From: Nymphaea colorata
Lineage: Eukaryota; Streptophyta; Magnoliopsida; Nymphaeales; Nymphaeaceae
Length of the DNA: 64,000 nt
Direction: 5' to 3'
NCBI RefSeq assembly: GCF_008831285.2
Contig: NC_045140.1
Location: forward strand, 17,668,370 to 17,732,369
Shown: piece after piece, positions 1 through 64,000 of the stretch
Numbering within the stretch: the stretch's first letter is position 1
Layout: each line of letters begins with the position of its first letter
Notes under the pieces: generated by a model
Database searches by the model: none
What the model saw: only the letters and a program-made list of their open reading frames with translations
What the model was told of the DNA's origin: nothing
Program-made: the position numbers and the translations under genes

Positions 1-1268
1 TTACCTTGGGCGGTGTTCTTTAGAGTGGGAGTTCGGCGCCCTATGCTCTGGGCTTGCTGTTTCTGATGCTTTATTGGGTTTTCTTCCTTCACTTATTCTT
101 TGCTGTTATCTTTTGCATTACCCACGCAGATTTGCTTTGGAAAGCTTTAGCTTTCCGATGGTGATAGCTAATGGTTTTGATGTTGGGATCTTGAAATGTT
201 TGGTAAAGTAACTTAGAGGTGAACATTGTTCCTTTTTTTGTGTGTGTGTGTGTGTGTTGTTGTGGATTGTTTGAGAAAGAAAAGGGGGAGGGAGGGTGTG
301 GGCAGTGAACGTCTGAAGAGTTTTCTTGTATCGATCTTTACCAGTTCTTTTCAGATTCTCCCAGCTTTTATTGCTCATATTTGTCCAGCGTATTTTCTAG
401 AATCAATTTTTAGTGCAAGTTAATAATTTGTTAAGAGATGGTTTTCCTTGATGTTTCATTGGCAAGGGCATTAATGGCACTGAGGGTTCTGGTATAGAAG
501 CTTATCCTAAACAGTAAGAGAGGAGGTACATCTTTTGGTGAAAATGGTGGTGATAGAATATTGGATGTAGTGGGAAGAGCAAGAAATCGTGATGAAACTC
601 AAGAGCCAAAAATGTTCTCTGCAAGAAGATGCCGAGATCATTTTTAGGGCCTTATAAAGAAAGGATGTGTTAGAATATGGCGCTGAGTCATGTAAAAACA
701 CAACCATAATAGATACGGAGCTCACGTTAGAAGCTCACCCGACAAGACTTCAGCAGTTATAAATTTATAATCATAGTATGCTTCTTAGTTTGTGCATTGG
801 GTTGGTACCACAATCTGCTATCCTTTAGTAAACTGAAAATATATGAACTATAAAGACAATAGTCTGATATTCTTGTATTCTCTTTGCATCATTCACTTTG
901 GTATATGTTTGCTCACGTTGGGATTGTTCTGCTGAATTGAAGTCTCTAAAGAACAATTTTTTAAAGGAAGGTTTGTCAGAGTTGTTTTTTTTTTGAGTTT
1001 TTATATCAGTTTCACTCTTTTTCATTTTACATCTTTCTTTCTTATCCTGGCAGCAATTCGTCACAAAATAAATATACAATAATGTGTACCTTGTCAAATT
1101 TGTCATCCTATAAATACAGCATGATCATCAATTGGAGCATGATAAGCAACAACAAAGACAAAACTTATACTAATAAAAATATCTGTTTACTCCTTGAGTG
1201 CCATTGATCTGCATAAGCATGGCTTGTAAATGAGAGCACTTACTATCTTTTCTAAGTTTTCTTGTCAG
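1..1268 (+). other. Upstream portion of the coiled-coil gene, mostly intron-like
   Basis: This stretch precedes a clear 3' splice site at 1267-1268 that opens the large coding exon, so it should hold earlier introns and exons of that gene. It is T-rich and contains a GT microsatellite at about 239-258. Only one short coding-like segment stands out (515-644, listed separately). No start codon for the gene could be identified. Confidence 0.4.
515..644 (+). CDS. Possible short upstream exon (orphan reading frame)
   Basis: After an AG at 513-514, a 43-codon stretch reads openly with hydrophilic, protein-like composition (it includes GGDRILDVVGRARNRDE and KMFSARRCRD) before a TAG at 645-647. It lies upstream of, and on the same strand as, the coiled-coil exon and could belong to that gene. 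No good GT donor is visible before the stop, so it may be a decayed exon, an alternatively used exon, or chance. I do not recognise the sequence. Confidence 0.25.
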
Positions 1269-2903
1269 ATAGCTGAAGCGGAAAAGGAGTCATTAGTTCA
1301 GAGCAGACAGATTAAAGAGCTTGAGTATCAACTCATGGAAGCTGAAGACATAATCCTAAGCCTTAGAACTGAATTATCAGAACTTTTAGGAAAGTTTGAC
1401 AGGAGGAAAGGTGGATTGGCGACATCAGATGAGCATATTCCAAAAGAAAGTGCTCCTGTCCTTGAAGATGCATATAATCAGAAGAAGTTTAGTTCTGCTT
1501 CTCCTCACCCTGAACCGCTTAAATGCACTGATGAGGGTACGGACGCTAATGCTAGAATTACAAGTGGTCTCCAACATGGAAACAACTCAAGATTATGCAG
1601 TGCAGAAAATAGGGCATCCATGAAAAATTTCGATGTACAGAATCCAGACTTAGCCTCAATAATTATGAGGCACAAAGAAACAGAATCATGTAGGAATGGG
1701 TGCACTCAACGAATTCGTGCATTTGAGAATAGCTTGCTTTCTGAACATTGGCCTAATCCTGGAGGACATACTCATCGGTCCTCCTTTCTGAAGAATGTTT
1801 GTAATGTTGCCAATGCCATCGAACAGCCTTCTGCTATTCCATCTGCTATGGCTAAACAGGAGAACAAAATGACAAAGAGTGGCGGTTTAACATGGCCAAA
1901 ACAAATGATTGATGTTGGTGGAAGGACCGACGCTAGATATTCAGACATGGTTTTCTCTACATCCTTCTCAAGGAGTAAAAAAAATGCCTGTCAGCAGAGC
2001 AAGTTTGATAACAGGAATCTGCCAGATCAGCTCTTGGTTTCTGGTCCTGACACAACTAAACCTTTTCCTCAAACTATGGCAAGTGTGACATCTAATACAT
2101 CCAGGCCAGGTGAGAATAATTTGAGAGAGGCTGTAGAAAAGTCTGATAATGATGACTCCAAACATGATTTGCAGCCAACGTATGCTGAAAGTGGTAAAGA
2201 ATCTCCTAGAGAATGTGAAGAGAACATGGTTCTATCATGCAATACTAAGTGCAGTGCAGGTAGTACCAATGCGGATGAGTTTATCCAGTCTGACATTCTG
2301 AATGTATCTGCTAGGAATTCTGATTCTGAGTGTCCTGTCAAGGAGGTTAACATCCATGGCCATGCTTCTGGATGTCCTCCTGTTGGTTCTCATGGTTCTG
2401 GACCTGGTGATGGTGCCTCAATCTTGGGTTCAGACATGGATAACGTAAAAGAGAATGTTAAATGTGAAGATGATAGTGAAGCATGCACATTGCCTTCAAC
2501 TAAAGTTATTCGTAGTGGTGGTCAGGGACAAGAAAGTGTTAATGATATGAACCCCATCAAACACGATTCTGGTGTTTCAAATGGTCTGGGAGCTAATCCT
2601 GTGGAACAAAGTATCACAGGATCTGAGTTATTGTTGCAAAATTCTGATATGGAAGAGACACATTGTAAATCTGTTGCGACTCCTCTTCGAACTGTAAATG
2701 ATAAGTTTCTGAAATACACATTTCATAGGAAACGTAAAAGGGAAGTCATTTCCAACAAGACCGAGGAGGTTGTAGTGGAGAAGAAGCCATGCTCAAAGAA
2801 GAGGTCAGCTAGAAGACGCCGCATCTTGCATAAACTGCCTGACTTTGGTCAAGTAATGGAGTCATCTAGGGACAGCAGGCGATTAATGCAGGTCGCTCGT
2901 CAG
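1269..2903 (+). CDS. Large internal exon of a basic coiled-coil, probably nuclear plant protein
   Basis: The exon is 545 codons, open throughout, bounded by a phase-0 acceptor (CTTGTCAG at 1261-1268) and a phase-0 donor (CAG|GTTAGT at 2901-2909). The first 45 residues (IKELEYQLMEAEDIILSLR) form a heptad-like coiled coil. A long polar, Ser/Asn-rich low-complexity middle follows. Near the end there are basic clusters (KRKR and KKRSARRRR) that look like nuclear localisation signals, then a conserved-looking tail (LHKLPDFGQVMESSRDSRR). An in-frame ATG at 1230 lies inside the upstream intron and is unlikely to be the true start. The 3' end has two candidates: an exon at 4295-4324, or a 68-nt intron (2904-2971) into an exon ending at 3049. 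I cannot name the family. The calls of nuclear location and coiled coil are inference from composition. Confidence 0.7.
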
Positions 2904-4284
2904 GTTAGTGATTTGTGTCATCATGCAGATGTTGGTTATCCTTTCTTTACTTGCTGCTTTTGGTTTCATAGGCCTATGATGGATGTCATTATACCATGAA
3001 AGGTGAATTGATCACGACCTGGTTGCATCAAGTCTTTTTGTTGGGTTAGAATATTTTGGTAGGTTGATGTTTCTATGATTAGTTATGTAGCTTGGTTAGC
3101 TAAGTGCCTGTTTGATTTTGTGTAGTCCAAGTGTCCATGACATGGGTTTTGAGGATGGTCTCTCACTTTGTGTTTCAAATTTTCAATAAATAAATGTTGG
3201 TTATGCAAAATGTGGACCAAAGGTCCACATGTCTTGATCTTCACATTGATTTCTTCCTACCTCAAGGGGCAGATCAGGAAAAAAAATGAGACATGCCCAT
3301 GCTTTTGAGTGTTGACATTGACAGTGCGCCTTAAACAGAGAGGCACACTGCATGAGCATCCCAAACACATTAGTTTAACAAGAGTAGAGAAAGAAGACCC
3401 TGTTAGTTCCTAGGTGTGTTTCAAATGTGTGAAGTCCACAATGTAGCATTTAGAACTTTGGCATATAGTATACATCTAAAATCGCTTGAAGAGGGAGGCA
3501 CATTGTACGTGCATCTTGAACACATTACATTAACAAGAGGAGAGTGATTAGACACGGTTTTAATCCCTCCTGGAGGTACTTCCTCTCAATATACTACCAT
3601 AAAAGCCCTTTGCAACTCCTCCCATATATATATAGTTTGAGTACATGTCTGTCCAAGGGACCTGACCCATAATTTAGAACCCGGTGAGTACCACATATAT
3701 TATCATTAATGAGCACTGTTGATGGTTGCCGTTGCGATTTTATCCATAATTGATTTTATATATAACTGCCTATGATTGTTAATGAAGTTTGGAATTTTTT
3801 TAGCTTGTAATAATATTCAAATTGCTATTTTTAGAACAAAGGTACCCACATTTTTGGCCTTGAGAAAAACAGTGTGACAATTCCAAATTTAAATTAGTGA
3901 CAGGTTGAAGATGCGAGCAAAAATGAGGCCATAGAGTAATTTGTGGAATTATGCTTGGTAAGTATAGATTGTATGTCTTTGGAAAGGAGATTGAAATACC
4001 TAAAAGAGAAACGTGATCAAACTCCAGTCTCCACCAGTAAGATGAAATCATACCATAGATAATGAATTGCTCATTAAATGGTCTATTTGGAAGTTTTTGA
4101 TATTTGAGCAATTCTTATATATCAAAATTCTGCCTTCATCAGTGGCATTGAGTATGAACCTTAAGGCTGTTGATATGTGCGTCTTCCATGTATTACTACC
4201 AGGTCCTTTGTGCCTTGTTTAAACATGCCTTCCTTTTTCTTCGGTTTGGTAAAATCTGTACTTTACTCTGGGCTGTAATGTTTT
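2904..4284 (+). other. Intron or 3' region of the coiled-coil gene
   Basis: If the last exon is at 4295, this is a 1.4-kb intron; if the short exon at 2972-3049 is used, it is mostly 3' flank. A poly(A)-type motif (AATAAATAAATG) lies at about 3185. A segment of about 50-60 bp starting at 3340 is repeated, diverged, at 3495 (both include GAGGCACA and ACACATTA). A small inverted repeat (TGTGGACC/GGTCCACA) sits at about 3211-3229. Nothing else is recognisable. Confidence 0.4.
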
Positions 4285-4440
4285 GTCCTTGCAGCTCATT
4301 TCTCTGTCTGAAATGCATCGGTGATGATGACATTTCTTTCCGTCATCTGAAGATGGTGCTTCGTCCTTGCAGCTCATTTCTCTGTCTGAGATGCGTTGGT
4401 GATGATGACGTTTCTTTCCCTCATCTGAGGATGTGGCGGA
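4285..4440 (+). repeat. 78-bp tandem duplication covering a splice acceptor and possible terminal exon
   Basis: Two copies offset by exactly 78 bp each contain a T-rich acceptor, CCTTGCAG, followed by CTCATTTCTCTGTCTGA. Read in phase 0 from the upstream donor, copy 1 gives LISLSEMHR and a stop (4295-4324). Copy 2, from 4373, gives LISLSEMRW and a stop. In another frame the two copies read through together to 4565 (containing GDDDVSFPHLRMWRSMYGAH). A splice in a different phase, or a one-base frameshift, would therefore give a longer C-terminus. Which frame is used cannot be decided from sequence alone. Confidence 0.55.
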
Positions 4441-5446
4441 GCATGTACGGGGCACATATATTTCAGACATCATGGGATCTGGTTGATCATTCCCTTGATC
4501 TCTGGTCAAAAATCTGGTCAAAAATCTGTTCTAGTGAAGGCTTTCCGAAGAATTTTTGGAGATGATCTAATCTGGACAATCATATTTAATCGAGTACGAG
4601 TTTGAATAAGTTACACACACTTGTATGGTCGACCAAGTAGATTCTCTCATCGTATTTCACTTGAGTTATCCTTTATGTCTTGAGGATTCAATCTGTAATA
4701 TGTACATTGAGTGTATCACTGAACGATTTGGAAGAGCAAATTTTCATTCTATACGATGAATAATTCAATTTGTTTTCTGCTTATCATCATTGTCTTATCG
4801 GCCGCCTCTGCTGAGATCAGGACTCCTGGTGAACGAATATCAACTGGCAAGTTGGTTGGCTTGTTTACCTCGGTTTCAACAATTTGAGTTCTGAACAGAA
4901 ATCCAGCTTGTCTCCAATGAACCACTGCCATCGGATGTGGAAGGCAGTTCCAATTGGTATAAGTTATTTTACACTGTTTTGGATGGAGGTAATCTTAGTA
5001 AGTAAGATCTGTCGTTTATAAAAAGTCTTGTGCGAAGATTTGACAAGGTAAAAAAATAAGGGCAACTTTGCCACATGAAAAATTTCTCTCATCGTCATCA
5101 ACATGGATAAAGACTAAAGAGGAATTTCTCTAGAATTCTTTCCATGAAGAAAGAAAGAAAAAAACCTTTTCCATTTATTGCTATTGGGCATGGTGTCTTC
5201 ACTCACTATCCTTAAGAGGAAGCTTAGAAATTGAGCTCCCTGAGGGCAAGAATCTGGATACCCAAATTATATCCAAATTAGCTGCAGGAAAAAAGGGGTG
5301 ATATGGTTTTTTCTTCTTTAGAATATGTGAAATGCACATAACGTGGTCGTCAACGAAGTTCTAATGTCTCCGGCGGATTGAATTGGTCTTGCTAAATACT
5401 TTTCTGATCCAATCTTTGGGATAGATTTAACAAGCACTTCTCTGAT
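4441..5446. other. Intergenic, no gene seen
   Basis: AT-rich sequence between the coiled-coil gene and the MITE-like element. A short direct duplication (AAAATCTGGTCAAAAATCTG) occurs near 4509. I see no coding or RNA gene. Confidence 0.4.
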
Positions 5447-5848
5447 TCAAGGGGCCGTTTGATGGTCAGAAAAAAATTTCTAGAAAAAAATTTCTGGAAT
5501 TGAAGAAACGGAAATTTTTTTTCGTTTTTCCAAAACTAGTTTGTGTTTGTTATGGAGGAATTATTTTTCTAGAAAAAAATTTCTTTGTTTGATGGGAATG
5601 GTGAGAAAGAAGGAGGAAGAAGAGAAGGAGGGAGGAGGGAGAAAAAATTTTCTCCTCCAATGATCACAAAAAAATTTTTGGAAAAATTTTTCCACCCTTT
5701 TGGCTGGAGAAATTTTTTCGAAAATATTTTTCCAGAATCATCTCCAACGGTCCAAATTTTTTTTCCATGTTTGATGAAATGGAAAAGTTTTAAAAATTTG
5801 AATTTTTTTTTCCTGTTGGTGCTTTTCCTGCCAACCAAACGCCCTTGA
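5447..5848. mobile_element. MITE-like element with inverted ends
   Basis: The ends are imperfect inverted repeats: TCAAGGGGCCGTTTGATGG at the left and, on the opposite strand, TCAAGGGCGTTTGGTTGG at the right. The roughly 400-bp interior is low-complexity A/T runs with self-complementary AAATTTTT blocks. This is the architecture of non-autonomous DNA transposons common in plants, whose ends often read GGGCCGTTTGG. No convincing target-site duplication was found, so the superfamily is left open. Apparent reading frames inside are by-products of the homopolymer runs. Confidence 0.6.
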
Positions 5849-6951
5849 GGAATGTCTCTTATATGAACTTCCTCTTCCCGCATAAACGTCATTTGACGAG
5901 CCCAGAGATAGCATTAACGGTAAATTATCGGGAGGGATGTGGATTCGACTACGTTCAAAACTACCGGGTAACTCAAAGGAGGAGATCTACCGGCTTTTAC
6001 TATTACGGGAGCTTTCGAGAGCACATCTGGAAACCTGTGGATGACTCAATATCGAAAAACACAACTTAATTGTTTGATATTATTAGAAACACATTTAAGT
6101 TTTCAACTATCAATAAAAAATACTCTTCTGTTAATTAGACCAACATTGTATCTAACTTGAGTTCATGAGATAAATCATTAAGATGCCCTCTACAGATTTC
6201 GGGTTCGTTAGGTTGTCACACCCCTTTAGTTACATCAAACGACACCATTGATTAATTTTTACTGATATTCAAGTTGGTTTCTTTATTAATGACAAAGTTA
6301 ATTACGTGAAAATATTTATTAATGCTAAAAAAAGGAAATGTAGATAGTTGTAAAATTGAGGATATTTCTTCTGTTCTTTTTTGGAAGGCAAAATACTCTT
6401 CAACTATTAATAGAAGACAAAAATAAAGTTATGCATGGTTGTTGTAATAAACCATCAAATGAAAATTTCTCTATTTATTATGTGAAGTTTCGGTGCAATT
6501 GAAAGGAGTGAAAGAAATCTCTCTCTCGTCTCTCGCTACTAGGGAGGAGAGGCGTCGCTGCTTGCCGGAGAGAACGGAGGGACTTCATCACTTCCCTTCG
6601 CTGTAATTCTATTCCTTACATTTTAACCAGATGTTACGTTAACTTAAAATGCGTGTCAATCTCCCTCTTAGGATTGATTCTTCACGATATCATCTTCATC
6701 TCCTTCCTCCACGATGGCATCTTCATCTCCTTCCATGAAAATAGCAGATTTATCGTTATCATCTCCTTTCCTTCCTTCTAACAAAAAACGAGAGCAAGGC
6801 GGTCCCTCTTGTTTTGGCTTTCGTAATTTGGCGATCAAGTTTTAGCTTCTGTTGCTTCACATTGTAGCTTTTCTCTGCTCCCATTGCTGCTTCAAATTGC
6901 AAGCTTCTCTTTCGCCACGCAGAAGGAATCCAGGTCGTGAGCGCAGGAGAA
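5849..6951 (+). other. Intergenic and promoter/leader region of F-box gene A
   Basis: The first 600 bp are AT-rich without coding signal. From about 6500 the sequence becomes CT-rich (ATCTCTCTCTCGTCTCTCGC), typical of plant 5' leaders. A 16-17-bp segment (atggcatcttcatctcctt) is nearly repeated near 6690 and 6714. No definite TATA box was assigned. The gene A start codon at 6952 is in context AGAAATGAAG. Confidence 0.4.
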
Positions 6952-9044
6952 ATGAAGGGCACCACAGGGTACCGCAGAATCAATGAACTGCCCGATGAGA
7001 TTCTGCTGCACATGCTCTGTTTTCTCCCCATTAAAGATGCAGTAAGGACCAGTATCCTGTCCAAAAGATGGATGAATCTGTGGATGGGCATCCCCTCCCT
7101 GGTATTCGACGAGAAGGACTTCCCTTTGAGGCGGAGGTCGAGATTGCCGCTAGATGGAACAGATCTCTTCACGGTTGTGGACCGGTTCATGATGAACCAT
7201 CACAAGTTCATCCGCAGCCTGTGCTTGCTCTTGACTTTGAGAAAAAATTCAGAAAGGATACTCCTCAGCAGTTGGATCCGTCATGCCATTGCAGTGAACC
7301 AAGTGGAGGAGCTCAGCCTCCAGATTTCTTACAGTGACCACCGTAATGAATTATATGAATTGCCTCTTCATTCATGCGACTGCAGGTCCATACATCACTT
7401 GAAGTTGCGTGGCTCCTATTTTTGTTCTCGACTGGGCAGTGAGGTACTCCTTAGCTCTCTTCAGAGCCTAAGCTTGTTTGATGTCCATTCCAATGTAGCC
7501 CACTTCTCCAACATGCTTCGTGCTTCCCCGCTGCTTGAGAAGTTGATCATCTGCGGCTGTTCAGCACATGCAGATTATGTGCAGATATCTTCAAAAAGTC
7601 TGCGGACCTTGAGCGTTAAAAATTTTAAATTTGCAAAGCTAGAGATTATTGCACCGTCTCTGCAAACCTTTGAGTGCGATTGTTATCCGGAACATGATGA
7701 GAAGTGTTGCTTAAACGTGCTCTTTGGAGACATCCACAGCATAAGGATTCTCGACGCTTGCACATGCATTTGTGATGTAAGTGGTGCTTGTACCATTCTT
7801 TTATGTTTACTCTTAGTTTTTTTCTCTTGTACACGAAGAAAAACGTTTGAAAAATATCATGTACTTACTTTTATGAAATATGGTGTGATTAAGTTCGGCC
7901 AATCAAACTTTGGACATATTCCCACATCATACGTGAAACAAGGACATATTATTCCTGGAACACGTATTCTGGAAACAAAATGTTCTTTTCAAACACCTTC
8001 ATAAATACTAAACAAAGTCTGTATGTTGGCAAGGGTGAAGGCTTTTTATGACATTAAACAAGGAAAGGAGGCCATCTTGCGATCACAATGTAAAGCATGT
8101 TACATAAACAAGTCCTTTGGGTAGATTGCTACTGTTACTGTTTCACTCAGTAGCATGCCTAACAAAAGCTCGATCGTTATTGTCTATTTTATACGAATTT
8201 TCTGTTTAATTTATTAGTTTGGTTTGGTTCAGTCTCCTCTGTCACTCGTAGATCTTTGCTGTCCTTTATCAACCAACTGATGTTGGGGACTGCGCCTTTA
8301 TTTCTTATGCTATAAGAAGGGCCGAACAGATGCATTAATTCTGTGGACTTCTACTCATTCTCCACAGGTTAGATGTGTAACTTGTGCCTGCGACTTAATA
8401 GGGCCACTACATGCTTTTCTTTTTTCTCATCCTTGTACGGCTGGTTAGATAATCAAGTAAAATTCTTCCACTGCCTTTTGACAAGTTCTTGAACTTTATG
8501 ATCGAAGGTTCTTGGTAAGCAGAGGAATGGTGTAACTGAACATCCCATCTTCCATGAACTAGAAGAGATTATTGTACGCCCATGCTCATGGAAACTGCAA
8601 GTTGAATATCTTCTCTCCCTATTGCGAAGTTCTCCATTCTTGCGTAGCCTCTGCATTGAAGGTGAGTTCTCTAAAAACAAGTTGGTCAGTTTCACTTTTT
8701 GCATAGAGTTTGTTGCCATTTGCCAAGTACTGAAACTGGACCTTGTTACGGAACTTAATTTGGCTGGAACAGATTTGAGCTGTCTTTTGTACTCATACAA
8801 TGATGCTCCACATGTATATGCCGGTCATGTACTCCCGTGCCTGCGAGATCTTGATATCGACTGCCTCCACGGGAATGAATGGGAACGGAAGTTTGTGAAG
8901 CATATAATCGAGGGCGCACCATCTCTTCAGTATGTGAGAATCTGGATTGACTCAGAGGAGACGTTGACGACCGGCCTGTTGAATGACTTTCTGTATCTGC
9001 AGCAAATATATCCACATCTCAACATTACATTTCTTCGAGAATGA
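6952..9044 (+). CDS. F-box/LRR/FBD-type protein, cluster member A
   Basis: Three exons: 6952-7776, 8508-8661 and 8773-9044, spliced in phases 0 and 1, give about 416 residues. An N-terminal F-box (RINELPDEILLHMLCFLPIK, about residues 9-28, continuing through SILSKRWMNLW) is the segment that binds SKP1 in SCF ubiquitin ligases. Leucine-rich segments (VEELSLQIS, IHHLKLRGSYF, LQSLSLFDVH, LEKLIICGC) form the presumed substrate-binding domain. The last exon has an FBD-like end (FVKHIIEGAPSLQYVRIWID). The ATG at 6952 matches the starts of paralogues B and C. Donor GTAAGT at 7777 and GTGAGT at 8662 fit consensus. No stops or frameshifts. Likely role: substrate receptor of an SCF E3 ligase; the substrate is unknown. 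Family assignment is firm, specific function is not. Confidence 0.85.
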
Positions 9045-9293
9045 AACGAGATGGAGGCAAAATGTGCTTAACCTGCCTATGCTGGCTTTGGTGTATAGAA
9101 TATACATGTTTCTTTTCTTTAAACATGCATAGGACTTTCTTCTGAAGAACTCTGTAGTTTTGTACAGTAATATCCAGGATTCCAGAGAACTAATGGTCGC
9201 CATCTGGTGATTTTTTGGCTCCCCGTTGCAATCTCCTTCATTATCAACAATTATGTATCTACTTGGGATCACCTGCAAAATAAAAGAATACTT
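9045..9293 (+). other. 3' flank of F-box gene A
   Basis: This stretch aligns by eye with the sequence after F-box gene B (about 13430-13640): both include AAAATGTGCTTAAC and a later GGTCGCCAT. It is therefore a shared 3' untranslated region or flank inherited by tandem duplication. Confidence 0.5.
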
Positions 9294-9532
9294 CGGCTCC
9301 GTGTTTTGGGGGTTTTAACCCAGTTTTGTAAAAACTGTTTTATGAAAACCAAGTTTTTTAATGAGTTTTAAAAACTTTGTTCTTTTATTTGGATGACACA
9401 TCCAAAACCTGGATTTTGAATTAAGCTAAAGGAGGCAGGTTTTTCACTCCATTTTACAAAACGAAGTTCTGTCAATGGCACCAAAACACTAAAAAAAGCC
9501 TGATTTTGAAGTGTCACCCAAACACCCCTTAA
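9294..9532. mobile_element. Probable small MITE-like insertion
   Basis: The left end (GGCTCCGTGTTTTGGGGG) and the inverse of the right end (AAGGGGTGTTTGGGTGACA) resemble each other and the common plant GGCTCCGTTTGG type of terminus. The interior is rich in AAAACC/GGTTTT blocks. A related block (aaaccaagttttcatttcc) occurs near 21200. The terminal match is weak and no target duplication was seen. Confidence 0.4.
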
Positions 9533-9649
9533 GATTGTTTAAACCATGTTGTTATTTCTTGTAGTAAAACTATGGAAGCGAGAATTAAGAACTTATACCA
9601 TAGAAAAAACCACTGTTGTCCGCTTGTCTCAAATGAACCAAGTTTGATG

Positions 9650-10760
9650 TCCTGTTGCCCGTGTTTTGTTTACTCTTTTTTTTTTTAATTTTCTTTCCAA
9701 GTATCTATGGATTAAGATATTTTTTTATTTCTTTTTCTTTTAATTTTTAAAAATTTGAAACATATTTTCTAGTCAATCTACTTCACAAATGATTTCGATT
9801 TCAATTACGTTCACCTAGTTGTTGAACCATTAGGCTTTTGGATTCAATTCAAAAGCTGATTTTGATGACACTGGATCAGCTACGGTTTTTTAACTTTTTA
9901 CTTTTTGGCTGTGACAATACAAATTCCATCTCAGCTCAGTTATTTTGTGTGATTAAACCCGACCACGACCCTTTCAGTAACATAGTGACAGGAGCCAATG
10001 TTAGAATTTAACTGTCTCCCTCTACATGGCTGTAAGTGGGTCTGGACTGTCTATTAATTGGACTCAACCATCGTCTGGGTATTTTTTCTCGAATTTAACT
10101 TGCAGGAATGGACTAACTCGAGCTCGGCTTAGCTCGAAATCAAGGTGGCTAGAACTCGGCTTGATTTGGCTCCCTAAGCTTGAGCCAAGTTTTTTATTGA
10201 GCTCAGCCGGGCAGTTATTAAAAAAAATTAAATTTTGAATAGGGAAGCAACCACAAGATTTGAGCTTTTCTTCTCTTTACCAGTTTACACGAGCCCAGCT
10301 CGCCTAGCTCGAACTTGATTGATTCTACTTTTTAACTCAAACTCAACTTGTTAATCAACTTGTTAATGAGTCGAGTTTCCAAATGAGTTTGAATCATGCC
10401 CGAGTTAGCTCGACTCATTGAACATCTATGAAGAAGCAAGCATGTATCATTTGGATTCAGTCTTTTTGCTGAAAGAGGGAGAAAAGGTATGCTATCTCTA
10501 TCTCCCCTTTCCCCTCTCCAGTTAGGTTCTGTCGTAAAGGAGCTTTGTTGCGGGGTTTGCTTTCCTTACTCCCTTCACTCTACTAAAGGAGGGTTGCTTG
10601 CTGCTGTAGTGAAGTAAAAGGCGTTAGATGAACATATTTTCTAATGCCAGAAAGTTATGAAAAAGGAAGCTGGATGTATTTGCAGAACTGGGCAAATTTC
10701 TCATGTTCTTTTCCCGTGAAAGGCGATTGCAATTAGACTTGGGTGCACGATTCGTAGTTG
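9650..10760 (+). repeat. Segmental duplicate block 1 (upstream of F-box relic E)
   Basis: This block matches 15110-16260 in the same order and orientation. It has a T-rich start, a shared GATTTCGATT region near 9791, a CTCGAG/GCTCG-rich middle, and a CT-rich end with GTAAAGGAG. The matching block lies just before F-box gene C, and this one lies just before F-box relic E. The CTCGAG-rich middle (about 10100-10400) is itself a typical plant dispersed-repeat motif. No functional gene is visible. Confidence 0.6.
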
Positions 10761-10855
10761 GTGGTCACATTTCTCATTCACTGCTTTACATTGAAACATT
10801 CTTGCCATTGATCAGAAAGATTCAGGACGTTTAGAGAATAAAAATGGCGACATCT

Positions 10856-11385
10856 GGTAACAACATAGCCGACCTTTTGAGCATTAAAATTTTCTGGAAT
10901 CACAAACACGGAGATTATTGCACTATCCCTGCTATCCTTTGAGTTCGGACATAGCGAACATCACTGCGGGATATGCTGAAAGAAAGCTAGAAAGAAATTT
11001 TCACTTCAAGATTTGAAAACTCGACACTGTTCTACAGACGAACCCTAGGACCCTTATATACAGAAGAAATGAATCTATAGATTTCTATCTAATTATGTTT
11101 ATAATCTGAATCTACAGAGAACGCATCCTGATACATGGATCTTTATATCATAATCAAAGTCCAAACAAAAGATATAACAAAAACGAGATCCAAAACTTAG
11201 GTCTAAACTATAAATATCAACTGATAAATTGACTTGGCCAGGATCGGTTCTGCTTCCACTCTACGTCAATTTCGACCCTCATCTGCAGGCCCCATAGAAG
11301 AGTTGCATAAGCCTGCTCTTTGGGGATATTAGTCGCATAAGTGCTCTCGATGCATGCACATGAATTTGGGGAGTACGTGGATTGT
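10856..11385 (+). pseudogene. F-box/LRR relic E, end of exon 1 only, interrupted by an insertion
   Basis: Positions about 10860-10965 match the leucine-rich end of exon 1 of genes A and B (CCTTTTGAGCATTAAAA, then GAGATTATTGCACTATCC and TTTGAGTTCGG). Positions about 11315-11375 match the last 60 bases of exon 1 (ATTAGTCGCATAAG, CTCGATGCATGCACATG) followed by a donor-like GTACGT. Between them lie about 335 bp of unrelated sequence. The F-box and the later exons are missing, so this is a broken copy sitting between intact genes A and B. The insertion resembles no element I can name. Confidence 0.65.
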
Positions 11386-11399
11386 GGTGCACCTTCATT

Positions 11400-11575
11400 T
11401 TTCTGCTCACTCCTTTAGTTAGTTTCTTCTCTACCCCGCTCTTGGGGGTCGTGGACTGTGTCAGCATTGATGCCACCGCTTACAGTTCAGGAGAACAGCA
11501 CCCCGAGAATCGAACTGAGGATGCACCTCTATAGGACTGCCGTACGACCAATTATGCTACGTTGCTTACTCACTA
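11400..11575 (-). mobile_element. tRNA-derived SINE-like element
   Basis: On the - strand there is an A-box-like TAGCATAATTGG (about 11559-11548) and, 30-odd bases on, a B-box-like AGTTCGATTCTCGG (about 11518-11505). These are the internal RNA polymerase III promoter boxes of tRNA genes. The acceptor stem does not close and no plausible anticodon stem forms, so it is not a working tRNA. A non-tRNA tail continues to about 11400. This fits a plant SINE or a tRNA pseudogene. Confidence 0.5.
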
Positions 11576-11765
11576 ATAAGCAACAGTGACAATAGGCAAC
11601 AGTGACAGGTGAAAGAAGGAACAGGTGTGTTTCTTTGAATCTTTTATCTTGAGAGCACTTTTCTGCTTTGGCTGCTTCAGGAGGTTCTCGTTGCTTCCTA
11701 TTGCTGCGTTTAGATCTCAAGGTTCCTTCTCACAAGTCATTCAAGTCGTGTGAAGAAGGAGAGGA
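11576..11765 (+). promoter_or_regulatory. Upstream/leader region of F-box gene B
   Basis: The 190 bp before the gene B start codon hold a short direct repeat (GCAACAGTGACA at about 11581 and 11598) and a CT-rich leader. The leader is similar to that of gene A (both contain a GCTGCTT and a GCTTC block before the ATG). The SINE-like element therefore sits immediately upstream of the presumed promoter. Confidence 0.35.
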
Positions 11766-13321
11766 ATGGAGGGCACCGTGGAGTGTAGAATCAATAAATT
11801 GCCGGATTCGGCTCTGCTGCACATGCTCTGTTTTCTCCCCATCAAAGCGGCAGCGAGGACCAGCATCCTGTCGAAGAGATGGAGGCGTCTGTGGACGGCC
11901 ATCCCCTCCTTGGCTTTCGACGAGAAAGACTTTCCTTCGAGACAGAGGTCGGGATTTTCGCTGGATGGAACCGAGTCGACCGACCTCTTCACAATTGTGA
12001 ACCAGGTACTGCTGAACCATGACAGGTTCCTCCGCAGCCTCTGCTTGCGCTTGACTTTGAGAAACGATTCCGACAGGAGGGTTCTCGGCAGTTGGATCCG
12101 TCATGCCATCGTAGTGAACCAAGTGGAAGAGCTCAGCCTCCAGATTTCTTACAGTGACCGTAGTAGTGGACTATATGAATTGCCTCTTCATTTGTGCGAC
12201 TGCAGGTCCATTTGTCACTTGAAGCTGAGTGGCTCCCATTTTTGTTCTCGACCAGGCAGAGAAGTAGTGCTTAGCTCTCTCCAGAGCCTAAGCTTACACG
12301 GTGTCCATTCCACTGTAGCCGACTTCCCTCGCATGCTTGATGCTTGCCCGCAGCTTGAAAAATTGGTCATCCACAACTGTTCAAAAGATGTAACGGAGGA
12401 TGTGCAGATATCTGCAACAAGACTGCTGAGCTTGAGCATTAAAGGCTCTGTACTTGGAAAGATAAAGATGATTGCACCATCTTTGCAATTCATTGATTAC
12501 GATTGTCATGACTCGCCGTCTGATGAGGATGGTGGCTTAAGGAAGGTTCTTGTCGACGACACTAGTCGCATAAGAAGTATCGCTGCCTGCGCATGTATTT
12601 TTAGAGTATGTGGTGTTTGTGCTCTTTATTTTTGCTTATTGCCGTAACACATCATAGACAACTAGGGAGATAATCAAGTAAAAAAACTTCCGTTATGATT
12701 GAAGGTTCTTGGTAGGCATGGGGATGGCGTTGGATCTCCAAAATTGGATGAGCTGAAAGTGATTGTTCTACGACCATGTTCATGGATACTGAGGGTTGAA
12801 TCTCTTCTGTCTCTATTGAGAATTTCTCCGTCCTTGCGCAGTCTCTGCATTGAAGGTGAGTTTTCCAAAAACAAGTTCAGTTTCTCTATAATTTGCTGCC
12901 CAGACTTTGCTGGGGAGTACTAAAGCTGGAGCATGATGTCCAACCTAATTTGGCATGAACAGATTTCAGGAACCTGTCTCACCCATTCACCGATGCTGCA
13001 TACGAATCTGCCGGGCTTGTACTCATGCACCTTCAAAATCTTAATATCCGCTGCTTCAGCGGAAACGAGGAGGAACAGAAGTTGGTGAAGCATATTCTCA
13101 AGGCTGCATCTTCGCTTGAATATGTAAGAATCTGGATTGACACAGAAAAGCTGACGACCCGCCTGTTGAATGACTTTCTGTGTCTGCAGAAAACTTATTC
13201 ACGACTAAACATTACATTTCTTTCAGAACCAAAAGTGGTGGATGCGCTTAAGGGTGGTAGATTTCTCCTTATTAAAAGAAGTGATGGGCATCGGGCCGGG
13301 CCCCGTTCGGCCTACTCTTAG
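11766..13321 (+). CDS. F-box/LRR/FBD-type protein, cluster member B (extended C-terminus)
   Basis: Exons 11766-12605, 12705-12855 and 12963-13321 join in phases 0 and 1 to give about 449 residues. The F-box (RINKLPDSALLHMLCFLPIK, about residues 8-27, then SILSKRWRRLW) is intact. Leucine-rich segments follow (VEELSLQIS, LQSLSLHGVH, LEKLVIHNCS), then the FBD-like end (LVKHILKAASSLEYVRIWID). Introns are only 99 and 107 bp; A has a 731-bp first intron. A and C stop just after the conserved TFL/KLL segment. B lacks that stop and runs on for about 30 residues (PKVVDALKGG...) into inserted sequence. It is otherwise intact. The presumed role is that of an SCF substrate receptor; the substrate is unknown. 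Confidence 0.85.
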
Positions 13322-13432
13322 ATGCACTGCAACATTTTCGATCAGCTCTGGCGTAAGAATAACACTAGTGAAAGTGAACACTGGCGCTATTCTAGCGCCA
13401 ATATGACCGCCAGAGATCGAAAGTGAACACTG
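13230..13432. mobile_element. About 200-bp insertion at the end of F-box gene B, with nested inverted and direct repeats
   Basis: Compared with gene A, the 3' end of B has extra sequence between the TTTCTTTCAGAA segment and the shared AAAATGTGCTTAAC flank. It contains an inverted pair, CGATCAGCTCTGGCG (13340) and CGCCAGAGATCG (about 13408). A 14-bp direct repeat, GAAAGTGAACACTG, occurs at 13370-13383 and 13419-13432, and a perfect hairpin GGCGCTA/TAGCGCC at 13383-13399. The region just before is GC-rich (GGGCCGGGCCCCG). It is most likely a small transposon relic. It removes the original stop codon. Confidence 0.5.
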
Positions 13433-15109
13433 CAAAATGTGCTTAACTTGTCTTATGCTGGTTTTTGGTGCTACGGGGTATGGTTATATGTTACTTTTCT
13501 TCAAGCATGGAACTTTCTTACGGAAAATTTTGTACATTTATATAGCAGTTTCTGGAGAATTAATGGCTACCCTTTGTGATTTTGAGTCCTTTGGTCGCCA
13601 TGGTCATAATCTCCAACTTCATTGTCAACATAAAACATGTATCTGTGCCACCTGATTTGGGTGGTTTTGATTCTTGAAGCTCAAATTTCTTCAAGTTTCA
13701 AAGAAACAGAGAATCTGGCGCACCTGAATGTATGGCTCGCCAATGTGCCAAGCAGTATTGCTCTCGGATAGGTTGGGTTGTAAGAAGCTTCAGCTATGGC
13801 GAGCTTGTGATGAAAAGGGACGTAGATTTGCTTAATAGAACCATTTCATGACTTGGCATTAGCAATGTTTTGGAGTTCCTTAATTCAACAGACCAATATT
13901 TAGGTCACAGTTTAACTGAACCAAGGATTAGATTATACTCTAGTTACCGCAGATTTCTCTGTAGCTGAAACCTGCATAGGTCTGTAATTTGACTGCATAT
14001 GTCTGCATTTTATATCAAATAAGTAAAGTAGTTCTAGTAATTCTTGGATTCCTTGGTCAATTCAATCAGTTTCCATATGCATATTGGAGCAATTTTGCCT
14101 ATGCCCAAGCATATTTAGCATTGGACATTAGCTGCAGCAGTGCGTTGCTAAATTAAGTATTCAATCCGTAATTTTGATCCACATCCACATCCTTCTCGGT
14201 TCAGTAGTAAAGAAGTTATAATCTTTGCTGGTTACCAAATTGCCATTGTGTAATCGAGTGCAGGTAATTGTTCCAGACCAAGTTTCAGTTCTTAATTAAG
14301 CAATCTCTAGCTGTCGTCTTTTTATAATGGTAACTGAGCATACTACAGATTCAGGCGGTTGATTAGCGGTCCTTGTTAAGATTGGTTTTGCCATGGTGTA
14401 CTTGACAACCTCAAGATTTAAACTCAAAGTCTCTTTATAATGTGGATTTCCTTGCCGCCCAGTAGGCTAAAATCCCTGGGAGTATCCCAATTACATTCGC
14501 TTATATTGATTTTCAATCAAGTTTCAGGCTGTTGGCTCTAGCAAGATCCTAAGAATCCAAGAGGACCATTAGAATAATGGTCGAGTAAACCATTGCAAAA
14601 CCCAACTATTTCATTCTTTTCTTTTTCTGCTGCTGCTTCTTCGTCCATTTAATTTTCCATGTTTTCTTCAGATTATATTATGCCATGTTCCTGTTCTTGC
14701 CGTAGAGTTCTTCCATCACGCAATAGGGGCAGCACGCGTATAGCTGTTTGACTGAATGTTGGTTTTAGAATGAAATAAACTCAACAAAAGTCAAACGTTG
14801 GTTACGGCATCTTAGTTATTAATTTTTATTTGAATGGCGTTGTGATGAGATCACCATTGGGATACCATGGGCTGAGAGAAAAAAAACGCCAGTTGATCCA
14901 ATTTCCGATGCTGGACTTGTTCAAAATTTTATTTAATTTAAAATTTATTAAAACAAAATTTATGTGATGATTGAAACACAAATTAAAAAAAAGAAACCTT
15001 TTTAATGGTTCCGGACGATGACTGTTCTTCTTTCTTTCCTTTGCTTAAAAAGTTATGAGATTATTTGCACCAGCTTGATAATCATTTGGGCAATATGGCT
15101 GGTCCCAGA
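13433..15109. other. Intergenic between F-box B and the second duplicated block
   Basis: The first 220 bp are the 3' flank shared with gene A. The rest is AT-rich, unique-looking sequence with no coding signal, RNA gene or clear repeat that I could identify. Confidence 0.4.
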
Positions 15110-16260
15110 TGGACCAAGCAACACTGCTTTCTTGTTTTTCTAATTTTTTTTTTATCTTTTGCTTTTTCTAAGTGTTTATGCTTTTACCTTTTTGATAATT
15201 TGTTTTCAAATTTACAACATATTGTTTTGTTGGTCCCATCATAAACGATTTCGATTCTGATTTGTTTCACTAGGTTTTGAAATTCCATTCAGAAACCCAT
15301 TTAAATAATGTTTGGATCGATTGTGGTTTTTGACTTTTTTATTTTTCAGCTTTAACAATTTATCTCAAGTGGGATATTTTTATGTATTAATGGGAAACCC
15401 CATTTTAAAAACCTGGTGATGGGAGGGTGGTTGGATTTTATCATCTCAATTCATATGGGTAGGTCTCCACACATGCTCGAGTCATAAAACTTCCGTTTAA
15501 TTCAAGTCGAGTTCTGTGAACAAGCTATGTGAACAAGCTGTTCGACTCGACTATATACTGTGGAGCTCGAGCTCGACTTGTTTAACTAATTGAGTCAATT
15601 TCTCGACTTGTTTAACTAATTGAATCAGTTTCACGTAATCGAGTCATGCCAAATCTAAATGAATCGAGTTTTCATAATTCAAATTCAAGTATAAATTTAA
15701 ATTCAAACTCGAGTTTTCAAGCAAGTTCGAATGGGTCTAAGCTGGCCAGGACTATGGGAATTGGACTCACCCTTCCTAGCTTCGGATCAGAACGGAAGAA
15801 ACTAGGGCAACAAAGAGAAAGCTATCTTTTTCTTCTTCCTCAGTAAGGGGTAATGAAGAGAAAGTGCAGACAAATAAAGAAGCAAGAATGGTTCAATCGG
15901 ATGCTGGGGGAGAGGTCTCCCTACCTTTATTAATTAGGAAAAATGAAAAAAATGAGGACCCGGTTGTTCCATGGCATTGTGGTGCGTGACGAAACATAAA
16001 AAAGAATAGTACAGGAGAAAATATACAAAAAAACCAAGGACGGTTCCATCCATCGAAGAAAAGAAAGGAGCAAGAATGGATCTCTTGGGTTCTGTCTTTC
16101 TGCTGAAAAGAGCGATGGTACGATAACTGTATCGTCTTCTCCCCCTTTTCCTGTTGGATTCTTTTGTAAAGGAGATTTGGGGTTTTGCCTCCTTTACTTA
16201 GCCTTCTGGGTTTTCCCTTCTCTCTGCTAATGAAAAGGGTTCTTGTCTTCTTGCTCATTG
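15110..16260 (+). repeat. Segmental duplicate block 2 (upstream of F-box gene C)
   Basis: This block is collinear with 9650-10760 and lies directly before gene C. Shared landmarks are the T-rich start, the ACGATTTCGATTCTGATT region, the CTCGAG/GAGCTCGAGC-rich middle near 15480-15740, and a CT-rich end with TTTTGTAAAGGAG. With block 1 it gives a tandem-duplication period of about 5.5 kb. No gene is visible in it. Confidence 0.6.
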
Positions 16261-16491
16261 GGTCTTTACTTTCTTGTCGCCTGCGCGATATTGGAAATCC
16301 AACGTGTTAAGTGGTACAATACTGACTTGATCAGGTTCCATTTCATCCAAGTGACCCTGAAGTCGCGGTTGATTCTATTTAGGCTAAGCCTAAATTTTTC
16401 TGTCTTCCCGTTGGATCATTTTCTTCCTGCTCCTTTGGCTCGTTGGCATTCTCAACATTCAAAAGTAAGCCAAACTGTGTATAGCGCTGAA

Positions 16492-18467
16492 ATGGAGGGC
16501 ACAACGGCATGCAGAATCAACGAGTTACCAGATTCAGTTTTGTTGCACATCCTTTGCTTTCTCCCCATCAAAGTTGCAGTCAAAACCAGCGTCCTGTCCA
16601 AGAGATGGAGGTACCTCTGCACAGCCATTCCCTCGTTGGAGTTTGACCACAAAGACTTCCCACTTTCCATGGAGGAGGCTGTTAGACAGCAGTTGAATCG
16701 GTTGGATTCCCCTATAAAAGGGGCTGATCTCTTCACAGTTTTGAACCAATTCCTGTTGAGCCATGATGGGCGCCTTGACTCATTTAACCTGAGCTTGACT
16801 TTGAAGAACGATTCAGAGAGGAGACTACTTGGTAGATGGATTCACCACGTTATTGCAACAAAGAAAGTTACAGAAGTTTATCTTAAAACTTTTCTTAGTG
16901 ATAATCCCAACAATTGCTACAAGCTGCTGTTAACTCCATTCAGTTGCCGCTCCATACTGCAGTTGAGGTTGAGTCGTTGCTATTTTGATTCTCAGGAAGG
17001 TAATGAGGTGGTTCTCTCCCACCTCAGAAGCCTAAGCTTGCGGGATATTCTTACGAATGAAGGGCTCCTCTCTAGAATGTTATCTGCTTGCCCTCAACTT
17101 GAAGACTTAAGCCTTGATTTGTTCTCAAGCAACACAAATGACATGCAAATTGTTATCCCAAAACTCATGAATTTGAGGATAGTATACTCTGAATTTTCAA
17201 ATCTCAAGCTCATTGCACCGTCCCTGCAATTTCTCGAGTTTGATTGTCGTTCTAGGTTCACTGACAAGGCTTGTGTAAGTAAGCTCGAGGGGGATCTTGT
17301 TCGCTTAAAATCTCTCAAGGCCTGCACCTGCTTTTTTGAAGTACGTACTGCTTTGGCCTTCTCTCCTCATTCTTTTGCCTTTTCTCATCTTTTTTTCCTG
17401 ATAAAATGAATGACTATGGGATTTTGAAAACTAAAACATTATTCTGATATTGCCATGTTATGTAGTGACTTAGGAAATTGACAATTTTCTTGTGATTTAT
17501 GACCGAGTTCTCCAGGTGGCCTGTCAATTTTAAACTCAGTGGCTCTTGCTGTTGCATAACAAGATGGTCGCCTATGCAACGTTTCTGCAATAACAGTAGG
17601 CAAACTGTAGATTGGGTGATTCGGTAATAGTTGTTAAAATTTGAAAAGTGTCGTCTTATAAAATAACTGCTGTGTTTAGTTCGTCGGGATGCAAGTTTGC
17701 TTTAGTTTTCTTAGGTTCTGGTCCATTACTGCTACACGTTTCGTTGTTTGATACAAAGAATTAGAGCTTTCCTTGATGAGATTGGGAAGTAGAGGGGCTC
17801 CTTTGGGGGTTGTGCAAATGGGATAAGCTGTTTCATCTGCCTCATGAATTTCTATGTAGAAATTAATAAGTTTGATGTGACAAAACCAAGTATTATAACA
17901 TCTTTTAATATCTTTGTGAAGGCTTTCTATAAGGCAAACAAAGGCGTGGAGCATCCACAATTCAATGACTTGGAAGTGGTCGCAATACATCCATGTTCAA
18001 GGGAATTGGGACTTGAATACGTTGCTTCCCTGTTGGGAAATTGTCCAGTTTTACGTAGTCTTTATATTGAAAGTGAGTTTTTTAGAACAACTTGGCTCTT
18101 ATCTCTCTCTCTCTCTCTCTCTCGTCTGCTACCCTTTTGTCAAATATTTGTACTGAAGCTGGTCTGCTCTGTGAACTTTGTTGTGATAGAGTGCAGCTCC
18201 CTTTCTTATCCAAATGATGATGCTGTATATGAATCTGTTGTTCGTGTGATTCAAAACCTCCGTAGGATGAGCGTGGAGTCCTTCAACGGGACACAATCTG
18301 AAATGAAGTTGGTGAAATATGTTCTGAAGGGTACACCATCACTAGAGCTTGTTACAATAGATGTTGCTTCAATGGATGTGCTGGCACTGTCTGTCATAAA
18401 TGAGCTTCTGCACTTGCAGAAAATGTATTCACAACTGGACCTGAAACTTCTTTGCACTAGGAAATGA
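16492..18467 (+). CDS. F-box/LRR/FBD-type protein, cluster member C
   Basis: Exons 16492-17340, 17922-18072 and 18190-18467 join in phases 0 and 1 to give about 425 residues. F-box: RINELPDSVLLHILCFLPIK, about residues 8-27, then SVLSKRWRYLC. Leucine-rich segments: ILQLRLSRCYF, LRSLSLRDIL, LEDLSLDLFSS. FBD-like end: LVKYVLKGTPSLELVTID. Exon 1 is 9 bp longer than that of B, through an insertion after the DFP motif. The second intron contains a CT microsatellite (about 18103-18123) that stays open in frame but should be spliced out. The ATG at 16492 matches paralogue B (MEGT). The sequence is clearly more diverged from A and B than they are from each other. No defects seen; substrate unknown. 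Confidence 0.85.
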
Positions 18468-21400
18468 AGACATCCACAGGATGAGACCAAGCTTGCTTTT
18501 GGTGTCAATGAATATAATGTGCATGTATCTCTCTGTAAATTTGTAGGTTTCTTCTTTCAGAAATATTTATAGGGAAAGTTCTGCTATTCAGAGTTTGTGC
18601 ATTTATGTAACCTTTGGACGTTTGCTGGATTTTGACTGTTGAATGTCCTTGGCAACTTATATGGAAGGTTTTATTTTTCCCTTCTAGTTTTGTGACTGTA
18701 GACGTGCTTTTTTCTGTTAAAAATGTTCAAAAATATTGAATGAAACTGTAGCCTACTTATAAAGCAAGTTTTGTTTTCCTTCTAATTAACTCTAGTGTAC
18801 ATTTGAAAATTTTCTCCTTGAATATGATGATTTGAGATGCTACTGGTTTTCTGTTGTAGCAGGCGTACAGCCACTTAAGAGTATCTACAGCTTGCATATA
18901 CTTTTGAGATTTTGGCCTTTTTGAGTATATTGAAACCATTGTTATAGGAAATGCGTTTTATTCGAAAAAAAAATGTGTATAAAACGTGAAAAACAAGTCA
19001 GTCATATAAAACATGAAAAAATGCGTTTAAAAAAACACCAAAAAATAAAAAACATGTCGCATTTCTATTATTTTTATTATTTTTAATAATTTTCAGGATT
19101 TATTGAATGTTTTAATTTTTTTAAAAATTTGCCGAGCTTCTCTCGAGATATTTTCGAGATATACAATTTTGCCATATTATATCTAAGAAATTTTTCGCCG
19201 TATAATATTCATACACATTTTTTGTGACAATGATTGAAACTGACTAGATTCGATTTTTAATGTATTTAAGTTGGTCAAATCCTTGAATCCCCAATACCTA
19301 GACTAAAAATGTAAACTTGATAAAAAAAGGTTTGGAGTCTGAATGTAAGCTTGATCTAAAGGTTTGGAATCTGACCTTGGTCTCATCTAAGGTTGTAGGT
19401 TGTAGACTTTTAAAGAGTATGACTAGATCTCAAAATTGAGAGCCTAGCAGAGACCTCATTTTTCATGTCCCTTCTCTCTCCATAGATTCTCCTTGTGATG
19501 ATGCAAAATGTCTCCCTTTTTCAAACTGTATGTTCTCATATCTTTTGTCTGTATTGAGAAAATAATTATTTCTAAATATTTTCACATATTTTAAAGTCAA
19601 GAAAATTCCAAGGACAACATCTCTGACCATGACTTGTTGGGAGGAAAAAAAGAAGCAGAAGGGAGCATCTACAATGACTTAAGATTGCTTTATTTATATA
19701 CAAAAACTCTTACTGTCAGTATAACCAAAACTTGAGCTTGGCATGTCAAGAATAGAGGTCTTGCAATCAAATAAAATCCAATGACAGTTTTTTCATTCCA
19801 AACCTGTCAAGAAATTATATTTTCAACCAAATCATGCAATGCAGTATGGTAGGCCTTCTAATTTTTTGACGAAATAAAAACTTCTAAAGGTCTTCCTCTC
19901 CAACTTCTCTTAAGTAGATCAGAGCTTATGCAAGGATGTAAATTGAGGTTGCCATGAAATAGTTCCAATGGAAGCCACTTCATTTTCCTGAGGTTTTCTC
20001 GCTATTCTGTGAGTTCCTTGCCTTAATGCAGTTTGTTCTTAAAAGTCTGCATTTGATTATTTTTTTCGCCTTCAAGGTAGTGCAATTTCTCCACCTCCCA
20101 AAGAACAGGAATGCATAGCTCAATATATGCAAGAAGCCGACTATATTGCTTATAATATAGCTTCTCTTGTTGTTTAGATAACTTCATTATAATAAGTTTA
20201 CATTTATATAGCCAATTAATTAGCTGGTTCAACTTATTTGGTAATCAAGCAGCCACCAACATGACCAAAAACAAGTTGGTAGGGCAAAATGTAAGCAAAT
20301 AACATATTCAATATAATTACAAACATGATATGCTATAAAAGAAGGAAGTAGTTAAGGTCAGTTGCCTAGTCACTACAAATTTGATAGTTGGTATATTTAG
20401 TGGAAAGGATATAAAAAAATTGTTTACTAAATACCACATATAGTTGCAACAACAAGAAGAAGCTTATCTAACCATGAATTTTACATGGATGTCTTATCAT
20501 TTACATAAAGACACAAATCAGGTGAAGATACGAGAAACCCCAGGGATCAAAAAATTGTGAAGTGGGGCCAAATGTTCTGTCTGACTCTGGAATCAGGAGC
20601 TGTGTTACTCCCTGCATGTGCCTACCTTGTGAATTTATATATGCTCCTCGTTGCATGCAAAGCCAGATCCACAAATCTCTATTTTTTTCCATGGCATCAC
20701 TAATAGATTCATCACAGTTCATTCTACACGAACGTGAACCATAGATTTTTTTAATGCTTAACTGCAAAACCATTACCATCTTTTTTTGCACTTGCAATAG
20801 AAATAACATGCAACAATAAAGAGAGGGAGAGCCTGCATCCATAAGCTAATTGAATTAATCAGAACAAGAAGCACAATGTAGTCGACCTGAACCAGTTTGG
20901 CATTCACTGGTTAGAATTACAGATTAAAAGAAGTGATAAACTACTTTAGTTTCTCATAAAATTTCCTCATTAAACAATTTGGTCTCATCTGCAGTTTGTA
21001 CAAGGAGAAACCGCAGCACTTCGCCTTGAACTGACGAGGCCGGGCAAAGAACATCAAAAAGAAAAAGCTTCAACGTTGCAACTTCGTCAGGGGAGTTGGA
21101 GTTCTGCACAAGCAGAAGCCACATAATGGAACAATGCCCAAGAATGAAGGATCTAGTAAGCACCACATTTCGAAAACTCGAAACCAAATCAATTTCGTCA
21201 TTTCAAAACCAAGTTTTCATTTCCTTTAAAACTAAGTTATAAAAACCAGGTTTCCATTTCCTTCGGAAACTAAGTTTAGACTGAACCAAGTTTTCATGGT
21301 CTGTCGCCCTCCTCCAAGCACTACCTCTTGGCAGTAAATTTGGGTGATTTGAGCTATTGAAAGTTCTTAATTTCTGTTTTTTTTTTCCCAGAAATTTTGT

Positions 21401-21481
21401 TCTTAACTTAGAAAAGAAGTGAGTCGGTGACGAATCTTGTCGCCGGAAATTGAAGAAGAAGGACGTCGCCCTGGAAATCTT
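18468..21481. other. Intergenic, repeat-rich, no gene seen
   Basis: About 3 kb of AT-rich sequence. Around 18945-19060 there is a dispersed-repeat-like stretch with self-complementary ATGCGTTT/AAACATG/CGCATTT blocks. Around 21190-21300 lie AACCAAGTTTTCATTTCC repeats resembling the insertion at 9294-9532. No open frame here has coding character. Confidence 0.4.
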
Positions 21482-22132
21482 CTAATTAATGTGAAAGCCG
21501 ATTCCATGGCGGGTGGTGGGGAATGCCACAAAGAGCATGCTGCAGAGGAAACCGACGCCCAGGGGCACGGACACCAACAGCAGCCGAGCTCTTGTTGACG
21601 GCTCCGGGCAGAAGCAGGCGACCACGTTGTGGTCGAGGGCAGCCACGGCGGCGAAGACGAGCGCCGAAGCGAATGCGTGGATGAAATCGATGAACCTGAC
21701 CCTGAACTCGAAGGCCTTCTCGGGCTCCAGGCCGCCGTTTCTGGAGCTGCCGTGGGCGTCCAAGACCCAGAGGCCCCGCGGCGTGGCGATGCCGTGGAAG
21801 ACTTCGCCGTCGATGCCCTTGAAGCTGTCGGTGAAGCAGAGGAGGAAGCAGGAGAGGCCGCAGAGGGCGACGAGGCCGGCGGTCATTAACCGGCTGGTGC
21901 GATCGCACTCGCCTTCGTTGCTGAGGATGGGGGACAGGACCTGGAACGCCAACACCGTCCCCGTGGGCAGCAGGTTCTTCAGATTGGCGCTGCTCTTGAA
22001 CGCTCTGTTCACGGCCTTCTGTACCAAGAATAGCTGTTCGTTTTCTTCCTTGCGGTAGAATGTACAGCTCTGGTGGTAGGGGTACTGCCGCTGTGACTCT
22101 AAGTCCTGATTCTCGACTGCCATCTTCGCCAT
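21482..22132 (-). CDS. DMP (DUF679 domain membrane protein) family, single exon
   Basis: The gene encodes 216 residues with the DUF679 signatures: LLPTGTVLAFQVLSPILSNEG (residues 54-74), CDRTSRLMTAGLVALCGLSC (76-95), FTDSFKG (100-106), FRVRFIDFIHAF (143-154) and the end FVAFPTTRHGIGF (201-213). Four hydrophobic segments lie near 54-70, 83-101, 147-167 and 184-204, as expected for a four-pass endomembrane or plasma-membrane protein. The ATG at 22132 is chosen as the first true ATG in frame; a second lies at 22123. Codons are GC-rich, unlike the surrounding DNA. DMPs are plant-specific membrane proteins linked to senescence, programmed cell death and, for one subgroup, gamete fusion. The wording here resembles the DMP2-5 type more than the DMP8/9 type, but that is a judgement by eye. 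Confidence 0.9.
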   Translation of the reverse strand: MAKMAVENQDLESQRQYPYHQSCTFYRKEENEQLFLVQKAVNRAFKSSANLKNLLPTGTVLAFQVLSPILSNEGECDRTSRLMTAGLVALCGLSCFLLCFTDSFKGIDGEVFHGIATPRGLWVLDAHGSSRNGGLEPEKAFEFRVRFIDFIHAFASALVFAAVAALDHNVVACFCPEPSTRARLLLVSVPLGVGFLCSMLFVAFPTTRHGIGFHIN

Positions 22133-23529
22133 TATCTGTATGTGAGAGAGACACAAGAAGAATGGGAGAGAGGTTCTGAACTCTGATTGCTGCTCTGTTG
22201 GGGGATTTATCCTCTCTCTGTTGGGAAGGGGAGGACGTTAGAGGCGTTTGCCTACGGTTGGACCGTTCAGTTGAAGCTGCGTTCCCATGAAAGAGGAAGT
22301 GCTTTGCCATTCTCCAAAACAAGTGATTCGTAGTATCATTTCGTTAAAATTCTGTTTTTTTCAATAGAATCGGATTTTAAATAAACTCAATTGAGTCGAG
22401 TTGCTTCTGAATCGGTTAAATGCATCTTTCAAAATTTTAAAACATTTGAGAAACTCAAATGGCAAATGTAATGAGTAGGAAAAAAGAAAAAGAAAGAATC
22501 GGCCTATTTGATTTAAACTATCTCGATGGGAGCCGATTCGCCAGATCTTGCAGAAAACGGGTCGATTTTGGACCCTCTCCTCGAATCGGGCATGTTGTAA
22601 ACTTTTTTTGTTTCAAGCTGTTTTACCAACGGTTTAGCGTTAAGGAAGGTTAAAGAAAAAAAAGAGGAGTAAACGAAGCTCAACTTCCATATTGTTAGCA
22701 ACTTCCAGTATCGAGATAAAAATAGGTAAGACTTAAATGACTACTGAGCTTATAGTTATTTAAATGATTTATCAAACATAATTTCTACAATGTGCAAAAC
22801 AGTGATACTAGATGTTTCAGGCATACTTATTTTGAAGTAACCAATCTCAGATTCTCTCTCGCTCTCTCTCGTTTCTTTAAAGTGTTTCTTTGTCACCAAT
22901 CTTCACCCTTCCAACAATTTGGATTATTGACACGAAAACTCCATCGTTGATCAGCCTTTTCACTTGAGGTCTTGAAGCTTCGGACTCTCCTCAGATTTGA
23001 GCACCTTCTCAGGATTTGAGTTTGATTTATAAATGAAGTGAATCTTGACTACTTTAGCTCTGTCGAAGATTAAAAAAAGGTGGAAGAACAGAACTCTTGG
23101 TTTTTCACATCCAGTAAAATCTCTGTGTCGGGAACATGCATGCAGACATATAACGTTAGAAGCCTATATGAATCAGAATTGCTTGGATCCTCCAGCTTGT
23201 CCTTTATTTATTTTTTTAGTTTTCAGTCAATCAGATGGCTTAGACATCTTATTGGTTATCCCGTTCTCACGTCCTACAAAAACATCATGACTAGAATGAA
23301 GATAAAAAACCAACTGTGTAGTTAAGGGAGATGTCAGATGTGGAAATCCACTTAGCCACCTTGGTAACCATGAAGACGTGAGAAATAATACATCAATTTT
23401 TTTTGGGATGGTTTTCATATAAAGGATTCTTAACCCTTTCTTTTTTCTCTTTTTTGCTTCTTACATCTCTCTCTCTCTCTGCATCTTGTGTTAGTGATGA
23501 AGAGGAGGAGAGGGACATTTCAATGACTA

Positions 23530-23560
<31 letters not shown>

Positions 23561-23703
23561 CTGTGTGTGTCCTTGGCTTTTTTTTTTCTCATGCAACACT
23601 TTTCTTGCTTTATTTCATTTAAATCAACACATGCAGTTGCCATGTTTGTGTTTATGCTTTGCTTTTTTAATGTATGCAACATTTTTATTGCAGCATTGAA
23701 ATA
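22133..23703. other. Upstream region of the DMP gene and intergenic DNA
   Basis: The first 180 bp upstream of the DMP start are CT/GA-rich and likely leader and promoter. Further out the sequence is AT-rich, with TC microsatellites (about 22850-22870 and 23466-23482) and an AT microsatellite at about 23527-23554. No gene was recognised. Confidence 0.35.
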
Positions 23704-24100
23704 TGACTGTTAATGACAAAGAACGTGGTTTAGCTATGGATGGGGATGATGTTGAGATTGAAATTTCAACTAAAAGAGAGACCTGAAGATTGTTGGGTTG
23801 ATTTTAAGTTGGTTAAATATAAAGGACAAATTAACGCCAAATGAATTCATTGTGGTGAAAGGTCTAATGGAGGACGATTTGATGATATATTTCACTTATG
23901 TCGACATAGGATTGCATGTAAAGGAAAAAGAGTGAGTGACGCGGAGACAAATCTTTCTGCAATCAACAAAGCACTAAGACTTGTTAATGATGTTTTTGCT
24001 CATGCAGTCTTCATGTTGAAGTGCAAGTTTTCTTGGAGAGCTGGATTGGAGATCATGATAATGATTTATGTGAAAGGTAATATGTTTAATATTTTTTTTA
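23704..24100 (+). pseudogene. Decayed BED zinc-finger fragment, hAT-transposase-like
   Basis: From the ATG at 23704 an acidic N-terminus is read (MDGDDVEIEIS). A one-base frameshift near 23780 then leads into DCWVDFKLVKYKGQINAK, a TGA, IHCGERSNGGRFDDIFHLC and RHRIACKG. The pattern W...F..V, C-x2-C, G-G, H-x-C, H, C is that of the BED zinc finger found at the N-terminus of plant hAT transposases and their domesticated relatives. The first zinc-binding Cys of the IHCG pair is replaced by the TGA. The frame ends near 24100 without a transposase core. It is a broken fragment. Confidence 0.5.
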
Positions 24101-25259
24101 AATGAGTTAACCCTTTTCTTATGGTACTAATATGCTCAGAATCTTGTCTTTGCAGTTTGTTAGAATTAAAAGATTCTTATGGTGGTGGTGATGCAAAAGC
24201 TGGTGGAGCATAAAATATTATCATGGCATATATATTCTTTTGATTATATGCTAGAACTTGTTATGTATTAACTGTTTAATTCTTCCATATATGTTTTTTC
24301 CATTTATAATCTTGTTTTACAGTTTATTGGTAGTGGAATATCTTTTTTGGTGATGAAGCGGCATAAACTATTATTATGCCATATATTTTGTTATCATGTG
24401 CTAAAACTTGTGCACATATCCATTTAATTCACATAATGCATGTTTTCTATGTTTATGTGCTTTTGCAGGTAATAAGAGATAAAAAAAAAAAGATCCTCCA
24501 GAGTTTAGAAGAAATGAATAAGAGATCAAAAGGGTTCTCAAGTATACTTGCAAAGTTCTAACGTTCAAATGTTTGATTAATTTATATTTTTTTTACTTCG
24601 GATTTATAGGAGAAAAAAAACTTAGTTTATGTGAACAAGATTCATTTAATAGGATTCATGTGAATAAGGGATGCGTCCACCAGATATTTCAATTTTGAAT
24701 GTGATTCTTATCGTATTTCTTTCACAGTCGTTTGGGAATGCTGATGCCCACAGAACTTCTCCTTCGCGGAAGGTTTTGGCAATGGTTTTACGGACTTTTG
24801 TCGTCAGTTTTCCAAGCTCAAGATTGTTGTAGTGTTTATTGTGTATATATATCCTTGGAAAAATTCACGCATTTTTGTTAAAATAAAAAAAAAAAGTTGA
24901 TGTGTTTTCGATCGAACTTAACCTCTAGGTAATATGAAAGATGATGTTATAATGTTTCTTCGTTCCAATATCATGATGCCGGCGTGCCAATGAAGGCATG
25001 CAGAATCAGATTATAATTTTTCCACTAAATGGGTTGTACTATAGTTTCAAAATTTTGACAGAAACAAAAATATAATTTTTCAAATTTTTATATAAGGTAA
25101 ATAATTTTTACTAGGCACCAATTTGTTGTGTCTATGTAGACTACCAGTTCCTGTTGAGCTACGATTCCGATTCACCCTGGTTGTGACTATTTGAACTGAT
25201 ACCGAGAAGAGGCAGTTCGGGTGAATCGTTTTTTTTGCTGAAGAATCAAATTGTCGTTA
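24101..25259. other. Intergenic, AT-rich, no gene seen
   Basis: A short near-repeat (catatATATTcTTttgatTATATGCTAgAACTTG) occurs at about 24225 and again at about 24380. Otherwise there are no coding, RNA or transposon signals I can support. Confidence 0.35.
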
Positions 25260-25520
25260 CGAAGGTGCATGCCTCTATTAAATTAAAGATAGACGCTGCC
25301 ATTGATGTGAATCTCGGTCCTTCCTCTCCCTCTCTCTGGCCAGAGGTCCGCCGCAGATGCCGGTGTCCGTCCGAGAGCGGTGAATCTCTCTCTCTCTCTA
25401 AATGACTTCCCAGCCGGCCGTCCTTCATACGTACAAAGAGTGCTTCGGAGCCCTCTTCTCCGGATCCCTCTGTTTTCTGGCGGCAGAACAGGAAGCCTTC
25501 TTTTTTTCGATGGCGTCTCT
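25260..25520 (+). repeat. Leader-like repeat, copy R1 (5' of F-box relic D)
   Basis: This CT-rich segment (landmarks AGACGCTGCCATT, AGAGGTCCGCCGCAGATGCC, GTCCGTCCG, GAAGCCTTC) recurs inverted at 47765-48000 (R2) and, in part, in the same orientation at 58905-59075 (R3), with a short piece also at about 58155-58195. Here it leads directly into relic D, so it looks like the promoter/leader of an F-box gene that has been copied elsewhere. Confidence 0.6.
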
Positions 25521-26610
25521 TCAGTTGGCATTAATAGTTCCAGTACTTCATGGGCAACCCTGCCAAGTGCAGAATCAATTCATTGCTGGAATCCATTCTG
25601 CTTCATGCTTCCTCCTCATCAAAGCATGTTGTCCAAGAAATGGAGGTATCTATATACCTCTATCCCCACCGTCAAGTTCGATGAGGACGACTTTCGGGAA
25701 GCCGTCGAGCAAGGCTCTGGGCACGTAAATCACCAACCGCAAAAAGTCAATTTCTTTTTACAGTAGTCGATCAGTTCCTCTTAAGTCACGACTCCTGCCT
25801 CTGCCGATTCAGCCTGGATGTGACTCTGGGAACTGAAACAGAGAAGCGACAATTTGGTAGATGGCTACGCCACCTCGCCATTGAGTCTCTCAATCGACAC
25901 TGCAGACAAGTCGGACAAAGCGTACGTTCTGCCGCTGAACTTATTGGATTGCAGTTCAATTCATCATTTGGGGATGGTCGCCTGTAATTTCGAATGCAGA
26001 AAAGGTCGTCTGCCGATGTTTCCTAACGTCAACAGCCTAAGCTTGGGTTCTGTGGCTTTTGCTAACGATAAGATCTGCAAATTGATCCGCGAGTTTCCAC
26101 AGCTCGACGATTGAAAATTGTTTGGGCATGACAGACAATACGCACACCGTTGCTACAAATATCAGGTCCTTGAGGATTGTAGAATCTGAGTTCACAACTT
26201 TAGAGACTGTAACTCCATGTTTGAAATCTTTTGAGTTTGATTGTTTTAGTAATGGAGGTCTGGTTAAGTTTGTCGGAGATATTGATCGACTGGATACTCT
26301 CAAGGCTTGCACCTGCGTTTTTGAGGTAACTCCCCTTCATCCTTCTTCTGTTTAGGCATTTGATTGGGAACCGCATGTTTCGATGTAGCTTTAGTCTACG
26401 GATGTCTCCATACTCCCATACACACCTTCCAGCGTGTTGCACCCATTTCTATACTCAAGCACTTAATTTTCTGTAATTTGCATGCTTGAAGGCTTTCTAC
26501 AGGGTTCAACATCAATTCCCGTCCATGTTCAAGAAGCCTGAGAGTGGAAGACATTGCATCCTTTCTCATAAGTTCGCCCACTCTTCGGGTGCTCTGCAGT
26601 GGCAGTCAAA
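25521..26610 (+). pseudogene. F-box/LRR relic D
   Basis: Traces of the exon 1 layout of A, B and C are in order but in changing frames. A degraded F-box start (AGAATCAATTCATTG at about 25570) is followed by MLSKKWRYLYTSIPTVKFDE (about 25624-25684), then DQFLLSHDS-like and FGRWLRHLAIES-like segments, leucine-rich parts (NSLSLGSVAF, and ETVTPCLKSFEFDC near 26200-26230) and the exon end ACTCVFE followed by a donor GTAACT at 26325. An exon-2 trace lies at about 26490-26600 (PCSRSLRVEDIASFL, SPTLRVLCSG) with an internal deletion. No exon 3 was found. At least three frame changes and a TGA at about 26112 make it non-functional. Confidence 0.75.
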
Positions 26611-27144
26611 ACATGCCTGTATTACAGGCTTCGATGCTTCAAAGCACACGAGCAAAACCCAAGGGCTTGTTTTTTTATGTGACGTTGTGTAACATGATAA
26701 AACGTTTATTGCTTCCAATTACTAATCTGATTTTGAATCCATTTAGTTGGCCCATCCATTTGAATCCGAATACAAACCACTCTCGAATTTGGCACGCAGA
26801 TCCAAAATTTGAGTCAACTAGGATACTAGGGCAAGAAAAGAATCCAAACTGGTAAATGTCAAATTATACACCTATCAAATCCGAATTAAGTTCTAAATTA
26901 TGCAAATACAAACTCCATTAATTGAATTCGGTAATTGAAAAGTTGATCAGAGATCTTTCAAAACAACTCATCTGCTTCAATTGATGCTTTGTCGAATAAT
27001 ATCAGCCAGATATGGAAGGTCGCTCTCCCTTTTCTTTTTTTCTTTTTTATTTTTGTTTTCTTGAATCAGTAAATCAAGATTGATCGGTAGCTATTGGAAA
27101 ACAAGATGCATCCGTTATCCTTTTTTTCCCGCCTTTTTTTTACA
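26611..27144. other. Intergenic, no gene seen
   Basis: AT-rich sequence with a block of GAATCCATTT/AATCCGAAT-like motifs (about 26735-26820) of the sort seen in degraded plant dispersed repeats. The last 100 bp become T-rich ahead of the duplicated leader. Confidence 0.35.
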
Positions 27145-27810
27145 TTTCATAAGCTTCGGTTCTCGTCTCTCCGGCCTAATCTGTCCCTGTAAGGTGCGCG
27201 CCCTCTTTTCCCTCCTCCTCCTTTTCCTCTCTTTTTTCCTTGCGATATTTTTTTTCCGAGAGTATCATCCTTTCTTTTTTTCTTTTTTTTTTGCGCGGGT
27301 CATCTCTCCCTCCCTCTCTCGTCTGTGTGGCGTTCTCCGGGATCGAAGATTCGAAGAGGAAGACGAAGGTTTAGGGTTTCAGTCACCCAAAATCACCCTC
27401 CAGCAGCAGGAAGTCCGGCTCTAATCCGTCGGAATCGCCGGTCTCTAGCCGACTGTTCCTGGGGTTCATCCACTGCCGCCGGATCCTTTTCCCGGTATGG
27501 TTTCGCCCATCTAGTTGTTCTCCACGGGTTTCGATCTCGAGCCGGAGCAGGGTTCCCTACTGCTCCTCTGCCTCTCCCTTCTCCCTTTTACCCGCCCGCC
27601 GCACGTCCTCAGCTGGTGTTTTCGCCGGTGTGAAGCTACTGCAACTGCGCGGCCGCTTCCTAAGCTTCGGTTCTCGTCTCTCAGGCCCTAATTTGTTTCT
27701 GTAAGGTGGGCGGTCTCTTTTTCCTCCTCCTTTGATATTTTTCTGTTTCCTCTGTTTTTTCCTTGCGAGAATTTTTTCTGAGAGTCCTGGCTTGAGTATT
27801 CTTTTCGTTT
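27145..27810 (+). repeat. Duplicated leader exon with splice donor
   Basis: A segment of about 140 bp starting TAAGCTTCGGTTCTCGTCTC (near 27149) recurs at about 27661. Each copy runs through CTGTAAGG, a plausible 5' splice donor, into a T-rich intron-like stretch containing TTTTTTCCTTGCGA. Between the copies lies GC-rich leader-type sequence with a telo-box (TTTAGGGTTTC at about 27370), a motif common upstream of plant translation and housekeeping genes. The whole looks like a duplicated first non-coding exon and intron of the gene starting at 27935. Confidence 0.5.
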
Positions 27811-27934
27811 TTTCCGTGAGTTTTCCCATGTTTTTCTTTTTGTATCCTATGTTGTGGAGTGATTTGGGCGCCTTTTTTTCGAATAGTTAGGATCGCTGGG
27901 GATTTCTTCTCTTCGGAGGCTGTTGCTCTCGCAA

Positions 27935-28395
27935 ATGGCTGCTTCCTTGGTGGAAGCTGTCGCTGTAGAGGCGGTGCTCGTCGCCCAGAAGTCAGTTTAC
28001 TTCTACCGTAATTTCTTATCCTTATCCTTTGTCCTTCTGGTTTATTTATTTATTTTACTTTCTGTATGTTTTTTTAGCTGCTGGTTTTGCTAGGTCATGT
28101 AGGTTAAATTTGTAGTATCTGGGTTTTTTCAATGTGTTTCTGTTGAAGGGAAAAAATTACTTTACTTGGTGCGGAAAAAGGAAATATTTTTTCAGCTTAT
28201 CATGTCAGCTTTTTTGGGTTTGTTTTGATTTTAACTTTTAAGGTTTCTTTAAGATGCTTGTCGCTTAAGAGCTAGTTCAGTTATTGAGAGTTTGAGATGC
28301 TTTTTGTTTATTCTTCTTCTTTGGTAGGGTTGGGAAATTGGGGATGCTTCCATTTCTGCAAGCTACGTCCTTAATAAATGGAAAAGGTTTCAACC
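27935..28395 (+). CDS. 5' coding exons of an unidentified gene
   Basis: The ATG at 27935 (context GCAAATGGCT) opens an exon ending at 27990 before GTCAGT. An acceptor at 28326-28327 starts a second exon (28328-28395) ending before GTGAGT. Joined in phase 2, they read MAASLVEAVAVEAVLVAQK, then VGKLGMLPFLQATSLINGKG, without a stop. The N-terminus is Ala/Val-rich and could be part of a targeting or membrane segment. Later exons were not found in the following 4 kb, so the gene is either long-introned, truncated or wrongly modelled. I do not recognise the protein. Confidence 0.4.
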
Positions 28396-31300
28396 GTGAG
28401 TATTTTCTCAGGAATGGGGAGCCCGTGGCGATAATATATGTCTTAGATTAATGTGATCCAGTTTTATCTGTTTTGGAAAATTGTTTTTTTTTCTATTTTT
28501 TGGCTCTCCTTCTTTCTCTCTCTCTCTCTCTCTCTCTTCTTTGTCATGTCTTTGAAGTTGAAGTTCCGTTCGTGTCTGTTTTTCCTTACTTTGTTTAACT
28601 TGAAACATGGACAATTTTTTTGATGTTGCTCTAGCCATATTAAGAGATGAAGGATGGGCTTCAATGACTCGAACAATAGAAACCCCACCAACATATATTT
28701 GCAGCCCATAAGAGACGCCTAATTTGGTTATCATAGATGATTCAAAGTTAAGAGACCAATGCTCACCATGGTACGTTAAGAACTTGGCAAGTACAAGTGA
28801 GCAGCTCAACAGCCAGAGCAGGTCATTTTCCTCCACGTATGTGCTTGTTATGCCTATGTTCCATCTTCCATGACTGCCATGTTCAGGTAACTACAAAATT
28901 TACCAGTCTTTATGAGTTCGCTTCTTCCTCAGTTTGCTTCCTTTGGAGAACTTCTTTAGTTAATTTCTTCCGCTGCATGACTTACTGAATTTACCTATCT
29001 TTGTAAGGTCACTTACTCTTTAATTTGCTTCCTCTGCAGAACTGCTTTGATCAGTAAAACTCATAGAAATTTGTCTTACTCATTAGTGCCAAAGTGATAG
29101 CTTTTACACAGTTGTTGATTTCATTTTGTTAAATCAACTCGAAACTTTTTATAAATTGTTTCTTAATTACCAGTTGAGTGAGCACTTCTTAACTTACTTT
29201 GATTACCAACAACAAGGATCGCTTCAAAGGAAAATATGAGCCTGAACCCTTTTGCAAGTGGCGGTAAAACTCTTTGGTTGGTACCACTGGCTCAAGTGAT
29301 GGGCTTGTTTTCTAGATGCTAAGGGAGTGAGGTTATTAGCATGCAGATGAGGTGAGATGAAAACAGCAAAAACATGCTTCGTAAGTGTGTTGCCTATCAG
29401 TTTTTAAATATTTGAATATGTGCAATAGGCTTACTTACAAAATTCATTTTAGATGGTAAAGAATAACAATAGGTTGGTCATGTTGCCCAAATAACTAATT
29501 GAACTATTGTCCACCGGAAAGAGAGATGCCAAAAATAACAGTGAGTACAACAACAATCATCATGATAGGGACATTCATCATGATGAAGTGAAGGGTCATA
29601 AAAAATAGAGCTGCTAAACGAGCCGCAAGAACCCAGTTTAGGCAGTAAAATCCTCTGGAAACCATCAAGGATCTAATTGGCATGCCACAAGATCAAGGAA
29701 AGGCTAAGCTACTTGTCTAAACAAAACAAAGAAAATCTCCAATCAACGATGGTAGAAATCAAAAGTCTTCTCATATTACCATATGGTTCAATCAACTTTT
29801 CACCAGACATATTTGCCATGACCCGACATGGTTTAATTTATAACTATAAATGCTTTTCTCTGTTTAATATGGATCTGCATTTGATCATTAGATTCCAACA
29901 TGTAAGAAGGCTTTTTCTGGTGATTCAAAATCAGTGGTCATGAGGACAACAGATTAGATGATCAAGAAAGACGTTGTTTTTTTAATAAACGCTTTAATGG
30001 TTGATCCTACCAAATCTATAACGTTAAGCACATCTACAGTATTAAAGTGAAAACATGAATTTCCAGGCCATATATATACAACTGAATTCAGCACTCCACT
30101 GTTTTGGCCATTCAGCTAATTCCTAAAATCTGACTTCTCCAATGAACTTTGAAGGCTCAAATATGTAGATCTAAAAAAAACACCAAAATTCAACGCACGG
30201 ACTGGATTTTATGGCCAACAGATGGACAAATTTAAAACCAATATAAAACTGTTGGTTTTAGATCCTTACAAAATCCAATCTGTGCATTTGAGTTCAACAA
30301 TTTTTTTCAAACCAATAGGTTTGGCAAATTTGGATTTTTCAAGTTCATCCCTGAAAGGAAACAATAAATGGAATATGGCAGGACAGCCATGAATAGTAGT
30401 GCCAATCCATGGATTCTGTACATGCATATTGGCAAAAAGGGCATACTCCCAACCAAGTTTACTGGTATAAAACCCCGTACCTTTCCTACCTAATAAGAAC
30501 CTTTCACCTTGCAGCCATACATGGAATTTCAAATTCTTAATGTCCTAGGAACTACTGATGTTGACAAAATTGCCCCTATCAAATGAAGAAAGCCAATGTT
30601 TCCAGCGCACATACCCCCACACATACACATATGTAAATTTGTTTATCCAGTTGGAGACACATATAAAACTTTGCTCTAGCAGCTTGTACAGTTATTGAAC
30701 ATACCCTTGGGCCACCAACCTATCACTATATATAGGACACAATGAGTGCCAGGTTCAGATCAATCACTCATCAAGGTAATCACTCAATATAAACATTATG
30801 CCTTTTATATATTGACAGTAATATACTTAGTATGCATATGGGTACAACAGATCACCCTTTCATGTATCTGTAGTAACCACCTGCAACAATGTTATTCAGC
30901 AAACAAAAGGCTTCCAAGGTGCCAAAAAATATCATAACTCCATGAATTGGCATGACAAAAGGAGTTTGGGTTAGAGATGTATGGATATTGGATCACACAA
31001 CTCATTCATGACAGCTATCTTGTCTTCTACTTCTAGATAGGCATGGGTTCCAGTCTTCCAAATGCCGGTGCAGGCGCAAGTACAGAATGTATGGAATAAA
31101 AAAAAAAACATGGGCATATGTGAGGCAAGTATACACTATGCATATAATAAAATCGCAATAAAATTGTTGACAAACAATAAAAATAATAATTAACAAGCAA
31201 CAAACTATAATTTTATCAATGATTCAACAGAAAGGAAAGCAGTCTATTTGTTTCCACACCCAACCTGCACCCATACGTGAGTCGTGCCGAGTTGGGTGTA

Positions 31301-32577
31301 GCAACCTTTCTGAAGGGTCCATGCCTCCATGGTACTTACTACTTAGTTTTTGACATGGCCATGTTCTCAATTTGTCACAGTGCAAAAGTATGATTACCAA
31401 CTGTGTCAACCAATGGTTCCTTTTTCTCTTCTCCTATTTATATAAATTTGCTTTCTCTCTCACTGCAAAGCAGCTGCCTATAATGGTGCGTTGCCAATTT
31501 CCATCCACTAAAGCATCAAAATAGAAGCATGAGTTGTATAGGCTTGCGAGGGATCTCGAACAAGAATTACAGCAAGAGGAGGATTATAGATGCCAATATA
31601 TAGAACATATCACTTGGTCAAGGATCCAAAGATCTTTTTAACTTTAGATGATGCTGGTTCCTTTTTCTTTGCCTATACATGTGGAAATTTCAAGATAATC
31701 ACTTTTTTCTCTTTGTAGCTGGGTTTACAAAAAGGCATGAGACAGACAAATTATATCAAGCCTGGTTTGTTTGAGGTAGGATAAGGCCCATTTTGTCATG
31801 CCATATTTTTGTATACCTTTGCAATGCCCACGGATTTCCTTCTTATTGCATCTCATTTACCTTTCTCTCCAACAGTATGATAAGCCTCCACCGCAATTTC
31901 CAACTCATTATAAATGAGTGTCCATCGGATAGCACTCATAAAAATTTTGTTAACTAAGATCTACCCTAATCATCCGCTGTAACTTCCCAGTCCATGAGAG
32001 ACACCATCTTTCAGCATTTTCACGGCCTCAACATATACCAGCAACAAACGCTTAGCTGAAAAAATAAAAGAAACACTTTTTTGAATACCATATATTTTGT
32101 AAATTGTGAGGGACGTATCATTATATAGCATAAGCTTCAGCACAAAGGGTGATGTTGCAACCTTAAAATGAAAACCTAAAAGCTAACTATTTTACACAAC
32201 CGTAAAAGAGACATCGTTATATCTCTATCACTCATTCATGCTGGATATAATATGAATGGTTCAAATAGCACATTCCAAAATCACTTAAGACACAAAATGA
32301 AGACTGGAAGCCTTTGAATCGTAATTCCAATAAAACAGACCACATACACTCAAGCAGCAGAACAACCGATACCATCTTCATTCTTTTAAACAATAAGCAC
32401 AAGCAAACCGTCCACATTTCCAAGAACAGAGAGGTTAAATAGCTTTTCTACTGTTATTTATCAGAACCACTAACCGAATAAATTTTCGGTTGCCCAATTC
32501 AGATAATTGAGCTCGTCGGCTTTCTTCCCACCAAAATTCAAACCCTAAACGCCTGAACAAACAAACAAACTCCTTAC
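28396..32577. other. Long stretch without a supported gene
   Basis: Contains a TC microsatellite (about 28515-28537) and AT-rich unique-looking sequence. Two - strand open stretches (28408-28836 and 30266-30532) lack recognisable domains and convincing exon borders. I searched by eye for a second exon of the bL27 gene on the - strand and found none. A telo-box (AAACCCTAA) lies at about 32551, inside the presumed first intron of that gene. Confidence 0.35.
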
Positions 32578-32867
32578 CTTAGTCCCACGCTGCCTCACGA
32601 TGATTGCTCCAGGTTTGGCCACCTGATCACCATAGATCTTCACCCCGAGCCTCTGGCCCCTCGAATCCCTTCCATTCTTCGTGCTCCCCGCCCGCCCCTT
32701 TCTTGTGTGCGGCCTCGATCGACAGCGGGGACCAAGCAGGGAAGGAGACAGAGCACCTAAGGCACTCCGATATCGCCTCTGAGATAGGAAGACGACGAAC
32801 TGGGGCTCAAAGAGAGCCCTCTGAAAGATGCAGCCAAGCCGAAGCTCATAGCCGCAGTGGAAGCCAT
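32578..32867 (-). pseudogene. RPL27: First exon of plastid 50S ribosomal protein bL27, frameshifted
   Basis: From the ATG at 32867 the - strand reads a Ser-rich, acid-poor transit peptide ([20 protein letters not shown]) and YLRGDIG, then a TAG. In the next frame it reads [13 protein letters not shown]. In the third frame it reads [20 protein letters not shown] and [16 protein letters not shown], ending at a phase-0 donor (AAG|GTAAGG at 32578/32577). These are the transit peptide, cleavage region and N-terminal core of chloroplast bL27, a nuclear-encoded protein of the large plastid ribosomal subunit near the peptidyl-transferase centre. Two frameshifts, one a 4-base gain in a GGCGGGG run, break the frame, and no second exon was found. 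A leader intron (about 32977 down to 32905) seems preserved. Pseudogene, or assembly errors in a GC-rich run. Confidence 0.75.
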
Positions 32868-33867
32868 TCCTCTCTCTCCTCCCTCTCTTCTTCGCCTGTT
32901 GATTCTCTGCAGACCGATCGGAAAGGAAATAAATAATGAAAGCGGGCGAGAGCGAGTGAGAGGGAGCGACCTTACCTCTTCAGAGAAGACGCGGACGAAC
33001 GTTTGGCACAATGGCATCGTTAAGCAGGAAAGCTGCAAATGAATCGGGTTTGAGCAACATATGTAATATCCAAATCCAAAACCGAGTCATTGCAATTGGA
33101 CGTTCGGAAACCCGAGAAAAAAAAAAATTATTTTATCCAATCTGATAAAGGTGCCTAATAATCCCGTTTGGATCTGGATAAAATGTGCTTGAGAAAGACG
33201 ACGTTCGCCGTATGAAATTCATACGTGAATCCTATTTTTATCCAAATCCAGACAAAATCTATCCAAAGCAGTTGATCAAAATCCAAGTTTTTTTGGGTAT
33301 TAATCAGGAAATTCGTTTTTTGTCGGAAAAAAACTTAAGAATTCGCACTTTTTAAATTTAAAACTATAGAAAAATCTGTAATTTGGCTTTTATACTTTTT
33401 TTATTACAATAAACCCAAAATTGAAATATCAAAGCATGTGATTCCCTTCAAAATTTGTTTCTCTCATTTTGGGGTTTTCTTTTATTTCCTTTTGCTTTTT
33501 TTTTTTTAAATAACTAGTATTTGTGTCAGTTCCTAAACTCCTTTTTTAATTGATAAAACTCCACTATAGCGGAACTTTAATTCAATTTTCTCAAAAACTT
33601 TAAGCTCCATTCAAAATGAAACTAGAATGATAAGATTTTTGGTGTATATATGAAACTTTAATACTACATTTAAGTTCCGCCTGAACAGGTGAAACTCAAA
33701 TGCCGTGTATTTTTTTTTACCTATTGCATACGTACCCGTTAGAGTTGTTCTTCATTCATTTTGGAGAGAGAGTTTTGTAAGTCATTTTATGTATATAACC
33801 ATGTATGCTATATGTGGACTTTACAATCAATACGCATTATTTATTTTCATGCTCAAACATTGTATAT
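32868..33867 (-). other. 5' flank of the bL27 exon and intergenic DNA
   Basis: On the - strand a leader exon ends at GAAGAG|GTAAGG (about 32977) and an acceptor TCTGCAG lies at about 32905, giving a short leader intron. Upstream of about 33050 the DNA is AT-rich. A GGATAAA/TTTATCCAAATCC-rich stretch (about 33080-33270) resembles a degraded dispersed repeat. No gene seen. Confidence 0.4.
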
Positions 33868-34180
33868 GTATGTAAGTAAGATAAGAAATAAGTATGAGAT
33901 AATGTTTATAAGATAACAAATTATTTACGAGATAATAAGATAACAATGGACAAATGTTTGAGATAATAATAAACATAAATATAAAATAATATTTATGCGA
34001 TAACAAAAGATTTATAAGATAATGAGACAAGGGACAAATATACGAGATAACAATAAACATAACTACAAGATCATGTTTAAGAGTTAATACAATAATTATA
34101 AAATAATGAAATAATAGAGGGATGTATGAAATAACATTAAACACAAATATGAGATAATAAAATATTTATAAGATAATTTA
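33868..34180. repeat. Tandem array of about 84-bp AT-rich units
   Basis: About four diverged units, each with GAGATAA-CAATAAACATAA and TTATAAGATAA motifs, begin near 33873, 33960, 34043 and 34128. It is a minisatellite-like array with no coding character. Confidence 0.6.
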
Positions 34181-34261
34181 CTGTTTAAATGAGTATATTG
34201 ATCACACACACATATATATGTATATATAAACTAACAAATTTTACTTTTATCGAATTCTTAA

Positions 34262-34490
34262 TTTTTTTTTGGTCTTTTTTGTCATTACAAAAGTTTTTTT
34301 TGGTATTAAAATCATTTTTTAACATTTTTGTGGTTTTCTACAAAAGGTTTTTTTGTATTGAAAGCATTTTTTAACATTTTTTGTGGTTTTCTACAAAAGG
34401 CTTTTTCTATTGAAAGCATTTTTTAACATTTTTTGTGGTTTTTTTTTTGTCATTACAAAAGGTTTTTTTTGTATTAAAAAGATTTTCTAC
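34262..34490. repeat. Tandem array of about 58-60-bp T-rich units
   Basis: Successive units share ATTTTTTAACATTTTTTGTGG, then TTTTCTACAAAAGG or CATTACAAAAGG, then GTATTGAAAGC. At least four copies, partly diverged. Purely repetitive. Confidence 0.6.
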
Positions 34491-35478
34491 CGTCATTAAA
34501 ATGAGAAAATTATGATTTTGAGATGGTCCTTATCTAAGGACTAAAGTGGATTCAGGTTTTCACATACCTAGGTTAAGGCCACAAGTGGGTCACTAGGCTA
34601 ACCCGGTCTGGTTTCAGACAAAAGGTGCACGTAGATGCAAGGAGGTCCAGGTGCATGCTAAAACGACAACACAAGAGAAAACTACATTCTATATGCATGA
34701 TTTAAGCAAAAACGTGAAATTAAAAGAAAAAGACCAGGAAAAGGGGGCACACCTAACCCCTATGCCTACCCAAAAAACATTAAACTAAATCTATTCTAGA
34801 AAATAAAGATGTTAAACTACAATGTTATTAATGTAATTAAGAAAAATATAAGAGCGAAGCATAAATACGCTAAACTAAACATGCTAAAAGCAAAAATAAA
34901 TAAATAAAACACGCATAAAGAAAAAGAAAGAAGGCACTAAATTGCAAATAAGAAAAGAAAGAATAGGAGAAAAGAAATTGCCTGACTCTGTGACCTCTAC
35001 ACTGAGCCTCGTTGGGTTTAGGTTTAATGCAATGTTGTAAGAAGCATACGCTTCTTACAAAAAAAAAAAAAAAAAAAAACGACTCAAGCTGTTTTTTTAA
35101 AAAAAAAAAACGCCTTGAGACAGCCTCAAGGACAGTTTAGTTTCTTTAATTAAAAAAATAAAATTAAACAAAAAATGGTCAAGCTTCACACATAGCCCTA
35201 ATTAACCATGTTTGTATCCCTAAATCCCCTATTTTCAATCCAGATCACCTGTGAAATTCAACCAGCTCTGTGAAATTCAACCAGCTGCACGTTGTGAAAT
35301 TGCTAAAGGCCGGAGGCTAGAGCTGCGGCTGGTGCAGGCTTGGAGCCATCACCCAACATGGGAAATCCTGTAAGTCTCTCTCTTTGAATCTCTCTCTCCA
35401 TAGCTGATATGTTCCTTTTTGAGTCTCTTTCTCTCCATGGCTGACACCAAACGTAGGTTGCCACTTTTCTCTCTGTCC
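34491..35478. other. Low-complexity intergenic DNA
   Basis: Mostly A-rich, with long A runs at about 35058-35078 and 35098-35112. A short tandem repeat of GTGAAATTCAACCAGCT occurs at about 35250-35285. No gene seen. Confidence 0.35.
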
Positions 35479-35588
35479 ATGGCTGGCGCTAGCCATGGCC
35501 ACCATCTCGCTCTCTCAGCTTTCTGGCAGCCACATGGCTGGCGCTAGCCATGGCCACCATCTCGCTCTCTCAGCTTTCTGGCAGCCAG
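35479..35588. repeat. 55-bp perfect tandem duplication
   Basis: Two adjacent copies (35479-35533 and 35534-35588) start ATGGCTGGCGCTAGCCATGG and end in TTTCTGGCAGCCA. Each copy contains the palindrome CCATGGCTGGCGCTAGCCATGG or its core. The copies appear identical apart from the last base, so the duplication is recent. Confidence 0.7.
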
Positions 35589-36230
35589 AGTTGGCGCCCT
35601 CTGCCGCTCTGCGTAGTGCGTATGTATGTTGCTGCTCCCTGTCTCCCACACGTCAAGCCAGGTTTTGGGTTTTGTTCATAGCCCACATCGGCACAACAAC
35701 GAGTCTCGCACATGGCAAGCCGTTACGCTAGCTTCAGTAGGATTTTAATTAGGTTTTGGTTTTGTTCATAGCCAATTTTCAAATTTTGTGGGAATCTACA
35801 CCCAAATCTAAATGGTATTATACCATTATTTAAACAAAAGTCTTGTTTCCATTACCAACAACAACATCAAGCAAATTTAATTCCTTGATATCAAGCAATG
35901 CAATAGAGAAAATGTTTGGCAGCATGTTCAATTGATAATTGCAGGCGGTCCCTTTTCGAAAATGACTTGATTTCGTTGATGTTGCCCTCATATATAGTCT
36001 ATTGGAACTTGAAACATAGCTACCCACAAAGTTAAGTTATGTCGGTTATTGGTCTACAAGTTGGATTTGGGGTCCCTTGTATTCAAGTCTAAACGCAATT
36101 ACACAATCTGATTAAGCCTAACCCAATAACGGCTATATCCCGTACCATACAGGCTATTTGAGTGTTTAGTCGATGAGAATCTCATGATACAGTTTTAGTT
36201 CATTCCTTTCCTTGGGAAGTGTTCACTGGG
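35589..36230. other. Intergenic, left flank of the large palindrome
   Basis: A short direct repeat of AGGTTTTGGTTTTGTTCATAGCC-like sequence occurs near 35659 and 35752. No coding signal and no element border is seen at the palindrome edge. Confidence 0.35.
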
Positions 36231-38018
36231 TTCAAAGCATCCCAACCTGCGTGGGTAGTATAGTAGTTTCAAAAGCAAAGCCTGACAGTATCCGGGTTTC
36301 GCTAACAACTGAAAGAGACCAAGTTTATGTAGGAATCACACCTATGAAGTTTTGTCAGTATATATGGAGCTGAGCGGCAACGCTAATAATTTATTTACAT
36401 CTAATTTAGATGTATAAACCTGGTCTATTCCATGTAAGTCCAGACATATTACATAGATAGGGCGCTTGAGAGAAGGAAAAATAGTGTTGAGATTATGAGA
36501 TGAGGACTAATTCAAACAATTTTAGATTGTTAAAGGGCACCAACAAGGGGATTGTTGAAGGCATCAATATGCAAAATCAAAAAATTCTGAGGGAAGGTTG
36601 GTGTTTTGGCATGAGAAGGCCAGAGATGAAGCGGAGAGGTGCAACTGGTTTCACACTTGTTCGTTGACAAGAGAGGAAAATCAAATAATTCTGGCCGTCG
36701 CGAGAACAGCCGATCAAGTGACATCGTGCTAACGTTCTATTGTTTTTAACAACAATAATGGCTTGAGAATGTATTAAAACATAAAAGTACATGTTGTTGC
36801 AACATACCACGCCAAAAGCTGCTCATACTCCAACAAGGATGCATATCCCGTGGAGGGCTGCTCATACTCCAAAAAGCTCTTCGGAGTGTGGAAGTTATAA
36901 GTAGAACCCATCTCGGCATCTCCAAGTTCTTTCTCTGTTTATATTCCATCACTACCAGTCTACGAAACATAAGATGCTCCTGTAATGACACCAACCGTGT
37001 AAGCATAAGACTCCATAGACATAAACGTGTAAATTTGGAAAACCAGAAAAGAAAAAGAAAACATCCCATTGTTTCAAAATTAGGACGGTTTCGTATTAGG
37101 ACATCAAACGGTCGTTTACACGTTTATGTCTATGGAACCGTTTGATGTCCTAATACGAAACCGTCCTAATTTTGAAACAATGGGATGTTTTCTTTTTCTT
37201 TTCTGGTTTTCCAAATTTACACGTTTATGTCTATGGAGTCTTATGCTTACACGGTTGGTGTCATTACAGGAGCATCTTATGTTTCGTAGACTGGTAGTGA
37301 TGGAATATAAACAGAGAAAGAACTTGGAGATGCCGAGATGGGTTCTACTTATAACTTCCACACTCCGAAGAGCTTTTTGGAGTATGAGCAGCCCTCCACG
37401 GGATATGCATCCTTGTTGGAGTATGAGCAGCTTTTGGCGTGGTATGTTGCAACAACATGTACTTTTATGTTTTAATACATTCTCAAGCCATTATTGTTGT
37501 TAAAAACAATAGAACGTTAGCACGATGTCACTTGATCGGCTGTTCTCGCGACGGCCAGAATTATTTGATTTTCCTCTCTTGTCAACGAACAAGTGTGAAA
37601 CCAGTTGCACCTCTCCGCTTCATCTCTGGCCTTCTCATGCCAAAACACCAACCTTCCCTCAGAATTTTTTGATTTTGCATATTGATGCCTTCAACAATCC
37701 CCTTGTTGGTGCCCTTTAACAATCTAAAATTGTTTGAATTAGTCCTCATCTCATAATCTCAACACTATTTTTCCTTCTCTCAAGCGCCCTATCTATGTAA
37801 TATGTCTGGACTTACATGGAATAGACCAGGTTTATACATCTAAATTAGATGTAAATAAATTATTAGCGTTGCCGCTCAGCTCCATATATACTGACAAAAC
37901 TTCATAGGTGTGATTCCTACATAAACTTGGTCTCTTTCAGTTGTTAGCGAAACCCGGATACTGTCAGGCTTTGCTTTTGAAACTACTATACTACCCACGC
38001 AGGTTGGGATGCTTTGAA
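36231..38018. repeat. Near-perfect palindrome, 882-bp arms, 24-nt spacer
   Basis: The left arm (36231-37112) and the right arm (37137-38018) are inverse copies. Every stretch compared by eye, including both ends, the centre and several internal blocks, matches without difference. Coordinates of paired points always sum to 74249. The spacer is 37113-37136. Outside the arms the flanks (ACTGGG to the left, GGCGCTGT to the right) differ and show no target-site duplication. Reading frames appear in mirrored pairs and have no recognisable domain. One arm contains a short internal repeat (GGAGTATGAGCAGC, twice). It is either a very young inverted duplication or an assembly artefact. Confidence 0.9.
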
Positions 38019-39938
38019 GGCGCTGTACAAAGGTTAGTAAATAAAATAAAATTGTTTGATTTTATCATAGAAGTATCAAAAGCATTGAAAATAGTTTTGT
38101 AGATGTTCTTTCAAGAGAATAGAGATTACAAGAAAGGTAAAGGAAAAAACTCGCACAGAAAATGACTAATTATGTAAATTCTTATGCAAATGCAGAAGAT
38201 AGAGATCCCAAATCTTAAAGCAGATTTCGAAAATTCTAAAAGCACAGTTAAAAGAATAGATACTTTGAAGAACCAACTAACCGTCCTTAAGTAAATTACC
38301 AGAATGTACCAAACTAAAAAACTCCAAAAAAAAAGTGAATAACGATTGAAACCATATAAGAAGAAAATAAACTTAAAACAACAGAGAAGAAAATTTTCCA
38401 AAAGTATAATCTGGACGATAGGTTCAAGAGACCAAAAATAAAAACTACACCAACGAAAAACGAAAAACAGAAAGCCAAACCATATTAGTAAAAATCACCT
38501 ACAAAACTTGAAAGAGGTCACTAACTTCCTAAATAACAACCCCAAGGAACCAATACACGACTTTACCATTAACATCATATAATTATTGGCTATTACACAC
38601 AGTAACTTTCCTGAAACATGTAAAGCTACAAAGAGATATTTTAAAAAACAATAAAGCCGAACTCATATGTGTCTGATCCTTTCGTTGCTTGGTATTAAAT
38701 GAAAGGATACAATTAATCTTAGCCAAAAAGAAGAGAAAGGTGTGATTTAGAACAATGGCGGTACGCTCCTTTTATAGCCCTGTCACCCCCGCCACTTCCA
38801 CCCACCCATCGATACAGGACTAAATAAGTGAAAGTCCCATATGTATGGTCATCATATGACAAAGCAATTTAGCAATTTTGCAGCATCATAAAATTTTCTT
38901 GCAAGTTTTAGTCCCTCGGCTCTCTATGGCACGACCCTTTTGCTTCTTCACTTTTCGAAGCTGGCAGCCGGACAAACACCTTTTCCCGATACCCACTTTA
39001 AATTTTCGCCGGAACGATGCCCAATGGCTCTGAGAAATCTTGACTACACCAGAAAATCGACTGCTCCAGTCGGTCGGAACAAAATGGAAGGGGAATAGAA
39101 AGGTTTCCCACTTGAGAAGAAACATGGAAGGGATTCCTGTTCGGCAGTTCCAAGGGATTAGAGCCAGAAGGACTGAAGTCCCTGAACCCCCAAAAACCTG
39201 GATGCGGTTGATGGGAAGAGAGATCGTCAAGCAGTGTCGCGAGAATCAACCAGAAAAGGATTTTTTCCTTTGCTTCTTGACGTGGTGAAGGAGCCGTTGA
39301 AGGTTCCGGTGTCCTAGAATATCTTTTGGTCTTCCATAGCTGTGTCGATGCTCATGGGATGGCCCATTATGAGTGTCATGGTTGGCATTTGGTATGACGT
39401 AAAGGCTCATGAATGTTAACCATCAATTCAAGAAGAGAAGCCAGTAAGTTTATTTTTTGCAACGGGAGCATTGTAGAGTTCTTGACCAAGCAGAGAGAAA
39501 CCGTTCCCGCTCTCTGATACGAACGCTGCCAGGAGAGACTCCCACAGCCATATCTGGTGCGCAGATGGTTTGTATCTGCTCCTGCAGATAGAAATTGTAT
39601 ATACGCTAGCATATTTTTGAAGGAAAAGTTCCCCAGTTAGTCATTTGTTTTGGTTTTTGTTACAGTGCTTAATGTAAATCCGTCACTGGAAGTGAGATTA
39701 ATCTCCTTAAAATTTTTGTCCCTCGAATTGGTGTTAGACAGAGTTGTAAGTCATTTGAGGTTATCCCTTTCTCTTCTTTTTTGTACGTGTAAATTTGGTT
39801 TTTTGAATCTTTTTTGTACCTTTTTCGTTTGTACATGTAAATTTTGTTTTTTCAATAAAAGGTAAGGAGCCAACTGTAAAGGCTCATAATGATTACTATG
39901 TTATGCATGAACAAGGGCAGAGCCATAATTCTTTCCCA

Positions 39939-39978
<40 letters not shown>

Positions 39979-42900
39979 TTCATTTAGCTTACATAAAAAA
40001 ATTAAAAATCTATATGTTTACCCCTATTAAAATTTCAAAACTATAGTTTTCCCCTCATAATGAAAAGTTCTTGGCTTCACCACTCTGCTCAGCTCTATGG
40101 ATGAACATCCTAAACTGATGAGGAGAACCATGGTAATGTATGCATTAGTTGTCAAAGAGCCGTTGAAAATCGTTCTACTGCTCAATAGCATTTGGTTTTC
40201 ATAGTGGTAGTTCTTGGTATCTTGATTATCCCCAATCCAAATCCTTTACAAAGAGTTGTAGTTGTTTGGCATTAGGAACACTATATGAGTCTTTTGTAAA
40301 TCCACCTTAAAATTATGGTATACCCCTGACTATACTTTTGATGCTAATACACCCACTAATTGAGTGTGAGTTGGAATACATGAGCTGATGAACTCGGGTC
40401 CAGATCCAACCTGGTTTAGATTCCAAGTTATTTAGCCAATAGGTCAGATTTTTTACCTACCTATTTTAGTCTACACCGACAAAGTTAATAAACCATTCTA
40501 GCTATCGAACTTCACAAAAACCATTCATGATTTAGTTCATACATTTAAACATATTTTTTGACGTATATATATTGTTTTGCTCATATACTTCATTTACGGA
40601 CATAATTAACAACATCATGCATAGCATATCTAAACTTAGATAAAAAGTATAACATAAGTTTCTAGACATCAAGAACAAATCTCATTTATATGTTGACAAG
40701 CACATATATTTCAATTCATTAGCACAAAACTCTGGTTCTCAAGTATTAATCCAAGTAATAATTTTACAAAACATAAGCACATGAGACTTATGTGAGATAA
40801 ACTAGATTCAGATCCAAATCTCATTGTAACATTTATCCAAGCACAAATCTATAATGCTTAATCAAAACAAATACAACATGATTCTATGACCATCAACAGA
40901 TTGATATGCAACAGTTAGCAAAGTTACGAACATATATATGTGCATGCTAAAACAACTTAGATCCTTTCGTAATCATGCAACAGATTATCCATAAGTATAT
41001 GTTATCATGTTTTATTGTTCCCAAAGTTTCATTGTGTTGAAGTCAGTAGTCAAACGAACTCAGACCGTGGAACCATATTAGGCCAAACTATGTTCGGGTC
41101 CAGATCCATAACAACATTTACATACACATTTGCAAAGGAACTCATCCAAATCTGAAATCAGTTTACAGCTCCCGACATGGATGTATTTTCAAACAAAAAC
41201 ACTTCTAAGTCTAATTACAGAAATATAACTTTTCTCAAGCAAGCTAAATCCAAATCCATTTTCAATAACTAATACATTTTGGAGCAAAAAAAATATTTTA
41301 TTTAAATATGTTCACAAACAAATTAAAAAAAAAGTTTTCCAACATTCGACATCCCCAATTACTATCAACCGCCATTGTTTATAAGCCTTTGCAAAACAGG
41401 TCAAATCTAAACTAAATTTTTGGAATGCTACATTAACAGAAACCAAATTTTCTAATCAACTTGAACCTGGTCTCAATAAAAACCAATTTTGGCAATTCCT
41501 GGCTGGATCCCGCGAGAACGGCGCAATTGATATAGTCTTTCGCTAGACAATGCTGTTCCCCTGATGGCTGGAAAGTTGGGAATTTGTTCAGAATTTTTGT
41601 CTCCCTCTTGATTTGGCATTTCCGGCGATATGCCAGAAACCGGCCGCCTGAGGTCATTGAGATGGGTGACACCAACCAGCCTGAGATTTTTTGCATTTTA
41701 TTTTATGGTATTGGATATGAAAGATAACTTAGCATTCTGTCACGCCTCTTATATAAAGTTTGATATGTTAATCTGAATACATTCAAATTTGGGAAAATCC
41801 AAAAAGTTTTTTTTTTTTTTCTATAAATCAGCAGTTCGGTCGTGTATTCATATGATCATTGGTGTTTGGTAGTGCCACAAGCAATTGAAATGACACAGTA
41901 GACAATAACAATAGCATTATAGCGGGAATAAGCAGCTTAAATCACTTTAATAATTGAAGAGAAAAATTATCTCGTGAAATCCTTAAGAACGAGTGAGATT
42001 GAATCTTTTTCCTTTTAGTTCTGTTTCCAAACAGCGGCCAATTAAAAGTGAAATATTCATGTTAGTTACTAGAAAATATTCCAATAATTTACACCTGCAT
42101 TTTAGTTTCTATTTTTTTAAAATGCACCTCACATGTTCATTTCTATGTTCAGCACATTTTCGAAAAAATCACTTCCCCATTGATAGATTCAGTATGTTCT
42201 GTTTTTTTTTTTCGGTTTTCCAAAATAAAGCTTCGAAATCTCTTAAACAGTCCATCACAATAAAATCAATCTACTGAATATAAATACGGTGGAGAAATTT
42301 CAAAATATTCAATGAATTATATTGACAAAATCAATACACCCGCTAAATTTTAGTCGCTCAAAAGTTTCTTGAATTTATGGAAATGCAGGTGCCAAGTCTG
42401 AACCTATGCCTGATCATTTACCTACCAAGAAGGTCTACAGTCGCGCAAAGTTCATAATATTGTCCTCTTCCCATTTATTTTAAACTAAAAAATTTATGGA
42501 ATCGATAGTATTTCACAAAACATGATCCACGCCTGACTATGAACACAACAAATAGTCAAACCGGTTAAAGTTTGTGGTGTTTGTATCTCTGAGATAAATC
42601 CGAACACATTTCGTCACGATCACCAGACTGTAACGATTCAGACCCGATCAGAAGGATTGGATAGTTTTTGAACATTCAGAACCAGTTAGAATCTAGACCC
42701 GACAATGGCAAGGTGGCAAAGGCACCCACGGCGCTCTGTTCTCATCACGCGGCTGCGTGACTTACACCGTTCCTCTCGTCCACTTATATAGGGAGAAGCA
42801 GACCCCAACCTCTCCTCTGATCGATACAGGACTAAATTTTGAGACATCGAAGAACGCGTCTCTCAACGTCACTCGCTCGGTAACAGATCCCAACCCTTCC

Positions 42901-44498
42901 TCTGACCCCATTTGATTTTGAAGTCGTTTAGACGAAGATGGTAAAGAAATTTAGATCTGATTATTAATAAGGTTCACATGAATAGGAATATGACATATGA
43001 TTGAGATCCAACTCAAGTTCATGTAGATACCAAATCTTGTGCAACTAGGTTTTGAAAAGTATCAATGTTAATTCTTGAACCCATTTTTACTTTGATTCCT
43101 TCGTTTAGTCGACTTTGATCTGAATCCAATTTTTCATGTATCTGGTTGATTTGAACCCAATCCATTTACGTTCCTCCCACCAACACTGGGAAAGACTTGA
43201 TACATTTCTAATGGAGCTTGGGTGCAGATTCAAACATTTTTGTAACCAAAGAATGACAAAGGAGGTTGCTTCCACTTGGGAGCCTGTATCCATTTAATCA
43301 TGATCTGGATCCAGTCTCTTGTTGGTCCAATCAAGGAGGAAACGAGAGTTCAATCGATGGTTGGCCCGTCTGGCTCTGGTTTGCCCGTGTTGATTAAGCT
43401 TCGGTTCAAAATGCAAGTTTGGATCTGGATCTAAATGATCACAACCCAACAACCAATAAATTTTACTTACCTTTCATTAGAAGTATGATGCATTTCATAT
43501 TCCCAAGAATGCATCTCTAGCCATCTCCTTCATGCAACCATCTTCTCTTTCATGGAGCCACATATAAGTAAGGGTAAGCACATATATCAGATCCATGTCG
43601 GATATAACTACATATTACCATATCTAAATATTTGGATCTTGCTTTATTTAATCTCAAATCAGTTTCATATTAAACCATAAAACATAAAAGCTACAAAGCC
43701 ATATCCAAAATTCTGTATTTAATCGGATTTAGATGTGTGGCCACGATGATACAGATTGAGTTGTAAATGCATGACAGTGCCCCGCCAAACTCGGTTTCGG
43801 CCCGAACTGGTTCCATTGTTCCCGATTCATAATGTCCCAAAGTTCATAATGTCCCAAAGCAAGAAAATGATGGCCATTGATATCACCTGGTAATCATGAT
43901 GCATCTTGGTGTTCTGCATTGGTAGGGATGTTAAATAATGGGATATACTTTTGACTGTATTCATTTTTTCGAATATATGACTTTTACAATCACATCAAAT
44001 CCAAATTTTTGACAAGATTCAGCCTATTTTCAAAATGTAAGAATATTGGATATGGGATATTTATTTAAATCTAAATCCTATCTTAATCAAAATTCCGATC
44101 AGATATACATATATGAATACGATTGGATGTCATTTCTTAAATATGAATCTGATCTGATTTATTAATGGATATTACTTTTTTTTTTCATAACCAATTTTAC
44201 CGAAATAGTTCGGACGGATATCTAATGCAAATTGGACATATTGACATCCATATCTATTGTATAATCAATGTTTTAGATGTGGTCAATTGTGCAACTAATT
44301 GAGTTTTTGACCCACCATTAAAAGATGTTTATACATAATTATGTCCTATACTTCATGCATATTTATACATTTTTCCGTGACCCCTATGTTTACATGAGTG
44401 TTTGCGCAAGTCGGACCGAAAGTGGTGTTTCTAGTGAAAGAAGGGGAGAAACACTTAGAAACTTACCGTTAAACGAGGAGAACTGAAAACAAGTGCTA
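38019..44498. other. 6.5 kb without a supported gene
   Basis: AT-rich DNA with a TA/TG microsatellite at about 39940-39980 and a T run at about 41810-41820. The string ATCGATACAGGACTAAAT occurs at about 38808 and again at about 42822, the latter just after a TATA-like TTATATAGGG (42784). A 17-bp tandem repeat (TTCATAATGTCCCAAAG) lies at about 43825-43860. A dispersed-repeat-like block (about 43920-44280, listed separately) precedes the acetolactate synthase relic. No open frame has coding character. Confidence 0.4.
43920..44280. repeat. Degenerate dispersed repeat, copy 1
   Basis: This block is rich in AATCCGAT/GAATCTGATCTGATTT motifs. A related block in the same orientation lies at 47190-47560, which shares GAATCTGAT and TCTGATCTGATTT, a TTGGATAT and a CATTTTTTTAA-type stretch. 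It probably represents two old copies of one transposon family. Confidence 0.4.
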
Positions 44499-45895
44499 AT
44501 AACCAACTACTTGGTAAAAAGTGAGGTTGTGAATGGATCAAATTCGGATAGTGACATCCCACACATCGTCCGTGAGGCCTTCTTCCTCGCCTCCTCCGGC
44601 CGCCCGGGCCCTGTCCTAATCGACATCCCCAAGGACATCCAGCAGCAATTGGCCATCCCCAACTGGATGCAGAAGATGAAACTCCACGGCTACACTCAGA
44701 GATTGCCGAAACTCCCCGTCTCTTCCCAGGTCGAGATGATCGTTGACATGATCGCCAGTGCAAAGAAGCCCGTTCTGTATATCGGTGGTGGTTGTATCAA
44801 TTCCGGCGAGGAGCTCCGCCGGTTTATCGAGCTCACTGGCATCCCCGTCACGAACACTCTAATGGGTCTCGGCATCTTTTCCTCTGCTGCTGATCTTAGT
44901 CTGCAGATGCTGGGGATGCACGGGACGGTTTAAGCGAACTATGCGGTCGATCAGGCCGATCTGTTGCTCTCCTTTGGTGTGAGGTTCGACGATTGGGTGA
45001 CCGGAAAACTGGAGGCGTTTGCGAGTCGGGCGAGCATCGTTCATATCGATATTGGCCCAGCTGAGATCGGGAAGAACAAGCAGCCCCATGTATAGCTCTG
45101 TTCAGATATCCGGCCAGCGTTAACGAGTTGTTGGTGCAGAGGGAGGGGGTTCTTCATAGTCTAGACTTCGCAGGGTGGAGGGTTGAATTGGAGGAACAGA
45201 AGCGGAGATGGCCATTGAGCTTTCAGTCATTCGGCGATGCGATCCCCCCGCAGTATGCCATCAAAGTGCTCGACGAATTGACTGAGGGGGAGGCGATCAT
45301 CAGCACTGGAGTCGGGCAGCATCAAATGTGGGCGGCTCAGTGGTACAAGTACAAGAGGCCTCGGCAGTGGCAGACTTCTGGTGGATTGGGGGCAATGGGG
45401 TTCGGTCTGCCGGCTGCAATAGGAGCCGCAGTCGGCAGTCCAGGTACCCTGGTGGTTGATATTGACGGGGACGGCAGCTTCATCATGAATGTGCAAGAAT
45501 TGGCCACCATTAGAGCGTACAACGTGCCTGTGAAGATCATGCTACTGAACAACCAGCATCTGGGTATGGTGGTTCAGTGGGAAGATCGATTCTACAAGGC
45601 CAATAGAGCGCACACTTACCTCGGAGATCCAGCAAAAGAGTCCGAGATTTTTCCTAACATGTTGAAATTTGCAGAGGCCTGTAATATTCCAACCGCCCGC
45701 GTGACTCGGAAGTCGGAACTAGAGGCAGCCATTCGGAAGATGTTGGACACTCCAGGGCCTTGCTTGCTGGATGTGATTGTCCCGCATCAGGAGCACGTCT
45801 TGCGGATGATTCCCAGCGGAAGGGCATTCAAGGATGTGATCACGGAGGGAGATGGCAGGAGAAGTTACTCAAGCTCTGGCTTCATCGTCAAGTGA
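44499..45895 (+). pseudogene. ALS: 5'-truncated acetolactate synthase (AHAS catalytic subunit) pseudogene
   Basis: The sequence covers roughly the last 60 percent of plant ALS, the thiamine-diphosphate enzyme of plastid branched-chain amino acid synthesis. Landmarks are [71 protein letters not shown], the cofactor motif [29 protein letters not shown] and [18 protein letters not shown]. Missing are the transit peptide and the N-terminal domain with the catalytic Glu. Defects: TAA at 44931 (where a Tyr is expected after MHGTV), TAG at 45093, a one-base loss near 45120, an insertion after NYLV near 44515, and RFDDR changed to RFDDW. GG of IPSGG is GR. The tail is extended ([10 protein letters not shown]). 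There are no introns, as in normal plant ALS. Clearly non-functional as a synthase. Confidence 0.9.
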
Positions 45896-47764
45896 ATTGG
45901 TTTAATTGCTAGTCGAAGTAGTCTTGGTTTAATTGCTAGTAGTCTGTTATTTATATCTTATGCATTTTCAGTAGATTGGAGCTTATGATTTAGCCTAAGG
46001 AATTAGTTGTTCATCTGCTAATTCTTTTGGACACAGTTAAGTATAACATTGTGGGTGATTTATAATGTACTGATTTCGGCTCTTCTGTCAGCTTTTATTT
46101 AACAAGGAAAGAAGTTTACAACAGGTGCTGAAGACCTTAATGGTTGATTAGGAAGTTGAACTTGACAATTGAAGTGCTGGTAAGTACATATTATTTTCTG
46201 AAAATATGTTTCTAAAACACGTTACGGCCTTCTTTTGTACTAGAGAAAACAATCTGATCATGAATGTTATTCATAGATACAACAATCAAACACTAGATCT
46301 AATCACATCCACGATCAAATACAGGATATGGTCACACTATTTATTCCCTAAAACAAGAATAGCATGAGCTTCAAACAGGTGTTTACATAACACGATGTTA
46401 AATGCCGACCGGTTATATCCAATAATACCATAGACTAATACAAGATTGCCCAAGGGCCCTATCACTCAGCTTTTCAAAAGATTTCACAAATTGTATGGTC
46501 ACAATATCCTTGAGATACAATCAAATTCTGAAACAGTAAAATTGGTCTGAAAGCCCATAACAAAGGAAATTAAGATCGAAGTAATAAGCTTATGGGAGTT
46601 CGCTAGAAGTGAAACTGAAAGGCAAAGTTCTGTACATAATCGAGAAAATATGTAAATGAGGAAAATTTCACTGAAGTATTCATATAACACTAAGAACTTT
46701 TGTGGGTCTGTGCGGGGCAATTGACCTCACAGTGTCCGCCCCTGTATAAATGAAGAGAAGAATTGCAACCGAAAATACTTCTGTTGTACATTCTTCGATG
46801 TTATCTTCAATTGCAACATGAACGTGCTGATAGCTTTACGTGATTTGGAGAATTCTATTTAATAATTAAAAAAGTTGAAATTCAAAAGTTATTGAAAATT
46901 GAAAGTAAAAATGAAATTAAAAATTTTCTCTTGATAAAACATAAAGGTTGATCATTGGAGGGCTATTGTTCGGCAATATACGCCATATCAATGGAGGGTG
47001 GATTAGGAGTCCTCCATGGAGAAAAGATGGCAATGGAGGACGCTACTGTCGATGCTCCCCCATCTTTGTCAGTGTTATCGTTTTGTCCTTCGCTTCTGGT
47101 GCATGACTTGTAAATCTCAAGCGGAATTTTGAGTAGGGGTGATCCTAAAGTGCTCATGTTTTGAAAATTTCCATCTTGTCGCGGAGTTTGAACAATGTAA
47201 ATGGCTCTGATATATTCGATTATTAATATGAATTAGATCTAAATTTAAAATTTGAATCTCAAAATCGAATCTGGCCCGAATCCTGCTTTTAAATTGACAT
47301 CGGAAGCCGATCTTTTAAATATGCCACCAAATCGGATCCACAATTCTATATTACATAAAATACCGACTTTCAAAATGGATGTTGGATATAAGAAACTTAT
47401 TCAAAGTCAAATGCAAACCCAATGTTTAAATTTTTATTTGAATCTGATGTCATTTTTTTAAAATCCAATTCTGATCTGATTTCTTATAAAGGACCTAAAT
47501 CTTGAGATGGAAATTATTCAGGCGTTTCAATTTCATAAAAAATAGACAATAGATAAACAATGGATATTTATGATTTGAACCTCAAAAGAGGGCCTTAAAA
47601 GGAGGAAAGAACAGGAAGAGTGCTTCTACAGGAAAGTTACAGCGTTTTTTGCCGCATTTTGGAACGCTGACAGAAACTCAATCTTCCAAAACTCTGAGCC
47701 AAATTCATGTGGTGTTGGAACTATTGCGTAAAAGCCAAATTAGTAGACAAAATGGAGAAGAAGA
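45896..47764. other. 3' flank of the ALS relic and intergenic DNA
   Basis: A short direct repeat (TTTAATTGCTAGT) follows the stop at about 45901 and 45928. A dispersed-repeat block at 47190-47560 is related to 43920-44280. A GA-rich stretch begins at about 47750. No gene seen. Confidence 0.35.
47190..47560. repeat. Degenerate dispersed repeat, copy 2
   Basis: Same family as 43920-44280 by shared GAATCTGAT, TCTGATCTGATTT and TTGGATAT motifs in the same order. Too diverged to define ends. Confidence 0.35.
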
Positions 47765-48390
47765 GACAGCCATCTGCCGTTGGAAAAAAGAAGCTTCCTG
47801 TTCTGCAGCCGGAAAACAGAGGGCTCTGAAGCACACTGTGTACGTATGAAAGACGACCGGCTCGGAAGAGGGAGAGAGAGATTCACCGGCTCGTGGACGG
47901 ACACCAGCATCCGCGGCGAACATCCGGAGAGAGAGGGAGGGAGAGGGAGGTCTGAGTTTAAGCGAAGAAGGTGGTGTACTCAGATATATGAGACTTTTAT
48001 GGCAGTTGCCTCTACTCACAAGTGCGCGACACGCGATTGACTATATCCTTTTGTCTATTTTACGTCGTGTTAAACAGCGTTTTCACCAAAAGACAAACAT
48101 GCATTAGTGGCGCAACAAAACTTCGGGGAATACTACAAGATTCTTTTAGTTGATGGATTTTTTGAGAGAAAACCCTAATTATTTCTGGTTCATTTTCCTT
48201 CATTGGCTTTCAGTTCAATTCTTGATTGTTTGATCATGTTGATAGTTCATCGCGGAGAATTCCTCTCTTTCGCTTCATCTAATACCTTACAATTTTATAT
48301 TACTTATAGCAGAGAACTAGGGATTCACCAAATTTAACTATGAACAGGAAAACGAAAAAACGTCATCGATTGAGTTTCATGAAGCCAATG
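47765..48390 (-). repeat. Leader-like repeat, copy R2 (inverted)
   Basis: Positions 47765-48000 are the inverse of R1 (25260-25520), sharing AAGCTTCCTGTTCTGC, ACAGAGGGCTC, CACCGGCTC and GGACGGACACC. Positions about 47870-48390 are the inverse of R3 (58560-59075), sharing CGCGACACGCGATTGACTAT, TTCGGGGAATACTACAAGA and GATTGTTTGATCATGTTGA. Only the leader-like part is common to all three copies. No F-box coding remnant follows R2 on its - strand. Confidence 0.6.
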
Positions 48391-48606
48391 GCACTGAGAT
48401 GGACGAACCATATGCGAAGAAAATCATAACCCGTAGTTTGAAGAGGAGATTTTGTACCTCCAATCAAATATGGCTACAAATGCTTGAATATTTACATGTA
48501 ACAAAGAAAATAAACACAAAATCTAAACCGAGCGTGCTTGGAATCAGTCTTTTGACACAGGTAGGTTCTGAAAGTGGTTTCTTCCTTTTGAAATTATTAT
48601 TTGCAG

Positions 48607-49420
48607 GCACAAGAACAATGTTGGCAATGCAGCGACACCCTTTGTACTTGCTCGAGTAAATGAACTCACCGGCGGAGCTTCACTGGCTGCAAGTGTCCTT
48701 TTATGATACTATTCCATTTATTGGTAACCAATATGCTTTTGAAGTTGGATGAGCAAAAGGGTCATCAATCATTTGGCTTCATTTACAGCTTCCACGCATT
48801 ACCTTATTTGCTATCCCATGGTTACCAGGAACCATAGTTTTGGAACTAGCAAATAATTGCTACTTGCATCGCTACTGATCAGGTTCAATTGGGATATTAA
48901 TATTAAGAATGAGTGAAAACTAACCAAACAGGAGCTAATCATCTGGTCTCTACCTTTCCCCCCTCATTATTTCTTTCTTGTGCTTCTACGACCAGAATTT
49001 TCAGATATTGCACTTGTGAAAAACAATGCTCGTGTTGCTCTTGCAAGCTCGAGAAAAGAGAGTTAAGAAATAGGGTCTATGTTGCTTATTCATGGTATAA
49101 ATGAAGGCATCGCAAACGGAGCAAACAGCTGCTTGATTTTATTCATGTCGTGTGTAGCTTGCGTACGCAGTTGCTTAACGCAATTTTCTCCTGTTGGGTA
49201 TTAAAAGCGTGAAGGTTGGCTCTCTGCTCCACACTAATATTAAGAATGAGTGAACTCTAACCAAACAGGATCGAATCATTTAGTCTCTACCTTTCCCCCT
49301 CGTTATTTCTTTCTTGTGCTTCTTTGACCAGAATTTTCAGATATTGCACTTGTGAAAGACAATGCTCGTGTTGGTGCGGAGATTGCTGTTGCTCTTGCAA
49401 GTTTGAGGAAAGAGAGTTAA
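48607..49420 (+). pseudogene. Last two exons of a pseudouridine-5'-phosphate glycosidase (PUMY-like) gene, final exon duplicated
   Basis: The exon at 48607-48692 reads HKNNVGNAATPFVLARVNEL, then TGGASLAA, and ends in phase 1 before GTGTCC. It joins an exon at 49341-49420, preceded by TTTTCAG, that reads NIALVKDNARVGAEIAVALA, then SLRKES and a stop. The NAATPF, RVNELTGG and NIALVKDNA strings are the C-terminal signature of the indigoidine-synthase-A/pseudouridine-5'-phosphate glycosidase family, which cleaves pseudouridine monophosphate to uracil and ribose 5-phosphate in peroxisomes of plants. A second copy of the last exon (49005-49066) lacks six codons (GAEIAV). No upstream exons were found, so this is a 3' fragment and probably not functional. 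Confidence 0.75.
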
Positions 49421-49584
49421 GAAATAGGGTCTATGTTTCTTATTCATGGTATAAATGAAGGCATTGCAAACGGAGCAAACAGCTTTTTGATTTTATTCAT
49501 GTCATGTGTAGCTTGCGTACGTAGTTGCTCAATGCAATTTTGTCCTGCTGGATAGTAAAAGCGTGAAGATCTCTGCTCCACACT
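48898..49584 (+). repeat. Tandem duplication, two units of about 337-350 bp
   Basis: Unit 1 (48898-49234) and unit 2 (49235-49584) start TAATATTAAGAATGAGTGAA and end TCTCTGCTCCACAC. They differ by scattered substitutions and by an 18-base in-frame gap in unit 1. Each carries a copy of the last PUMY-like exon with its acceptor and 3' flank. Confidence 0.8.
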
Positions 49585-50879
49585 ACTTCTTGTGCCCTTC
49601 CCATGAGTCTGATAGGACTGTTAACTTTTGAAATCTGATAAAATTGCGGATTATGATAAATTTTGATTCTTTGATTTTTTTTCTAAATTTTGAATTTATA
49701 CACCAAGTCCCGCCGTTGATTATTTGGTTTTGAATATGTAAACCTGTTATATGCAGTTAGATTTATCAGAAAAATATAACCGAGAGGATTCAATGTTAGA
49801 CGGCTGTTTGTATCCAGTTTGGATGTTTACTTGTGGAAGGATTGGCAATAGATATGGACTTTTAAATATTATGACCAAGTAATATAGGAACCATTCTGGA
49901 TTAATTGTTAAAATTACTGGTTGACTTATATGTTGCCAGTCAAGTACTTTCCCGAAACGATGGCTGACCATTTGAATACTGGCTATATGAAGTTACATCT
50001 GGCGTAAAATGCCTGGGGTTCGCAGTGTTCTTCATGAATTATAATTTCTTGTTCGCATCTTTTGTAAATTCATTGTGCAAGCTTTTTTGAGATAGATTAA
50101 GCTCGTTTTCACGTACGCCGCTTGAATTCCGTGTTTGGTTCCAGCTAGTTTATCCTGAGTTCCTTGTTTATCTCAAGGACGTGTTATATTGCTTTCAACT
50201 TTCTCACTTCTGTCTTCAGTTTTACATGTCATGTATCGCTATTTGCGTGACGTAAATTGCAGGTTACTACTCTGTCTTTTTCTTTTTTCACACGATGGAA
50301 CTGCACCTTCCTCGAAAGACTTTATTGCTCGCCCCGCACAGTTCGGCATAGGCGGTTTGGCTACAGCCGGTTACCACCTAATTGTGTAAATTACAACGTA
50401 AGATCGACAATTAGATGAGGAGTTTCAGTGCTGGCGAACTTTTGTAGTTAATGAAGCGCAACGAAGTCGGCATTCCGTAAAAGCTACAGGAAAGATATTG
50501 CTTGAATAATGTGAAAATGTGATTCCATTACGTCCTAGTTAAAATGACACTTTGTTATATCCTTTTAAACATATTTCAGTAATAAGCGTTTCTAACGTGA
50601 CATCTATTTTCGTGCTATATACAAAAGTGGGAGAAGTTTTATGTTGGCAAAAAAATGCTTCATAATTAATTTCAATCTGTTTACTTGGAAGTTGTCCAAA
50701 CACTTCGCCAATGAAAAATAACCTGCTCACACTTGAGGAAAAGTTATGCTCGTGTCTTGTTTTGGCAACGGCATGTCGCCATGGAGGAGTGGGAGTCAGA
50801 GTCGGAGGTAAAAAGGACAATGGAGGTCCCAGCAGTCTTTTATAGAGCAAAAAATAGTATTCAAATCTACAAATGTCTA
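49585..50879. other. Intergenic; one coding-like C-terminal segment at about 50290-50389
   Basis: Near 50290-50389 a + strand stretch reads HDGTAPSSKDFIARPAQFGI, then GGLATAGYHLIV and a stop. It has exon-like composition after a T-rich tract (CTGTCTTTTTCTTTTTTCAC), but I do not recognise it and no partner exon was found. The rest shows no gene. Confidence 0.3.
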
Positions 50880-51427
50880 ACCAATCACATGCAAGAAAAA
50901 GCGTGCGCATACAACCACACCACTTCCATTTTGATTTTTGATTTTCACCTCCTGATATCGTGTCTGAATCCACATTATCTCTTCAGCAATGTCATCCATC
51001 TCCCATGTTAAACATTCACCCAAACAGAGGTCTGGACGTTCTATTGACGGCCCACACTCGAGGATAAGTTTATGAACTTCCACTCAGCTTTATTAGCATC
51101 AAAGTAATTGAAATTCACCATCCAAAGCTGTTGAAGAGCAACAAGCGTATGAAGTATCACTACTTGTGCAATTGAAGCCCAAGCCACCTTTCCCACATCA
51201 AAAACAGTACCCAAAGTCACAAATGTCTGATCAATTACATGCAACAAAGGGAACTAAGCAAAATCAACACCATATTAGAAGCTTAGCTTCAATACAAAGT
51301 GCACAACATTCAATGAATTCCTAAGCATAGATGAAAACTCTTCTGATCGCAAGACCCCTGAACATGAATCGATACTGAGCACCTCTAGCTCGTTGAATTG
51401 ACGTTGAATGCCATCCTTACCAAAAAC
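50880..51427 (-). pseudogene. F-box/FBD relic F, exons 2 and 3
   Basis: On the - strand an acceptor TTGAAG (about 51433-51428) opens an exon-2-like segment, VFGKDGIQRQFNELEVLSID, then SCSGVLRSEEFSSMLRNS. This matches VLGRHGDGVG...LDELKVIVLRPCSWILRVE of gene B in layout. Further on (about 51180-50930) come an exon-3/FBD-like trace (VALQQLWMVNFNYFDANKAE), then, after a frameshift, KLILECGPSIERPDLCL. No exon 1 or F-box was found upstream. It is a broken copy on the strand opposite to the main cluster. Confidence 0.55.
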
Positions 51428-52290
51428 CTTCAAGGATGCAGATTTGAGTTATAGAAAAGAAGAAAGTAGTTGGTTACAGATGAGAGTTGAAGTGCTAGCA
51501 TGTTGTGGGGAGCATTGCATGGCTGATGGTTAGAGTTCAAGAGTGCATTGCATTTACTCTACTTTCTCTTCTCATCAGCATAATGTAAGGTTCTATTTAG
51601 AAAACAATGGTGAAATGAAAAAAATTAAAATTTCAAAAAGTGTTTTTTCTTTTGTTAAAAACTTCAATTTCAAATATATGAGCTACAAATTTATTTTGAG
51701 GTGGTTTTGCCGTGTTTCTTTACAGCAACACAACATAACCATGTTTCAATATGCTTTTTTCTGTTTCGTTACTCAAATAAACCTTCCGCTCGAATAGACG
51801 CAAGTAGGAGTCATGGCTCAATAAGAACCAGTCAACTATTGAGAAGAAATTAGGCTTTTGTTTGTCTACAAGCTTAGAGCTCTACTGCGTGACTTTTTCG
51901 TAGGGGTCTAGATTGTCTTGGTCACAATTGATGACCGGGATAGCGGTATATAAATGCCTTCATCTTTTGGATAGGACGTTGTATTTTATAACCTCTTCAA
52001 ATGCAAGGAATGAGAGTATGTGAAGCAGCATTGATTCAGGCAATGAGTTGATTATGCACTCGCTGGGCTGATCGTGACGTAGGACTGACATATTTTGAAA
52101 TTACAGTGTAAGGATTCAAACTTACAGTAGAAGCCAAATTGATAGACAAAATGAAGCTAAAGACACTTAATGACAAGGAGGAAAAAATTGAAAAACAAAA
52201 CAGAAAAAGAAGTTAAAGGAATAACGCAATCACCATAAAATATAGTAAATCAACCATGCAAACCAATATTAAGAATGAATTTTGAAACTA
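51428..52290. other. Intergenic, no gene seen
   Basis: AT-rich, without coding, RNA or clear repeat signals apart from the A-rich run that leads into the LTR-like repeat. Confidence 0.35.
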
Positions 52291-52291
52291 C

Positions 52292-52660
52292 TAAGAACAA
52301 ACACCAAAAAAAGTCTTAAACCAATATATAAATAGTATTCTGCAAGACATAGTTAATAATTTAATTTTTTGGAGACATACACCGACTAAGAACAAACACT
52401 AAAAGAAGTCTTAAACCAATATATAAATAGTATTCTGCAAGAAAGAGAGGAACCTGGACGGGAACTTGGACGACCACTCGAGGTTCTTGATTAAAGTAGC
52501 TTCTTCTTCTTCTGACTAAAAACAAAAGAGATAATAATCAATTTTAACGTGGTTCAGTACTCTACACCTACATCCACGGTAGCTCTCAAAAGTATATGAG
52601 AGACACACTATGTGTATCGTTTAAATACAAGATGTACGACAAAGAGATTTACCTTAAAGT
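52292..52660. repeat. LTR-like direct repeat, left copy
   Basis: From about 52375 this matches 55085-55372 in the same orientation, sharing TTTTTTGGAGACATAC, GTCTTAAACCAATATATAA, TTTTAACGTGGTTC and TATGAGAGACACACTATGTG. The AACGTGGTTCGGTAC...CCTACATCCAC motif is typical of plant copia-type LTRs. A further 90-bp partial tandem copy lies at 52292-52375. No primer-binding site was identified. Confidence 0.5.
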
Positions 52661-55084
52661 TTATCCCCTTGATTTCAGCCTTGAACACACTATCTATCTC
52701 CTAGATTTCAGCTTTGGAGGTTACAATATTAATCTCCTTGATTCTAGCATTGGAGATTACAGTATTGTGAGTGATTTCAGCAACAACTGTTTCATCTACG
52801 TCAGCATGCTCGGTGGTGATTTTGGCAACTTCATTATCATCAACACTTTCCACCTATTTGATTTTTGCCTTACTGTTAACACTGACCCCAGGGATTTGCT
52901 TGAATTCAAATTTCTGTTTCCTTGGATTTCTTGAGAGAAGGTTATGAAACAAGTTTTGAATGGCTTAAATACGGTTATGTTAAGCAACTCGATTGAGTTT
53001 CTTTATGGAAACTGGAAGCTTTCTGAAAGCCAAAAAATGCCGTTAAAGCACGTGTCAAGAAGAGGGGATCGTCTTCTATAGTACTTGCTTGGTGCTTGCG
53101 GCGGTGGAGAGTTGCTTATTTTAGAAAATAGAAAAGTACTTTCCTCTTCCATGGAAACATAGGTTCAAGCGAACGGCCCAACCGTAGTCAAATGCCTCTA
53201 ACATCCTTCCCCCACGACAGAGAGAGGCAATGGAAGATAATTCTCTCAACACCAAGAGAGAGAGGCAATAGAAGATAAATCTCCCAACACGCAGAGCTTC
53301 TTCTTCTTCTTCTTCTTTTCCTTATCCTTTTGAATGGCTTAAATACTATTTTGAAACAAATTTTCTTCTTCTTGACCCGATGGCGACTTTTCCTCATTAA
53401 ACATGGTATGTTTGTTCCATCAGGTAAATGATCAGACAACTCATATTAATCTGCATAGTTCTCATGTTCATTGACTCCATGTTTTATGTAAAGCTTATAC
53501 ATTTAGAAAAATGGTTAGAAGATGTTTCTCATCAATACAAAATATCATTACTCATTTGTTTCCTTCTTTGAGTAGATCTTGCATTATTGAATAAGGTGCA
53601 ACTTTCATCTAAGAATATATTAAGAAGCTAGTTGTTTGTGAGTCGACGAGTGATAAAAATTAAAAAAAGTACCCCAAATGCATTGAAAGGAAATAGAGGG
53701 TTGAGATGGCTAACATTAAGAAACTTTTCATAATAGTTTCTTTGTTAAACTACACAAATATTTATAATTTGTATGCATGTACAGAATGACTTCTTAAAAA
53801 CTATTTGGAAAACACCATGATGCACTGCTTCTTTTACGTCAATTGCTGGACACAAAATGATATTTCCTAAATAATTTATTGTTGAACGATGACGTAGTTT
53901 CCACTTGTCTTTGCTAGGTAGAACCGTGAAATGGCTGACACAAAAAATGCGGGGTAGATGATTTACAATTAAAATGAGTCTAATGAGTCGAACACAGAGA
54001 AACATGGATTCGCTTGTCTCATGCTTACTAACATCTTTAAACACAATGTGAATGTGCTATGCGCATGATATACAACAGTGATCAAACAAATAATTGGAGA
54101 GTTTAGATGGTTTTCAACACTGTTATAATGTATTGTAAAAAATCACCGTCACCATTACATTTTCTAAATAAGGGCCGTACATTTCTATCTACTACGCTTG
54201 GAAAGGGTAAACAGTTAGGGCATGTTCTAAGATTGCAACTGGATAATATTTCTAAAAAAGAAAGAAAACCAAATTTTGTGACAATCAAGTTTTGCATTCA
54301 CTAGATAAAATAAACTTTCTCATGTTTGGGAATGCCATTTTGTCAAAACAAATTATTTCAAACCCAATTTCAACACATAAAAAACATGCTTTCATGCTGT
54401 TTTAAAAAGGTATCACAAACACACACCCTAACAACTATTGGTGGAGCCAGAAATTTCTACTTAAGAAATACTCTTGGTATTACTTTCAAACTTAAAGTCA
54501 CTTGTACTCTTCTTGCTGTACCGAGTTCGATAGAATATTCAGTTTTCTAATGTATTTAAATTGGCAACATCCTATCCATTCACCTCCTTATCTAGTTTTA
54601 CTTTCTTCCTTTTTGGATGAAGTGGGCCTGGGATCAACACCAGCTCGAGCCGAACATTTCTTATTGAATAAAGTAAAACACATATAGTCATGTCAATATG
54701 TTCATGTGATGAATCAATGTATGGTAATCCATCTAGAATTTGAGCTCATTCCAGCCATAACTTGAAGCAACCATTATTTGATTGTATCCCCATTATTGCT
54801 TTAAAATAGAATTAATGTCAATTTCAGTTCTTTTTCTTAGTTGTTCAGATGTCCACAAATGCATGGAATCACTGGCCAAGTAAATGTCCAAGAGATAACT
54901 TTCCCTGATTATGAAATAGAGAAATGTAGCTGCCATATTCTCCTAGTAGTGCATTATTACTGCTATATTTTCCACGTAGTATTATGAAATCTTCCAAACC
55001 AACTCAAGAAGTTAAAAACTGCAATCCTTAGGAATTAAGATTCATGATAGGTTTGGTCACTCGTAAAAATCTCACTTTAGTTAG
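52661..55084. other. Interval between the LTR-like repeats
   Basis: 2.4 kb with no recognisable gag or pol motifs. It starts with three near-repeats of CTTGATTTCAGCCTTG/CTAGATTTCAGC/CTTGATTCTAGC (about 52670-52750). A 37-bp tandem repeat (AGAGAGAGGCAATGGAAGAT type) lies at about 53216-53290, followed by a TTC microsatellite (about 53298-53320). If the flanking repeats are true LTRs, this would be a non-autonomous element or a nested remnant. Confidence 0.35.
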
Positions 55085-55372
55085 TAATCTAATTTTTTGG
55101 AGACATACGCCGACTAAGAACAAACACTAAAAGAAGTCTTAAACCAATATATAAGTAGTATTCTGCAAGAAAGAGAGGAACCTGGACGGCCACTCGAGGT
55201 TCTTGATTAAAGTAGCTTCTTCTTTTTCTGACTAAAAACAAAAGAGATAATAATCAATTTTAACGTGGTTCGGTACTTTGCACCTACATCCACAATAGCT
55301 CTCAAAAGTATATGAGAGACACACTATGTGTATCGTTTAAATACAAGATGTATGGCAGAGATTTACAATTAA
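55085..55372. repeat. LTR-like direct repeat, right copy
   Basis: Right partner of 52375-52660, about 90 percent alike by eye. The left copy has an extra GGAACTTGGACG after the shared CCTGGACGG, absent here. It ends near TTTACAATTAAAGTTTATC. Confidence 0.5.
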
Positions 55373-55719
55373 AGTTTATCTCCCTCATTAGCAACGTTTA
55401 TTGATAAGAAGATGTTATAGTGACTTTAATAACAATTTATTGTCCATTTAATGACGATCTTTTACAGTTTGGCCATCCACAACAGTGTGGCATCTGACAA
55501 CATTGTCTTTCATGTTTTTTAAGTCACCTAATTACACGTATATAAATATTTGAAAAAATAATGTTGGGAATTTTTGTTGTCTAGTATTAATTCATACATT
55601 TTGATCTTTGTTTTTTCTCAACCATACCTTATAATGGATCGAAGGATCCTGAGTTAGATACCATCCCTTATAATGGATTGAAGGATCCTGAGTTAGATGA
55701 CCTTGAACAGTAACAATAA

Positions 55720-55769
<50 letters not shown>

Positions 55770-58154
55770 GAAATTAACCATATAATTGTTTACAAGTAAT
55801 AAAAACAGTTTGGTGGTTAATAAATCATAATGAAAAAAAAAACAATTTGCCTGCACCACCTAAAATATATCCTAAGTTTCACCCGACACAATCAGAGTGC
55901 CACAATATTTTTGAAGAGTCTGTGTTACTTAGAGTAGAAAATTAAAGCTATCAAGTACTTGTTGTTCGTAAATCTGATCGTCAGATGTGATCTCCATTAA
56001 AAAGCTTAAAAACGAATGTGATAAAACATTTTTCTGAAAATCAAAAGGTTTTTTTGTTTGAAATGTCTTTCGAAAAGTAAGGAAGATGACAGCTGCTACC
56101 TTTGAAGCATAGTAATATGACATGTAATACCATATCCACAAATTTTTGTTTGTTCAGAAAAATTTGACACCAAGCACAATATAGGTTCAAACTTGGGGAA
56201 GATGAGATTATCGGGCCCACCAACCAGACCCAGGCCCAGTCCATCCTTTCGAGTCATGCTACCCGGTTATTTTGTGGCTCACAAGGCAGAACCCACGGCG
56301 CAGACCCAGCTTGTGTTAGGGCGACTACTTACTACCTGCTGGGTACTCGGATCGATGCACAACTTAACAAGAGACAAATCACATAGGGTTTAATAGTTTT
56401 TGGTATCGACTTTTCTCGGTTCATTCATATTAATTTTGTTGTTGGGATTGTTATTTAACAACTCAATATTTTTTTTTCGATTTCTTTCTGCTTCACTCAT
56501 ATGATCTTTTGCTGAATATCTTTATTTTTGTTCTTGTTCCACATATCTTATTCTTTCTCTTCCCCATATCAAAAATATTATATTTCATCCAGAGAAGTGC
56601 AAAATGAACCACCCCGAAAGCAAGTGAAGAGGAGAGATGAAGAGGAGAGAATTTAAGAAACCTATAGAACGAATGATCAATGATATGTTAAAGTGACAAA
56701 GATTGCGGCTGAAAGAAAAAAGGACACAGGTTAAATTCATAAAGTAGGACAGAAAAGAAAAAGAGAAAGGATCATGGCTCAGGGAATGAAAAGGATAAAA
56801 ATTACAAAATACATAAGAAAAATTGTCATTACCAGCCAACTCATATACGTCCTTGAAACGACGGAATGATAGGTGAGAGAAAGTTGCATACACACAAAAG
56901 GAATTTTTTTTGGTAATTTATTAAAAAAAAATCTTATATAGCCTTTATTATTTATTTTTTTCAATTTTGTCTTCATAAAAAATTTTCTTCAAAATAAAGG
57001 TATTTTAATCATTAACCATATTGACACATGAAAATTTAGACACCAATATACCAATATGGTGCATATAACTAGGTTTCATGAACAAGAAAAAAAATTAAAG
57101 AGAGTAGTGATATTGGAAAATAATAAAATAATTCGACCCTTTTTAAATTTTAGATTATTAATAATAAAATTAAATTAAAATAAAATAAATATTTTTTTTC
57201 TGCATGCAATGAGCAGATCCAGTAGGCAGGGCTGCTATTGAAACAAAAGTAGGCATGACCATCCTTGAGATTTTATTACCCATTAAGAAATAAGAGTAGG
57301 CATTGGGTCGGGTTGGGACGAGCGGACCTGATTGAGTAATTGTTGGACCCATTGTTTGACACAAGTAAGTATTGGACAAAACCTAAGTAGAAAAGAAATA
57401 AACAGCTTATCGGACAACCAGTTGGACCTTGCTTTTTTTTTTTTTCATTTTCTACTTTTTGATATTTTCATCTTTAGTTACCTAGGGGTTTATTTGTTTT
57501 GACATTTGAAAAGAGAGTTTGCACATTTGTTTAGATGTGTGCGTAAACTTTAGATGTTTGAATGTATTTGCGTTTGTGATGATGTATTTGAGTTTAAGAT
57601 TGATCATGCTATGAGGGTATACTATTTGATGTCATTAATTTGTTTTTCTGGATGAGTGGGAGCATTGATCCTACCACCCACACATGTGAGAGCTGTAACA
57701 GCCTCTCTCATACTAACTGGTACAAAAACATAGCCCGAGAAAAGTTTCGAGACATGCCGCATAATACACTCCCAAGTTTACTTGTTTGAGTTATGCCTCT
57801 TGAGACAATTAAATTATACCACATAGATAAATTTATAAATAGAATAAATTTATCAACAAAAATAAACAAAAAAAGAATTGAAATTTTGAGACATTATTAT
57901 GCACAAAAATATGGCAATAATGAACAATAATGTTGGGGGTTCATGTTTAAATGCTTGGATGCAAAATAATTTGAGAAACCATGAATATTTTAATTCCTTC
58001 AAGAAATAAATTTCGTCTTACTCCAAATCATGCTTGGAGAGTACTGTTGTATTTCTTGGTGACAATAATCTTACTTCCCGACCCAAATAGATCTTCTCGC
58101 CTATTATTTATTTGATCGCTACATATTTTCACACAGCAGAAGGCCGTTTTTCCA
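55373..58154. other. Intergenic, no gene seen
   Basis: A tandem repeat of about 42 bp (CTTATAATGGAT-GAAGGATCCTGAGTTAGAT) lies at 55630-55700, and a TG/TA microsatellite at about 55718-55767. A TA-rich tract lies near 57120-57200. No coding or RNA gene was recognised. Confidence 0.35.
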
Positions 58155-59080
58155 AATTAAAGATAGACGCTGCCATTTATGTGAAGATGGTAAGACTATA
58201 AAATCGACTTTTATTTCTGCTGTAGTGTAACGCTAGCTTATTTCAAACATACATTTTCCATTTTGTGAGAAATTAAAGATATAGGATCCTATGATACTCA
58301 AATTCAAGGTAAACCTACACATGCTATATGTTTTAGTTCACTCTTCTAGGATACATCGGGTCCTAAAGCATGCTTTTGAGTTGTTCTCCTTTTCTAAAAC
58401 GCATTAAACCAATATGTTAAACCAATGCAGGAACTTCGCCATATTGAAACCCAAAATGTTATACAGCTCATGGAACGTTTTATTTATTTGGAGGAATAGA
58501 ATCTCCTCTTGAAACTACAAGGTATTTTCTTCCCATGTGGTCCGTCCATGTCAGTGCCGTTTGTTTCATGAAACTCAATCGATGGCGCTTTTCATTTTCC
58601 TCTTCCTAGTTGAATTTTCGTAAATCCCTGGTTCTCTGTTTTAAGTAATATAAGATTGTGAGGTATTATTGTATATATGATGAAGCGAAAGAGAGGAATT
58701 CTCCTCGATTCAACAATGAACTATCAGGATGATCAAACAATCAAGAATTGAACTGAAAGCTGACGAAGGAAAATGAGCCATCAACTAAAAGAATCTTGTA
58801 GTATTCCCCGAAGTTTTGCTGTACGCAGATCAGTAATGGTTGTGAAAATGCTATTTATATAGTTAACAGGATGTAAAATAGACGAAAGGATACAGTCAAT
58901 CGCGTGTCGCGCACATCATCAGGTGGCACTGAGTAGACGCAACTGCCTTAAAAGTCTCATATATCTGAGTACACCTTCTTCGGTTAAACTCAGACCTCCC
59001 TCTTCCTCTCTCTCTCCGGAGGTCCGCCACTGATGCTGGTGCTCGTCCGTGAAAGAGAGAGAGAGAGAGAGTATGATCTT
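58155..59080 (+). repeat. Leader-like repeat, copy R3
   Basis: Positions 58560-59075 are the inverse of 47870-48390 (R2). Positions 58905-59075 also match the inner part of R1 in the same orientation (AGGTCCGCCACTGATGC). A short fragment at 58155-58195 (AATTAAAGATAGACGCTGCC) matches the start of R1 separately. A GA microsatellite closes the block at about 59054-59070. No F-box coding trace follows. Confidence 0.55.
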
Positions 59081-59436
59081 ATATAATAAGTCATTTTGAG
59101 AAGGCAATAATGGATCTGGCTGTGCACTGTTTCTAGCTAATGCTGCTGTCAATTTTCCACCATTGATTGTTGTAAGAGTATGAATGTTCTTTAAGGAACT
59201 TGGTCTAAGGTTTAGGGGCCGGGTTCGGTCTGAGCTCGAGCTACTTTAGCTTGGCTTATTCAGAGAAATGATTCTGGTTGTTCTCATGCTCATTTATACA
59301 ATAATTAAAGAAAGCTTAATAAGAAACAATGGCCTAAGTGTAGAAGCATCATATATTAGTGGAGCAGTTGAGACAACATTAGCATTTGGGGAGGGCGGTA
59401 ATGGAGCATTATCCTTCAAAAGCATCAACACCCTTT
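59081..59436. other. Spacer before the first fold-back, no gene seen
   Basis: Mixed sequence with a short GGTTCGGTCTGAGCTCGAGC stretch near 59222. No coding signal. Confidence 0.35.
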
Positions 59437-60284
59437 ACCTACGGTTATGCTGCTTCAAGATTTTAAGGAACATTCTTTGTAAAGCCAGCCTTTTGCCTAT
59501 AATTGCATAAGGGAGACTTTTTTATTTTTATTTTTAAACCTTTGCAAACAAGTTCTGCAACTTTTCATAAAAAAGTGCCCAACCCCACCCGCCCATAAGC
59601 TGAAATAGCCTGCCCTGCATGCCAAATCTTTCTGCCAATCAAAACATGCTGGGAGGTGACCATAGAGGGCGTAGCGTAGGTGCCCATGTTACTTGAACTA
59701 ACAACCAGCCGCCCGCTAAAACTACCGTGCCTATCACCCCTTAGAGCGATATCCATTAACTCTAAATTGAAATCAAATGGCTACCAACGCTTATTTTTTT
59801 GATATAGAAAATATAGTTCTAAGTATGGTAATGACAAAAGGTAGCTTAACTATATCAAAAACTAGGCTAAGCTACCTTTTGTCACTACCATACTTAGAAC
59901 TATACTTTCTATATCAAAAACCGTCAAAAATAAGAGTTGGTAGCCATTTGCTTTCAACTTAGAGTTAATGGATAGCGCTCTAAGGGGTGATAGGCATGCT
60001 AGTTTTAGTGAGTGGCTAGTGGGTGGCTGGTCACTAGTTCAAATAATATGGTCACCTCCCAGCATGTTTTGATTGGAAGAAATATTTGGCATGCAGGGCA
60101 GGCTGTTTCAGCTTAGTCTTAGGCCTAGGGTTTATGGGCCGGCGGGGTTGGGCACTTTTTATGAAAAGTTGCACCACTTGTTTACAAGCGTAAAAAAAAA
60201 AAGGTCTCCCTTTTGCAATTATAGGCAAAACGCTGGCTTTAAAAAGAAAGTTCCTTAAAATCTTGAAGCAGCATAACCGTAGGT
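59437..60284. repeat. Fold-back P2: imperfect inverted repeat, arms about 412-417 bp, 19-nt loop
   Basis: The left arm begins ACCTACGGTTATGCTGCTTC and the right arm ends with its inverse. The tip of the stem is GACAAAAGGTAGCTTA paired with TAAGCTACCTTTTGTC around a loop at 59849-59867. Arms differ by scattered substitutions and a few small gaps (net 5 bases), so it is older than the palindrome at 36231. No terminal target duplication was seen. It could be a fold-back transposon or an inverted duplication; a transcript would form a long hairpin. Confidence 0.8.
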
Positions 60285-60321
60285 CAGCGATCTTGTATCA
60301 TCTTTATTAAAAGCAAAACAA

Positions 60322-63300
60322 CCAGTAACCATCTTTTTCATTCAACGAAATCCTCACAGCAACATCTCCGACAATGGCGTTAGCCATAACATCAGCAAGA
60401 AACAGATGATTCCAAAAGTCTTCTACTGACCTCGTCCCTCCCAACAGCAAAAAGCCCCATTCTTCCAAAGCATCATCGCACAGGCCTTAAGACTCAGCAG
60501 CAGTTTTTGGAGGCCACCTCAACATTGTGGTGTTTAATAGTTCCAACTAAACAGGTGCCAAAACAGGATGATCTCCTCAAAGATCAAACTCTAATTGGTG
60601 CTTGAGCGCTATTTCTGATCGATCGATGGCCTCCACAAGGGGCAGGATCACCCTTTTAGGAGGAAACAAATTAAGGGCAACAACAGTTATTGTGACGAGG
60701 AAAAGCTAGATCCAAACTTGGAGAAATCCCAATCTCGTCACAATACACAGAAATTATAAAACAGAGATTGGGTGGTAGGGTTTGGAACAAAGGCGATCAA
60801 AAGAAGCTGGTTGGTTCTACAATAAGTCTCCAAACCAAGTTGGTTAGTTGTAAAGACCCAAGTTCAATGGATATCCCAAAGAAACTGTTGAGAGTTCACG
60901 CTCGACCAACACTAGACAGGAAGCAACTGGTGTCATCTAGGAAGCGACATCCATCCCACACTTTTTCAGGCGTACGTTCTAAGTTAAGTGGGTATCTCAC
61001 TAAAGTGTGTTCGATTGCGTCCAGTGGGAGCGCAGGTCTGAAGATGACCGGTCCTTCTCCAAAAGGACGACCAGTTTGTATGGATCTTAATATTTATAGT
61101 CCACTGACTTGAAATCTTTTTGGCTAAATCGTCGAGGTAAAACAAACCTGTCACACATGAGACTACCCTGGACCATGCCCGGAAGCCAAAATCCAAGCAC
61201 AAATTCGATATCGGGTTGGATCAGGATGTTGTTGTGGCTACCAAAAGCTTGAGGTTAATCTCCTACTTTCTCTGCAGTGTAATAACGAAAGACGAAACTG
61301 CGATTGCGAAAAGCTGCTGAGGGAGTAAAAGGTGGGGAAAAAGGCTAGCTACCGGCTATTCCGTCGGTTGGTCGCCTGCGGAATCCCGTCCCAGTTCACT
61401 TCTCAGTCTCCCTGATCCGAGACTTCTTTCTCCTGGTTTGGCTGCCGATTTGCCGAAAGCTCTTATCTCATTTCGGGATTGCTAGGGTTTACAGTCAAGT
61501 CAAATTCGTAAAACAACTCTCATATATTCATTTATTTTCTTTCTGGAGGTGAGTGCCTTCCCAAACAGGAGCCTTAAAAATTTGCTGAGTTATCAGTCAT
61601 CGGTCTAGGTGTGGCGAAGGCACAAGGAGAAGGAAGGAAGTCGGTGGGTGGTGAGTGATCCCTTTGTCTGAACGCATGGGGATTTATTGGCTTTTGGTAT
61701 AACAAGGAAGCGACGAGCAATTGAGGAAATTGTCCGTTTGAAAAAATTGCTGAACGCAGGAAAAGCAAAGGCATTTGTGCAGGAAACCACCTCCTCTTCT
61801 CTTCTTAATGCAATTTTTTCAACGGACAATTTCCTCAATTGCACGTCGCTTCCTTGTTATACCAAAAGCCAATAAATCCCCATGCCTTCCTCTGTCAGAC
61901 AAAGGGATCACTCACCACCCACCGACTTCCTTCCTTCTCCTTATGCCTTCAACCGATGACGATAACTCAGCAAACTTTTACGGCTCTTGTTTGGGAAGGC
62001 ACACACCTACAAAAAGAAAATAAATGAATATATGAGAGTTGTTTTACGAAATTTGACTTGACTGTGAACCCTAGCAATCCCGAAATGAGATAAGAGCTTT
62101 CGGCAAATCGGCAGCCAAACCAGGAGAAAGAAGGATCGGATCAGGGAGACTGAGAAGTGAATTGGGACGGGATTCCGCAGGCGACCAACCGACGGAATAG
62201 CCAGCAGCTAGCCTTTTTCCCCACCTTTTACTCCCTCAGCAGCTTTTCGCAATCGCAGTTCCGTCTTTCGTTATTACACTGCAGAGAAAGTAGGAGATTA
62301 ACCTCAAGCTTCTGGTAGCCACAACAACATCCTGATCCAACCCGATATCGAATTTGTGCTTGGATTTTGGCTTTCGGGCATGGTCCAGCGTAGCCTAAAG
62401 CGGTTGCCAAGCCCTTCAATCCATGAATCTGATGGTGTGACAGGTTTGTTTTACTTGGATGATTTAGCCAAAAAGATTTCAAGTCAGCGGACTATAAATA
62501 TTAAGATCCATACAAATTGGTTTTCCTTTGTGACTAGATTGGAGAAGGACCGGTCGTCTTCAGATCTGCGCTCCCACTGGACGCAATCGAACACACTTTA
62601 GTGAGATACCCACTTAACTTAGAACGTCCGCCTGAAAAAGTGTGGGATGGATGTCGCTTCGTATATGACACCAGTTGCTTCCTGTCTAGTGTTGGTCGAG
62701 CGTGAACTCTCAAAAGTTTCTTTGTGATATCCATTGAACTTGGGTCTTTACAACTAACCAACTTGGTTTGGAGACTTATTGTAGAACCAACCAGCTTCTT
62801 TTGATCGCCTTTGTTCCAAACCCTACCACCCGTGCTTTATAATTTCTGTGTATTGTGATGACCTTGGGTTTTCTCCAAGTTTGGATCTAGCTTTTCCTCA
62901 TCACAGTACACAGAAGAAGAAGAAAACTAATCAAATATAAACGAATTATATATATATTTTTCTAACTTGTAATGGTATGGATTCTCATTTATTGTTGTTA
63001 TGCATACCGAATCTGTGCCAATACAAATGCATAGTTGGATCAATTTGTGGGGTCAAAATAACTGTTGTTGCTCTTAATTTGTTTCCTCCTAAAAGGGTGA
63101 TCCTACCCTTGTGGAGGCCATCCCATCGATCGATCAGAAATAGCGCTCAAGCACCAATTAGAGTTTGATCTTTGAGGAGATCATCCGCATTTGGCACCTG
63201 TTTAGTTGGAACTATTAAACACCACAATGTTGAGGTGGCCTCCAAAAACTGCTGCTGAGTCTTAAAGGCCTGTGCGATGATGCTTTGGAAGAACGGGGCT

Positions 63301-63431
63301 TTTTGCTGTTGGGAGGGACGAGGTCAGTAGAAGACTCTTGGAATCATCTATTTCTTGCTGATGTTATGGCTAACGCCATTGTCGGAGATGTTGCTGTGAG
63401 AATTTGGTTGAATGAAAAAGATGGCTACTGG
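60322..63431. repeat. Fold-back P3: imperfect inverted repeat, arms about 1.43 and 1.62 kb, 59-nt loop
   Basis: The left arm (60322-61750) and right arm (61810-63431) pair from end to end. Outer ends: CCAGTAACCATCTTTTTC and its inverse GAAAAAGATGGCTACTGG. Tip: GAAAAAATTGC and GCAATTTTTTC. The right arm carries an extra block of about 150 bp at about 62902-63055 and a smaller one near 62390-62440 (GCCTAAAGCGGTTGCC). The arms otherwise differ by scattered changes. The structure begins 37 bp after P2 ends. A 67-codon open stretch occupies the outer end of the right arm (see findings). Confidence 0.85.
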
Positions 63432-64000
63432 GTCTGAACGAAATCATGAAAGGAATTTCGTTCCGGGTTCCACCTCCGGAATTTTCTCCCACTCGGGACC
63501 TAATTTTGACATGTCTCTCGTCCCTCACTTTATTACATCACACAACTTCCCACGCCATCTCTCTCATAGTCTATCTTCCCCTTTCGTGGTACATTGGGCA
63601 AGTAAATTGTGCGTCGCATTGAGCGAGAGAGAGGAGAGGCGTCACTTCAAAATTTTCTTTTCCTAGGAAAGCAACCATTGTCGCATAATCCCTTGCCTTT
63701 TCTTGTCATGGCTAGCAATCGATAGACGCGTCTACGCGGGAGTGACATGGGAGAGGCGTCACTGCGTTTCATTTGAAAATGTCTATGTTGTCACCAACTC
63801 GGAGTTTTGAAATTTTTAGTTCACAAAAAGTAAGGTTTTACGTCTTAATGGTAAACACTAGAGATAAATGCGTTGTGTTTCTTGACGCAAGTGGATAGGA
63901 AAATCAAACTTTGGCCCATGATAAAGTTAAAACTGTTCTGCTCAGTTGTAAGAAGTGGTGCCCTAATATGAAATAAAATTATCCTTACATGTAACAAATG
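63432..64000. other. Right flank, no gene seen
   Basis: Contains two AGAGAGGAGAGGCGTCAC-like strings (about 63628 and 63751) that resemble GGGAGGAGAGGCGTCGCTGC near 6541, upstream of F-box gene A. No coding signal was recognised before the window ends. Confidence 0.35.

What the first reader, a model, noticed from the sequence alone, without database searches (positions are those of the whole stretch)
36231..38018. Near-perfect 1.8-kb palindrome with 882-bp arms
All compared stretches of the two arms match without a difference, the arms are separated by only 24 bases, and the flanks differ. Such structures are unstable in replication and are quickly lost or diverged, so this one must be very recent, under gene conversion, or an assembly artefact. 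If transcribed it would give a hairpin RNA of nearly 900 bp, a classic source of 21-24-nt siRNAs in plants.
Basis: seen in the sequence. Interest (0 to 1): 0.75.

Follow-up and report, generated by a model that had tools for sequence, protein, structure and literature searches.

The report
Fresh DNA-break repair scar, plant chromosome
A plant chromosome carries a perfect 1.8-kb mirror-image sequence that looks like the scar of a recently mended DNA break: one broken end appears to have been copied backwards onto itself, with a short copied patch in the middle, and then joined to an unrelated piece of DNA.

Summary

It is best read as an inverted-duplication scar of double-strand-break repair. 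(1) 22 of 24 spacer bases copy arm DNA; 0 of 2000 random window pieces match as well, and 25 of 8126 ordinary positions do, all inside local repeats. (2) A diverged, non-palindromic paralogue 101 kb away is colinear, with gaps, with left flank plus arm 1. So arm 1 is the original and arm 2 the inverted copy. (3) The right flank is a repeat truncated at 38026: seven aligned copies on C7 and C9 continue leftwards with a shared sequence that the window lacks. The palindrome thus sits on a breakpoint between unrelated segments, with 7 filler bases.

No target-site duplication and no second palindromic copy was found. Identical arms imply an age under about 0.13-1.1 My at assumed rates, barring gene conversion. 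An assembly artefact is disfavoured, not excluded; siRNA production is untested. Two older palindromes share the window. The kind is known; this natural example is unusually legible.

The parts
36081..36230 (+). Left flank, resident neighbour of arm 1
   Evidence: Matches the paralogue in two blocks, 36081-36108 (86%) and 36156-36230 (85%); the second lies in one gapped alignment with arm 1 (36156-36775, 78%)
36231..37112 (+). Arm 1, the resident copy (882 bp)
   Evidence: Exact reverse complement of arm 2; paralogue C3:17602128-17603697 matches it and continues into the left flank; about 34 window bases (36240-36275) are missing in the paralogue just inside the edge
37012..37033 (+). Presumed template of the spacer (its reverse complement is 37115-37136); GTAAA at 37029-37033 is the candidate priming site
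   Evidence: 22-nt exact inverted match; microhomology
37113..37119 (+). First 7 spacer bases (CGTTTAC), possibly resident sequence beyond arm 1; the last 5 are the candidate priming microhomology
   Evidence: The same 7 bases occur within 30 nt past the end of alignable paralogue, as do 43 of 21000 window 7-mers; once in both strands of the 9-kb locus. Noticed after the fact; the automatic alignment did not line them up
37120..37136 (+). 17-nt templated insertion (inverted copy of 37012-37028)
   Evidence: Part of the 22-nt exact match; 0 of 2000 random pieces and 0 of 2000 shuffles match as well
37137..38018 (-). Arm 2, inverted copy of arm 1 (882 bp)
   Evidence: Exact reverse complement; paralogue homology does not enter the right flank
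38019..38025 (.). 7-nt junction filler GGCGCTG between arm 2 and the truncated repeat
   Evidence: Bases between the arm end and the first base shared with the C7/C9 repeat family
38026..46018 (+). Right flank: patchwork match to repeated segments mainly at C7:18.6-19.4 Mb, with acetolactate synthase-like ORFs; truncated on its left at 38026
   Evidence: Genome searches with 38019-40018 and 42019-46018 and BLAST of 37959-46000 against six fetched loci; junction alignment. Right end not determined
59437..60284 (.). Older palindrome P3: arms 92% identical, spacer 19 nt with a 13-nt copy of arm DNA
   Evidence: 94 of 8126 ordinary positions show as long a local match
60322..63431 (.). Older palindrome P2: 1359 of 1411 aligned arm sites identical, spacer 59 nt, no significant spacer copy

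Best explanation
The palindrome is a recent inverted-duplication (fold-back) scar of double-strand-break repair, not an element with its own function. Shown: arm 1 is resident sequence, arm 2 its exact inverted copy, the spacer is mostly a short inverted copy of arm DNA, and arm 2 abuts a truncated, unrelated repeat. Inferred: a break just beyond 37119 left a 3' end in ...CGTTTAC. Its TTTAC annealed to GTAAA 81 nt upstream, 17 nt were copied, and the end dissociated. That end was joined, without microhomology, to a second copy of the same broken arm in reverse orientation (sister-chromatid end, re-copied strand or captured fragment). The outer end of that copy was joined through 7 filler bases to a second break in the right-hand repeat block. 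Polymerase theta is the likeliest maker of the templated patch; the 882-bp step would need a replicative polymerase or sister fusion.
For: Exact arms and unlike flanks. 22 of 24 spacer bases copy the arm: 0 of 2000 random window pieces and 0 of 2000 shuffles do as well; in a stricter null that allows natural local repeats, 25 of 8126 positions do. The paralogue is colinear, with gaps, across the left edge, stops at 37087 near the inner end, holds one copy of the 22-mer (up to 2 mismatches) and is not palindromic. In seven of the ten genome matches that begin at 38026-38034 (the seven fetched and aligned) a shared sequence lies left of 38026 that the window lacks. No convincing target-site duplication. 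Precedents, passages only: PMC11724301, PMC10622511, PMC10923293.
Against: The join between the 17-nt patch and arm 2 shows no shared base, whereas one-base homology is described as typical for theta, and snap-back is listed as a minor source of such insertions (PMC5068794 passages). The fold-back insertions of PMC11724301 ran to about 150 bp, so an 882-bp inverted copy needs a further step. The CGTTTAC correspondence with the paralogue was found after the fact and not by the automatic alignment. Pieces of the right-hand block of 400 bp or more are at best 95% identical to relatives, so the block did not arrive in the same recent event unless its source is lost. Spacer copying is not general among the other palindromes examined. 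No empty allele was available.
Confidence: 0.74

Rival explanations
1. Assembly or library artefact: a fold-back read or missed hairpin adapter duplicated the end of a contig, which was then joined to an unrelated contig.
For: Arms are perfectly identical and the palindrome lies at a join of two otherwise unrelated segments. If the genome is Nymphaea colorata, it was built from PacBio RSII reads. Foldback reads are a known long-read artefact (PMC12870357 passages).
Against: No N in the window. The tool in PMC12870357 flags reads that fold near their midpoint; such a read would give mirrored flanks, and these differ. That paper saw no systemic foldbacks in the three PacBio samples it checked (the passages do not mention RSII). 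Templated spacer and filler are repair features. If the species is right, mean read length is about 9 kb (49.8 Gb / 5.5 million reads). Palindromes with diverged arms in the same window cannot be copies made by a read artefact.
Confidence: 0.12
2. Older palindrome whose arms are kept identical by gene conversion, so that identity does not mean youth.
For: Gene conversion between palindrome arms is known (recalled). The right-hand block is clearly diverged from its relatives, so the locus itself is not new.
Against: P2 and P3 in the same window have diverged arms (96% and 92%), so conversion does not keep palindromes identical here in general.
Confidence: 0.1
3. A transposable element with 882-bp terminal inverted repeats (foldback, MITE or Mutator-like).
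For: Long terminal inverted repeats with a short centre occur in such elements (recalled). A near-repeat of 8 nt with 1 mismatch lies near the edges (36230-36237 and 38025-38032). The C9 relative of the right flank has about 1.2-kb inverted ends.
Against: That near-repeat is placed asymmetrically, and its right copy is part of the right-flank repeat family; exact repeats of 6 or more occur at 123 of 500 random site pairs, none here. The own-genome search gave 6 matches: the two arms, two pieces of one non-palindromic paralogue that extends past the arm edge, and two of about 90 bp (the search skips very common words). No Pfam match in 10 ORFs from arms and flank.
Confidence: 0.03
4. A functional hairpin-RNA locus (young microRNA-type gene) that produces siRNAs against the paralogue.
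For: The transcript would fold almost perfectly (central 251 nt: -195.7 kcal/mol, z -35). Inverted duplication is one model of plant MIRNA origin (PMC10004981 passages). A diverged paralogue exists (82% and 72%).
Against: No transcription or small-RNA data; no Rfam match at gathering thresholds in the window; no recognised protein family in the ORFs tested. It is compatible with the scar model rather than exclusive.
Confidence: 0.06

Closest known systems
Fold-back inversions / inverted duplications induced by double-strand breaks (yeast; PMC10622511, PMC11724301; passages)
   Same: Inverted copy of DNA next to a break, short spacer at the centre, short inverted templated piece, joining to another end
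   Different: The fold-back insertions of PMC11724301 ran from 2 to about 150 bp, and those of PMC10622511 are chromosome-scale duplications; here the inverted copy is 882 bp, interstitial, and the spacer itself is templated
Polymerase theta-mediated end joining with templated insertion (Arabidopsis, PMC10923293; C. elegans, PMC5068794; passages)
   Same: Patch copied from within about 100 nt of the break; candidate 5-nt priming microhomology
   Different: A patch plus an 882-bp inverted copy in one scar; the second join of the patch has no shared base; genetic dependence unknown
Inverted-duplication origin of plant MIRNA / hpRNA loci (PMC10004981; passages)
   Same: Perfect inverted duplication with a diverged paralogue nearby
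   Different: No evidence here of transcription, small RNAs or an intact target gene

Membership tests
DSB-induced fold-back inverted duplication | Inverted arms with a short asymmetric centre | tested here: met
   882-bp arms, 0 differences, 24-nt spacer
DSB-induced fold-back inverted duplication | One arm is resident sequence, the other an added inverted copy | tested here: met
   Paralogue colinear (with gaps) with left flank + arm 1 and not with the right flank
DSB-induced fold-back inverted duplication | The distal side is broken or lost | tested here: met
   Right-flank repeat truncated at 38026 against 7 of 7 aligned copies; paralogue sequence beyond arm 1 finds no match in the window except microsatellites and one 46-bp piece
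DSB-induced fold-back inverted duplication | Short inverted repeat or microhomology that primed the fold-back | tested here: inconclusive
   TTTAC/GTAAA fits the 17-nt patch; none seen for the 882-bp copy
Theta-mediated end joining (templated insertion) | Insertion of at least 6 bp copied from near the break | tested here: met
   22-nt match, about 80 nt from the arm end
Theta-mediated end joining (templated insertion) | Shared base at the acceptor side of the insertion | tested here: not met
   The template continues with G after ...GGA; the acceptor starts with A and would be preceded by G if arm 1 continues with C (sequence; criterion)
Theta-mediated end joining (templated insertion) | Dependence on POLQ/TEBICHI | not testable with these tools
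   Needs mutant plants
Terminal-inverted-repeat transposon | Target-site duplication | tested here: not met
   Best exact direct repeat near the edges is 5 nt; one of 8 nt with 1 mismatch, placed asymmetrically; exact repeats of 6 or more occur at 123 of 500 random site pairs
Terminal-inverted-repeat transposon | Other copies with the same ends | tested here: not met
   Own-genome search: 6 matches, two the arms, two the single paralogue, two of about 90 bp
Fold-back read artefact | Near-symmetry about the centre out to the read ends | tested here: not met
   Flanks differ at both edges; tests the assembly only, not reads
Fold-back read artefact | No single read across both flanks | not testable with these tools
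   No reads available
hpRNA / MIRNA locus | 21-24-nt small RNAs from the arms | not testable with these tools
   No small-RNA data

The most novel reading that the evidence does not exclude
This genome repeatedly makes short-spacer inverted duplications by the same break-repair route, some with self-templated centres (P1 22 nt, P3 13 nt), so that palindromes of different ages form a natural series of repair scars feeding new hairpin-RNA loci. P1 would be the newest member, and the templated spacer a signature for recognising such events.
Probability: 0.25. Interest if true: 0.55.

Novelty: new member of a known kind. Interest (0 to 1): 0.36.

Why it matters
Inverted duplications are mostly studied in cancers and yeast mutants, where they are selected or induced. 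Here is a natural, apparently recent example in a plant genome. Several steps can be read from sequence: which arm is resident, what the spacer was copied from, and where the other side broke. Such scars are also a proposed raw material of plant hairpin-RNA genes. The case makes it testable whether templated spacers mark palindromes genome-wide.

Tried and rejected
Transposon reading: rejected on lack of a convincing target-site duplication, lack of same-ended copies, and paralogue homology that runs across the arm edge. Coding function: no Pfam match in 10 stop-to-stop ORFs from arms and flank; of 2 paralogue ORFs one gave a sub-cut-off match (E 0.078); of 10 ORFs from the flanks and P2/P3, two gave only sub-cut-off matches. 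RNA families: none at gathering thresholds. tRNA: none. Viral-contig scan for a 23-nt piece: 0 hits. The bacterial promoter/terminator scan is uninformative for a plant.

Generality test. P3's spacer match: 0 of 2000 random pieces and 0 of 2000 shuffles with 150-bp arm ends, 2 and 1 of 2000 with 400-bp ends, but 94 of 8126 ordinary positions. P2's is not significant: 557 of 2000 random pieces and 381 of 2000 shuffles with 150-bp ends, 4586 of 8126 positions. One search scanned 134,935 bases of fetched own-genome loci (some overlap one another; four loci of the window itself left out) and listed four rows: L017, L021 and L022 without a meaningful spacer copy, and L030, a TA-repeat with 23-nt arms, which I dropped. 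That sample was chosen by homology, not at random. Templated centres are therefore not a general rule here.

The 'loop between short inverted repeats' version of fold-back was considered. It explains a spacer but not why the spacer copies the arm. A one-event origin with the C7 block was disfavoured: pieces of 400 bp or more are at best 95% identical to relatives, though short pieces (58-114 bp) reach 97-98%, while the arms are identical.

Full report
Observation. The two arms (36231-37112 and 37137-38018) are exact reverse complements, 882 of 882, with a 24-nt spacer and unlike flanks. The repeat finder gives 893 nt at 99% because it tolerates a few mismatches outward. The window holds no N.

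Context. Of 10 ORFs scanned, 7 match Pfam families: F-box or FBD (4), DUF679 (1) and thiamine-pyrophosphate enzyme domains (2). One of the latter matches plant acetolactate synthase in the PDB. The window lies in a 407.8-Mb genome of 783 contigs at C3:17668370-17732369. The size resembles Nymphaea colorata (409 Mb, 804 scaffolds, PacBio RSII; PMC7015852, passages). That identification is an inference, not confirmed.

The spacer is templated. Twenty-two of its 24 bases equal 37216-37237 and are the reverse complement of 37012-37033. Against the inner 150 or 400 bp of the arms, 0 of 2000 random window pieces and 0 of 2000 shuffled spacers match as well. Among 8126 ordinary positions, 25 have a match of 22 nt or more within 150 bp. 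Of these, 19 lie in tandem arrays and 6 in a 58-bp direct repeat near 52.3 kb.

Arm 1 is the resident copy. One diverged paralogue lies about 101 kb away (C3:17602128-17603697; 82% over arm bases 46-545 and 72% over 577-857). One gapped alignment, 36156-36775 (78%), crosses the left edge. About 34 window bases (36240-36275), just inside the arm, are missing in the paralogue, and a further block matches 36081-36108. The paralogue shows no match to the right flank. At the inner end homology stops at 37087, 25 bp before the arm end. The paralogue has one copy of the 22-mer (up to 2 mismatches) at the arm position, no other in the 9 kb examined, and is not palindromic. Just past the end of homology it reads ACCGTTTAC, and the first seven spacer bases, CGTTTAC, recur there. 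Of 21000 window 7-mers, 43 occur in those 30 nt. The match is thus unlikely by chance, but it was noticed after the fact and the automatic alignment did not line it up. If these seven bases are resident, TTTAC is a 5-nt microhomology to GTAAA at 37029-37033, across an 81-nt loop, and 17 nt were copied.

The right flank is a broken repeat. From 38026 on, the window matches copies on C7 (18.6-19.4 Mb), C9 and elsewhere. Ten of the listed matches begin at 38026-38034. I fetched and aligned seven of these ten; the three left out are matches of about 100 bp. All seven share a sequence left of that point, and the window departs from all seven. Seven bases, GGCGCTG, lie between arm 2 and the repeat. 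The match to the C7 cluster continues in patches, from different members and in both orientations, to at least 46018, and includes the acetolactate synthase-like ORFs. Pieces of 400 bp or more are mostly 80-95% identical, with one at 68%; short pieces of 58-114 bp reach 97-98%. So the block is older on C3 than the palindrome, or its source is lost. The simplest history is a break within C3 that removed what lay between arm 1 and 38026.

Not a transposon. No convincing target-site duplication, no second palindromic copy found, no Pfam match in 10 ORFs tested.

Mechanism. The anatomy reads as: resident arm, 7 probably resident bases, 17-nt fold-back patch, inverted arm copy, 7-nt filler, broken repeat. 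Published fold-back insertions at breaks work by priming at short inverted microhomology, unwinding, and end joining (PMC11724301, passages). Inverted duplications can also come from sister fusion or hairpin-capped ends (PMC10622511, passages). Templated insertions are a mark of theta-mediated joining in Arabidopsis (PMC10923293, passages). Against a pure theta route, the patch joins arm 2 with no shared base, and snap-back is described as a minor class (PMC5068794, passages). How 882 bp were copied or captured in reverse is inferred; a sister-chromatid end and a re-copied strand are both open.

Age. No differences in 882 paired sites gives 95% upper bounds of about 1.1, 0.26 and 0.13 million years for assumed rates of 1.5e-9, 6.5e-9 and 1.3e-8 per site per year (rates recalled). 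Gene conversion would void this.

Artefact. The foldback paper's tool flags reads that fold near their midpoint (PMC12870357, passages); this locus has different flanks. Reads are needed to settle it.

Other palindromes. P2 (60322-63431, 1359 of 1411 sites identical) and P3 (59437-60284, 350 of 379) lie 37 bp apart. P3's 19-nt spacer has a 13-nt arm copy: with 150-bp arm ends 0 of 2000 random pieces and 0 of 2000 shuffles match as well; with 400-bp ends 2 and 1. Among ordinary positions, 94 of 8126 do. P2's spacer is not significant (557 of 2000 random pieces). Three more short-spacer palindromes in 134,935 bases of other, partly overlapping own-genome loci show no meaningful copy; a fourth row, a TA repeat, was dropped. 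Short-spacer palindromes may be common here, but templated centres are shown firmly only for P1.

Literature on novelty. Six searches (58 rows listed of 112 papers found, some papers in more than one search) showed no title or abstract start about a natural plant palindrome with a templated spacer. I read only listings and the passages named above, so this is weak evidence of absence.

Verdict. A real-looking, recent repair scar of a known kind, unusually legible.

Noticed in passing
window 59437-60284 and 60322-63431: Two older short-spacer palindromes (92% and 96% arm identity) lie 37 bp apart; no clear target-site duplication was seen at either (the best at P3 is 9 nt with 1 mismatch). P3's spacer carries a 13-nt copy of arm DNA.
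   Followed up: partly
window 44487-45895: Acetolactate synthase-like ORFs in two pieces inside a block related to a C7 cluster (84-94%); possibly a degenerate copy.
   Followed up: partly
window 35478-35587: Perfect 55-bp tandem duplication left of the palindrome.
   Followed up: no
L021 (C9:627000-636500), 2001-7998: A relative of the right-flank repeat forms inverted ends of about 1.2 kb (86%) around a roughly 6-kb unit, possibly a transposon with long inverted repeats.
   Followed up: no
L017 1424-2416, L021 1008-1339, L022 6364-6633: Further short-spacer palindromes (95%, 98.7%, 94% arm identity) in homology-chosen stretches of the same genome.
   Followed up: partly
window 6868-18467: Several F-box/FBD-type genes or fragments in a row.
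   Followed up: no
window 25310-25514, 47776-47959, 47895-48470, 58481-59048: Related repeat pieces (75% identity) on both sides of the palindrome.
   Followed up: no
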